NCBI GenBank assembly: GCA_030280995.1
Contig: JASXTE010000016.1
Location: forward strand, 19,635,501 to 19,699,500
Length of the DNA: 64,000 bases
Direction: 5' to 3'
DNA from: Hemileia vastatrix
Taxonomy: Eukaryota > Basidiomycota > Pucciniomycetes > Pucciniales > Zaghouaniaceae
In this document: piece after piece, positions 1-64,000 of the stretch
How positions within the stretch are numbered: the first letter of the stretch is position 1
Layout: each line of letters starts with the position of its first letter
Notes under the pieces: generated by a model
What the model was told of the DNA's origin: nothing
Databases searched by the model: none
The model's input: the letters and a program-made list of their open reading frames with translations, nothing else
Program-made: the position numbers and the translations under genes

Positions 1-1620
1 TTAAGCTGGAAGGATTAATAAGTGTAGATAATGAAAGCCTTTACAATTAGAATAAACTAGAAAATAATAAAAATATGGTTAATTATGTTTTTTGGGAGTT
101 TGGTGAAGGTGTAGATAAATTCAGTAAAAAAGAAGTTGGAGAAGTGCTGTATATGGATGAGGATGGTGATATTGTGTGGGATAGTAGAAAGCTATTTAAT
201 GGTGTATATGTTGGATTATAAGATAATTTGGTTAAAGAGAGGTTAGGAGATTGTGAAAATTTTGTAAAAAATAGGTTGGACATAGAAGGGGTTGATGATT
301 CTCAAAAGGGTGAAAAAGAAGAAAGTTTGTTTGTTATAAGGCTAGAAGGTTCAAAAAATGGAAAATTCAAAATCTTTTATGATAAATAGGCAAATTCATA
401 GATTAAAATTATTGGCTGATTCATGTGCAGATGATATTGGAGACAGGGAAGTGCCAGTTGATATTATATTAATGAATTTTAAAGATGATGTCTGGGTACA
501 GACAGGTTTTTATTATAAAATGGTGAGATACTTATCAATGTTAGGAAAGCCAGATAAATGTTGTAATGATGAATGGGTGTCTGTCAATAGGAAGTCAATG
601 GCATTTTATATTTTGGGAAGAAGATTGATGAGGAGGAGGTATTCAAATCTTCAAGTTTTTATAACTCAAAGGAAAGTGAAAAAATTGGTTATGAAATCAC
701 TGCATGAATATCTTGCGCTAAGAGGAGTTGGTGAAGCTTATATAAGAGTTGATGATAGATTTTGGTGGCCTTGTATGAAGCTGGCTGCTAAAATATGGGT
801 TAAGCCATGTGAAGAATGTTAAAGAAGAAGTTATTTAAGGCCAAAGGAACCTGGAAATGCAACCAGTGAAAATACTACTTTTGATAGGGTTAGTTTGGAT
901 GCAGTTCATATAAAAGAGGGTAGATATAATAATTTGAATGTAGCCAGAGATTATTTATCAGTTTGGGAAGAGGCATCACCTCTAATTAATTTGAATGTCA
1001 GGAATGTGGCAGATTTTTTGATGAAAAATTGCGTATATAGGTATGGAGTGATGAAATTGGTAATGTTTAATGGAAGTCCTGAATTTAGGACAGAGTTTAG
1101 AGAGACTATATCAAAAGTTGGATCAAAGGTTAGGGTAGCAAACCCATATTATCTTGAAGCTGAAGGAATGATAGAAAGAGGGAATCAGGTTATAAAGGAT
1201 GCTTTAGTTATAATGTGTGGAGCAAGTGCTGAAAAGTGGAGGCACTAGTTACCATTAGTTCTATTTTCTGACAGAATCACTGCCAACAGGATGACTGGAT
1301 ATTCACCATACAAACTAGTTCTTGGTCAGAAAGTAGTTTTACCAGTTGATCTATAGGCTGAATTATATCTTGGAACAACTGAATAATTACTGTTTGCAAG
1401 AATGGTTCAGTTTGAAAAGAAAGAAGAAACTCTGGAGAAATAATATTTAAGAATGATGAAAATTTGAAATTGGTCAGTCAGATATTGGGATAAGAGGTTG
1501 GCTCATAGATTAAGATGCTATTCCCTTAGTTGTTTGGCAAAAGAAAGGATATTTTCTAGAACAAAATATGAGACAATTAATGTATGTTAAGAAACCAATT
1601 GTTTGCTGCATTTATGATTT
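1..1620 (+). pseudogene. Decayed Ty3/Gypsy pol fragment (integrase)
   Basis: Remnant of a Gypsy-type integrase, the enzyme that inserts retrotransposon cDNA. The stretch 358-822 ends in a histidine/cysteine zinc-binding region (LHEYLALRGVGEAYI, then DRFWWPCM and CEEC). After one in-frame stop the same frame continues at 895-1248 with a core-like domain: DAVHIKEGRYNNL, a degraded NGSPEF where an Asp is usual, and EAEGMIERGNQ with the catalytic Glu. The frame stays recognisable to about 1600 (TGYSPYKLVLGQ) but has stops at 820, 1246, about 1354, 1384 and 1440. Bases 1-357 look like a linker region in another frame, so a frameshift lies near 360-400. It is distinct from elements A-D and E downstream. 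No LTR belonging to it is visible. Confidence 0.8.
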
Positions 1621-1859
1621 ACATGTTCAATGACAGATAGGGGTAACTTCCATCAACCAAGCCTCTGGCTGAAAAATTATTTACAATTAAATGTTACATC
1701 ATTTTTGTCTCCCTATGTAACAGTCAAAAGTCAAAATTTATAAGGACAAATGTGCATTTCTCTTGCCCAACATATTTATGCAATATGCAACATGATATTG
1801 AATATTCAACTGTAGCCCTCTAAGTGTATTCAAAAACATGCCTCAACTCAAAGAAAACC

Positions 1860-3130
1860 AATCAATATCAAAAAACAATTGTTAAATAAGTATAAAGAAG
1901 ATTGAAAAAAATATAAAATTCTGATAATCATTATTTTCATTAAAAATTAATTTTAAAAAATCAAAAAGGTCTTAAAAATCAAAAAAACAAAAAAATGAAA
2001 AAGTAAATAAAAAATAATCAAAAATAAAAATAAAAATAAATAAATAAATAAATAAATAAAATAAAAAATTTCAAAAAAAATCAAACAAAAATTAAAAAAA
2101 TCATAAAAAAATCAAAAAATCAATAAAAATATAAATAAAGTCATAAAAATAAAATATAAAAATATAAAAATTCCAAAAAAAAACTCAAAAAAAAATCAAA
2201 AAAAATCATTAAAAATCATTAAAAATCATAAAAATCATAAAGATAAAAGTAAAATTAAAAAAATCTAAAAAATCATAAAAAATCAAAAAAAAACCAAAAA
2301 TCAAAAAATGTTATAAAAAATTATAAAAATCATGAAAATAAAAATAAAATAAAGAAAATCAAAGCAAATATCAAAAACATTAAAAAAAATCAAAAAAAGA
2401 AAATTTAAAAATATAAAAAATAAAAAAAATAAAAAAATAAAAAAAAAATAAAAAAATAATAAAAAATAAAAAAAGTTAAAAAAATGGTTTATCATAAAAA
2501 TCATAAAAATTATAAAAGCAATAAAATCAATAAGTTTAAAAAAATCAAAAAAATCAAAAAAAAATTAATTTTTTTTTAAAATTAATAAAAAAAATTAAAA
2601 ATATCAAAAAAATTAAAAAGATTAAAAAAAATCTATGAAACATAAAAGATATAAAAATAGTAAAAAATTTGAAAAATCAAAAAAAATTAAAAAAATTAAT
2701 TTTTTTTAAAAAAATCTTAAAAAACCAAAAATTATAATAATCAAAACATTTAAAAATTCAATAATTGTACAAATAATAAAAATAAAAAACTTCAAAAATT
2801 TCAAAAAATTATATAAATAAAAAAAATAAAAAATTTCAATTTTTTTTAAAAATAATTAATTTCCAAAAAAATTATAAAAATACTGAAATAAAAAAACCGT
2901 ATGAATTATACAGTTCTTAAAATTTTGGAGAATCTTATAAACTGGAAAATCATGAAAGTTATATGGCTACCTTAATTTTATTTTTTTTGGGTTGAAGCAA
3001 AGTATAAGGTGGTGAAATAAAAAAATAAAAAAAATGAAAATCCTAAAAATCATAAAAATTATAAAATCAAAAAAATTAAAACAATAAAAAAATCAAAAAA
3101 AATCAAAAATTAATAAAAAGATTAAAAAGA
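1860..3130. repeat. A-rich low-complexity tract
   Basis: About 1.3 kb built from loosely repeated words such as AAAAATCA, AAAAATCATA and AATAAAT on the + strand, with almost no G. Short reading frames here (for example 2301-2504, -) have Phe/Ile/Leu-only composition and are not genes. Confidence 0.9.
2700..3015. repeat. Direct repeat, copy 1
   Basis: This stretch matches 3945-4290 in order and orientation. Shared stretches include TTTCAAAAAATTATATAA, ACTGAAATAAAAAAAC and TTGAAGYAAAGTAWAAGGTGG. It is AT-rich and non-coding. Confidence 0.65.
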
Positions 3131-3154
3131 TCAAAAAAATCTTATGAAACATAA

Positions 3155-3926
3155 TGTCAGCCAGGCTGCTAGACTTACCCACTAAAATAATTAATTATTT
3201 ACTGGGATGAAGCCACACCTTTTTTATTTCTTATATTATTATTAATCATAATATATTAACTTTAAAATTACTTGTAATAAATTTACTAGTTACAAAAAGT
3301 AAATTTAGTAAATATTTAAAATTAATGTTATATGTCCCTTATATTTTTTATTTCCTAACACCGTGCTCAATGACATGTTAAAGGAAATAAAAATTAATAT
3401 TAAAATAAAATAAATATATATATATAAATCAAATTACTTATTTTAAATTGGCATTTACAGAAATTTTAAATAAATCAATTAATTTTGACATATACAGTAA
3501 GTACATTATTTCATTACATGCTTTATAGAACAATCTTAATATTTGAAATATTTTATTCTGGAATTTTCTTTTTCTTCTCTAATACTCCTGTATATAGTAA
3601 TTTAGATCTGTGCTTTCTCTCTCTTTTGCCTATATAAGGCCTCTCTTTTTGGTTGTTTTAGATCATTCTTTACTTACAGATTATTTTATTTATTACAAAC
3701 CAATAATATTTATTACTACTATCTATTGTTTTTAGTATTTACACTACATATTCTCTAATTCATCAGCTATAATAATAATTATAAAACTTTACCTTTTAAA
3801 TTGAGTAATTTAAAAAAAAAGATACTTCTCTATGTACCTTGACCTTGAAATCTTCAACATCCACCTACCATCACCTTTGAAAATCCATTAGAGCCTTCTA
3901 GACCAAGAGACCATCCCAACACAAAA
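3155..3926 (+). mobile_element. Solo LTR, TGTCAGCCAGGCTGCTAG subfamily
   Basis: Starts TGTCAGCCAGGCTGCTAGAC and is similar along its length to the better-bounded solo LTR at 46360-47164, including the shared word AACACCGTGCTCAAT. It has the promoter-like string TTGCCTATATAAGGCC near 3630 and a TTCTAGAC word near its end, as in the other LTRs of this group. The left flank is CATAA and a CATAG follows the approximate end, so the duplication is imperfect and the right boundary is uncertain by several bases. Confidence 0.7.
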
Positions 3927-3944
3927 CATAGTAAGGATTATAAA

Positions 3945-4290
3945 AAATCATAAAAAAAAAAAAAAATAAAAAAAATTCAAATAAATCTTAAAAATCAAAA
4001 AATGATAATAATGAAAACATTTAGAAAAATCAAAAATGAAACAAAACATATAAATCAAAAATTTCAAAAAATTATATAATTAAAAAAACTAAAAAGTTTC
4101 AATTTTTTTTCAAAAATCATCAATTTACAAAAATTTATATAAAAACTGAAATAAAAAAACGGTTTGAAAAATATAGTTCTTCAACTTTATAAGAATATTT
4201 TAATTTGAAAAAATTTATAAGTTTATATGGCTAACTCAATTTATTTTGTTTTGTGTTGAAGTAAAGTAAAAGGTGGTTAAAATTTCACAA
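3945..4290. repeat. Direct repeat, copy 2
   Basis: Second copy of the unit at 2700-3015. The two copies lie on either side of the solo LTR at 3155. Confidence 0.65.
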
Positions 4291-5689
4291 TCTTTAACCT
4301 TAATTTTTTGTGTTGTCTGAAATTATGTGAGTTGGTATTAATATGAAAAAAGAGTTTACAAGTTTATCTTTGAATATTATGTACATTTTCTTATATTTCT
4401 ATAATGCATTATAAATACAGTTAACATTTTAATTTTTTTAATGAGCCTGTATTATTACTAAAGGTCATTATATGGCTTTACTCAGAATATATCACAATTT
4501 TTTTTTAGTTTTATGTGTAAGTATGATGCGAAATGATTCTTATGAGTCTTATTCAGTATTTACTAAGGCCTCATGAATAAGTGCATTAAAACTTATTAGA
4601 TTTTCATAAGAATTCATTGGAGTCCTTATTAAAAATAATTAGGTAAGATGATTACTTTTAAATTTAAGAATTACTATTTTTCTATCACCTGTATTATTGG
4701 GCTATTATAACAAAAAAACTGAATATATTAATTATTTATTTCACCTTTTAAGTATAATTTTTTCAATGATCTATTGAGACTTTAATTCATATGGGAATAT
4801 TTATTATTTTACTTAAAAAAAATTTCAACCTCCATTTGACCTTATACTTCTGAAATTTACATTTTTTATTTTTAACTTCTCTATTTTTTAATTTTTACAT
4901 TTTTGTTGTTTTTTTATTATTCATATTGTTTTCTTAACTAATTCTGATAAAAAGAATATTACAGTTTATTATATCCTAAAATTTTAAATATAGTAATTAT
5001 TATGAAGGAATTATTAATTATTTGGAAAAAAACTTTTATAAACACAAAATGATTCTCTTGATAATTTTAAATTGATGTCTATCATTCTATATTTTTTTGT
5101 AACTGTTATTTTCAATTCCTTAAGTTTCTATTATAATCATAGCTATTGTGATTAATTTTGTATAAATAGTTTTTATGAAGTTTAAAAATATTATGATTAA
5201 TTTACTTTTCTAATTTTGATTTCATTAAATAATTCTTCCAATTTTTCTATAATTTAAATTTAAGGCTTTTTTTCTTTTCTGTTACTTTTGTGATATTTAT
5301 GATTTTGATGAGTTTAATAAATTTTAAATTTTCAATCAATTAGGTAAATTTTATGGTTTGATGATTTTGATAATTTAATCAAATTTAAAAAAAAATCATT
5401 GAATAATTTTAATGTATTTTTAAATTATTTGAATCATTTATTTGTTAATTTTAAGGATTTTTTGATGATTTACCTTGAAATAATTGGTTTTTATGATTTT
5501 AAGAGTTTTTATGATAATTTTGAAAAATTTATGATTTTAATGAATACTTTAGTTATTAAGAACTATTTGGCTTTTCAAGATTAATAACATTAATAAGATT
5601 TATTTACTTTTTAAATATATATAAGTTATATAATAATAATAATAATAATTATTTTATTTCTTTATTTTTATGCTTTTTATGAATTTTTG
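4291..5689. other. AT-rich stretch without recognisable gene
   Basis: No coding region with plausible composition, no terminal repeats and no RNA gene seen. A short AAT triplet run lies at about 5631-5652. The small frame at 5399-5584 is Asn/Phe/Leu-rich and looks like chance. Confidence 0.7.
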
Positions 5690-6056
5690 AATTTCTTAAT
5701 TTTTTAGTTTTAATAAATATTTTGAAAATTAGTATTTTTTGTTTTTTTTACTTTTTTAGTTGTTTTTGTTTTTTTGATTTTTTTTTAAATTTTTTCAAAT
5801 TTTTTTAATTTTTATGAATATTTATGACTTTTTTTTATGATTTTTTGTGATTTGTTTTAGGATTTTAGGATTTCTTTGAGTTTTTTTAATTCTTTAATCG
5901 ATTTTTTTGATTTCCATGATTTTTTGATTTTTTGATTTTTTTTGAAATCTTTAGAACTTTTTTTGATTTTTTGATTTTTTTTAACTCTTATAAATTTTTT
6001 GGATTTTTTTTATATTTTTTTATATTTTTATATTTTATATTTTTATATATTTTTAT
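5690..6056. repeat. T-rich low-complexity tract
   Basis: Loose repetition of words such as GATTTTTTGATTTTT. In composition it is the complement of the A-rich tract at 1860-3130, as if the two were inverted relative to each other. It grades into the 8-bp array that follows. Confidence 0.85.
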
Positions 6057-7852
6057 AGGTTTTTATATTTTTATATTTTTATATTTTTATAATTTTATAA
6101 TTTTATAATTTTATATTTTTATATTTTTATATTTTTATATTTTTATATTTTTATATTTTTATATTTTTATATTTTTATATTTTTATATTTTTATATTTTT
6201 ATATTTTTATATTTTTATATTTTTATATTTTTATATTTTTATATTTTTATATTTTTATATTTTTATATTTTTATATTTTTATATTTTTATATTTTTATAT
6301 TTTTATATTTTTATATTTTTATATTTTTATATTTTTATATTTTTATATTTTTATATTTTTATATTTTTATATTTTTATATTTTTATATTTTTATATTTTT
6401 ATATTTTTATATTTTTATATTTTTATATTTTTATATTTTTATATTTTTATATTTTTATATTTTTATATTTTTATATTTTTATATTTTTATATTTTTATAT
6501 TTTTATATTTTTATATTTTTATATTTTTATATTTTTATATTTTTATATTTTTATATTTTTATATTTTTATATTTTTATATTTTTATATTTTTATATTTTT
6601 ATATTTTTATATTTTTATATTTTTATATTTTTATATTTTTATATTTTTATATTTTTATATTTTTATATTTTTATATTTTTATATTTTTATATTTTTATAT
6701 TTTTATATTTTTATATTTTTATATTTTTATATTTTTATATTTTTATATTTTTATATTTTTATATTTTTATATTTTTATATTTTTATATTTTTATATTTTT
6801 ATATTTTTATATTTTTATATTTTTATATTTTTATATTTTTATATTTTTATATTTTTATATTTTTATATTTTTATATTTTTATATTTTTATATTTTTATAT
6901 TTTTATATTTTTATATTTTTATATTTTTATATTTTTATATTTTTATATTTTTATATTTTTATATTTTTATATTTTTATATTTTTATATTTTTATATTTTT
7001 ATATTTTTATATTTTTATATTTTTATATTTTTATATTTTTATATTTTTATATTTTTATATTTTTATATTTTTATATTTTTATATTTTTATATTTTTATAT
7101 TTTTATATTTTTATATTTTTATATTTTTATATTTTTATATTTTTATATTTTTATATTTTTATATTTTTATATTTTTATATTTTTATATTTTTATATTTTT
7201 ATATTTTTATATTTTTATATTTTTATATTTTTATATTTTTATATTTTTATATTTTTATATTTTTATATTTTTATATTTTTATATTTTTATATTTTTATAT
7301 TTTTATATTTTTATATTTTTATATTTTTATATTTTTATATTTTTATATTTTTATATTTTTATATTTTTATATTTTTATATTTTTATATTTTTATATTTCT
7401 ATATTTTTATATTTTTATATTTTTATATTTTTATATTTTTATATTTTTATATTTTTATATTTTTATATTTTTATATTTTTATATTTTTATATTTTTATAT
7501 TTTTATATTTTTATATTTTTATATTTTTATATTTTTATAATTTTATAATTTTATATTTTTATAATTTTATATTTTTATATTTTTATATTTTTATATTTTT
7601 ATATTTTTATATTTTTATATTTTTATATTTTTATATTTTTATATTTTTATATTTTTATATTTTTATATTTTTATATTTTTATATTTTTATATTTTTATAT
7701 TTTTATATTTTTATATTTTTATATTTTTATATTTTTATATTTTTATATTCTTATATTTTTATATTTTTATATTTTTATATTTTTATATTTTTATATTTTT
7801 ATATTTTTATATTTTTATATTTTTATATTTTTATATTTTTATATTTTTATAT
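6057..7852. repeat. Octanucleotide microsatellite (ATATTTTT)n, about 1.8 kb
   Basis: An almost perfect tandem array of the 8-bp unit ATATTTTT, roughly 220 copies. The phase repeats exactly every 120 bases over most of the array. The few variants are clusters of ATAATTTT near 6091-6115 and 7537-7570, a TTTCT at about 7397 and a TTCTT at about 7749. It ends abruptly at ATATAAAAATACTC. No coding potential. Confidence 0.97.
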
Positions 7853-8459
7853 AAAAATACTCATCCTTTTATGGAGCTTCTCAAATATTGGATAGTGTAT
7901 TTTGAATTGATTGTATTGTCATCAAATTAAGTTGGTGAGTCCTTAACAGTTATTTGTTGAAAATTGATATCAAATTAATAGATTTTTGTCGGAGAATGCC
8001 TCCCCCTACTGCAGATAAATGTATTTATGTAAAAAAGCTTTTGATTTGATTTACATGAGAAATTAACTACTTTTCATGAATTTATAAAGCAGAAACACAT
8101 TAAGGGGTGTCAGTTCTGGCAAATCTGCACTTAACTTAAGTGCGGATTTCAAACCAAATCAGCACTTAATTTTTGAAAAAAGTCACTTATTTCAAAAATG
8201 GGTATCAGTTATGACCCCAAATCAGCACTTTTTTCCCGTTTTTTTTTTCACAACCACATGTTTGCCACAAAACATCCCTTTCTTTCTTACCCCACACCTG
8301 TCACATGTGAAACACTGACCTTCCTTGCTACCTACCCATCAATCCTTGGCGCACACCCCTTCCTGACATTTTCAACATTTTGACCAGGCATGTTTACATT
8401 ATTTTTTACTTATTTCTTCTACCTCTTAATCTTTTTTCTTGTTATGTGCCAGTTTCATA

Positions 8460-9061
8460 ATGCCTCCCAGACAGTCCAAATCTCAAAAGGTAACTCAAAA
8501 TCTTCTTCGTCACAAAAGTCTCCTTGTAAAGCATGCCCTACACCTGAAAAATCAAAGTCAGGTTCAGGTCAGCTTAAAAAGGATGATTATCTCATCATAA
8601 TCAACTTCCTTAAAATAAAATCAAATTTTGAAGCATGTTTTGGATGTGAAAAGTCCACTCGTATTGGACGTCCACCTTCTTCAAAGGTTAATGGCTACTT
8701 ATTGATGGCCAATGAAGTAAGGAAGAAAACAAGGGGGAGAATCGATATTAATCCTAAACAAATGAGGGAGAGATTTAAGAGTTACCAATCAAAATTTAAA
8801 AAGGCTCATCATGCTGCAAATGAAACTGGCTTTGGTATTGACGATGATGATTTGGAGATTGGAATTACTACTGTTTCCAAAAAGCTCAATGTCATGTGTC
8901 CTTTCTGTGAGGAAATGGATAATCTTTTTGGCTCCCAAGTTGATGTAAACCCTTGGTTTCTACATGATACTACTAAGAATATACCCTCTGGATCTCAACC
9001 ATCAATTAATCCTCCTGAAATACCAGTACATCAACATGATCAATCCCCTCCACCTTCTAAC
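8460..9061 (+). pseudogene. SANT/Myb-like protein of the Harbinger-like element, 5' part
   Basis: First part of a predicted DNA-binding accessory protein. PIF/Harbinger elements typically encode a Myb/SANT protein that assists the transposase. The region from KKDDYLIIINFLK to NPWFLHD contains GRPPSSKVNGYLLMANEV, RERFKSYQSKFKKAHH, NETGFGI and LNVMCPFCEEMDNLFG, a pattern I recognise from rust-fungus SANT-like proteins. The natural start is probably ATG 8460 (MPPRQSKSQK, compare MPHHPRSSQ in copy 2), but the body is read in another frame, so a small indel lies near 8490. An in-frame alternative ATG is at 8444. The frame is cut after the Asn codon 9059-9061 by the 5' LTR of element A and resumes at 17927 after the duplicated CTAAC. 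Confidence 0.75.
9057..9061. repeat. Target site duplication CTAAC of element A (left)
   Basis: CTAAC directly precedes the 5' LTR and recurs at 17922-17926 directly after the 3' LTR. Five bases is usual for Ty3/Gypsy integration. Confidence 0.9.
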
Positions 9062-10249
9062 TGTCAGCCTAGATATCCCTAGGACTGAGTATTTCTTATG
9101 TTTAAAATAAGATAACCTTAAGTAAATTAAGCTTATATCTTAAAAATGAGGATAAAATAATAATATATATTATTATATTATATATATATATATATATATA
9201 ATTATTATTCTATTATATAAATTATAGTAGTTTAAATAGCTTATCCCTAGCCTAATAATACTTATTAAGGTGTTAATGGAGTCATAATATATTTATCTTA
9301 AGTGATATGAAGTATTTATTGACATACATAAGCTTATATGTATACATAAATCTCATATTCAGTGAAATATGCAGTATATTATGTATATTTAGGTATATAA
9401 GTGGGTTTTAGCCCCTTAATAGCCTATAAACTTTGTTTTTCTGCTTATTTTAGGTCATATGGACGAAATCAGTTGACTAACCATTCCTAAAGAAGCATAG
9501 ACATCTATATCAGGCGCATACACTCAGTTTGGACAACTTAATTTACTTCCTTGGATGGTTATCCACGGATTTATGGGTTGGAAGGTCATTTCTGGGTTAA
9601 TGTGGATGCTTGGGGATGCTATTGGGGGCTTGGACATTTTATTTGTTTCTTTTATATGCTTTGAGTTTCATTAAATCTCTTTTTGATTGCTTATTTTACC
9701 TGTTTCTTTATGGTATCCGCTTTTATCTGGATTTTCTATTTGTGGTATAGATCTGTGTTATCATTAATTGTGATGTAGGGTCCTTACTGGAGGTCTGGGT
9801 GTTGAATATGCTTGAAGTGGAAGCCATGGGGAGGTGATGGGCCCTTTTCAGTGCTTTAATTGCCAGGGATAGCAGTGACATCATCTGGATTGAAGGTCTG
9901 TGCACTCCAGTGGATTTGGGTATAAGTAAGGAGAGATTTTTATGGTTATTTATCATCATTAACTTACTAAAATTCAAAACAAACACTAAAATACGATTAT
10001 TAGCATTCAGAAATATATTGTAAAGCCATTATAAATTGATATTATCTTTATATAAGCTATAACTATATTTTATTCATCTATTTTCCACCACTAAGCACAC
10101 ATTTAAATCCAAGTATTGTGAGTTTTATTTGAGTATAACTATTTTATTAGTCTTCCCCTGAGGTTTAATCACTAAATCATTTTGAAATAAGTATTAGGAC
10201 CATAAATAAACACTATTATATCATACTTATATACTATACTATACTGACG
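9062..10249 (+). repeat. 5' LTR of element A
   Basis: Begins TGTCAGCCTAGATATCCC and ends TATACTGACG; the last base differs from the canonical TGACA of the 3' copy. It contains a TATA-like GTATATAAGTGG near 9392 and an (AT)n run near 9175-9205 whose length differs from the 3' LTR. Several scattered substitutions separate the two LTRs, so the insertion is not recent. Confidence 0.93.
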
Positions 10250-10758
10250 ATTGGGGGTCTTTCTTTATATTCTACTTATTATTTAGTATAAGCCTTGGGA
10301 AGTGATTTTTACTTTAGTACAGCTCAAAATAACCAAATATTTGGGTCTTCTCCATATTAGTGGGTCATCATAACTCAGTGATTGCGGAAAAGAACCATTA
10401 TAAAAAGTGTACTAATTTTTTATCATAAAAATTAAGTATTTACAGTAGTAACTGTACCCAATACAAACCCAATTTCACTTGGTATTTGGACACCAATATA
10501 ACACCCAATTAAATTGGTATTTGGTTAAAGCTTGGTAAGCTACTTATTCACCCTTATAAAGGTCTAGTTGAATTTATTACTATATTTTTAACAGATTTTT
10601 TTGAATTTTCTTATATTTTATTTAAATAAATAAAGATTTAAATTCAGGGTAAGCTCAAGTGCTTTTTTATTAGTAATAACATTGCTAATAACTTTTGTCT
10701 ACTAATTCCATAGAGTTTTTCCTTTCTGTAGATGTGATATATTGTCATTCTTAACAAT
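10250..10758 (+). other. Leader of element A between 5' LTR and gag
   Basis: About 510 bases of AT-rich sequence with no reading frame. The base after the LTR begins ATTGGGGGTC; a standard tRNA primer site starting TGG is offset by two bases at best, so the primer cannot be assigned. Confidence 0.6.
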
Positions 10759-13700
10759 ATGAGTGTTCCTCATGACAGTGTAAGTGAAAAGCCTGCTTAT
10801 AATACCAGGTCTAAAGCTAACAAAAACTATCCAGGACATAACCATGGAGGGTCAGCAATACCCCCAGACAGAAAACATGAGCATAGAGGAAAAGGACGGC
10901 CTTTTAAAAAAGATAACTATAAAAAAGACGTCTCCTCCTCTTCAGGATCAACTGTCCCACTTGGCCAAACAGGTTCTGAAGTTGGAAGAATCCAAATCAC
11001 TCATGTTCAAAGAGGTAGAGCAATTACAGAAAAATTGCAAGGTAGGGTTTCAGCAGATGAATCAGGCACTGGCAGAGCTAAAGGGAGGCCATCCAAGTCA
11101 GCCAAGTTAGCAGCCCCCTATCCCAGGCGGGTCAACTCACTCCCAGGAGAAAATCCTGGTAGAAAAATAGAAATGGGACTGGTTCCATCAACAATGGACC
11201 AGCCACAGCTGCAACAGGGATCCACCACCTCATCTGACTTCCTCAGTTCACCCTTACAAAGGAAAAAAGCGCCAAAAATCAGGACTGGCATCTATCCCAT
11301 GGTAAGTAGATTACCCTCTCAGATTGAACACAATACTGATAATTACAATATAGGTAATCCTATTGATGTTAAATCTGTGCAGAAAATAGAGGAGGATTTA
11401 AGAAATTTAGGTTTTAGAGTAGATACACCTGACTTGTCTTTTGTCCACTATAACAGTACTATTTATAATGATAATACAGTTAACCCTCAGTTGCTACCGC
11501 CTACTAGTGAGATGAGAAGTTCACAGGAGAGTGAGAGAATTGAAAAGGAAGACATGGAATATTTTAACAATAATCCAACTGTCTATAGAATTGTTTCAGC
11601 ATTGTGGAATAGAATGACTGATTGTGAGGAACAGACAGTTAAGCTCACTAGTGATACAATTACATCCTTGACATTAAACATTTCTCAATTAGCAACACGT
11701 AACAAAGAATTAGAGAAAGAGCATTTGTCTCTAACTCTTAGATATGATTCATTGATTAATAAATATAATGAACTTTCAAACAAATTCTGTGAGCTAGAAA
11801 AATTGTGTGAAACACATTTATTGAAAACTGAATCAAGAACTTAGTTATCATTTGCACAGACAAATCAATGTGTCTCTGAGTTGCTACAAAGATTAACTAA
11901 AGTTGAGATTGAAACTGCCAATCTACTAATGAACCAGGATAATCATAAGTACAATCAATATAATAATAATCCTTTCATTGGCAAAAGTGAATCTCATTCC
12001 TTCCCTATACCACCACAATTAAAACCATCTGGTGGTAGTGTCAAATCTGAAAATTTAAGTCACAAATCCATACAGGAAGAAATACAAGACCATTTATCAA
12101 AAGTGAATGAGTTGTTGAATTTACCTAAGATTAGTGAGATAAAATACAATCAGAAAAATTGGTCTAAGATAGATCAGTACCCAACTTATGATGGGGAAGC
12201 CAGCTCTGATTGGCAACATTTTATTCAAAGAATTGACAACTTGAAATTCTCATATAAGTTACCAGATGAAGAAATAACATCAAAATTAATTTCTTTATTT
12301 AATGATGTTGCTTTATTATGGTTTGAATCTGTATTGAGTGAGGGTAAATATTACTCTTGGGCTGAATGGAAACAACTTATTGAAAAACAATTTGGAGGTT
12401 CTAAATTCAGGCTTACTCAGCAGAGACTTTATGAGAAGACTAGGTATAATCCGTTGAATGGTGACAAACCTATAGTATTTTTAATGAATTTAAATAAAAT
12501 ATTAAAAGCCATTGAGCCTCATATGGATTTTAACTTATGGAAAGATAAGATAATATATAAATTACCTATATCTGTCAGAGTCATTGTTGTAGCTAGAACA
12601 TTAAATGTTACTGAATATTCTGACTTTATTAATATTTGAAATGAAATATTATTAAATCATAAGTATGAATCAAGGTATTCCACTTATAAAAAAAATGTTG
12701 AACCTGTAAAAATTCAGATTTTAAAAGCACTTCAGGAGAAGCAGAAAAAACCTACCGCACCTGTAGTACCTAAAAAGTATGGAACAAATACTTGTTATGA
12801 GTGTAACAAACCTTGGGTAAAAGGTCACAAATGTGAGAAAAATATAAATATTGTTGAAAATCAACGTGAATCTGAAACTGAAACTTAAAAAAGTAAAGAA
12901 TCAAGTGATTATGAAAGCAATATCTCATATAGTGATGAAAATGAAGTCTGTATGTTGGAAGATGATTTGTCCATCTTTGAAAATCCAATATTAAATATGG
13001 ACTCAAATGAATCTTTAATGAATTTTGAGGATGCTGAAGTCATTAAGTATATACAAGCTGATAACTTTAGAATGACACCTATCACGGTTCCAGCTATCAT
13101 TTCTGGTGAAAATGTTAATATAGTACTGGACACAGGAGCTGCTGGTTCTGTTGTGTCCATTAATACATTACAGAAAATTGAAAGTGAATATAAGTCTAAG
13201 CTTGAACCACTTCAAAGTAAAAATTAGAGAGGTTTTGTATCAGTGCTACACCCTATTGGTAGATACAAAGCTGCTGTTTTCTTTAAACATCAACATGGTT
13301 ATTTAAGAGTAACTTTTGACTTTGTAGTAATGGATAATACTAACTGTAGTAACTGTTTTATCATTGGAAATGATATTCTGACTAAATTTGGTGTGAAATT
13401 AGACCCTTCTAATAACAATTTTACAATTGGCATGAATGGTAAAAGGAAATTTAAAATAAATTCTTTTAACACAGTCTTACACATTGAGTCAGTAGCAAAT
13501 TCTCCGTGTAAAGGGAGAGAATCCAATGAGATGGAACTTCTGGAAACAGAAATTTCAAAAGCATCATTTGGCACTCAGATAAGTAAAGCTGAGAAAAATA
13601 ATATTTTGGAATTAATTGAAGCATTTCCAATGGCTTTTGCACATAGTAAAAATGAACTTGGCCTTGTAAAAGATCATGAAATGAAGATTAGTTTAACCTG

Positions 13701-16625
13701 TGATATGGATAATATTCCTGCTAGTCTTAAAAAGAAACCATACCCTGCTTTACCAATGAAGAGGAAAGACATAGAGGATAATATTAAGATGTTATTGAAA
13801 ATGAATATTCTTGAGAAGGTTGAAACTACACCAAAATATTGTGTAATATCACCAGTTCTGATTTCTTATGAACAAGATAAAGCAAGAATGTGCGGTGATT
13901 ATAGAGCATTAAATACATTTACAGTAGATGATATTTATCCCTTTCCAAGGATTTCCTCTATACATGCTACCCTTAAAGTTGCTAAGTATATAAGTTGCTG
14001 AGATGGAAATAAAGGGTACCATCAAATTCCTGTTGAAAAGAATTCACAGAAATTTTTGTTGATAACAACACACATGGGAATTTATAAATATGTCAGAATG
14101 CCATTTGGACCAAAAAATGCTCCATCAGTATTTCAGAAGTTAATAGATATAACATTCCATAATGAAATGATTGAAGGATGGTTAATCGTATACATTGATG
14201 ACATCATAGTGTTCTCTAAAACTTATGATGAACACTTAATCCATTTAAAGAAGGTATTTCAGAAAATGGATGAAATAAAAATGACCCTTGCATTAAAAGA
14301 ATGTAAATTTGGGTTTGAATATTTAAAAGTGCTTGGTCATATTGTAACTGGCTTACAAATATGTGTAGACCAAAATAAAGTAGCTGCAATAAAGAATATT
14401 GGCATTCCTCAAAATGTAAAGGATGTACAATCTTTTCTTGGAATGTGTGGTTATTATAGACAATATATAAAAAACTACCAATCAATTGCTGCACCATTGA
14501 CCACACTGATAAAGAAATCAGAAGCTTTCATTTGGAATAATAAAAGACAACAGGATTTTGATAAGTTGAAAGAATGTTTAATGACAGCTCCTATCTTGGG
14601 ATTACCAGATTTCCAATTACCTTTTTTATTATATACAGATGGAATTTTTATTGGTCTGGGTGCTGCTTTGCATCAAAAACAACTTATTGAAGAAAAAATG
14701 TCAGAAGTAGTAATCTGCTATATTTCACGTACTCTGAGAAGTAGTGAATTGAAATATGGCGCTACTCAACTTGAGTGTTTGGCAGTAGTATGGGCTCTTG
14801 AAAAGCTACATTATTACCTTGAAGACCAAAAATTTGAGTTAATAACTGACTGTAGTGCAGTTAAATCACTCTTAAACATGAAAACTCCTAATAGACACAT
14901 GTTTAGATGGCAATTAGCTGTACAAGAATACAGAGGACGGATGACTATTACACATAGAGCAGGAACCTTTCACTCTAATGTAGATCTGTTATATAGAGTA
15001 CCTCTGCCTAATAATGATGATAATCCTGCTTATGTTCCTGAGTCAGAGATTATTAACATTTATGGCATTTATATTGTAGATCTTGAGGATAAAATTATGC
15101 AATCAATTCTTGATAATTATGATTCAGATCCTGACTTGAGTAAACTCACTATGTTATTAAATGATCCATCTAATGCTTCAATGAAAGTTTTAATAAAAAC
15201 ATTACCAAATAAGTATAAAGAGGCATTAGAAAAAGGAAAATGTTCCATTGAGGATGGATTTATATATTACAGAAAAAAATTAAGTAATGTAATTGTGATT
15301 CCCCCTTCAATGAAGGAGTTAATGTTAAGTATATGTCATGATGATATATTAGCAGGTCATTTTGACTACCATAAAACATTAACCAGAGTAAAAAACACAG
15401 CTTGGTGGATTAACATGTCTGAGGATGTTCAGAAATATGTTGAAACATGTGATTCTTGTCAAAAATCTAAAAGATTAACAGGAAAAAGAGCTGGTTTATT
15501 ACAACAAATTGAGCAACCAAAAGCTCCATGGGAAATCATTAACATGGACTTTGTAACAGGTTTGCCAATAGCAGGGCATAAGAGTTATAACTCCTGCTGG
15601 GTAATTGTAGATAGATTTACAAAGATGTGTAAATTTATTCCTACCCACAAAGAGGTTTCTGCAAAGGACTTAGCTTTTTTATGGTGGACACAAATGTTAA
15701 ATACAGCAGGTTTCCCCAAAGAAATAGTTTCTGACAGAGATCCTAAATTTACTTCTGAGTTCTGGACGTCACTTATGGATGTTTCAGGGTGTCAATTAAA
15801 ACTTTCTACAGCACACCATCCACAAACTGATGGGCTAGCAGAAAGAATGATACAAACTTTAGAAAATATGATAAGAAGATATTGTGCTTTTGGTCTTAAT
15901 TTTAAAGACAATGACAAATTCACGCATGATTGGGTAACCCTTATCCCAGGTTTGGAATTTGCATACAATAGTACAGTACATTCTGTCACTGGTAAAAAGA
16001 CATTTGAGTTATGGTTGGGTTATGTACCTAATACCCCTGCTAAGACTCTAAATAAGTTACCTAGAGTGGATATCCATCCAGGTACTAAATCTTTTCTTCA
16101 GATGCAAGAGTTATGCAGAAAACATGCTCAAGAATGTATAAATAAGGTGTTTGAGTATGAAAAGAAAAGATGGGATAAAGCCCATAAAGAACAAATTTTC
16201 AAATAGGGTGATGAAGTCCTTATTTCAACACTAAATTTCAATTTAAATGGTAATGTTAAATTGAAGGATCCATTTATTGGACCATTTGTAGTTAAAAAGA
16301 TGTTTGGTAATAATGCTGTTGAGGTTATTCTATATGCACCATACGATGGAAAACATCCAGTATTTCCTATTTCTCTTATTAAGCCATACCATTCTAATAA
16401 ACTGCTCGGTTTCTAAGAAGATCAGGAAGGCATAAACAGCAACCTGAAGAAATATTTGAAAAGGCAGAAATTGAAAAGATACTTAAAAAGAGACACCTTA
16501 CTAAAGAAAAGGGAGTTGAGTATCTATTAAGATTTAAAAATAAAACAAGTGAATATGACCAGTGGATTCCAGAAAATGAAATCTCTGATCTTAAAAATCT
16601 CTTGAAAAACTTTAAATCAAAATAA
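10759..16625 (+). pseudogene. gag-pol of element A (Ty3/Gypsy, chromodomain)
   Basis: One reading frame runs from ATG 10759 through gag and pol, with in-frame stops at 11842, 12637, 12886, 13225, 13999 and 16204 and a frameshift near 16400. Visible in order: a capsid-like region (WSKIDQYPTYDGE to KLISLF, about 12160-12300), a zinc knuckle CYECNKPWVKGHKC (12793-12834), protease VLDTGAAGS (about 13126), reverse transcriptase with YIDD (14191), RNase H (LYTDGIF, where relative B has LYTDAS, then LECLAVVWALEKLHYY), integrase with a zinc-binding region and D/D/E residues (NMDF about 15543, SDRDPKF 15733, GLAERM 15831), and a C-terminal chromodomain (EYLLRFKNKTSEYDQWIP, about 16515-16570). At the 5' end, exon 1 (10759-10779), a 55-nt intron (10780-10834) and an exon in a second frame (10835-11301) match the spliced structure inferred for element B. 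Confidence 0.95.
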
Positions 16626-16730
16626 TACTGTTTATTCAGTATATGTATTATAAAAAATATTTTTTATTTTTCTATTTCACTCCTTACTTTTAATTAAAAT
16701 GTCTTAACATTTTTTTATTGTTTTTTTTTT

Positions 16731-16742
16731 GGGGTGAGGGAG
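16731..16742 (+). other. Polypurine tract of element A
   Basis: GGGGTGAGGGAG directly abuts the 3' LTR. This is the position of the plus-strand primer, and the same GAGTGAGGGAG-type tract occurs in elements B and C. Confidence 0.85.
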
Positions 16743-17921
16743 TGTCAGCCTAGACATCCCTAGGACTGAGTATTTCTTATGCTTAAAATAAGATAAACTT
16801 AAGTAAATTAAGCTTATATCTTAAAAATAAGGTTAAAATAATAATATATATTATTTTATTATATATATATATAATTATTATTCTATTATATAAATTATAG
16901 TAGTTCAAATAGCTTATCCCTAGCCTAATAATACTTATTAAGGTGCTAATGGAGTCATAATATACTTATCTTAAGTGATATGAAGTATTTATTGACATAC
17001 ATAAGCTTATATGTATACATAAATCTCATATTCAGTGAAATATGCAGTATATTATGTATATTTAGGTATATAAGTGGTTTTTAGCCCCTTAATGGCCTAT
17101 AACCTTTGTTTTTCTGCTTATTTTAGGTCATATGGGCTAAATCAGTGGACTAACAACGCCTACAGAAGCATAGACATCTATATCAGGTGCATACACTCAG
17201 TTTGGACAACTTAATTCACTTCCTTGGATGGTTATTCATGGATTTATGGGTTGGAAGGTCATTTCTGGGTTAATGTGGATGCTTGGGGATGTTATTGGGG
17301 GCTTGGACATTTTATTTTTTTCCTTTATATGCTTTGGGTTTTATTAAATCTCTTTTTGATTGCTTATTTTACCTGTTTCTTTATGGTATCCACTTTTATC
17401 TAGATTTTCTATTTGTGGTATAGATCAGTGTTATCATTAATTGTGATGTAGGGTCCTTACTGAAGGTCTGGTTGTTGAATCTTCTTGATGTGGACGCCAT
17501 GGGGAGGTGATGGGCCCTCAAAGTGCTGTGATTTCAGGGGATAGCAGTGACATCATCTGGATTGAAGGTCTGTGCACTCCAGTGGATTTGGGTATAAGTA
17601 AGGAGGGATTTTGACAGTTATTTATCATCATTCACTTACTAAAATTCAAAAAAAACACTACAATACAATTATTAGCATTCAGAAATATATTTTAAAGCCA
17701 TTATAAAATGATATTATCTTTATATAAGCTATAACTATATTTTATTCATCTATTTTCCACCACTAAGCACGCATTTAAATCCAAGTATTGTGAGTTTTAT
17801 TTGAGTATAACTATTTTATTAGTCTTCCCCTGAGGTTTAATCACTAAATCATTTATCAATAAGTAGCAGGACCATAAATAAACACTACTTTATCATACTT
17901 ATATACTAGACTATACTGACA
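16743..17921 (+). repeat. 3' LTR of element A
   Basis: TGTCAGCCTAGACATCCC to TATACTGACA, followed by the duplicated target CTAAC (17922-17926). 1179 bases against 1188 in the 5' copy, mainly from (AT)n length. Confidence 0.95.
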
Positions 17922-17926
17922 CTAAC

Positions 17927-18638
17927 CATAGTTCAGCTGAAGATGATCCCGACTATCAAGTAGAACAATTATATTGCAGCAGATCTGAATCCTCAGAGGC
18001 CCAAAATTTAAATGTATGTTTACTTTTTCATTTTTCTTCAATTCTTCTCTAAATTTCTCTTTCTTTCTAGTCTCCTCCTACTCAAACTGAAACTCCATTA
18101 AACAATCTTGATTCTGGAAATGTGAATCCCGCTTTAGAAGTTGCTTTAGATGAACTTCCTGAAGCCTCTTGTTCAAACTCCAAACTAAAGAGACAACCCT
18201 CAACTTCAATGAACTTGAACCATATATTAAAACATGGTAATACTTCAACAAGCTCATTTGGCTCCCTTGAGGAATATTTTGAAAAAAAAGATATAAGTAA
18301 GATTCATTTACTATATATCTTAATCATTAACTCATTTATTTATTTATTTCAATTTAATTTTCTTAGAAAAATCAACTATTGCAAAAAATGCCCTTGACTT
18401 TGAGAAGATGAAGTTTGATCATATGCTAAGGAAAGATCAGCAAGCCTTAGATTTGGAAGAAAAAAAATTTGAGGAAGAGAAGATGGAAAGAGTAAATGAC
18501 TGTCAATTTCAAAGAGAAATGGCTACTTGTGAATTGAAAAAACAAGAGAGTTTTAAAAAAAAAGATTTCATTATGGAATGTGTAAAAAATGGCCAATCTT
18601 ATGAGGACATTAAAAAATTAATTGACCTTTTCAATTGA
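17927..18638 (+). pseudogene. SANT/Myb-like protein of the Harbinger-like element, 3' part
   Basis: Continuation of the gene cut at 9061. Removing element A and one CTAAC copy gives in-frame joining at codon 17927 (HSSAEDDPDYQVEQLY). Two introns are readable: 18014-18070 (GTATGT to CTAG, phase 0) and 18297-18366 (GTAAGA to TTAG, phase 1). The last exon (from 18367) is highly charged, KMKFDHMLRKDQQALDLEEK onward, and probably forms a coiled coil. It ends with KKDFIMECVKNGQSYEDIKK and a stop at 18636-18638. The same C-terminal signature is kept in copy 2 (49613-49843). This half has no stop of its own, so the Gypsy insertion, with the small indel near 8490, is what breaks the gene. Confidence 0.75.
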
Positions 18639-18739
18639 TAAATTGTTTTTCTATTCAATTTAATTTTGTTTGATTTCTTTTTGGTAATATTTTCTTATAT
18701 TCTGACTTATAAAAGGTCTTGAATATAGTACATTATTTT

Positions 18740-18885
18740 TGACAAATTTTTGAAAATATCATACAATTTTTCTATCTTTAAATTCAAGTCAATAAGTTTG
18801 CTTATACTTTGATTTTGACAAAAATTTGAAAATATAATAAAAATTTTCTATCTTTACTTTCAAGTCAATAAGTTTGCTTATCTAA
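18740..18885. repeat. Tandem duplication (two units of about 75 bp)
   Basis: Two successive copies of a unit containing TTGACAAA(A/T)TTTTGAAAATAT and TTCAAGTCAATAAGTTTGCT. They lie just 3' of the SANT-like gene. Confidence 0.75.
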
Positions 18886-18917
18886 ATACTTCTAAGTCAA
18901 TAAAATTCAATATCTCT

Positions 18918-19145
18918 TTTGAAAATTTGGCAATACCTCCCCTTGAATTTTATTGAAACAAGGGGTGGGTACCACCAAATTTTTCTAAGTCATCAATTTC
19001 ACATGTCAGATTTAAAAAATTGGCAATACCCTCCCCTTGAATTTTATTGAAACAAGGGGTGGGTACCACCAAATTTTTCTAAGTCATCAATTTCACATGT
19101 CACATTTAAAAAATTGGCAATACCCTCCCCTGAATTTTATTGAAG
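18918..19145. repeat. Minisatellite, about 93-bp unit, 2.5 copies
   Basis: Units begin near 18927, 19020 and 19114 with TTGGCAATACC and contain CCCCTTGAATTTTATTGAA and GGGGTGGGTACCACC. The same minisatellite, more copies, occupies the matching position in Harbinger-like copy 2 (49998-50430), between the convergent SANT-like and TET-like genes. Confidence 0.9.
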
Positions 19146-19442
19146 TAAAGGTTGAAAGTCATCAAAATTTAATATAATTACATAAATTAATTAATATATA
19201 AATAAGATATTTCAAATTTAGTACTTTTAAAGTAATGAAAATTCCTCATGCCGAAATGCAGATCAAGTCTAGAAACTAGGTTTGGGACTTTCCACAGGTA
19301 TAGGCTAGAGGAACCCCATGAAACAAATTAATATTATCATGATTACCTTTTATAAAACACAGGGTTGTTGGCCCATTACTTTAATTTCATAAATTGAAAT
19401 ATCATATTTATTTATTAAAAATTTATGGAAGAATATTAAATA

Positions 19443-20638
19443 TTTGGTAACTCTACGAATACCCATACTTTTTAGATCTACCTAAAGAATTTTTAAATTT
19501 ATTACCTTTTTCTTCTTTATTTAACTTGTTTATTTGTTGAATTAACTTTTGACTGATCTGGACAGAGCAACCAAAATGCGTGAAGTCTTGACAAGATTCC
19601 AAACCTGGAGGAGCCTTTGTGGTTTGTTGATTATTGTAAGAAGAGTTCCAAACTGTTTTGATGATTCCATTTCCTAATCCAAAATCAATTATACATCTAT
19701 GATCCGGGAAATATAATACATATCCTTTAATTCTTGTAGGTGACAGAATAGGTTGTCCAGTGATAGGATTAATATGTGAAAATTCCATAAGTGATGTAAT
19801 TGGCATCATTTGAGTTGGTGTGAATTCGGTTATGAAATCCAGAATGAGTGATTATAAAATTTGAAAACATTAAATAATAACTGCTAATATCTTCCCATTC
19901 AGAGTTTCACCAATTTGGTATTCCAAGTCTCGTAGCAACTTCATGATTTGTTTCAAAAGCTTTATTACAGAGTTTTTTAAGTCGAAGAGCAAGAAATGAA
20001 TTAAATGAAGGTAAAGTATTCCATTTTCAAAAATCATTATCTAATTCAGCTTTAGATAAAGATCTAAGTAAAGAATATATGCCTATTTGAATTAAATTCA
20101 GTAAAAGGATATTAAAAAATCCAGAAAATTTTTTAAACATACCAAAAGAAAAACCTTTATCAAATCCTGGTCTCCATCCAATACCAATCATGATTCCACC
20201 CAACAAATTCTTATTCCTTAAAGGTAAGCAAACCAAAGCCATTTGATAGAGTGTTATGATGAGATCGCAGAGTTGATTGAATGATTCATCTTTTAAACCA
20301 TTAAAAGAATGGTTTTTGTAAATAAATTGAGGTTTGAAAGTATCATTAATAACAGATTTAACTTCATCACCTCCAGTTTCAGTTAAATAATGTATATTTT
20401 CAGGTAACTTTTTCAGATATTGTTTTTTTTTCAACTTTAGTTTTATAGTACTTGATTTTTTAATTATGGCCAAATATTTTATCCAAGTGATTTTTTTTTT
20501 TAAATTTCTTTTATTTTGATACTGTTCATTTTTTGTCAATGTTTTAGATGATGATTGAAAAGAAGTTGAATTTGAAGATGATAATGAAGTTAAAGAAGAT
20601 GAGAGTGAGGTAAGTGGTGAATCTGAAGTTAAAGACAT
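19443..20638 (-). pseudogene. TET/JBP-like 2OG-Fe(II) dioxygenase, transposon-borne (copy 1, broken)
   Basis: A predicted 2-oxoglutarate and Fe(II)-dependent oxygenase of the TET-like type. Characterised TET/JBP enzymes oxidise the methyl group of 5-methylcytosine or thymine in DNA. Residues 1-203 (20638-20027) start Ser-rich and include GGIMIGIGWRPGFDKG. A TGA at 20027-20029 interrupts the frame, which continues as KWNTLPSFNSFLALRLKK and ITHSGFHNRIH. A 2-nt deletion near 19760 then shifts the frame, and the rest is 19809-19453 (HINPITGQP, DHRCIIDFGLGNGIIK, THFGCS). The double-stranded beta-helix motif HxD reads H-T-N here, and the distal His is Gln (NNQQTT, against DNHQTT in copy 2), so two metal ligands are lost. 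It is inactive, but it supplies the N-terminal half that copy 2 lacks. It lies tail-to-tail with the SANT-like gene. Confidence 0.7.
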
Positions 20639-20789
20639 GTATTTTTCTACTTAAAAATTTGTTACTTTTCAAACACCCAAAATTATAAATTTAAAAAAAA
20701 CTCAGTTAATTTTAATTAAAAAAAATCCTTAAAAGACAAATAAGAGTTTTTTTATTTCACCTGAACTTGATGAATATTTTTTTTTAATT

Positions 20790-22215
20790 TCTGAAAAAAA
20801 AGAGGAGGTGGAGGTGGTGATGTTAGTGGCGAGAGGAGGAGGAGGTGGTGGTGGTGGTGGCAAGAGGAAGTGGAGGTGGAGGTGGAGGTGGCGAGAGGAG
20901 GTGGAGGTGGAAATGGAGATGGAGATGGTGGTGACGAGAGGAGGAGGTGGTGGTGGTGTTGGTGGAGGTGGAGGTGGAGATAGAGATGGAGATGGTGGTG
21001 GCGAGAGGTGGAGGTGGAGATGGAGATGGTGGTGGAGGTGGAGGTGGAGGTGGAGGTGGCGAGAGGAGGAGGTGGTGGAGATGGAGATGGAGATGGTGGT
21101 GGTGGAAAGAGGTGGTGGAGATGGAGGCAAGAGGAAGTGGAGGTGGAGGTGGAGGTGTAGATGGAGATGGAGATGGTGGTGGCAAGAGGTGGAGGTGGAG
21201 ATGGAGATGGTGGTGGCAAGAGGAGGTGGAGGTGGTGATGTTGGTGGTGAGAGGAGGAGGTGGTGGAGATGGAGATGGTGGTGGTGGCGAGAGGTGGAGG
21301 TGGAGATGGAGATGGTGGTGGCGAGAGGTGGAGGTGGAGATGGAGATGGTGGTGGCAAGAGGAGGTGGTGGTGGCAAGAGGAGGGGGAGGTAGAGGTGGA
21401 GAAGGAGATGGTGGTGGCGAGAGGTGGAGGTGGAGATGGAGATGGTGGTGGCGAGAGGAGGAGGTGGTGGAGATGGAGATGGTGGTGGTGGCGAGAGGTG
21501 GAGGTGGAGATGGAGATAGTGGTGGCGAGAGGAGGTGGTGGAAAGAGGAGGGGGATGTGGAGGTGGAGGTGGTGGTGAGAGGTGGAGGTGGAGGTAGAGA
21601 TGGAGATGGTGGTGGCAAGAGGAGGTGGAGGTGGAGGCCTCCTCTTGCCACCATCTCCATCTCCACCTCCACCTCTTGCCACCACAATCTCCATCTCCAT
21701 CTCCACCTCTACCTCCCCCTCCTCTTTCCACCACCATCTCTATCTCCATTTCAACCTCCACCTCCACCACCACCATCTCCATCTCCACCACCTCCTCCTC
21801 TTACCACCAGCATCACCACCTCCACCTCCACCTCCTCCTGCCACAACCACCTCCTCTCGCCACCACCACCATCTCCATCTCCACCACCTCCTCCTCTCGC
21901 CACCTCCACCTCCTCTTGCCACCACCACCACCACCTCCACCTCCTCTTGCCACCACCACCACCACCACCTCCTCCTCCTCCTCTCGCCACCACCATCTCC
22001 ATCTTCACCACCTCCTCTCGCCATCACTATCTCTATCTCCACCGCCATCACCTCCTCTTGACTCCACCTCTACCTCCTCTTGCCACCACCACCACCACCT
22101 CCTCTCGCCACCACCATCTTCATCTCCACCCCTTTCGCCACCACCATCTCCATCTCCACCTCCACCTCCATCACAATCTCCAATTGCCACCTCCCCCTCC
22201 TCCACTTACTACCAT
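20790..22215. repeat. GC-rich purine/pyrimidine minisatellite arranged as an inverted repeat
   Basis: From 20790 to about 21637 the + strand is built from GGTGGAGATGGAGATGGTGG and GGCGAGAGG words. At about 21638 it flips to the complement (CCTCCTCTTGCCACCATCTC) and continues to about 22215. The junction is GGTGGCAAGAGGAGG, a short spacer, then CCTCCTCTTGCCACC, a perfect 15-bp stem. Triplet periodicity leaves long open frames on both strands (Gly/Arg/Trp on one side, Pro/Ser/His on the other). These are products of composition, not genes. GC content contrasts sharply with the flanks. Confidence 0.93.
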
Positions 22216-22728
22216 TGCCACCTTCAATCAAAAAGAAATTATGAGTATCAAGGGGGAACTGAAGTGACAGTAAATAAAACTATGTAAACAGATAATTAAG
22301 TTTTTTTTCTGTAAATATTCCTGAGATTTTTATTGATTTTTCTTTAGCTAAAGATTTCAATTGCAATGAGAAAATTGTATTTATTAATGTTTCGTTTGAA
22401 TAACCTGGTGTTAACATGAATCCTTATTAAAGGCTATGTTGTACGTGAAAGAATAAGGATAAAGAAAAAGATAAAAATAAAAAAGAGTCAAGCAGAATGA
22501 AAGGGATGTACAGGGACAGTAATTGCTGTCACAAGATATCTTAATTGGTCCTTAGTAATTTTCAAGGCCAATTTTTGGCTTGCAATTGGCTGTTGCAGGA
22601 CAGCCTGCAACACCACTTTCCCACATAGTGTTACAGCAAATTCAAAAACAAAATAAATATGCCAAAAAAATTACTATTCTCAGTGAATAAAACATGCAAA
22701 TTGATCATTTGAAGAGAATAAAAAAAAT
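22216..22728. other. Non-coding spacer 3' of the transposase pseudogene
   Basis: AT-rich, no gene seen. A near-palindromic GTTGCAGGACAGCCTGCAAC lies at about 22592-22611. Confidence 0.6.
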
Positions 22729-23994
22729 TTAAAATTGTGTTGAAAAATGTTGGAGTGTTATTGGAAGAATTTTTACCCTTATACTAGTTGATTGAGAAAT
22801 AAAAGTGTTGGATATAGTCAGAGGTGAATCAACTTGTTCATCTTCATACAGCTCTAACCATTGATCTTTGAGGTCAGCAAGTAGGTTATGAAGTATAGTG
22901 CAACACAGAATCCATTTGATTACCACCTCCATTTCAGATTTATTTCTAAGAGGACTTCTTAATTCCCTTAAACTAGAAAAATGGCCTTTCAAGATTCCAA
23001 TAGAATGTTCAATAAGGACTCTTGACTTTGCCAAATGATTGTTGAACTTGGCATTTTGACTGTCTACTGAAGCTGCTCCCCCAAAATCAGGAAGTACATA
23101 CTTTCCATTCACATAAGCAGAATCTGCAAGAAGATACAGATCTTCATCAAAGAATTTTTCAGGTTCATTTGAAATTTGCATTCTTTGGAAGACGTAGGAG
23201 TCATGACATGAGCCAGGATAGCCAGCAAAGAATGATATAAATTTTTTGTTTATGTCACATATAAGCTGAACGGAAATTGAATATCTATAAAGAAGATATA
23301 TTTGTTTGTGTTAGTTTCAAAGACAATGAAAGGAGTTAAAAATAATCTACCTCTTTTTATGGTCAAATTAATTGTTTCCACCTTGAGCAGGTTTCTGCCT
23401 CAAAGGAATAGTAGTACCATCAACAAAACCAATACATCCTGGGAAGCCCTCTGCTTGCATAACCTGAGATGATTCAAGTCGCTCTTATTTTGTTGGCCAG
23501 GTGAGAAGTTGAGATTCCAAGGAGTTGATGGCAGTGATACATCATTTTGTATAAGTGTTAACTCAACCATACCCTAAATCAAAGACATTTTCTAAACGTT
23601 TCAAAGCGGCTCCATTACCATTTGAACCCAAACGACATAGTGTGATGGCCAATTGAATTGAAGGATGTTGTTGTTCTTTTTGAGAATTATTGTGACATAT
23701 GTGATGATCCTGAATAAGCTCAATCAATTTAAGGAAAAATTCCTGAGAAGTCCTGAACAGCTGTCTAAAACTGGGTGTAGATAGGTTAAGAAGTGTTTGG
23801 ATGGTGTACTTGGGGGTATGAAGTACTTGAGGCTTTCTGGGAAGAAGGTAACGTTTCAAGGCCATTTTTGATAAAAAGACAAAATCTTCTTCTAGATCAG
23901 AATCAGAATCGGAATCAGAGTCCAAGAGAAGTTCAAGAGCCATGAAAGTCATTGCTTTATGTAATTTATCACGATTTGAAAGTGAGGAAGGCAT
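22729..23994 (-). pseudogene. PIF/Harbinger-type DDE transposase (copy 1, broken)
   Basis: Predicted endonuclease-type transposase. Reading on the - strand: start MPSSLSNRDKLHKAM (23994), an acidic stretch, a conserved N-terminal region (LFRTSQEFFLKLIELI, LAITLCRLGSNGNGAA), then the DDE nuclease fold with GFVDGTTIPL (first Asp, about 23425), PGSCHDSYVFQRM (about 23200), LLADSAYVNGKY (second Asp, about 23120), VLIEHSIGILKGHFSSL (Glu, about 23010) and CCTILHNLLADLKD. In-frame stops occur near 23561, 23545, 23490 and 23387. A 66-nt intron (23285-23350, GTAGAT to ATAG) separates the first-Asp exon from the rest. It is paralogous to 52592-53853. All three catalytic acids are still present despite the stops. 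Confidence 0.85.
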
Positions 23995-24195
23995 AACTCT
24001 TATATGATATGATATGAAGATGTTAATGATGTACGATGTTTTGAGTTAAGAAGTATTATGCTGCGGAGTGCTGCGTATGAATGGGATGATGCTGAAAAAT
24101 CAGTGAAATGGGACTTGATGGTGAAATCAGCACTTTTGGTTGAGAAAGTGCGGATTTGAGTGAAATAAGTGACATTTTCAAATGGAAATTCTAAC

Positions 24196-25155
24196 AAACT
24201 AATAAATATTTATTAAAAAATCAATTTGAAATTGTATTTGTGTGGGAATACCATTTTTTCAATAAAATTTTTCTTCTGTAGCTAATACAAAAAATTTTAC
24301 AAATTAATTTTATGTGAATATATGGGAATAAAGTTGGAATTTTATGCTGTATTATTGTTCAGTGAATCTTTTGAATATTGAGTAGGAGATTTTTTCAATC
24401 ATTTTATCAGTTTTTCTATAGAAAAATTTAATATAAAATATTGTTTAAAATACAAATGATCAATATTTTTAGCTCTTCCCTTAGAAAATTAATATATTAG
24501 AAGAATTATATTGTAATTAATATACATTCAAGAAAGTATTTTAAATTTTTTTATCTTATTTTAATATGTTTCTTTTGAAGTTTTAATAGAGTACAAGGTT
24601 TAAATTGCACATGCTTGCTTTCTGGGAAAAATATTTCAAAAGGGTAAATCACATCTTAGAATTTTCACATCATTTTCAGGTAAAACAATACAGGCTAAAG
24701 ATTTTTTAATGCTTAATAGTAATAAAATACCAAAATTATCAACTAAAAAAGTAAATTTTTATATTTACAATAAGTAAATTTTTAAAATACACTATATTTG
24801 ATATTCTTTTGACCAAAAAAACTTCATATACACTCTTAGTTTATTCCTTTATCAAATAAAAATACTTGAATAAATATATTTATAATAAAAGTAAGTTCAA
24901 CAAGAAGGACCTCAACTATTCAGAAAGAAAAATTGTTTTAAGATTTTTTTATAATATAATTTCAATTCATAAAAAAAAGTTTCATTTTGCAAGTTAAACC
25001 AGTGATTGCCTTAGTTTTGGTATAAAATAAGACATATCTATCTAAAAAATAATTTAATACACAGAAGGAGCTGTATTTTTTTTTAAAAAACAAGAGTGAT
25101 TTTATATCAGATTAGTTTAAATACAAACCAAAAATGGGACTTATTTTATTATATA
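24196..25155. other. AT-rich spacer between two transposon blocks
   Basis: No plausible gene, terminal repeat or RNA gene recognised. Confidence 0.6.
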
Positions 25156-25160
25156 AGATA

Positions 25161-25856
25161 TTTCAGCCAGGCTGTACCAGGAGTCCAGTAAAATGTTATA
25201 ATATTTTATTGAACTTCAGAATGGAAAAAAAATTATTTTATTTACGTATTTAAATTAATATTATATTGAGCAATTAAATTACGTAACTAAATTATAATAA
25301 TATGAGTTATATGAATTTTATTACTATATAATGTAAATACAATTAAATAAATAAATAATACAGTATATTCTATAAAATATGAGCACTTGAAAATGTATCT
25401 AATAATTATAAATTATTAATTAATTGATAAAATATTATATTATAATTTTAAATATTAACTAATTAACTAATTAATTATATATAATTGTATTTTACATACC
25501 TTATAAATCAAAATTATTGGGCGCTTTTTTGACCCTTAATTTCTTTAGAAAACTCTTAAATAACTTAAAGCACTTACTTAAATAAAACAAAATTAAATTT
25601 CTACCTTGAACTATTTATTTCATTAAAATAATTAATGGTTTTACTTTAAAACAGTTATTACAATATTAAAATAGTTGAAACAACTTTTATTAATCTTTTA
25701 TACTAACTAAAATTTATTATATTTCTAAAGTAGAATAATTCTTAATGTTTCATGGAATTTGTTTACAATTTTCATCTTATTATATTACTTATTGTATCTC
25801 AAAATTTTTTAATCTTATGTTTTAATTTATCTTACTTTTTTAATTGAGATTAAAAA
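25161..25856 (+). repeat. 5' LTR of element C, first part
   Basis: Matches the start of the 3' LTR (42652 onward): AGGCTGTACCAGGAGTCCAG and following. It breaks at ATTAAAAA, where element B inserted; the matching uninterrupted site in the 3' LTR is AGGATTAAAAACCTTTTTGG (about 43346-43370). Confidence 0.95.
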
Positions 25857-27000
25857 TGTCGGCCGGTCGTCTAGAAGAAGGAGAAAATGGAAGAAGGAAT
25901 GAGAGGAGGAGAAGGAGGAAAAAGGTATGGGTAATAAAAAAAATAAAATTTAATAAAATTATTTAATTTATTGAGAGAGAAACAACGATAAGTGAGCTGG
26001 GAGGTGACAACAACTTGGTTTTATTAATATTAATATTATTTTAAGTAAGAGTTCTGCGCGGCAACCAAAATAATTACTATCAGACTTAAAGCAACCTTTA
26101 AATTGTTATATAAAATTTTAATTAGATTTTTATTACTAATAAAAAGAATATAAACGTAATATAAAAATTGTATTTAAATTGTTGAGTGTATAATAAGTGA
26201 TAAGGCTACAGGGGATTATCCAAGGCCCTTTTATAGGCAATGGGTCCTCTGAAGCGCTACTATATCAGTAAATACAATGATTAGAAAGAAATAAAACAAA
26301 TATATCAAAAAGAGTAAATGAAACATAACAATATAGAGAAAAACATGAAACAATTAATTAAAAACCCAATTAAGAATCCAACTTCCCCGCCATTAATCCC
26401 CAAATCAGTAAGTGACAATAGTAAATAACTAAACAAGAGTGGAAACATAGGAACTATGAGAAATATAATTCCCAACAGATGGTCCATCCTGATTAGAGAA
26501 CATTTTAAGTGAAACAAAAAATAATTTGACGCAACAAAACAATCAATTAATCTCAATTTAGTTCAAATTAATTTATTTGTTTTTTCTAACACAATTAAGG
26601 GTCAAAAGAAGCGTCCTTAATAATTGTTTAGTGTCATATGAGAGGTATTAGTTAATATATAAATTTAAGTAATTAATTTAAATATATTATAAATCAAATT
26701 TACACTTGTAATTATAATATATGTTTTTTTTAATTAATTAAATATAAATTTATAATTATTAAATATATAAACATGCGCCATTATTTGTAGAATATATTAT
26801 ATTATGCTCAATTTAATTGTATATAAAAATATATATAACCAATAAATTTAATGTAACATTTGTATATAATAAAATTCTTCTATAATTTCATTATGTAATA
26901 AAATATTAAGTTATATTCATTAAATACAAGTTTTACTCATTCTTTAAGGGTTTATAATTTATATATCATTTACTGGACTCCTGGAATAGCCTGGCTGACA
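25857..27000 (-). repeat. 3' LTR of element B
   Basis: On the - strand it begins TGTCAGCCAGGCTATTCC and ends CTAGACGACCGGCCGACA. It carries the sole LTR difference at 26772. The small open frame at 26305-26556 repeats identically in the other LTR and is not a gene. Confidence 0.97.
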
Positions 27001-27012
27001 CTCCCTCACTCT
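27001..27012 (-). other. Polypurine tract of element B
   Basis: On the - strand AGAGTGAGGGAG directly precedes the 3' LTR. Confidence 0.85.
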
Positions 27013-27035
27013 AAAAAAAAACAATAAAAAAAATG

Positions 27036-30000
27036 CTAAGATTTTTTCTTTTTGTATTTCTTCAACAGAGCAGGCAGATTTGAAATTTCTTTGCCAGGTA
27101 TCCATGCATCATGTTCAGATGATTTGTTCTTATATCTCAATAAATATTCAGTACCTCTTTCAGAAGTGATAATTCTATCATTGAGAATTTTATCAATTTC
27201 TGCTGTTTCTGTGACTTCCTGAGGGTTTTTCTTAGGTCTTCCTCTTCTTTTTGGAAATAAGTCATTGTTGGAAGTATAAGGCTTAAGCAGAGAAATGGGA
27301 AAGACAGGATGTTTCCTATCATATGGAGAATACAATACAACTTCTACTGCATTATCACCAACCATTCTTTTAACAACAAATGGTCCTACAAAAGGATCTT
27401 TTAATTTGTGGCTACCTTGTAAATTGAAATGGACAGTAGAGATCAACACTTCATCACCCTTGTTAAATGTGTATTCTTTATGGGATTTATCCCATCTTTT
27501 CTTTTCATATTCAAATGCTTTATCAATACAATTCTGAGCATGTTTTCTACATAGCTGTTGCATTTGCATAAAAGATTTTACACCAGGGTGTAGTTCAAAC
27601 TTAGGTAATTTATTATTGAGAATTTGAGCAGGAGTGTTTGGGACATAACCTAACCAAAGCTCAAAAGGCTTTTTCTCAGTGACAGAATGAACAGTGCTAT
27701 TATATGCAAATTCAAGACCAGGCAAAAGAGTGACCCAATCATGAGTAAATCTGTCATTGTCTTTATATTCTAAACCAAAGGCACAATACCTTCTAATCAT
27801 ATCTTCCAGAGTTTGAATCATTCTTTCAGCTAGACCATCAGTCTGAGGATGGTGAGCTGTAGATAATTTTAACTCACAGCCACAAATATCCATCAAAGAG
27901 GTCCAAAACTCAGAAGTGAATTTTGGATCTCTATCAGAGATAATGGCTTTTGGAAAACCAATAATATTAAACATGTAAGACCACCATAAGAAAGCTAATT
28001 CCTTGGTGGATACATCTTTGTGGGTTGGAATAAATTTGCACATTTTTGTGAATCTATCAACTATTACCCAACAAGAGTTAAAGCTGTCTTTACCTGCAAC
28101 AGGAAGACCAGTGACAAAATCCATATTAATGATTTGCCAGGGAGCACTAGGTGCTTCAATATGTTGTAATAACCCTGCTCTCTTACCTGTTAACTTTTTA
28201 GATTTTTGGCAGGAATCACAAGATTCAACATATAATTTTGTGTCTTCAGACATATTAGCCCACCATGCAGTGTTTTTGATTCTAATCAATGTTTTTTCAA
28301 GATCAAAATGACCAGCTAATATGTCATCATGACAAAGTTTGAGGATAGTTTCTTTCATTGAAGGAGGAATAACAATTACATTGGTAAGCTTCCTTCTATA
28401 ATAAATATAACCATCTTCAATAGAAAACTTTCCTTTATTTAAAGCATTTTGGTATTTTGCAGGAAGAGTTTTTATTAATGCTTGAATTGAAGCATTCTTA
28501 GGATCATTCAAAATAGTAACTAATTTATTTAAGTCAGAATCTTTATCATATGAATCCAGTATTAACTGTAATAACTCTTCTTCCATATCAACTATAAATA
28601 TACCATGTATATGAACAGTGTCATCCTCAGGTACATAAGCAGGATTGGAGTCATTATTTGGCAGAGGCAATCTGGAGAGCATATCAACATTAGAGTGAAC
28701 ATTTCCAGCTCTGTGGATAATAGTCATCCTTCCTCTGTATTCCTGAACAGCAAGTTGCCACCTGAACATATGTCTGTTAGGTGTTTTGAGGTTTAAGAGA
28801 GATTTCACAGCACTACAGTCAGTTACCAACTCAAATTTTTGGTCATCCAAGTAGTAATGAAGTTTCTCAAGAGCCCAAACAACTGCTAAGCACTCTAATT
28901 GAGTGGCACCATATTTCAATTCACTATTTCTTAAGGTTCTTGAAATATAACAAATTACAACCTCTGAGGATTTATCATTAATAATTTGCTTTTGGTGAAG
29001 GGCAGCACCCAAACCAATAAAGCTAGCATCTGTATAAAGTACAAATGGCTTGTTAAAATCTGGGAGAGCCAATATAGGGGCTGACATTAAGCAATTTTTC
29101 AATGTATTAAAAGCTTTTTGACAGTCATCATTCCAGAGAAAAGCAACATCTTTTCTGGTTAGTTTTGTAAGAGGCAAGGCTATGACCTGATAATTTTTAA
29201 TATATTGTCTATAATAGCCACACATACCTAAAAAACTTTGGATTTCTCTTACAGAAGTTGGTGCTTTCACATTTTGAATGGCAGCAACTTTATTATGGTC
29301 TACACAAATATGTAAGCCTGACACAACATGGCCAAGGACTTTCAAAGACTGAAAACCAAATTTACACTTTCTTAAAGATAAGGTCATATTGATATCATCC
29401 ATTTTTTGGAAAACTCTATTTAAATGAATCATATGTTCATCAAAAGTTTTAGAAAAAACAATAATATCATCAATATAAACCATGAGCCAACCTTCAATAA
29501 TTTCTTGATGGAAAGTGTTATCCATGACTTTTTGGAAAACTGAAGGAGCATTTTTAGGGCCAAATGGCATCCTAACATACTTATATATTCCCATATGAGT
29601 AGCAATAAGCAAAAAATTTTGAGAATTTTTCTCAACTGGAACTTGATGATAACCTTTATTACCATCCAGACAACTAATAAATTTTGCACCTTGCAAGGTA
29701 GCATGTATTGAATTAATTCTGGGTAAAGGATAAATATCATCAACAGTATAAGTATTTAAAGCTCTGTAATCTCCACATAATCTAGCTTTATCTTATTCAT
29801 AAGAAATTAAGACTGGGGAGATGACACAATATTTGGGGGTGACATCCACTTTCTCAATGATATTCATTTTCAATAATGTTTCAATATTATCTTCAATATC
29901 TTTTCTTTTTGATGGAGAAGCAGGATATGGTTTTTTCTTAAGGGAAGGAGGAATATCACTCAAATTACAGGATAAGGTAATTTTCATCTCTTCCTGAACA

Positions 30001-33000
30001 ATTCCCAAGACATGAGAACCATGAGCAAAAGCCATAGGGAAAGAGGTAATAGAGGCAACAATAGAATCCTTTTGTTCATTAGTCAAATGATCACCAAAAG
30101 AAGCGGTATTTATTTCATGTAATAAATCATCCATTTCAGTTGTTGTTCTACCTTTACATTGGGTCAGTGAGTTACAAGATTTTAACAAATGCCCAGAAGG
30201 TTTAGGAGAAGAAATTTTGAATTTTCTTTTCCCATTCATTCCTAAGGTAAAGCAATTATTTGCTGGGTCCAGTTTCACACCAAACATGGTTAAAATATCA
30301 TTTCCCATAATAAACCAATTGCTCAAATTATCATTTTTCATGACAACAAACTCACAAATAGCTCTGACAAAACCACCATTATATTTGAAGAATACAGAGG
30401 TTTTGTATTTGCCAATAGGGAATAAGGTAGAACCATACCCTCTCCATTTTTCAGAAGTTATAGGCAATAATTTACTCAAATATTCCTTATCCACTGAAGC
30501 CAAAGCTTTTTCAGATACTACACTTCCTCCAGCACCAGAATCAAGAACTACATCAACATTTTTACCATTAATGATAACAGGTGCTTTTAAAGGGGATATA
30601 GGAATAGAATTGTTAGTAATATCTTTAATTATCTCAGCATTTTCTACTGAAGATAAATTCAATACACAATCTTCAGATATATTATTTAAATAATGGACAT
30701 CATGTTCCAACATTAAAACATCTTTAACAGATTCATTGTCATAGGAGATATTACTTTCACAGTCACTGGAAGAATTATTGACATCAAGTTCAAGTTCATC
30801 AGTGTCTTCATTTTGTTCAACAAGATGAATTTTCTTGTCACAAACATGACCCTTCTGCCACGGTTTGTTACATTTATAACAAGTATTTGTTGCATATTTT
30901 TTAGGTGCAACTGGGGCAGAGGGTTTACCAGATTTTTCTGGGAGCTTTATAGAAGGTTTATTCTGATCATTATAAGATTTACTAAGATAATTCTTTGGTT
31001 CATATCTATGGTTGAGTAGTACTTCATTACAGATATTAATGAATGAAGAATTTTCCCTTACATGCTCAGTTCTAGCCACAATCAAATCCCTAAGAGAATT
31101 TGGTAATTTATACAAAATTTTATCTCTCCAAATATCATAATCCATCTTTGGATCAATTGCTCTAAGGATTTTAGTTATTTTCATCAGAAAAACAATGGGC
31201 TTTTCAACAGAGGAGGATACATATCTAGTATTCTCATACAGTCTTTGCTGAGTTAACCTGAATTTTGAACCACCAAACTGATTCTCAATCAAGGATTTCC
31301 AATCATTCCATGTATAATGATTGTTATCTAAGAGGACAGATTCATACCACATCAAGGCTACATTGGAAAATAAAGAAATTAGCTTAGAAACAATTTCCTC
31401 ATCAGGTAGTTTATAAGATCTCTTTAAATTATCAATTCTTTGGATAAAGTGTTGCCAATCAGAGGAAGAATCACCATCAAAGGTAGGATATTGGTCTAAC
31501 TTAGGCCAATTTTTCTGACTACTGGGATGGTCCACTTTTTGGTTTGAATTATTCATTAGTAATAATTCCTGAAGTTTAGCCAGGTGTTCAGAAATTTCAT
31601 TATTTACAGAAACAGCTGGTGCATGACCATCACAAGATTTTTTGCTAGTAGCAAAAGATTTTGCAGACTCATTGTCAGTTTGTTTAATGGTTGGAATATG
31701 AGGAAGAAAGGATGAACTTTGTTCAGGTTTTTTCCCTTTATTTTTATGCAGCTTACTGGCAGAAATCTCATTTAAATCATTATTGATGGTTAAGGTTGAG
31801 AACTTTTCCTGTAGGTCAGACACATAGTTTCTTATTCTTGGAATTTCAGACATCTGGTCATTCACTTTTGCAAGAGATAGAACATTTCTGTCCTCAGAAA
31901 CTGAGTGTTTGGTACTTAGTGCATGGAAGTCATTTTTTAGTTTCTTCAACTCATTTTGTAGAGATTTTATTTCATTTTTGAATGAATAATTTTCCTCAAT
32001 AAGGGGTTTCAATTCACTCAATGTCTTATGCAGACTGATATTTCTATCTGAGATAGCTCTATGGTCACTTCTTATTTGTTTTTGTTGACTAAGAACAATA
32101 TTCAAGGTCTCTTTGATTTTTAAATAAGCTGTATCTTGTACAGAAGAACTCACTCTACATTGCAAGTGTAAATTATTTAATCTATCATTTTCATGGATTA
32201 ACACATCTCTCACATGTTTGTCTTTCACAATATTAAAATCAAGGGTATCTTTCAAAATTTCCTCAGAAGTTTTTTCAATTAAGTTATAGATTTCAGGGGG
32301 AACAGAATCATTTTTAATTGCAAGAGAAGGATTAATTAAAGATGTAGAAGTTAAATGTAAAGGTTCATCAAATGACAATTTGCTAATTACATCAATAGGG
32401 CTACTAGTTACAGGAAGCTGTCTTTTAACAGGTTTAACTGTTCTTTCACCATGTTCAATAATATTACCTGCAGAAGAAGATTTATTAGAAAACATACCCA
32501 AGTGACTATCAACCAAATTACTTACCATGGCAGAGGAGGAAACTTCCCCTGGGACTGGGTTTGGGATTGTGCTTGGGCCTTCTTTCTCCTGCTTTGTTGG
32601 TAGGGATGAGGAGGTGGATGGAAATTGGGTGTTCTGGATGGGCCAGGCTGATGATGAGGAGGATGTTGCACATTCTGTTGGTAGTGACTCATTAGATAAT
32701 CCCATTTCCATTGCTCTACTTCCATAGTATTTGGATTTTGGATGGTTGAGCTGGGTGGCTGTGAAGGTTGAGCCTGAAATTGAAGCTGATTGGGAGGCAA
32801 TTGAGGAGGGGCCTGGGCCTGAATCTGGTTCCTGAGTTCTTGGACCTGATCCCACAATGTGTCTACCTTTGCTTTGTACGTCATATTTTCTGTCTTCAAC
32901 TCTTTTATATGACTGGAGAGGTTGCTGATTTGTTGTGGCAGAGGAAGCTTTTTTATTTTGAAGCCTTTTGGAAGACCTTCTTGAGGCACTAGAGGCTTTA

Positions 33001-33203
33001 CTTCCTTCTGTGGTACTGGGGGAAGGGGGTTTGGTTTGTTTGCATTTCCTGTCATTTCCACATCCTGCAGTATGAGAATTCTTTGTGTTAGCATAAGATT
33101 TTTTATGACCAACTTTAGAAGAACTTACAGTGTCAGCATCATAGTCAATTTCTATTTCATCCACTTGCATGTTATCCATTTTTTCTGTCAAATTGTTGGA
33201 CAT
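27036..33203 (-). CDS. gag-pol polyprotein of element B, three predicted exons, one internal stop
   Basis: Predicted Gag-protease-RT-RNase H-integrase-chromodomain polyprotein. The unspliced frame from ATG 33203 is 2055 codons with one in-frame TAA at 29793-29795, inside the reverse transcriptase (ISYE-stop-DKARLCGDY; element A has CAA there). Conserved splice signals suggest exons 33203-33129, 33064-32526 and 32403-27036. The middle exon is read in another frame, with a coiled coil (QQISNLSSHIKELKTENMTY) and Pro-rich end (GKFPPLP). Further on, in unspliced codon numbering: capsid-like region about 564, zinc knuckle CYKCNKPWQKGHVC about 773, protease VVLDSGAGGS about 889, RT YIDD about 1241, RNase H LYTDAS about 1389, integrase zinc-binding region about 1625-1665 and D/D/E at about 1693, 1755 and 1790, chromodomain (EYLLRYKNKSSEHDAWIP) about 2020-2050. 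All catalytic motifs are intact, so the single stop is probably a recent lesion or a sequence error. Confidence 0.93.
32404..32525 (-). other. Predicted gag intron 2 of element B (122 nt)
   Basis: The donor CCATG|GTAAGT is kept at the same place in A (11302) and as GTGAGT in C (about 36942). The proposed acceptor ACTAG|TAGCCC removes 122 nt and returns the middle-exon frame to the main frame without creating a stop. An earlier acceptor (TTCTTCTGCAG, 58 nt) looks stronger, with a CTAAT branch-like site, but gives an immediate stop. The acceptor choice is therefore uncertain. Confidence 0.55.
33065..33128 (-). other. Predicted gag intron 1 of element B (64 nt)
   Basis: GTAAGT donor, GCTAAC branch-type site and TACTGCAG acceptor. 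Splicing joins the 25-codon first exon (MSNNLTEKMDNMQVD...) in phase 0 to DVEMTGNANKPNPLPP in a second frame. Element A has the same arrangement at 10780-10834 (GTAAGT, AGCTAAC, TATCCAG), although the intron sequences differ. Confidence 0.75.
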
Positions 33204-33903
33204 ACTAGTGGGAAGATTAATATTTTACTTTGTACTTTATAAAAAAAATAATCAAAGTTAGTCAATAATTGCTCCAAATAATAAAAAAAATTTTTTAATT
33301 AATTAAATTATAGAAAAAATAACTTTCAATATAAAGTAATAATTAAAAAATTAATTTTTTTTAAAAAAAAATGGATTGCAAGTTTAAATTGGGAATAACA
33401 AGTTAGTTAATTCAACCAATTAATTACCAATATTAAATATGGCAATATATTGGGACTAAGCACAATGTACTTTTAAGTCAACCAAAATTAACAATAATTA
33501 ATAATAAAAAAAAATTAAATTAATAATTCAATTTGTATTAATAATGATGTCAATTCTTCTAGGACTAAGAGGATTTAACACTCTATAATGGTCAACTAGG
33601 AAAAAAAAAATTTTTTTTTTAAAAATTGAACACTTACACTCAGTGAATCAGCAATTAAGCCACAATCACTGTTATTGCAATAAAAATATAGTATTATGAG
33701 TGAGAGGCGCAAAGGTGAACTTACTATAGTGATCGAAAAATCACTTCAAAATAATATAAAAATTAATATTATATAAACCTAATATGTCGAACCCAAGTTC
33801 GAAACACAGTCGCGGCAAAAGTTTCGTTTTGCTAGGTGGTCCGTGCGTTTTGTTGTTCGTCGCCAGGCTTCGATCGTCGTCGTCGTTTGGAAAGGCCCTC
33901 AGT
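33204..33903 (-). other. Leader of element B with CpG-rich LTR-proximal part
   Basis: Non-coding leader between the 5' LTR and gag. The 100 bases next to the LTR (about 33800-33903) are rich in CpG (repeated CGACGACG and TTCG words), unlike almost everything around them. The bases after the LTR on the - strand are ACTGAGGGCCTTTCCAAACG, which do not start with TGG, so a standard tRNA 3'-end primer site is not evident. Confidence 0.7.
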
Positions 33904-35047
33904 TGTCGGCCGGTCGTCTAGAAGAAGGAGAAAATGGAAGAAGGAATGAGAGGAGGAGAAGGAGGAAAAAGGTATGGGTAATAAAAAAAATAAAATTTAA
34001 TAAAATTATTTAATTTATTGAGAGAGAAACAACGATAAGTGAGCTGGGAGGTGACAACAACTTGGTTTTATTAATATTAATATTATTTTAAGTAAGAGTT
34101 CTGCGCGGCAACCAAAATAATTACTATCAGACTTAAAGCAACCTTTAAATTGTTATATAAAATTTTAATTAGATTTTTATTACTAATAAAAAGAATATAA
34201 ACGTAATATAAAAATTGTATTTAAATTGTTGAGTGTATAATAAGTGATAAGGCTACAGGGGATTATCCAAGGCCCTTTTATAGGCAATGGGTCCTCTGAA
34301 GCGCTACTATATCAGTAAATACAATGATTAGAAAGAAATAAAACAAATATATCAAAAAGAGTAAATGAAACATAACAATATAGAGAAAAACATGAAACAA
34401 TTAATTAAAAACCCAATTAAGAATCCAACTTCCCCGCCATTAATCCCCAAATCAGTAAGTGACAATAGTAAATAACTAAACAAGAGTGGAAACATAGGAA
34501 CTATGAGAAATATAATTCCCAACAGATGGTCCATCCTGATTAGAGAACATTTTAAGTGAAACAAAAAATAATTTGACGCAACAAAACAATCAATTAATCT
34601 CAATTTAGTTCAAATTAATTTATTTGTTTTTTCTAACACAATTAAGGGTCAAAAGAAGCGTCCTTAATAATTGTTTAGTGTCATATGAGAGGTATTAGTT
34701 AATATATAAATTTAAGTAATTAATTTAAATATATTATAAATCAAATTTACACTTGTAATTATAATATATGTTTTTTTTAATTAATTAAATATAAATTTAT
34801 AATTATTAAATATATAAAAATGCGCCATTATTTGTAGAATATATTATATTATGCTCAATTTAATTGTATATAAAAATATATATAACCAATAAATTTAATG
34901 TAACATTTGTATATAATAAAATTCTTCTATAATTTCATTATGTAATAAAATATTAAGTTATATTCATTAAATACAAGTTTTACTCATTCTTTAAGGGTTT
35001 ATAATTTATATATCATTTACTGGACTCCTGGAATAGCCTGGCTGACA
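33904..35047 (-). repeat. 5' LTR of element B
   Basis: 1144 bp, identical to the 3' LTR except at 34819. The promoter should drive - strand transcription of gag-pol. Confidence 0.97.
34271..34310 (-). promoter_or_regulatory. LTR core promoter of element B
   Basis: On the - strand GCGCTTCAGAGG, then CCATTGCCTATAAAAGGGCC. The same GCGCTTCA plus CCTATA(T/A)AAAGG layout occurs in the LTRs of C and in the LTR at 54283, which supports a conserved TATA-containing promoter. The transcription start is inferred about 30 bases downstream. Confidence 0.6.
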
Positions 35048-35579
35048 AAAAACCTTTTGTGATTTCATTGGTGGTAAATTTGGGCTTTTACTTGTGTGTG
35101 TTACACGTTCTATTTTTCTTCTTATCTTATTGTTAAAGTTACACTGTAAATTTTTTACTTCATTTTTTCTCATGTATCTGTTTTTCTGGTGCTTCAGGGA
35201 ATTCCTTGCCTATATAAAGGCATTGGTTAGTGCCCTGAATACTCATCACTTACATTATTTTATCTTATACTATAATTTTATTATTATAAATCAAATCAAA
35301 AAATTATATTACAAATTATTAATTATACTGCAGCAAAATTCCCTTTAAATAAATAATAAGAGTGTTATACAGTTATAGATTGTATTAAGAGAGTATTTTT
35401 AAAATTTTTTAATTGCGTTGATTAAGCAGAGAAAAGACAGTAATTACAAACTTATATATAACTAAAAACTTTTACAAGTCCCTTTATAAGTCCCTACAGT
35501 TTTCAATAGTCTTATTCATATCTTCTAATTCTTCTTCTTCTTCCTGTGTTTCCTAGTACTTCTAGATGACCAGAAAACA
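35048..35579 (+). repeat. 5' LTR of element C, second part
   Basis: Resumes after the AAAAA duplication with CCTTTTGTGATTTCATTGG, matching 43360 onward. It contains TTGCCTATATAAAGGC (TATA at 35211-35220) and ends near TCTAGATGACCAGAAAACA. Confidence 0.93.
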
Positions 35580-36298
35580 ATTTAGGGCCTTTCCAAACAA
35601 AGTTGATTTTTGATGATTGGACAAATTACTGACGCACAGACCACCTTGCACATGCAAAACCAACTTTTGGCGCATATGTGAATCAAAACGCTGTCTTCCA
35701 AATACAGGTTACATAGTTCTTATATTCATATAGTTTGTAGTGATTTTTTGATCACTTTAGTAAGTCTCACTTTGCACCTCACAATTATAATATTAAATTT
35801 CTATTGCAATAACAGTGCCTTATCTTTTTTTCTGAGACACTGAGTTTAAGTAATCAATTTTTAAATACTTTTTTTCCTAGTTGATAATAATAGAGCAAAC
35901 CACTTAGTCCTAGAAGATTTTTATTTTTTGATTAAATTATTTATTTAATTATTCATTAAATTTTGATAATATTGGTTGACAATAATAGTGCTATGTGTTT
36001 ATTCCCAATTATTTCCATTTAATTTTGGGATTATAATTATTGGTTGACATTTATACTTTTTTATTTTTCCCAAGTTAATAATTAGTTGTTATTATTTTAT
36101 ATTATAAATAAAATCACATTAATTGATTATTAATAAATTTTTAATTTTATAATAATCTTAATAATTTTTTTATTATGAATTTTATTTTAACTCAAGTAAT
36201 ATATTAATATTTATATTCATATTGTTTTAAAATATTGAACACCGCATTTGAGAAATTGAGTTCACTCTTTTTGACAAAAACTTTATTTTTTAGATATC
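35580..36298 (+). other. Leader of element C
   Basis: AT-rich non-coding leader matching that of element B. The first bases share AGGGCCTTTCCAAAC with B, but most CpG positions of B are TpG, CpA or otherwise changed here. Confidence 0.7.
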
Positions 36299-39200
36299 AT
36301 GTCTAGTAAATTAACAGAAATTATGGATAAATTAAATGTGGATTAAATGAATTTATAATGTGAAGTTAACTCTGTAAGCTTCCCTAAATTGACTTGCTAT
36401 AATTCTTCTACTAAAAAATATAAATTGAATTCTTCAGTATGTGGAAATTTCAGGAAGAGTGGTAAATGCCCCTCCCTAATCAGCTCTGAAATATGTCAAG
36501 CCTCTATTAAAGCTTTAAAATACTTTAAAGGGAATAAAGATAAAAAGTATTCCACTGTAACAGTAGGTAAAAAATTTATCAGGTCACATAAAGGCTCTAA
36601 AGGCAGACAAGATGACCTACAAGGGAAATGTGGAACCCTCTGGGGCCAAATGCTGTAGCTCTTGAATTAAAGACAGGCAAATCCTCCTCCCTTGCAGAAC
36701 AGCCAGACTCAGATACAGTCCAATCAAACCCCCAGCTCTTCCCAAAAAAACAAAAATACTCTGGAAGTGGAGCAGTGGTGTGGGACTATCTCATGAGCCA
36801 ATACCAGAAGAATGTACAGCTTCAACCAGCTCATCAACCTGGACCATCCAGGACAAAAACTTACCATCAACCTTCTCAGGCCCATCCTTATCAGGGAGGC
36901 AGAAGAAAGATAGCACAGGGGAAGTTTCCTCCCTTTCCATGGTGAGTGATTTGTTTGATAAACATGTTGGTATTTATAATAATAGATCTTCTTCTACAGG
37001 AAATATTTTTGATCATGGTAAATGAACTGTTAAACCCATTAAGAGAAAACTTCCTGTTATAAGTAGCCTAAATGATGTAATTAGTAAATTGTAGTTTGAT
37101 GAACCTTTACACTTAACTTAAACTTCTTTAATTAATCCTTAATAATTCTGCTGCCCCTGAGGTTTATGTCTCGCTTGAGAAAACTTCTGAGGAAGTTTTC
37201 AAAGATTTTCCTGATTTTGGTATTATCAGAGATAGACTACTGATAGATTTGTTGAAACATGAGAATGACAGATTAAATAATCTGCACCTACATTGTAAAG
37301 TGAGCTCTTCTGCTCAAGATAATTCTTATTTTAAATTTAAAGACATCTTGAATACTTTTCTTTCTCATCAAAAAACAATTGAAAAATGATCACAAGGAGC
37401 TTTTGGATAAGATTTCTAATTTACATAAAGTTATTAAGGGTTGTCAAAGTTAGAAATTAGCCAGTTCAAAATCTTTTTTTTCCCATCAAATCAGACATAA
37501 TTCTTTTTTCTAATATAGCATGTCTTCCCCCCAAGACACCTCTTCACCTATAATTAAAGGTAAGTTTGTGGCTGTATTTTTGTGATGTGAAATGCCTTTC
37601 AAATAATTTTAGATTTTTAACTTTGATACCCCCTATTAATGATCAAAAACCCTTTGTATATGAAAATTCTTCATTAAAAAAAACATATTCATCCTTGAAT
37701 AAGGAATTGAAAACGTTGAAATGGATTTGCGAGCTTTGACTAATAAGTTCTCAATATATAAAGACAGAAATGTTTTATCTCTTACAAAAATGAATTATAA
37801 ACTTTCTGAAATTCCTAGGTTGAGAAATTTTTTGGTCTAATCTTGAGAGGAAACTCTCTGCCTTACCTCTTATTCCTGATGAACTTGATAGTCAAATTGA
37901 CACTACTGCTCATAAGCTCATCAAGAATAAGGGTAAAAAACCTGGGAAAAGTATTGCTTACCCTCTTTTAAATGTGTCCATTAAACAGCCTGACAATGCA
38001 TCTATTACTTAATCTGTGGACCACAAAAATTTTTTCAATACTCATCATGAGCCACCTGTTTCTGTCATTAATAAAATTTCTGAACAACTGTCTAGGCTTC
38101 AGGAATTAAATACTATGAATAGTTCTAAGCTTGACAAGCCAAGTAGCCATAAAAATTGGCCTAAAATTGGTCAATATTCCACCTTTAATGGTGATTCTTC
38201 ATCTGACTGGCAAAATTTTATTTAAAGAATTGATAATTTAAACAATTATATAAAATTCCAGATGAAGAAATTGTCTCTAAGCTGATTTCTTTACTCTCAA
38301 ATGTTACCCTGAAGTGTTGTGAGTCTGTCATGCTAGACAATCATCACTGTACTTGGGCTGAGTGAAAAAATTAATTGAGAATCAATTTGGTGGTTCAAAG
38401 TTCAGATTGGCAGGGGAAAGATTATATGAGAATGCTAAATATAAATCATCTTTGTCTGAGAGACCTATTAGTTTCCTCATAAAAATATCAATGATTCTTA
38501 GAGCTAAGGATCCAAAAATGGATCATGATATTTATAGAGACAAAACACTCTATAAATATCCAAACTCACTGAGATATTTGATTGTAGCTAGGACTGAGCA
38601 TGTGAGGGAAAATTCTTCTTTTATTAATATATTTAATTTGGTATTACTCAAAACCATATATGAACCAAGGAATTATCCTTTAAAGCCTTCCCATTACTGA
38701 ATTGAACCTTCATCCAAACTTCCAGAAGAGCCTGGTAAACCCTCTTCTCCTGTTGCACCAAGTAAATATGCAACTAATACTTTTTATAAATGTAATAAAT
38801 CATGGTAAAAAGAAAATTTTTGTGACAAGAAAAATTCATCTTGTTGAACATGCTGAAGATCCTGAAGATGCTACAGTTGACCTTGATGAATCTTTAAGTG
38901 ATTTTGATAGTATATCTCTTATGAAATTGAAATACTCAATGATGTTTTAATGCTAGAACATGATGTACAATAGTTGGATAATTTTACAGATACTTTTAAC
39001 TTTTATTAATCTTCAGTAGAGAATGGTAAAACTATATAAGATATTACTGACAGTTCCATATATATCTCCCCTTTGGGAGCACTAGTTATTATTAATGGTA
39101 AAAATGTTGATGTTTTTCTTGACTCTGGTGCTGGTGGTAGTGTAGTGCCTAAAAAAGCACTTGCTTAAATAGATAATTATTATCATAGTGAATTATTACC

Positions 39201-42200
39201 TACAACATCTGAAAAATGCAGAGGTTATGGTTCTGTTTTATTTCCCATTTGAAAGTACAAAACTACTGTATTCTTCAAATATAATTGTGACTTTGTCAGA
39301 GCTGTGTATGAATTTTTTTTGATGAAAAATAATAACTTAAGCAATTGGTTTATTATGGGTATTGACATTTTAAACATGTTTAGTATCAAATTGTATTGAG
39401 AAAACTATTTTTTCACATTGGGATTGAATGAAAAAAGAAATTTAAAAAATTCTCATACTAAAAACATTTTGCACACCAGTTGAAATCTTGCAATTCATTT
39501 TTAAGGAAGACCAACAGAGTAAATGGAAAATTTATTGTCTGAAATAAATACTGCTTCATTTGGTGATCAATTAACTGATGAACAGAAAGATTCTATAATT
39601 TCCTTAGTTAATTTTTTTCCTATGGCTTTTGCTCATGGATCCCATGAATTGGGTGTTGTCAAGGAAGAAATGGAAATTTATTTTTCATTTAATTTGAATG
39701 ATATTCCTCCTAGTCTGAAGAAAAAACCTTATCCTGCTTCCCCCACTTAAAGGGAAGACATTTAGGATAATATTTCTACCTTACTAAAAATGAAAATTAT
39801 TAAAAAAATTGATGTTACCCCAAAATATTGTGTCATCTCTTTAGTCTTGATCTCTTATGAGAAAGATAAGGCTAGATTATGTGGAGATTATAGAGCCTTT
39901 TATACTTACACAGTAGATGATACTTACCCTTTACCCAGGATAAACTCCAAACATGCAACCTTACAAGTTGCAAGGTTTATTAGTTGCCTAGATGGTAACA
40001 AGGTTAATAATCAAATCACTTTTGAAAAGAATTCCCAGAATTTCTTGCTTATTGAAACTCATATGGGAATTTATAAGTATTTTAGAATGCCATTTGGCCC
40101 TAAGAATGCTCCTTCAGTCTTTCAGAAGGTAATGGATAACACATTTCATCAGGAAATCATTGAAGAATGGTTGATGGCATATATTGATGACATTATAATT
40201 TTTTCCAAGACTTTTGATGAAAAAATCACACACTTAAATGGAGTCTTCCAAAAGATGGATGACATTAACATGAAGCTATCTTTATAAAATTGTAAATTTG
40301 GCTTTCAATCTTTGAAAGTCCTGGGTCATTTTGTGTCAGGCTTACATATTTTTGTAGACCAAAACAAAGTTTCTGCAATCTAGAATGTGATGGAACAATA
40401 TTCTGTGAGAGAGATCCAAAGTGTTTTGTGAATGTGTGGCTATTATAGAAAATATATCAAAAATTATCAAGTCATAGCCTTACCTCTTACAAAATTGACC
40501 AGAAAAGATGTAGCTTTTATCTGGAATGAGGAAACACAAAAAGCCTTTAATACATTGAAGAAATTTTTAATGACTTCCCCAATCCTAGCTCTCCCAGATA
40601 TCAATAAACCTTTTGTCCTCTACACTGATGCAAATTTTGTTAGACTAGGAGCAGCCCTTCACCAAAAAAAATTATAAATGATAAATTTTCAGAAGAAGTA
40701 TTTTTTTATATTTTAGGAACTTTAAGAAACAGTGAATTTAAATATGGTGCCACCCAATTGGAGTGTTTAGCTGTTGTATGGGTGCTAGAAAAACTCCATT
40801 TCTACCTGGATAACCAGAAATTTAAATTGGTTACTGACTGTAGTGAAGTGAAATCTCTCTTAAATATGAAAATACCAAACAGATATATGTTTAGGTAGCA
40901 ATTAGCTTTTCAAGAGTATAGGGGTAGAACAACAATTTTTCACAGAGCTGGTAATGTTCCTTCAAATGTGGATATGTTGTCAAGATTACCTTTACCAAAT
41001 AATGATTCAAATTCTTCCTATGTACCAGAAGATGATGCAGTTCATATACATGGTATATATTTTTTTGATATGGAATAAGAATTATTGCAATTAATTCTGG
41101 GCTCATATGAGAAAGATTCTAATCTTAAAAAATTAGTTACAATCTTGAATGATCATAAGAATGCTTCAATCCAAATATTGATAAAAACTCTCCCCCCAAA
41201 GTAACAAAATGCTTTATTAAGGGAAAATTCTCTATTGAGGATTATTATATTTATTACATGAGAAACTTACTAATGTCCTTGTAATTCCTCTTTCAATGAA
41301 AGAAACTATCTTAAAGCTTTGTCATGAGGACATATTAGCTGGTCATTTTGATCTTGAAAAAACTATTGTCAGGATAAAAAACACTTCATGGTGGGCTAAT
41401 ATGTCTGAAGAGACAAACTTATATGTTAAATCCTGTGATTCTTGCCAAAAAAAATAAAAGATTAAAAGGTAAATAAGCAGGATTAATGCAAAATATTGAA
41501 GCACCTGATGCCCCTTGGCGAATCATTAATATGGATTTTTTCACTTCTCTTCCTTTAACAGGGAAAGACAGTTATAATTCTTGTTGGGTAATAGTGGATA
41601 GATTCACCAAAATGTGTAAATTTATTCCCACCCATAAAGGTGTCTCCACCAAAGATTTGGCTTTCTTATGGTGGTCACATATGTTTAGTATTGTTGTATT
41701 TCCCAAAGCCCTCATCTCTGACAGAGACCCTAAATTTACCTCTGAATTTTGGATGTCATTGATGGATATATGTTTCTGTTAGTTGAAATTATCTACTGCT
41801 CACCATTCCCAAATTGATGGTTTAGCTGAAAGAATGATTCAAAATCTAGAGGATATGATTAGAAGGTATTGTGCCTTTGGATTAGAATATAAAGACAATG
41901 ACAGATTCACCCATGACTGGGTTACTCTATTACCAGGTCTTGAATCTACTTATAATAGCACTATTCACTCTGTCACTGAGAAGAAGCCTTTTAAGCTCTG
42001 CCTAGGTTCTGTTTCAAATACTTGTGCTAAAATTTTCAATAATAAGTTACAAAAGTTTGAATTAAATCATGGTGTAAAATCTTTTATGCAAATGCAAAAA
42101 CTATGTAGAAAACATGTTCAAAGTTATATTGATAAGGCATTTGAATATGAGAAAAAAAGATGGGATAAATTCCATAAAGATTACACATTTACAAAAGTTG

Positions 42201-42618
42201 ATGAAGTACTAATATCAACAGTGAACTTAAATATAAAAGGCAATAAAAAATTAAAAGATCCATTTGTAGATCCATTTGTTGTTAAAAGAATTGCTGGTGA
42301 TAGTGCAGTAGAAAGAGAACTGTATTCTCCATATGATAGAAAACATCCTGCTTTCCCTATCTCCCTCCTAAAGCCTTATACTTCCAACAGTGACTTTTTT
42401 CCAAAAATAAAGGGAGACCTAAGAAAAATCCTCAAGCAGTCGTAGAAACTACAGAAATTGATATGATTCTCAATGATAGAACTATCACTGCTGAAATGGA
42501 TACTGAATATTTATTGAGATATAAGAATAAACCATCTGAGAATGATGCATGGATACCTGAAAAAGAAGTTTCTAACCTTTCCACTCTCCATACAAAGTAT
42601 AAAATTATAAAATCTTAG
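36299..42618 (+). pseudogene. gag-pol of element C, heavily decayed
   Basis: Starts at ATG 36299 (MSSKLTEIMDKLNVD, compare element B) and ends with a chromodomain (EYLLRYKNKPSENDAWIP) and a stop at 42616-42618. Between them lie dozens of stops and several indels, but all pol regions can be followed: capsid-like (GDSSSDWQNF, about 38190), protease (LDSGAGGSVV, about 39120), RT (YIDD, about 40181), RNase H (LYTDANF, about 40620), integrase (NMDFFTSLP about 41528, SDRDPKF about 41718, DGLAERM about 41817). The stretch 36628-36945 preserves the second-frame Gag exon, ending GKFPPFPW at a GTGAGT donor-like site. A 197-bp MITE interrupts it at 37437. Confidence 0.93.
37437..37633. mobile_element. 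197-bp MITE with Harbinger-like ends, copy a
   Basis: The left end AGGGTTGTCAAAGTTA and right end (complement) GGGGGTATCAAAGTTA are inverted repeats resembling the ends of the element at 49211. Flanked by TATTA on both sides (37432-37436, 37634-37638). Removing it restores the alignment of element C gag with element B (CATAAAGTTATTAATGATC). Non-coding. A second 197-bp copy lies at 45638. Confidence 0.88.
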
Positions 42619-42639
42619 CTTTTTTTTATTGTTTTTTTT

Positions 42640-42651
42640 GGAGTGAGGGAG
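42640..42651 (+). other. Polypurine tract of element C
   Basis: GGAGTGAGGGAG abuts the 3' LTR. Confidence 0.85.
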
Positions 42652-43901
42652 TGTCAGCCAGGCTGTACCATGAGTCCAGTAAAATGTTATAATATTTTAT
42701 TGAACTTTAGAGTGGGAAATTTTTTTATTTTATTTATGTATTTAAATTAATATTATATAGAGCAATTAAATTACATAACTAAACTATAATAATATCAGTT
42801 ATATGAATTTTATCACTATATAATTTGTAAATACAATTAAATAAATAAATAATACAGTATATTCTTTAAAATATGAGCACTCTTTAATGGATATAATAAT
42901 TATAAATTATTAATTAATTAATAAAATATTATATTGTAATTACACATTATAATTTTAAATATAAACTAATTAATTAAATAATTATATACAATTATATTTT
43001 ACATACTTTATGAATCATAACTATTGGGAGCTTTTTTGACTCTTAATTTTGTCAGAAAATTCTTAAATAAGTTAAAAAACTTACTTAAATAAAACAATAT
43101 TAAATTTTTACTTTGAATTAGTTATTTCATTAAAATAATTAATTGTTTTGATTTTAAATAGTTATTAAAATATTAAAATAGTTGAAACATCTTTTATTAA
43201 TGTATAATACTAACTAAAATTAATTATATTTCTAAAGTAGAATAATTCTTAATGTTTCAATTAATTTGTTTAAAATTTTCATATTATTATATTACTTGTT
43301 TTATCTCAAAATTGTTTAATATTATGTTTTGATTTATCTTACTGTTTTAATTAGGATTAAAAACCTTTTTGGGATTTCATTGGTTGGAATTTTGGGTTCT
43401 TACTAGTATGTGTTACTTGTTCTATTTTTTTTCTTATCTTATTGTTATAGTTACTTTGTTGATGTTTTACTTCATTTTTTCTCATGTTTCTGTTTTTGTG
43501 GCGCTTCAGGGAATCCCTTGCCTATATAAAGGCAGTGGTTAGTGCCCTGAATACTCATCACTTACATTATTTTATCTTATATTATAATTTCATTATTATA
43601 AATAAATTCAAAAAATTATATTACAAATTATAAATTATACTGTGGCAAAATCCCCTTTATTAATTAATAAGAGTATTATACGGTTATAGGTTGCATTAGA
43701 GAGTAATTTTAATATTATATAATTGTGTTGATTAAGCAGAGAAAAGAAAGTACTTACAAATTTATATATTACTCCAACCCGTTACAAGTCCCTTAATAAA
43801 TCCCTACAGTCATAATTAGTCTTATTTCCTTCTTCTCCTTCTTCTCCTTCTCCTTCTTCTTCTTCCTGTGTTTCTTACTTCTTCTAGATGACTTGCTGAC
43901 A
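42652..43901 (+). repeat. 3' LTR of element C
   Basis: TGTCAGCCAGGCTGTACC to ACTTGCTGACA, 1250 bp, followed by AGATA. It contains GCGCTTCAGGGAATCCCTTG then CCTATATAAAGGC (TATA at about 43523). Confidence 0.95.
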
Positions 43902-43906
43902 AGATA

Positions 43907-44828
43907 CATCTATAAGACTAAGTTTTAAGCTGTTCTTTATCTATCATATAAAAGAAAATAATATTATACTGTGTAAAATTAAACATTCTCATTTGTTGAA
44001 TTTAAAATTTTTCTAAAGTTATCTATAGTTTTAATTATTTCCAGAATTTTATGTATTTTTAATATAAACCTTGTTGATAAAGAAATATAAATTTTTATAC
44101 ATTAAAGAATAAAACATCAAATTTGAAAAAAATAAAAGAAAATCTCACAGTTTAACTTATTTTCAACAACAGTCAGAGCCAGGATGGCATTGGGAGTTCA
44201 ATCTAAGTTCTGTCAAAAATTAGATATATATATTTTTTAGAAGTGGATATATTCATTTTAATCAAGCTTATTTTGTAATGAAGATAATTAAAAGAGTTTT
44301 TCCTGTTACTGAATTAGAAATAATTTGTATTTTAAGACAAATTATAATTTTTTCTCGAATTTTTAATAATTACATGTATTTATTCAGGTATTTAAAAATA
44401 TTTAAATACAAAAAATAAATTAAAAAGGTGGAGTATATGCAAATATTTCATGTTATTATATTTCTTTAATTATATAATTCATGTAAAATATGTTCTGTGC
44501 CACACCAAAAGAGCTGGAAGTCAAATTAAAAGGAAAGTGAGCTCAACTCATCATTACCATATTAATGGTTTAGATTATTATATTGGTTTTTTTGTTAAAA
44601 AATATTTCTAGAAGTTACCAATATTACTTATTTTATAATCATAGGCATAATATGTAACCAAATTCCATAAAATATTTTTTTAGAAATTTTTAGTATTTTT
44701 TTACTTCTAATTTTTTATTTCTTTTCTTATACTTAAAAATCTATTATTTATAAAAATTAGACATTATAGATGTACTATAAATGAAAAAAATGTTTAAACA
44801 AGACCATACACCAGAATATACCATCATT
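43907..44828. other. Spacer with a dispersed repeat copy
   Basis: No gene. About 44143-44570 matches the reverse complement of about 48088-48680: CTCACAGTTTAACTTA, GAGTTCAATCTAAGTTC, CAACTCATCATTAC. These are two diverged copies of one unnamed repeat in opposite orientation. Confidence 0.6.
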
Positions 44829-45637
44829 CACCATGCAATATGGGAGGCAGAATTGCTAGCAAGTCCGCAACCTTGAGCCCAAATTCATATCTAATTGAGC
44901 ATACATTGAGGTGGTTTTGAACCAATCATGAGTAAATATTGATTTTAATTTGAACACAACTTGAAATTAATTCAAACATTTATTGAAGCACAGTTGATCA
45001 TTATCAAAACAAATATTGATGCTTGACTAACTAGAACTTTTGTAGGAATATTGAAGTAAGTGAACCCAAATACCAAAAAAAAGTGGGCACATCCATAAGA
45101 TTGTGAAAAATCATGTTTTTTGTTTTTTCTTTAAAAATATAAAAATTGTTGTATAAATTAAACTAAATCCCTTTTGCATGCTTTTAAATATTTTTGAATA
45201 ATCAATTTATAAAGGAATCTCCCAATACTGTAAAAATTTATTCGAGAAAAAAATTATTAAATCAAAATTTTATTAGTAAAAATTTCCTGAAGTATATATT
45301 TTCTCTCATTGTACAATTATATATTCTTAAGTATTTCTTAAGCTTTAAAGTATTAGTGGAAGCTACATAGAGCTCAAAATTGATGGTAAAAATAATTAAG
45401 TTAATTTTACAATCCAAAAATTAATATTTATACTATAATTTTAGATTTAAAAATATTTTATTGTCACTATTTTTTCAAAAAAATAATTTACCATTAACTT
45501 CATTATAGAAAAAAAAAGTGTCAAATTTCAGCAAGAATAAAATATATGGGTAAAAAATTTTGCACAATTTTCATTATTTTTTTTTTTGTGCCATTTCATT
45601 TAAATTCTCTATAATTTATTATATATTTATATTATTT

Positions 45638-45834
45638 GGGGGTATCAAAGTTAGAAATCTTCCATTTCAAAATACCTCTTTTTTCCATCAAATAAACCAT
45701 GATTATATTTTTAAATATCCCATATTGTGCCCCAAAACACCCTCCTGCTGAGACTTAATGTCAAGTTTGTAGCTTTATTTACGTCATGTGAGATGCCTTT
45801 TAAATAATTACAAACTATTAACTTTGATGCCCCC
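45638..45834. mobile_element. 197-bp MITE with Harbinger-like ends, copy b
   Basis: Ends GGGGGTATCAAAGTTAGAAA and (complement) GGGGGCATCAAAGTTAATAG; flanked by TATTT on both sides (45633-45637, 45835-45839). Same length as copy a and similar throughout. Confidence 0.9.
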
Positions 45835-45849
45835 TATTTATTCTCTTTA

Positions 45850-46354
45850 GAAATTATCCTTCCTAATAATTCTCTCCCCTATTTCGTGCTTCATATATGC
45901 TTCCCCTCACACATTCTCTCACTCTCTTAAATCTAGTGCTACTCTCTCGAGTCCTCTCCCCTCACCACCCCTTGTATCCCCCTTCTCCACCCCTCTCCCT
46001 ACCACCTCAAGTCACCTATATCAATTTTTTACACATATCACCCCATTTAATCCCCTACCCACCCTTATATATCTCATATAACTATCAATAACTTTAACTG
46101 ATCTCCTTCTCACCCCTCTTCCTCTATATGGAAAAAATAGAAGGAATTTGCAAGCTAAAGAGGTTGGGTGAGTAGAAAAAAGGATCAAGATGATTTCAAG
46201 GCTAAATGGTTGGTATGGGGGAAAAGAAGGTTGGATTTAGAAGCAAGAGGTTTAAGATATCTTAAAAAGGGCTTGGTGGGTTAAAGGGTGATAAGGAAAG
46301 GTTAAGGTGGGAGGTGAAAGAGGTGGGGTGTGGTAGGGAGTGAGAAAGGGGTGA
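45850..46354. repeat. Pyrimidine-rich then purine-rich segment
   Basis: About 45860-46120 is C/T-rich (CTCTCCCCTCACC-type words) and about 46140-46354 is G/A-rich (GGTGGGGTG, AAGGTTAAGGTGGG). The purine-rich part resumes after the solo LTR (47170-47230). The frame 45897-46091 is a product of composition. Confidence 0.7.
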
Positions 46355-46359
46355 GTATA

Positions 46360-47164
46360 TGTCAGACAGGCTACTAGACTTACCCAGTAAAATAATTAAT
46401 TATCTTACTGAGTTGAAGCCACGCCTTTTAATCCTTATTAATAATTAATTATTTACAAACTACTAATATATTACTTACAACTAACTAGCTAAGTACAATA
46501 AGTAATGTAAATAATTAATTAGAAATAAGTAACTGTCACACACATTTTTACTCCCGAACACCGTGCTCAATAATATAGATGAGAGGGAATAAAATAAGTA
46601 TTAAAAAATATATAAAAATATAAAAATAAGAGAACTTTTCAAATTCCTTTATTTAGATTTTGTTGAATCAATATTTTAAATAAAATTTTCTTGCACTAAA
46701 TGTGACGGACCAAGGGATTTAGATTTTTATTTCAAAGAAAATAATACTTTTTATTTACGCACTATTTAGTATAACTCTTATTACTTCACATACACTCCTT
46801 ATTTAGATTCTTTTTCTCACACCCTTGTATTAGGTGGTGTTAACTCCGTATTTTTATTCCTCACATCTTTGCATATAAAGGCCCTCTCTTTTGTACTGTT
46901 CAGGACATTCCTTTTTACTTACATTTTTGACAAACCAATACTACCATTAAAATTTATTACTGTTTATTACTGACTTAGTACTTACATCTCGTAATTCTAA
47001 ATCAATAATTATAATAATAATTAAAAATCTTACCTCTAATCATTGAGTAACAAATCTTAAAACTTATAAGAGAAATATGTACATTATTTTGAGTCCTTTA
47101 AATCCATTGTTGCCATCCTTGGAATAACTTGAAATACTTCTAGACATTAAAGTACGTCTTGACA
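46360..47164 (+). mobile_element. Solo LTR with perfect target duplication
   Basis: TGTCAGACAGGCTACTAGAC to CGTCTTGACA, flanked by GTATA on both sides (46355-46359, 47165-47169). No internal region, as expected after LTR-LTR recombination. Same subfamily as 3155-3926. Confidence 0.93.
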
Positions 47165-47169
47165 GTATA

Positions 47170-49205
47170 GATGAGGAGGGAAATTAGAGTAGTGGAGTGG
47201 GGTGAAAAGTAAAAGGGGAGGGGCGATGAGTATGGAAACTTACTCATCAATTTTCAATACTACATTAACTGCCTTAGGATGTTTATCAAAAGAAGAGATA
47301 TGGGAATGAAGTCATAAGGAATAAAAAAGCAGAGAAAGGCATGTATAGATCTCAAAAGGATGTGAAACAAGTTGAAAAAAAACTGAAGTTGGAATCTATC
47401 TTTTGACCAAACAACAGGGCTCACCCTTTCTTCTTTCAGCACTCATTTTCCAAAATCAAAAACAACATGTAAAATTGGTTTATTTTTGTTTGTTCCCCTC
47501 AATACATACAAGATATTGGTTTATTCAATGTTTGTAATAAGTGCCAAACATTGAGACTGAAGATCTAGAGGAGTGTAAAGACTAACCATTTAATACTATT
47601 TAAATTTTTTACAAAGTCTTTTACAGAATCTTTATTTTAAATATACACAAGATAGAAAACAAATAAAATGGGTAAACTTTTGAAACAAGTTGGGAAAAGT
47701 AAAAAAGCCTATATTAAAATTTTGAGCTAATGCACTTTTTTCTCGTTTATTAGATGATTGTATAGAGATTTCAATTTAGTTCAGAAAAATTTTTGTGAGA
47801 TGTATAATATTTTTAAATTCAAAAATTAAATTTTAATAAATGTTTGAAATGCAACACATTGATATATATAGTAAAACTTTTGCTTTATTTTATGTTCTAT
47901 GATTATTGTACATGAAATAATAATTAGTCATGATAACCAAAAATTTAATAATATGAGAATTTTAGCTTCCTGAATATCTTTTCCATAATCTATTAAATAA
48001 AGAAAAAAAAATTTGAGTCATTTTTTAACTAAATTTTTTTCATTTCAATGACTGTATACATTTTCCAAAAAAAATATATCTTAATTTTGGTGGAACTTAG
48101 ATTGAACTCACAATGAGATCCTGTTTTTAACTGTGGTTCAAGCTAAGTTAAACTGTGAGAAAATTTATAGTTTTTTAAAATTTTTATCAAATATTTTTAA
48201 ATGTAAACATAAGTATATTATTATATCAAAATGATTTATAACAAATACTTTAAATTCTTGGAAACTAATACAAATGATGATATATTTTGGAGAATATTTT
48301 TATTAAAAATATTTGGTTGTTGATTTTCTAATATTATGAAATTATTCTTTTTTCTCCATTAAAGATTAAGAAGATAACTAAAAATTATATTAATAAAACT
48401 AAAACATATAAAAAAGGTATCAGATAATCCTTTTAGATTCATACTAACTCAAAAAAAAAAATTTTCATTTCAAGTTCAAATTATACAGATCCTTCAAAGT
48501 GTCAAATTTTTTTCTTGATTTTCATGTTTAAATTAAAGGTAAATCTCATAGGATAAAAATGGTATCTTTTTAAAAAATTAAAAAAATATATTTTAAATAA
48601 ATATATATTGTTGTAAAAACTCAAAGTTTAACCTTTAGTTTCTGTTTTAAATGTGTAATGATGAGTTGAAATATTCTCTATCCAAATTCATTTTTTAAAT
48701 ATATTCATTCTAGTATTTCTTATTTGTAAGGCCAATTACAAGAAGATTTATGAAATCTTTGGTTTAAATATAATATCAATGGGATTTCACTTTAAAGAAT
48801 TAGGAATTTAATAGCAGAACAATATAATTTTTACCTATCAGTGTAAATATCATTTTTCTAATAAATTATTGATAAATTTTAAACTCATATATTCCATTTA
48901 AGAAGTATGTGTAAATGTTCAGTTGTGAATTAATCCTGTCAAATTTTTTTTTCCAAAGACTACAAAAGCAAACCTGAAACTTTTTACTTAATTTTTTCAT
49001 CAACATCAGAAAAATGAAAAATTCTTTCTATTTATTTAAAATATGCATCATTATTTATTTTAATTAAAATATAATCACTTTATAACTAGCTTTTTTATAT
49101 GAGTACAGCTCAAAATACCTATTGTGTCTTTTTTATAAAATAATTATCCTATGGTAGTTATTCAATGAGCAAATAATATAATTAGAAAAAATTACCACTC
49201 CTACC
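47170..49205. other. CACTA-like element interior without recognised gene
   Basis: AT-rich, no plausible protein. 48088-48680 is the inverted partner of the dispersed repeat at 44143-44570. Confidence 0.6.
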
Positions 49206-49612
49206 TATTAGGGGGTATCAATGTTCAGGGATCAGCAATTAAATTAATTGCGGATAAAAATCCTTATACCCCAATTATCTTCCGCAATTATTTTTGCTAA
49301 TAATTGGGTTATTAGACACTTTACGTGTCAATGTTCACCTCTTATCCAACATTTTTTTACTCAATTTTTCATAACCACATCTTGGACAACCTTCTGTCAT
49401 AACCACATCTTGACCTACTTTCTGCCATAACCACATCTTGGACTATTCCCTGTATATGCCCTCTACCTTGCTGCACACTTCCATTCTCATCCCATCCTGT
49501 TCATTCTATCCACTCAGAATTTCTCCCCATTTCATCTATTTGATTCTGCTCCTTTTCATCTCGCTATCACATCTGCTTGTTTCTGCTCCTTTTCATCTTC
49601 ATTTATAATAAC

Positions 49613-49843
49613 ATGCCTCATCATCCTAGATCCTCTCAAAGGCAGCCATCACCCAGTTTTTCTTCAATTCCCACTACTTCCTCTTTCCCCTGCTCACTCA
49701 AACATCAAAACCTATTAGAGCAGATAAAATATAAGTTTGATCATGAAGAAAATTCCAAAAAGAAAGATTTCTTGATAGAATGTGTTAAAGCTTATAAATC
49801 TGTTGAGGAAATTGAACGTTTAAAGAAATTGTTGGATGACTAG
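49613..49843 (+). CDS. Shortened SANT-family accessory protein lacking the SANT region
   Basis: 76 codons, MPHHPRSSQRQPSPSF to LKKLLDD. The N-terminus resembles the start of the copy-1 protein (MPPRQSKSQK). The C-terminus matches its last exon: IKYKFDH against MKFDH, and KKDFLIECVKAYKSVEEIE against KKDFIMECVKNGQSYEDIK. The whole SANT-like region and much of the coiled coil are missing, an internal deletion relative to 8460-18638, yet the frame is open. It could be a chance remnant or a truncated product that keeps the C-terminal interaction segment. Confidence 0.55.
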   Translation: MPHHPRSSQRQPSPSFSSIPTTSSFPCSLKHQNLLEQIKYKFDHEENSKKKDFLIECVKAYKSVEEIERLKKLLDD

Positions 49844-49997
49844 TTTGTTTTATTTCTCTCACACTTCAACTGTTCATACTTATTTGTACATAAAATTTCC
49901 AATAATTTCCTTTATTTCATTACTCTATCTATCATTACTTGAATTTTTGTATTTTAATGTTAAATATTCTTTTTTAAATAAAATTTTCATGTCTCCT

Positions 49998-50430
49998 TTG
50001 AAAATTTGACAATCCCCCACCCCTGTATTTTTTTGAAGTAAGGGGTGGGTATCACAAAAATTCTTTCATGTCATGAATCTTGAAAGTCTTATATGAAACT
50101 TTGGCTTTACTACCCCCTGCATTTTACCGGTATCCCGAAAATTCTTGCATGTCAAGAATTTCACAAGTCTTATAAGAAATTTTGGCAAAACCCCCCATGG
50201 ATTTTATTGAAGTAAGGGACGGGTATCACCAAAAAATTTTCACCAAAATATTTACAAGTCAAAAAAATTCTATATCTGTTTTAAAAAATTGGCAATACTC
50301 TCCCCTGCATTTTATTGAAGCAAGGGGTGGGTATCACCAAAATTTTTCTAAGTCATTAATTTCACATTTCAGATTTGAAAATTTGGCAATACCCCCCCCC
50401 CCCCTGCATTATATTGAATTAAGGGGTGGA
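49998..50430. repeat. Minisatellite between SANT-like and TET-like genes, about 5 units
   Basis: Units of roughly 88-103 bp, each with TTTGGCAATACCCCCC-like and AAGGGGTGGGTATCACC words. Homologous to 18918-19145 in copy 1. A run of 11 C lies near 50393-50403. Confidence 0.9.
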
Positions 50431-50729
50431 AGTCATCTAAATTTAATATAATTACATAAATTATTAAATAAATATCTAATATATATCAATTTCCCTAGTT
50501 TAAAGTAATGATAATTCCTCAAGCCAAAATGCAGACCAAGTCTAGAAACAAAAGTTTGGGACTTTCCACAGGTATAGGCAAGAAGAACCCCATGAAACAA
50601 ATAAATGTTATCATGATTACCCTTTATACGACCAAAGGTCATTGGCTCATCACATTACTTGAGCTAATTGATATATAAAAAATATTTATTAAAAATTTAT
50701 GAAAAAATATAAAATTTTTGATGACAACT

Positions 50730-51347
50730 CTAATCCCCATACTTTTTGGATCTAGATAAAGTTTTTTCAAATTGATTAACTTTACCTTCTTTCTTTGCCT
50801 TATTGATTCTTTGAATAAAATTATGACTGATTTGAAATGAGCAACCAAAATGTGTTAAATCTTGACAGGATTCCAAACCAGGAGGTGCTTTGGTCGTTTG
50901 ATGATTATCCGTAGAAGAATTCCAAATAGTTTTGATGATACCATTTCCCAAACCAAAATCAATGATGCACCGGTGGTCTGGAGAATATAAACCATGTCCT
51001 TTGATTTTAGCTGGAGATGGTATTGGGTGGCCAGTTATTGGATTGATATATGAGAATATACCAAAAGTAAGAAAATTGGAATAATTCCTATCAATATGAA
51101 TCCTATTGTGAAATCCAGAATGAGTGATAATAACATTAGAAAATAAAAGATATTCGTGGCTAATATCTTCCCATTCGAAGTCACACCAATTCAGTATTTC
51201 AACTTTGGTTTCAAGTTCATCATTTTTTTCAAATGCTTTATTACAGTGCTTTTTGAGTCGAAGAGCAAGAAAAGAGTTAAAGGAAGGTAGGGTGTCCCAT
51301 AAGCAAAAATCTTCATCTTTTTGAGCTTTAGTGATATTCTTGAGCAA
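50730..51347 (-). CDS. TET/JBP-like 2OG-Fe(II) dioxygenase, transposon-borne (copy 2, N-terminally truncated)
   Basis: 205-codon frame. Known TET/JBP enzymes hydroxylate 5-methylpyrimidines in DNA using Fe(II) and 2-oxoglutarate. The metal site is visible: GFHNRIHIDRN carries HxD (His-Ile-Asp), and the distal His lies in STDNHQTTKAPP. Between them are GIFSYINPITGHP, GHGLYSPDHRC and IIDFGLGNGIIKTIW; after them comes THFGCSFQIS, a pattern I recognise from rust TET-like oxygenases. The matching copy-1 protein is about 200 residues longer at the N-terminus. Here, upstream of the Met, the frame shows only about 15 more matching residues (IGIYLL) and then a TGA, and the rest is replaced by a tandem repeat. 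The catalytic half is therefore intact, but the gene is probably truncated. Confidence 0.72.
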   Translation of the reverse strand: MLKNITKAQKDEDFCLWDTLPSFNSFLALRLKKHCNKAFEKNDELETKVEILNWCDFEWEDISHEYLLFSNVIITHSGFHNRIHIDRNYSNFLTFGIFSYINPITGHPIPSPAKIKGHGLYSPDHRCIIDFGLGNGIIKTIWNSSTDNHQTTKAPPGLESCQDLTHFGCSFQISHNFIQRINKAKKEGKVNQFEKTLSRSKKYGD

Positions 51348-51444
51348 TAAATATATGCCTATATAATTAAAATGCCTAGATAATAATCATATAAGAGTTT
51401 CAGAATCCTTATCCTCTAAATATGCAATATAAAAATGTGAAATA

Positions 51445-51780
51445 AGACAAGTGAAATTTGGAAAAAAGGCTCAACTTCAAAGGTCAAAATCTCAGCAACC
51501 ACTGAACCTAATTCAAACCTGTTTGTGGGAAATAAAAGATATTCTTTAGTAGAATCTTCAGTTAAAGGACATGTGATTTAAATAAACCTAACCCTAATTT
51601 GTTACATAAAAAAATGAAATAAAAATTTAAATTGGGAAAAAAAAGGCTCAACTTTAACAGTCAATATCTCAGCAACCACTGAATCAAATTCAAATCTGTT
51701 TGTGGGAAATGAAAGGTAGCCTTCAGGAGAATCTTCAGTAAAAAGAAAATTAGATTTGAATAAACCTAACCCTAATTCCG
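51445..51780. repeat. Tandem duplication, two units of about 172 bp
   Basis: Both units contain AAAAAAGGCTCAACTT, ATCTCAGCAACCACTGAA, CTGTTTGTGGGAAAT and AAACCTAACCCTAATT. They occupy the place where the TET-like N-terminus would be expected. Confidence 0.88.
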
Positions 51781-52591
51781 AGTCTGATTTTCAAAATTTT
51801 ACAAAAACTTGAAAAGTGGTAATGAAGATGAGATCAAAAGGAGTTTTATAAGTTCACTGTTATCCAGATAAGAGTCATACATATATTTAAGTATGAAGTT
51901 TTCATAAAAGGAATGAGATATCATATAGGCATGAAAAAAAGGAGATGAAACTTACCTTGATTGAAAAGTAGGAAAAATAGAGTGAGAAAGATTGATGTTG
52001 GAATTGTGGGGAAATTGAATATGGAGTAAGTGAAATGCATAAAGAATGTGCAATGTATGTGTTTCAATGAAATGGAGCCAAAAAAAAGTGAAATAAGGGA
52101 AAGGAGGGATAATGACCACGCCAAGGAGGAATGAAGAGTAGGGTGATGGAGCTAAAAAAGAAAGTAAAGAGGGAGAGAAAAAAAAGGTTAATTATACCAT
52201 TGAAATCCAAAATAACCACTTACAAAAAAAATTTAGATAAAAAAATAAAATAAACAGAAAAAAACAAAAAAAAATATAATTAGTAATCAAAAAATCAAAA
52301 AAAAGATTAAAATGACTTACCTGGAGTGATGAGATGACAAAATGAATGAAACCAAATTTTTTGAGGGATGTTGGAGGAGAATAGGAAAAGGATATGAGAG
52401 ATGAATAAAAAAAAATCACTGACAAAATATGCGATTTCATGTTGAGCTGGTGAAAGAAAACCAATGAACCAACCAAAAAAAAGATCTTCACCATAAATTC
52501 CAAAAAAAAAAATGAATATGCAACAAACCAAAATACCAAACCAAGTGAATGAAGTACACAAAGAGGACATTTGGAGAGTAAAAAAAATAAT
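51781..52591. other. Non-coding stretch between TET-like and transposase genes
   Basis: A/T-rich. The open frame 52192-52737 (-) is Phe/Leu/Ser-rich, overlaps the transposase end and has no similarity to copy 1; not a gene. Confidence 0.6.
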
Positions 52592-53853
52592 TTAAAAGGG
52601 TGGTGAAGAGAAATGTTGGAGAGTAATAGGCATAATGATAGAGTGTATGCCAGTTGAATGAATGTTTTGTGATTCAAGGGAGGAAAGAGCCGGTGCTGGT
52701 TCAGGATCCTCTTCTTCATAAAGATCATTCCACTCATCCTTTAAATCAGCTAGGATATTGTGGAGTATAATGCAAGTCATGATCCAATGATTTGCAGTTT
52801 TGATCTCCAATTTTTTTTGAAATTGGATTCTGAGCTCCCAAAGACTAGAAAATTGTCCCTTTAAAATACCTGTAGCATGTTCAATTCATACTTTGATTGG
52901 TAAAGGTGATAATTAAATTTAGTTTTGGGTTCATTTTCTAAGGTTGCACCACGGAAAGCAGGTATAATATACTTCCCACTTGGATATGCTGAGTCTGCAA
53001 GGAGGTACTGAGATTCGTCAAAGTATGAGTCAGGGGTTTGAGAAATCCTCATTCTTTGGAAGACGGAAGAGTCATGACATGAGCCAGGGCAGCCACTATG
53101 AAAAGCAATAAATTTTTTATTGACATTGCATACAAGTTGAACAACAATAGAGTATCTAGAAAGAAGATAAAAAGTTAGTTTATGAAGGATGAGAAATTGG
53201 AGAAGATTTTGAAGAAACCTTTTTTTGCAATCAAAATAATGGTTGCCATCATGAGCAGACTTTTGACTCAAAGGTATAGTTGTGCCATCAACAAATCCTA
53301 CACAGCCAGGGAAACCTTCATCTTGCATTACTTGAGAGGATTCAAGTCGCTGTTCTGGAGTTGGCCAATAAAGTGCTTGACACTTGAGGGAAAGGATAGA
53401 AATCATACAGGGCTTGGTGTATAATATCACAGTACCATATCCTATGTTAAAGATATTATCCAAATGTCTTACAGAAGCACAGTTTCCATTTGAGCCAAAG
53501 AGACATAGTGCAACAGCAAGTTGGATGGCAGGATTACGCTGTTTGTTATGGGAATTGTTATGAAATATAGGATGATCGGAGATGAGTTGATAAAGTTTGA
53601 AGAAAGAATCGGAAGAAGTTCTAAAAAGTTGGGTGAAGTTTAAATGAGGAATGTTGAGAATGGAGGCCAGATCATATCGGGGATCATGATAAAGATTTGG
53701 CCCCCTGGCGATGATGTAACACTTTTTGGAAAGAAAACACATATAAGCTAAAGCATCTTCCATATCAGAGTCAGATTTATAGTAAAGAACTAAAAGAAAA
53801 GTAATAGCATTCATTGTTGAGTGAAGTAGCTTCCTAGTAGAGAGGTGTTTCAT
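52592..53853 (-). pseudogene. PIF/Harbinger-type DDE transposase (copy 2)
   Basis: Best preserved transposase in the window. The start is probably MKHLSTRKLL (53853), matching copy 1, although the frame is open to 53970. N-terminal region: LFRTSSDSFFKLYQLI and LAVALCLFGSNGNCAS. DDE fold: GFVDGTTIPL (Asp, about 53280), HSGCPGSCHDSSVFQRM, LLADSAYPSGKY (Asp, about 52990). A 1-nt frameshift near 52890 and a TGA just before IEHATGILKGQFSSL (the catalytic Glu) break the protein; it then resumes to MTCIILHNILADLKDEW and ends at 52592. The intron found in copy 1 corresponds to 53156-53218 (63 nt, GTTTCT to CTAG), which by chance is free of stops and divisible by three. Confidence 0.85.
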
Positions 53854-54118
53854 TGTTGCTGGTGGAAGGGTTATGTGATGAGGGAAGTGGGAATTCACCA
53901 CCAAATGTGCAGTTGGGGTGTTTAGATATAAAAAAAAGTTAAGTGTTCCCCACCAAAAATTAAGTAGCATAGAGTGAGGAGAGACTTAAGGATGGTATCA
54001 GCAATTATGAGTCATGTGACTTTCTTGCAAATCCATCATGGATGAGATGAGTTTGGGATCAGGAATTAGGAATGGAAGTTGGGGTATAAGAGGTGGGATA
54101 ATGCATAATTGTGGATTC

Positions 54119-54150
54119 CTTACCCACTAGCCCCGGGGCTAGTGGATAAG
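54119..54150. other. 32-bp near-perfect palindrome near the right end of the Harbinger-like element
   Basis: Centred on CCCCGGGG; left arm CTTACCCACTAGCCCC, right arm matching at 15 of 16 positions. GC-rich in an AT-rich setting. It could be a transposase or host-factor binding site, or simply a hairpin. Confidence 0.85.
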
Positions 54151-54282
54151 AATCTTCGCAATTAATAATGTCTGATCCCAGAAAAAAAAATTCCTGTTCC
54201 CTGATTGCGGATCCCTGAACATTGATACCCCCTATTAAGATAAGTTCTTGCACAGTATTTTACTCTAAAATTTGACCTTTAC

Positions 54283-55807
54283 TGTCAGCCAGGCAGTCTC
54301 AGGAGCCCAGTAAAATTTTATAATACTTTATTGGAACCATAAGAGGGAATAAATTTATTTATTTTATGTATTTAAAATAAAATAAAATATTTTATTATGA
54401 AATTATATAAATGTTTTATTAATAAGTAAAATAATCATTATATTAATTTCATTATTAAGTAAAGTTTTTATATACTTACATAAAACATAATATATATTAT
54501 ATTCTATAAATCATGACGCATTTTTATTTATTTAATATTTATAAATTAATAATTAATTATTTATAAACATAATTATAAGTTTAAGGGTAAAATTAACTTA
54601 TAATATCATTAAAACTTAATTAATAAAATTTATATATTAAATAAAACTTCTCATATGTTATTATCCATAAATATTGGGCACTTTTTTAACCCTTACACCA
54701 CACAATATGGGGGGCGGACTTGCTAGCGAGTCCGCAACCTTGGACCCAAACTCACCACAGGTTGAACACACATTGAGCTATTGATAAAGGAACCATACAA
54801 TCAGGGATGAACACCACTCAGCAGAACAGTTTTAGGTGGGTGTTCAAGTAGAGTTCAGTATGGGTTCAGTATGAGTTCAGTCTGAGTTCCATCTGAGTTC
54901 CATCTGAGTTCAGGTTGAGGACTTGCTAGCAAGTCCACCCCCTATATTGCGTAGTGTTAATTGTGTCAGAAAATTATTAAATAAGCTAAAACACTTACTC
55001 AATAAAATAAATTGAAATACTTATTTTGAATTAGTAATTCCTTAAATTAATTACTTTTTCACTTAATTTAGTCATTATTCAATGGGATATCTAAAAAAAA
55101 ATTTTCATTTCTGTTTTGGGGTTGAATTGATTATAAAAATATTTGTGTGAAAATTTCATAACTATTGTTTCAATTAAAACACCTAAAACACTCATTGTAA
55201 TACATGTTTCAGAATATATTACTCACAGTTCTCAGTTTACAGTCTTGTTTAGTTACTCACTATTCTAATTAACTGGTTTGGGAATAGATGGTGGGAAAAT
55301 TAGTAACTTACTCATGGGATAATTACTTGTTTCATATTTTTCTCTAAATATCCAAGTTTCACTTAGTTCTTTTTATTTCTTTTGTTTCACTTTATTACTA
55401 TTTTTATATACTCATTTGTGGCGCTTCAAAGGTCCCCTTGCCTATATAAAGGCCTTGGGTAATCCCCTTTAGCCTCATCACTTACATTACTTATTACAAT
55501 TTAAATACATTTTATTATTATTTTGTGTGATGTTTCAGTCCTCTTAAAATACTATATAAATAAATCCGCTTCTTTAATATTTTTAATAGTTAGTAATTGA
55601 TATTTAAGCAGAGCATAATAAAATACTTACTGAATTAGAATCCCTATTAAAACTAAATTTCCTAAATTTTCATTAAACTCCCTTTAATATTCTCCTTATC
55701 CTTTCCCTTTATTTTTTTCCTTACTATTTCCTTTAAGCTCTTCCCCCTTTCCCCTCCTTATCTTTTCCTCTCTTCTCCTTCTCCTTCTTCTAGACAACAG
55801 GCCAACA
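54283..55807 (+). mobile_element. LTR (solo) related to element C LTR, containing a MITE
   Basis: TGTCAGCCAGGCAGTCTC to TTCTAGACAACAGGCCAACA. It shares GCGCTTCA and CCTATATAAAGG (TATA about 55443) and the order of motifs with the C LTRs. A 261-bp MITE is inserted at 54696. The target duplication is not clear (TTTAC before, TGAAC after), so the right end may be slightly off. Confidence 0.82.
54696..54956. mobile_element. CACTA-type MITE, 261 bp
   Basis: Left end CACCACACAATATGGGGGGC; right end (complement) CACTACGCAATATAGGGGGT; both continue GGACTTGCTAGC. Flanked by TTA on both sides (54693-54695, 54957-54959). Interior with repeated GAGTTCAGT and GAGTTCCATCT words. Its ends match the large element at 44829-56993, within which it now lies. 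Confidence 0.9.
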
Positions 55808-56993
55808 TGAACCACATTTTTTGACATTAGAACACTTTTGAAAATCTAAGGTGCTTATTCCCAGGTCAACATAGAAATTATACCACCATATAGCAGGGAG
55901 GCACGCTTAAGCATTAATATTAAATTTAAAGAATTTTATGCTTTTTTTTGTGTTTTATCTTTAAATTATTACTTCTAGTTTAATTTCAGTTTTACATATG
56001 GAAAATTCATTGAGTAGTGATTAATTATTTTAGCTCATGATATCACTTTCCAACTGAAAATATTTTCATAGAATTTTAATGAACTAAATTATGAAAAGTT
56101 CTAGAATCTCATATATTTATTATGTTAACTAAATGCTGATTACATAACTAATTAGTATTTGAGGAATAAACAGAACAAGTAAAAATTCAAAAATTAATTC
56201 CCTCTTGATTTTAATCATTGACTTTCATTTAAAAATTTTAAAAGCTGTATTAACATCTACTATTATAAAAGATATACTTTTTTACAGACATATAATCAAA
56301 TAATTTCTCAAACATTAGTGTTGAGTATAAGGAATTTATTAGAATACTTCATTTAGTCAGAGATTGAGAAAACACATTGAAAATTTTTTTGTTTAGTCAT
56401 ATGTGGTTTAACAGTACTCTAGAAGTAAAATATAAGAGACTTGATGGTTCAATTTTTTTTTTGGATAACTCATCTAAATTGAAAAAAATTATATTGAATG
56501 AGCAAAGAATATTAAAATGAATGAAATAAAGAATCAGTTCATATAGGTTAAAATTAAATATTAAAGCTTCAAATTCTGGGTTAAAAGGAGTTTTCAACAA
56601 AAAGAGCCACATATGTAATTTTATATTTTTTCTCAAATAATTAATTAACTCATTAGAAAGCTTAGAAGTAATAATTTTAAATAAGTACTATTATTTTTAG
56701 TCTTTTTACTGATAAGTTGAGATTCAAAATTAGCATTAAATTGTGTTTTAATAAAAAAACTTTGGATTTATCAGATTCTTAAGCTCCAAAACATTTTATT
56801 TCTATTAATTTTTCATTAAACTCTCAATATTATTTCAGCACAATATCAATCATTGTTGGTTAAGAGCTCAATATCAGTTCAAAGTAAAGTTCAGTATTAG
56901 CTCATTATATGTTGAGTCTGAGTTCCAACTGGGTTCCATCTAAGTTCAAGTTGAGGACTTGCTAGCAAGCCCCCCCAAAAATATTGCATGGTG
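55808..56993. other. Right interior of the CACTA-like element
   Basis: AT-rich without a recognised gene. The last 100 bases carry GTTCAGTATTAG, GAGTTCCAAC and GGGTTCCATC repeats, like the sub-terminal part of the MITE at 54696. Confidence 0.6.
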
Positions 56994-57046
56994 ATTGTAT
57001 ATTTAAAAATTGATACATATTTCTATTTGCACAAGGTGAGAAACAT

Positions 57047-58219
57047 TGTCAGTGTGTGCTAGTATCTAAGTATGATTTAATAGTAAATATTAATTTTCCT
57101 ACTACTTATTTTTAAAAAATTTAGTGATTAAACCTCAGGGGAAGACTAATAAAATAGTTATTCTCAATGTAAACTCACAATACTTGGATTTTTATGTGTG
57201 CTAGTGGTGGAAAATAGATCAAGAAAATATAGTTATAGCTTATTTAAAAATAATATCAATCTATAAATGCTTTATAATATATTTATATATGATAATAATT
57301 GCTTTATAATTTTTATTAGAAGTTTAGTAAGTAAGTGATGTCTAATAACCCATCAAATCCTCCCTTACTTATACCAAAATCCACTGTAGTGCACAGACCT
57401 TCAATCCAGATGATGTCACTGCTATCCTCAGAAATTACAGCACTTTGAGGGCCCATAACCTCCCTATGGCTTCCACTACAAGCAGTTTAAACACCCAGAC
57501 CTCCATTAAGGACCCTCCATCACAATTAATGATACCATAGACCCATACCTTAAATGGAATAAACAGATAAAAGCCAATACCATAATGAAACAGGTAAAAA
57601 TAACTCATTAAAAGAGTATAAAATGAAACCCAAATCATATAAAGAACTAAATTAACTGTCCAAGCCCCCAATAATATCTTCAAGCATCCATATTAACCCA
57701 GTTATGATATCTCAACCCATAAATCCATAAATCCATCAAAGGAAGCAGATTAAGTTGTCAAAACTGGATATATGCACCTGAAAGAGGTGTATATGCTTTT
57801 GTAGGCATTGTGAGTTCACTGAATACATCCATATGACCTAAAATAAACTGAAAAAAAAGTTATAGGCTATTAAGAGGTTAAAACCCACTTATAGACCTAA
57901 ATATACATAATATAACTACATATTTCACTGAATATGAGGTTTATGTATATATATAAGCTTATATATGTCTATAATTAATTAATATCACTTAAGATAAGTA
58001 TATTATGACTCCATAAACACCTTAATAAATATTATTAGGCTATGGATAAGCTATATAAACTACTATAAGTCATATAATAGTGTAATAATTATATATATAT
58101 GTATTATAACCATATATATAAGTATTTTAACCTTATTTTAAGTTATAATCTTATTGTAATAAAGGTTATCTTATTTTAAACATAAGAATTACTCAGTTCT
58201 AGAGATACCTAGGCTGAAA
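57047..58219 (-). repeat. 3' LTR of element D
   Basis: On the - strand it begins TTTCAGCCTAGGTATCTC and ends GTGCACACTGACA-like (complement of TGTCAGTGTGTGC). It aligns with the element A LTRs throughout, for example CCTCAGGGGAAGACTAATAA in + orientation. Confidence 0.9.
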
Positions 58220-58259
58220 GTCCCTCACTCAAAAAAAACAATAAAAAAATTTTAGGACC

Positions 58260-59549
58260 TTTTAATTGATAAGTAAGGAGTGAATAGAAAAATAATTTTA
58301 AAATTTCTTTGATAAATATACTGAATTAACCAGTATTATTTGGATTTAAAATTATTCAAGATATTTTTAAGATCAGAGATTTCATTTTCTGGAATCCACT
58401 GGTCATATTCACTTGATTTGCTTTTAAACCTTAATAGATACTCAACTACCTTTTCTTTTGTAAGGTGTCTATTTTTAAGTATCTTTTCAATTTCTGCTTT
58501 TTTAACTATTTCTTCAGGTTGCTTTTTATACCTTCCTGATATTCTTAGAAATAGAGCAGTATCATTCTAATGGTATTGTTTTATAAGATAAATAGTAAAT
58601 ACTGGATTTTTTCCATCATATGTCGCATATAGAATAACTTCAACAGCATTGTTACCAACACTCTTTTTTACTACAAATGGTCCAATGAATGTATCCTTCA
58701 TTTTAAAATTACCATTTAAATTGAAATGTAGTGTAGAAATAAGGACTTCATCACCCTCTTTGAACATTTTTTCTTAATGGGCTTTATCCCATCTTTTCTT
58801 CTCATACTCAAATGCCTTACTTATACATTCCTGAGCATGCTTTCAGCATAATTCTTGCATCTGAAGGAAAGATTTTGTACCTGGATGGATATCCAATCTA
58901 GGTAATTTATTAAGAGTTTTAGAAGGGGTATTAGGTACATAGCCCAACCTTAACTCAAATGGCTTTTTGCCAGTGAAAAAATGTACTGTAATATTGTATG
59001 CAAATTCTAAACCTGGGATAAGGGTTACCCAATCATGCATGAATTTGTCATTGTCCTTAAAGTCAAGACCAAAAGCACAATATCTTCTTATCATGTCTTC
59101 TAAAGTTTGTATCATTTTTTCTGCTAGCTCATCAGTTTGTGGATGGTGTGCTGTAGAAAATTTTACTTGACACCCTGAAACATCCATAAGTGATGTCCAG
59201 AACTCAGAGGTAAATTTTGGATCTCTGTTTGAAACTATTTCTTTGGGGAATCCTGCTATATTTTACATTTTTTTACACCATAAAAAATCTAAGGCCTTTG
59301 CAGAAACCTCCTTGTTGGTAGGAATAAACTTACATATTTTTGTAAATATATCTACAATTACCCAGCAGGAGTTATAACTCTTATGCCCTGCTATCGAAAA
59401 ACATGTTACAAATTTCATGTTAACTATTTGCCATAGATATTTTGGTTGCTCAAGTTTTTGTAATAAACCAGCTCTTTTCCCCATTAATCTTTTAGATTTT
59501 TGACAAGAATCACATGTCTCAACATATTTTTGAACATCATCAGACATGT
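58260..59549 (-). pseudogene. Integrase-chromodomain fragment of element D
   Basis: Three stretches in broken frames: 59549-59263 (DDVQKYVETCDSCQKSKRL, then NMKFVTCFSIAG, where the first catalytic Asp is Lys), 59187-58843 (DVSGCQVKFSTAHHPQTDEL, then AEKMIQTLEDMI with the Glu) and 58767-58567 (GDEVLISTLHFNLNGN). A remnant chromodomain is at about 58500-58340. Closest to element A in sequence. Stops and frameshifts make it inactive. Confidence 0.88.
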
Positions 59550-60312
59550 TGTCACCCACCACGTGACACTCGAGGCAAAAGCAGCTCATTTAATCAATAA
59601 TATCGAGTCCTAAATCTATACTCGAAGCGCAGAAAGAAATTCTCCATAGCAACTGCGATTTTCCTTTGTGTACTTACTATTTAACTGCGCTAGCCTAAAC
59701 TCTAAATATAAATTAGTCAATCTCCCAATAGGGTGCCTTAGTCCTTTTCAATAAGTGACGCACAGCACTAGGTTCAACAAAATAGTACAGTTCATTAAAG
59801 TTTTTGTTAATTAATTAAAAAGGGGTAAATTGAGCATGGACAGATATTTAGCAAAGAGGGTCTAAGTGTATGTTAGTAATGGTCAATAGAATGGGAATGG
59901 TGCGATGGAAGGGAGGTCAATAGGAGGAGGAACAAAGGATATAAAAGGGGTTGGGTATTTGGTTCGATATTCCTTAGAATTAAATTATAAATTGTATTTA
60001 CATTAATAGTGGTAAATCTTTAGAGTTAAATCATTGTTATTGTATCTTTCTTTTATTTTCTCAATATTCATTTCTAAATCCTAAATCTTTGATTATTGAG
60101 TTTCCAACCCTTCGTGAGATCTTAAGAATTCCTATTACCTTTGAAACTATTTTATAATTCTTCTTGAACGAACCTCGAACCTGTAGCTCTTACTTTGAGT
60201 GACCTTCGAACCACTTCCTCAAATCATTCCTCTGTGCTTCGAAGGAGTTTCTAAATCTCTCATCTCACTTTCAGGAACATCCTCGACCTTGTGCGTAGGT
60301 CGTCCGGTGACA
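59550..60312 (+). repeat. 5' LTR of element E
   Basis: TGTCACCCACCACGTGACAC to GTCGTCCGGTGACA, 763 bp, TG...CA ends with a short inverted terminal TGTCAC/GTGACA. TATAAAAGGGG at 59940-59950 is the likely TATA box. The 3' LTR is outside the window, so the right limit rests on the terminal motif. Confidence 0.85.
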
Positions 60313-60384
60313 GTATAATTTAATTCTCCGTAGTTCTCATTCTTTGCACTACTACGTCCTTTTAGGTGTTTTTAAAGTTTTAAC

Positions 60385-61572
60385 ATGGCACCTGTTCAAC
60401 GCACTCCTCCTGCGGGCACTACTACTAGAGCTCGCGCTAGGGGCAGGCCAACAGCCACAAGGTCTGTTTCCCGCACTCACTCTTTGGAACCACTCAACCT
60501 TAGGGAACGGCAACATTCAGTTCAATCTGTAGAAGACATCCCACAAGATTTTGAGGATTCTAGTGATGAAGAAGAAGGAGAGGATACAATGCACAAGGCA
60601 CCATCCGCCCCTGCCAATCACCCTTCTGGTCAATCCTCAGAACCTGCACCATCTAACTCTCTGGAAGATTTCATGAGACTTTTCATGAAAACTCTTTCAA
60701 ATCCAACGTCTTCAGAGGGATCTAAGTTCAAAACTCCTTCTATGAAATCTCCTGACGAATTCGACGGAGATAACCAGGACATATTGCGACCCTTCTTGCA
60801 AACCTGCAAGCTAATGTTCCATAATGACCCTCAAACCTTTAACAGGGACCGATCAAAGGTTGTTTATGCTTTTTCATTCCTAGCCGGGGAAGCAGCAAGA
60901 TGGTTCGAAACTTATCTGCTCATGCTTTCTTCGACAGAAACCCACTTACTTATCAATAATTGGGAAAAGTTCGAAGACCAACTTTTTACGTTGTTTGGGG
61001 ACCCTAATGAAACGGACAACACAGAAATTGAACTTGATTTTCTTCGCATGAGTGATAATGGTAAAGCCTCTAAATATATCTCGAACTTCAGAGCACTTCA
61101 AACTCGAGTAGGTTGGAATGATGCCGCCCTTAAGTATCATTTCAAGAAAGGACTCCTTTCGAGGATTCTGGATCAATTAAATCTTCATGGTCAGAAGATG
61201 ACTAATTTAACGGATTTAATGGATCGAACACTCAAACTTGACGGAGTTTGTAAAGGACGACTTCAACATCTTCGATATGCCAAAAAATCTCAAGGCCTAA
61301 ATTTTAAATTGGGACCTTCTTCACACCCATGACCAAATCAATCCTCCTTGACTCAATCCAAACCCAATAAGGGAAAGGATAAACCTCGACCAAAAGGCTC
61401 GACCCCAGGCGATATCAGCAAAGTACTGGATCCTAAAGGGGAACTTAAAGAAGCTGAGAGGAAGAGATGAGCAGATAATGGGTTATGTATGTATTGTGGG
61501 GGTAAGCACAAGTTGGAAGACTGTGTAAAGTTGAAGGAAAGAGAAGGTACTAGTTTGAAGTCAAAAAACTAG
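60385..61572 (+). pseudogene. gag of element E
   Basis: MAPVQRTPPAGTTTRARARG, an acidic stretch, then a capsid domain of the retrotransposon gag type: ILRPFLQTCKLMFHND, YAFSFLAGEAARWFETYL, YISNFRALQTRVGWND. The frame is stopped by TGA at 61330-61332 and again near 61468. It continues in the same frame to a zinc knuckle CMYCGGKHKLEDC (about 61495-61533) and a stop at about 61570. Both TGA codons would be explained by CGA to TGA changes, a CpG transition. Confidence 0.9.
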
Positions 61573-61649
61573 TAGATAGTTTACTTGTGTGCAAAGCAAA
61601 CTATCTTATCTCTCCCAGTGCATAGAACCTCCATGTCTTAAGGACTGGA

Positions 61650-64000
61650 GTTGCCTTAAACTGCTTGAGATTCATTCTTTTTAAGGAGGATATCCCCTTC
61701 AGTTGTCTTATAGACTCTGGAGCTTCAATTTCTTTTGTTAGTTTATCTTTTGCCGAGAAGCTTCAACTAACATTTACAGATATCGATCGAACTCCAATCT
61801 ATTTGGTCGAATCAGAGGAACCCAAATATTGGGTAAGTAAGAAAGTTTTATGGGTTTTCAACTTTCCGAACTTTCCCCCCTTCGAGTGGGAATTATCAGT
61901 CTTGGACGCCCCAAGGATGGACGATACCATTCTCGGCCATGACTTTTTAACGCATTTGAATCCTGAAATTGATTGGACTAAGGGATTGATCACCCCACTC
62001 TCTAAGTATATTTCTGATTCTTCAATGCAGGTCAATAGGGAGTTAAACAACCCGCCTGACAACGTCCTGCTAGAGAACAAGTCTCTGCCAGATGACTTGC
62101 AAGCATCTGATCCTTCTCTAAATGAGCAATTGGCTAACCCTTTTAGCTTGATGACTTCACTCGAAGAAGATTTAAATTGCCTCGAAGTAATTGAATTCTG
62201 CTCTCTCAATACAGGTATCCCCTCGAAAGATTCTCTTGAAGATGAAGAGGACGACCAAATCAACGTTTAAGCCATTAAATCAACTCTACCAGAAATCTAC
62301 CACGATTTCCTTGATGTTTTCTCAATCCGCAAGGCCAATAAGTTACCACCTCATCGACCCTACGACAATCAAATAGAGTTAATAGGCCCAGTACCTCAGG
62401 CAGGTCCTGTCAATTCTTTATCGAAGGACGAATCTCAAGTTCTTCGAGACTACTTTGCAGAGAATGTAGCCAAAGGTTTCATCAGAGCCAGTAAATCTCC
62501 AACTTGCTCCCCTGTCCTCTTTGTAAAAAAGAAGGACGGTAGTCTTAGGTTGTGTGTTGACTATAGAAAGCTCAACACAGTCACAAAGAAGAATGCATAT
62601 CCTGTTCCTCCTATGTCATTACTTCTTACCCTTTTCAATGGTGCTAATTTCTTTTCTAAAATTGATCTTAGAGGCGCTTACAGTCTGATTCGCATTGCAG
62701 AAGTTCATGAACCACTGACTGCAATGCGCACTAGATTTGGTAGTTTTGAATATTTAGTTATGCCCTTTGGATTATGTAACGCACCTTCAACTTTTCAAAC
62801 TTTTGTTAATGATATCTTTCAAGATGTTGTTGAACAATTTGTAGTCGTATATTTAGATGATATTTTAATATTCTCGAAAACACTAGATGAACATATTCAT
62901 CATGTTCGACAGGTCCTAAATCGTCTTCGAGATCATGGTCTCTACGCCAAGCATAATAAATGCGAATTCCACCTCAAATCAATTGATTTTTTGGGTTTTA
63001 CGTTGTCCACTGACGGTTTAGTCATGGATGATAAAAAAGTCCAGAAAATCCTGGAATGGCCTGAGCCCAAAAACATTAAATTGCTCCAAGGATTTTTGGG
63101 TTTCGCAAACTTCTATAGAAGATTTATTAAAGATTACTCTAAAAATATTTCCAATCTTACTTCTCTTCTTAGAAAAGACATTCCTTTTGTTTTTACTTCT
63201 ACAGCACGAAAGGAATTCGAAGCACTAAAAACAGCGTTCACCACAGCCCCAATTCTTCAACATTTTGATCCTTCTGCCTCGACAATAGTTGAGACAGATG
63301 CAAGCCATTATGCTATTGCAGGGGTCATCTCCCAATTAAATCCTGAAACAAATTTGTTTCATCCTGTTGCTTTTTTCTAGAATATGTATTTTCTAAACAC
63401 GGCTTACCAAATGATATTATTTCAGATAGAGGCTCATTGTTTGTATCCACATTCTGGACCCAACTGTGTCGGCAACTCAATATCAGGAGGAACCTCTCCA
63501 CAGCCTATCACCCTGAAACTGATGGTCAAACAGAAAGAGTTAACCAAATCCTCGAAAAATATCTTCCAATGTATGTCAGTTACCAACAAGACGATTGGAC
63601 CACATGGTTACCATTGGCCGAATTTGCTTATAATAACTCGACTCATTCTTTGACAGGACAATCTCCCTTCAAAACCATTTATGGACGACATCCTTGATTC
63701 AACTCAATCCATGTAGGAACTAATCATCTTGTGGAACATTATCTTCGAACTATATCACGACTCCAAGAAGAACTTAAATCAAATTTGGAATCAGCGATTC
63801 GAAGATACAAGGAACAGGCTGACAAACATCGACAATCTGCTCCTTCCTTTAAACCAGGAGACAAAGTATGGCTTGACACACGAAACATTCGAACAACACG
63901 ACCATCAAAGAAACTGGCTGAAAAGCTCTTGGGACCATTCGAAATCAACTCTGAAGTCTCTAAAACTGCATTTCAACTCAAGTTACCTCCTAAATGGCAG
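61650..64000 (+). pseudogene. pol of element E with internal deletion
   Basis: Protease CLIDSGASISFVSLSF (about 61700), a TAA at 62268, then in the same frame the RT: CVDYRKLNTVTKKNAYPVPP, FGSFEYLVMPFGLCNAPSTF, VVYLDDILIFSKT (about 62845), LGFANFYRRFIKDYSK, and the start of RNase H (ETDASHYAIAGVISQ). At about 63378 the text jumps from HPVAFFS straight to the integrase core in another frame ([33 protein letters not shown] with the Glu). Most of RNase H, the zinc-binding region and the first catalytic Asp of integrase are missing, a deletion on the order of 1 kb. The integrase C-terminal part (FKPGDKVWLDTRNIRT) runs to the window end after a TGA at about 63697. Confidence 0.92.

Follow-up and report, generated by a model that had tools for sequence, protein, structure and literature searches.

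Harbinger-type transposons that carry a TET gene have been described under the name PHISTA, with TA target site duplications (TSDs), from five Puccinia species and Austropuccinia psidii (Kojima, December 2025, PMC12730594). In the same study, PU-type TET genes of rusts are reported from seven lineages of transposons, among which they were frequently transferred, the third proteins of PHISTA elements are stated to be without Myb/SANT, and a methylation-countering role is proposed for the oxygenases. The locus described here lies in a window of 64,000 nt, AT-rich and Gypsy-rich, that contains two copies of an element of this kind. Based on the TA TSD, the DDE transposase and the TET/third-gene content, the element probably belongs with the PHISTA-kind PIF/Harbinger transposons. 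The first-pass annotation had proposed an independent capture of the oxygenase gene by a Harbinger-like lineage. As PHISTA was described beforehand, a first capture by Harbinger is rejected and the Harbinger-borne TET gene is not a novel architecture; independence is doubtful as well, since PU-type TET genes move among the seven lineages (PMC12730594). New here are the copy number, the three alternative middle modules and the position of the catalytic-Asp codon at a CpG/TCG hotspot.

Copy 2 (49211..54232, 5,022 bp) is a decayed member of subfamily B, delimited by inverted repeats, TA flanks and alignment to a 7.4-kb relative (L058). Its left terminal inverted repeat (TIR; 49211..49239, + strand) starts with GGGGGTATCAATGTTCAGG, the same end that is found at fetched copies, and the right TIR was located by repeat search at 54204..54232 (- strand). 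In the window, the repeat search pairs positions 49206-49239 with 54204-54237 as arms of 34 nt that are 94% complementary, which bears out the earlier reading of an element bounded by inverted repeats. The 11-base element end occurs at 17,252 sites genome-wide, compared with 84 for the reversed pattern, and the terminal repeats are thus not a product of chance. The TATTA duplications first proposed for copy 2 had to be given up. TA is found outside both ends in 15 of 18 fetched insertions, while a 5-bp match, read by eye, is seen in 4 of 18 only (for L012 the outermost right end was taken in reading the flanks). The true duplication is TA, located at 49209..49210 and 54233..54234 according to the fetched insertions and the window flanks, and the TATTA match at copy 2 is a target preference.

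Within copy 2, a third-gene remnant is encoded on the + strand (49613..49843, within the ORF 49544-49843). According to tblastn and blastn comparisons with relatives, about 28 N-terminal codons are fused to the C-terminal tail via an internal deletion; most of the gene is gone, including the putative SANT part. It is followed by a minisatellite that separates the third gene from the convergently oriented oxygenase (50019..50440, spacing ~80-108 bp), detected by repeat search and without an entry at this position in Tandem Repeats Finder. Exon 2 of the oxygenase (50730..51358, - strand; ORF, profile, alignment and acceptor motif) has an open frame and matches the Tet-like 2OG-Fe(II) oxygenase profile PF20515 with 84.3 bits (1.5e-23, cut-off 27; 50733-51386, - strand). 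The first exon is missing: alignment to L058 shows it to be replaced, together with the linker, by cassette B (51374..52153, - strand), which contains a diverged direct repeat with a spacing of 177 and is 97.6-98.0% identical to the cassettes of L011, L015 and L062. A putative leader exon of 28 hydrophobic codons with the donor GTAAGT is located in the cassette (51956..52040, - strand). If spliced, it would be in frame with exon 2; the leader is found in all four B copies examined and the acceptor motif is matched in three of the four. The transposase (52592..53985, - strand; ORF, profile) has a frame shift near 52870. DDE_Tnp_4 (PIF/Harbinger) scores 47 bits at 52864-53985 (- strand; cut-off 24.8) and stays below the cut-off, with 19.6 bits, in the second frame (52595-52885). 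Copy 2 does not look autonomous.

Copy 1 (8103..24195; alignment, profiles and end search) belongs to an older, diverged family, with a DDE transposase ~51% identical to that of copy 2, and is split by a Gypsy element. The N-terminal part of its third gene (8453..9061, + strand; ORF, profile) is cut by this nested LTR retrotransposon (9062..17921, + strand), which is not part of the transposon and was recognized by reverse transcriptase, RNase H and integrase on the piece 14002-16203 and by CTAAC flanks. A minisatellite of period 94 (18890..19144; Tandem Repeats Finder), the oxygenase with exons 1 and 2 (19453..20650, - strand; alignment, profile) and the transposase (22729..24045, - strand; ORF, profile) follow. 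Exon 2 of the oxygenase is broken by stops and a frameshift, and two pieces score 23.2 and 14.3 bits against PF20515, each below the cut-off. The transposase frame is broken too, with 85.8 bits for DDE_Tnp_4. A right TIR was not found between 24001 and 26000, where the best match has 4 mismatches in 11. The order reported previously, (+) gene, minisatellite, (-) oxygenase, (-) transposase, is present in both copies; in this respect the claim of a two-copy element holds, with the decay of copy 2 and the Gypsy split and broken frames of copy 1 as corrections to it.

The profile searches called for by the first-pass annotation agree with its assignment of the middle gene and the transposase. By its sequence profile, the oxygenase is a member of the Tet-like family: PF20515 is above the cut-off in copy 2 as well as in L016 (9.2e-31) and L015, the HxD...H motif is present in intact copies, and pieces of exon 1 from L016 and L013 are without a Pfam match. 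Searching sequences of solved structures with the oxygenase gave no relative (ferritin and DinJ at E 0.94-1.6), and the structure prediction for the oxygenase exon (mean pLDDT 32.6) is too poor for use. A search of phage records gave no match. DDE_Tnp_4 (PF13359) exceeds the cut-off in both window copies and in L016, indicating a PIF/Harbinger-type DDE transposase; NCBIfam adds a weak IS5 match (25.1 bits, cut-off 140). The label 'SANT family' for the third protein is unproven, as PF13837 stays sub-threshold on all three N-terminal parts scanned (15.7, 17.5 and 17.6 bits, cut-off 27). For this protein NCBIfam returned noise only, the solved-structure sequence search nothing relevant (one chain at E 1.4), and the structure prediction (mean pLDDT 36.4) is again too poor for use.

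Markers of 24 bases, allowing up to 2 mismatches, were counted across the 748-Mb genome. The oxygenase exon-2 marker has 3,933 sites and the transposase marker 3,434; reversed-pattern controls gave 0 for both. For cassette B, 2,792 marker sites were counted. On one contig (C2), exact matches to the transposase marker number 66. In 27 cases an exact match to the oxygenase marker follows on the same strand, at a distance of 1.5-6 kb downstream, where 0.37 are expected. Among the 17 fetched gene-bearing elements, 13 contain oxygenase exon 2 and nine both exons; where present, exon 2 shares the strand of the transposase and always lies downstream of it. A third gene occurs in the same order in 12 of the 13 elements with an oxygenase exon; L057 shows no third gene within the fetched stretch. 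In relatives, oxygenase and third gene are located inside the TIRs, whereas the window's copy 2 keeps remnants of the third gene only. The four fetched elements without oxygenase (L014, L059, L060, L066) each have 454-codon transposase frames (most match rows for L059, L060 and L066 contain one stop, position not given), which implies that an oxygenase of its own is not needed by every copy. Of the 150 best exon-2 matches, which share 95-100% identity with L016, about three in four are without an internal stop by our own reading. The middle of the element consists of three alternative modules, defining A, B and C versions; ratios for exon 1, module C and Asp/Asn refer to the fetched sample. 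The oxygenase is an inherited property of this Harbinger-type transposon family, and the initial proposal of a Harbinger-like transposon with its own TET-like gene is supported.

Both genes have been under long-term purifying selection across the split of the window's two families. For the oxygenase, dN/dS between copy 1 and ten family-2 copies is 0.135-0.169, rising to 0.225 in the comparison with the diverged L013; for the transposase it is 0.16-0.27 in seven comparisons of copy 1 with family 2, at a dS of 1.5-1.85 that is near saturation. The rate of C to T changes at 29 loci is 0.075 at CpG compared with 0.0081 elsewhere, and 0.144 at TCG. CpG observed/expected, with flanks included and ages unmatched, is 0.351 and 0.282 in the oxygenase-less L014 and L060, and 0.333 and 0.358 in L058 and L016. 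The iron-ligand residue is Asp in 8 of 15 copies, including copy 2, which retains HID and the downstream His, and Asn in 7 of 15; copy 1 reads HTN and has Gln in place of the downstream His. The codon context of the catalytic Asp, ATC-GAT, is a CpG/TCG hotspot. All seven Asn copies can be explained by a CpG transition, six of them at TCG, which hints at an arms race between host and transposon. In about half of the compared copies, the active site looks to have been knocked out by a methylation-linked type of mutation, against which the enzyme may have evolved. The suggested role against methylation is plausible in view of this strong CpG/TCG mutation footprint on the elements.

The explanation that we consider likely is a high-copy PHISTA-kind Harbinger transposon whose genes code for a DDE transposase, for a PU-type TET-like dioxygenase that may counter methylation, and for a third protein. 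The host is probably a rust-type fungus, as suggested by the PU-type oxygenase, the TCG footprint and the AT-rich, Gypsy-rich sequence. The dioxygenase would oxidise 5-methylcytosine on or near the element DNA, which would counter methylation-dependent silencing and deamination mutation. In many copies it may have been lost, either through replacement of the middle module with another or because a CpG transition hit the codon of the iron-binding Asp; such copies may depend on the oxygenase of others. Counter-points are the strong CpG footprint despite thousands of oxygenase markers, the similar CpG observed/expected of L014, L058 and L016, the absence of the oxygenase from 4 of 17 elements, and Asn at the iron ligand. 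More tentatively, an arms race may be played out in one gene: host methylation and deamination at CpG/TCG would repeatedly disable the oxidase at ATC-GAT, disabled elements and the oxidase-less ones of modules B and C would remain numerous by parasitising enzyme supplied in trans, recombination would swap modules between element lineages, and half an oxygenase fused to a leader may be the product of module B.

That the oxygenase was captured once and is hitch-hiking as passive cargo, with no role in transposition, would agree with the 454-codon transposase frames of the oxygenase-less C elements, with Asn at the metal ligand in 7 of 15 copies and with the many sites of a cassette that replaces exon 1. 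This is nevertheless unlikely, as the constraint on the oxygenase across the family split is at least that on the transposase, its markers are as numerous, and most of the best exon-2 matches are free of stops. We give a similarly low probability to an oxygenase with another base or role, such as CMD1-type chemistry, oxidation of thymine or a mark placed on the ends for the transposase, rather than demethylation. At what we take to be the position of the 2OG-binding Arg of TET, copies that extend this far read THFG, and L013 THFR, in agreement with another activity. Kojima likewise allows for a different activity and counts CMD1 with the closest relatives of solved structure (PMC12730594); the Tet-like profile, the HxD...H motif of intact copies and the CpG mutation signature argue against it. 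Unrelated genes beside a transposon by chance, an insertion common to two copies, would be compatible with the decayed copy 2 and the broken copy 1. This is refuted for the present Harbinger family by the fixed relative order, the genome-wide marker counts, the co-location on C2 and the fact that 13 of the 17 elements contain exon 2. The element extends a recently published idea, that of DNA-oxidase-carrying transposons, to a genome in which marker sites for the gene number in the thousands. Versions of the transposon with and without the oxidase occur there side by side, which makes the protection claim directly testable in one genome.

Among known systems, the TET+ elements of the Dileera, Kyakuja and Zisupton (KDZ) type share a transposon-borne TET/JBP-type oxygenase with the present element. 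They belong to another transposase superfamily with 7-8 bp target duplications (PMC12730594); the window element and the fetched insertions show neither a KDZ-type transposase nor such duplications. TET/JBP dioxygenases (CcTET, NgTET1, mammalian TET) are alike in the Tet-like 2OG-Fe(II) family and HxD...H, a likeness seen at the sequence level, with no match of the element oxygenase to solved structures. Nuwa and canonical PIF/Harbinger elements, with two genes (DDE and Myb/SANT), resemble it in DDE_Tnp_4 and a second, maybe SANT-like, protein. They have a 3-bp target duplication, which the fetched insertions do not show; the duplication here is 2 bp, and an oxygenase gene is added. PHISTA is alike in the Harbinger-type DDE transposase, the TET/JBP-type oxygenase, the third protein and the TA TSD, and also in TCG-type mutation, which is cited for Pucciniomycotina (PMC12730594). 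In contrast to PHISTA as described, the present element resides, with thousands of marker sites, in another host genome, whose 748 Mb differ from the genome sizes of the six reported hosts (about 1 Gb for A. psidii, PMC12774611). Its third protein has a Myb-like match that stays sub-threshold, and the element occurs with three alternative middle modules.

Copy 2, the transposon at 49211-54232 of the window, is bounded by inverted repeats whose arms, including the common flank, are 34 nt long and 94% complementary. The first-pass annotation had read the middle gene as a TET-like oxygenase, and the profile search agrees: the minus-strand open frame of 218 codons matches PF20515, the 'Tet-like 2OG-Fe(II) oxygenase superfamily' (84.3 bits, cut-off 27). 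The transposase lies on the minus strand in two frames, which match DDE_Tnp_4 above (47 bits) and below (19.6 bits) the cut-off of 24.8. Of the gene set previously placed within the repeats, the oxygenase and the transposase are upheld by Pfam; the third gene, on the plus strand, is present as a remnant only.

The oxygenase is a property of the transposon family. Eighteen long elements were fetched from the host genome, nine by the spacing of their terminal inverted repeats (TIRs; L009-L016, L064) and nine from the list of transposase matches (L057-L063, L065, L066), the listed oxygenase match of L063 being known before its choice. L012 has none of the genes, which leaves 17 gene-bearing elements. 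Both oxygenase exons are found in nine (module A; L009, L010, L013, L016, L057, L058, L061, L063, L065), exon 2 alone, preceded by another segment, in four (module B; L011, L015, L062, L064), and the oxygenase is absent from four (module C; L014, L059, L060, L066). Exon 2 thus occurs in 13 of 17 elements (7/8 of the gene-bearing elements chosen by TIR), which, with thousands of markers genome-wide, confirms that the gene belongs to the family and is not a stray insertion. In all 13 carriers it shares the strand of the transposase and is located downstream of it, and the third gene is present on the opposite strand in 12; in L057 it was not found within the fetched stretch.

Using 24-base markers with at most two mismatches, exon 2 was counted 3,933 times genome-wide (1,938 + 1,995), the transposase 3,434 times (1,717 + 1,717) and the segment specific to module B (cassette B) 2,792 times (1,389 + 1,403); the reversed patterns of these three markers gave 0 matches genome-wide. 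When chosen, the markers were present in all carriers tested (transposase 14/14, exon 2 11/11, B 4/4); the truncated transposase of L064 is without its marker. One contig (C2) contains 66 exact transposase markers. For at least 27 of them an exact oxygenase marker follows 1.5-6 kb downstream on the same strand (0.37 expected), 17 at A spacing and 10 at B spacing, and at least 3 of the 66 have one otherwise arranged within 9 kb; these are lower bounds because they comprise exact places only. In protein searches, 13 of the 110 top-ranked transposase matches listed have one of the 150 top-ranked oxygenase matches listed within 9 kb, with identical order and strand in all 13 pairs.

A TATTA target duplication had been proposed. 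Among 18 insertions on C2 picked solely by the spacing of GGGGGTATCAA ends, TA stands immediately outside both ends in 15 (L010, L012 and L020 deviate on one side), and a 5-bp duplication, read by eye, is compatible with only four. The TATTA match in the window is therefore put down to a preferred target sequence surrounding a TA duplication. The GGGGGTATCAA end motif occurs 17,252 times genome-wide (8,682 + 8,570) versus 42 + 42 for the reversed pattern, and ten of the 18 insertions are MITEs of only 192-448 bp with these ends (L017-L026).

The ends, the transposase and the third gene are common to A, B and C, which differ in the stretch from transposase to minisatellite. Breakpoints are nearly identical within B and within C (L014, L059, L060), where the replacement DNA is about 99% identical and rearranged in L059; L066 is placed in C by marker only. 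Transposase frames of 454 codons are found in these four elements. Cassette B is 96.8-98.0% identical between the window copy, L011, L015 and L062, although the transposase of copy 2 groups with older copies in the gene tree, which suggests that element lineages have undergone exchange. Of the 95 exact B markers on C2, only 30 adjoin an exact oxygenase marker, so B may also exist without exon 2. All four B copies examined carry a hydrophobic, open 28-codon leader ending in a GTAAGT donor, the TATAG acceptor motif is matched in three, and the predicted splicing would join exon 2 in frame. The leader is signal-peptide-like (window 51956-52040, minus strand; L011, L015, L062) and may be a captured host exon. 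The module A oxygenase (L058) opens with a Ser-rich stretch and then basic residues, exon 1 ending in ...GWRPGFVKGYSLG before the intron; when scanned alone, the exon 1 pieces of L016 and L013 gave no Pfam match. The oxygenase-less C elements look as if recently amplified.

Copy 1, the older relative at 8103-24195, repeats the gene order of copy 2, as previously noted. Its third gene is split by a nested Gypsy LTR element (9062-17921) with CTAAC on either side, the frames of oxygenase exon 2 and transposase are broken, and its PF20515 matches (23.2 and 14.3 bits) are both under the cut-off; a search for its right inverted repeat found none. A large GGAGGT/CCACCT microsatellite with one internal strand switch lies within copy 1 (20804-22200), and the 8-mer TTTTTATA forms a 1.8-kb array at 6009-7852 (230 copies, 98% matches). 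Gypsy/Ty3-type LTR retrotransposons or remnants, with RT and integrase parts and a Chromo domain in one, are located at 346-819, 9062-17921, 27036-29792, 39766-42445 and 60376-63380. In both families, a minisatellite of about 94 bp separates the convergent third gene and oxygenase (50019-50440, 18890-19144). Its unit includes GGGTGGGTATCA / GGGTGGGTACCA, like the TIR tip, and it is perhaps a candidate transposase binding array.

dN/dS was calculated from Nei-Gojobori counts (own script), dropping codons with stops or gaps. For oxygenase exon 2, copy 1 against ten copies of family 2 (the family of copy 2) gave 0.135-0.169 (dS 0.97-1.14), and its comparison with the diverged L013 gave 0.225; seven transposase comparisons gave 0.16-0.27 at a dS near saturation (1.5-1.85). 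These copy 1 comparisons have ancestry in common and are not independent. L013 against other family 2 copies gave 0.23-0.36 for the oxygenase. Ratios are higher in young within-family pairs, 0.35-1.27 for the oxygenase (five pairs) and 0.38-1.71 for the transposase (with L013 among them), as is to be expected of copies in decay. The oxygenase and transposase trees agree on L016/L061 and L009/L010 and disagree elsewhere, e.g. on L011. Oxygenase dS is below transposase dS in copy 1 and above it in L013, an opposite order that gene exchange could explain. For L013, divergence from the family (dS ~0.5 for the oxygenase vs ~0.2 for the transposase) suggests that its oxygenase was exchanged between lineages.

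The first iron-ligand motif is H-x-D in 8 of 15 copies (L016, L058, L011, L013, L063, L064, L065, window copy 2) and H-x-N in seven (L061, L015, L062, L009, L010, L057, window copy 1). From the TET family we infer that Asp is the ancestral state. Six Asp copies have the codons ATC GAT, a TCG site; in copy 2 and L013 the Asp is kept behind ATT and the CpG is lost. The six family 2 Asn copies have ATC AAT and copy 1 has ACC AAC, and all seven Asn codons can be read as G->A changes at CpG, the site being TCG in six. Across 29 loci of the transposase region (L028-L056), scored against the column majority, C->T amounts to 129/1,720 at CpG (0.075) vs 189/23,382 elsewhere (0.0081), with the top rate at TCG (46/319, 0.144). 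Kojima (PMC12730594) cites TCG hypermutation as the pattern of Puccinia and Microbotryum, and for Austropuccinia psidii PMC12774611 reports methylation of CpG accompanied by deamination. Taken together with this excess, the published patterns indicate that the elements are or were subject to the process against which an oxidase would act. This process is not abolished by the oxidase. The CpG observed/expected ratio of the whole window is 0.229; copy 2 has 0.22 and the nested Gypsy element 0.138. A small, unmatched comparison of five elements, flanks included, revealed no clear CpG advantage of oxidase-bearing copies (A: L058 0.333, L016 0.358; B: L062 0.294; C: L014 0.351, L060 0.282).

The window element is a real, abundant TET-bearing Harbinger-type transposon, and its kind has recently been described already. 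What remains of interest is its scale, the coexistence of oxidase-less versions and the position of the catalytic Asp codon on a CpG/TCG hotspot. PMC12730594 names 15 TET+ Harbinger families with TA duplications as the lineage PHISTA, from P. graminis, P. striiformis, P. triticina, P. coronata, P. hordei and A. psidii, and proposes an escape from methylation-based silencing. The third protein of PHISTA is described there without Myb/SANT; the third protein here has a sub-threshold Myb match and may or may not be of the SANT type that the first-pass annotation gave it. The window element agrees with PHISTA in its TA duplication, its Harbinger-type DDE transposase and the presence of a TET-like oxygenase and a third gene, here a remnant, between the TIRs.
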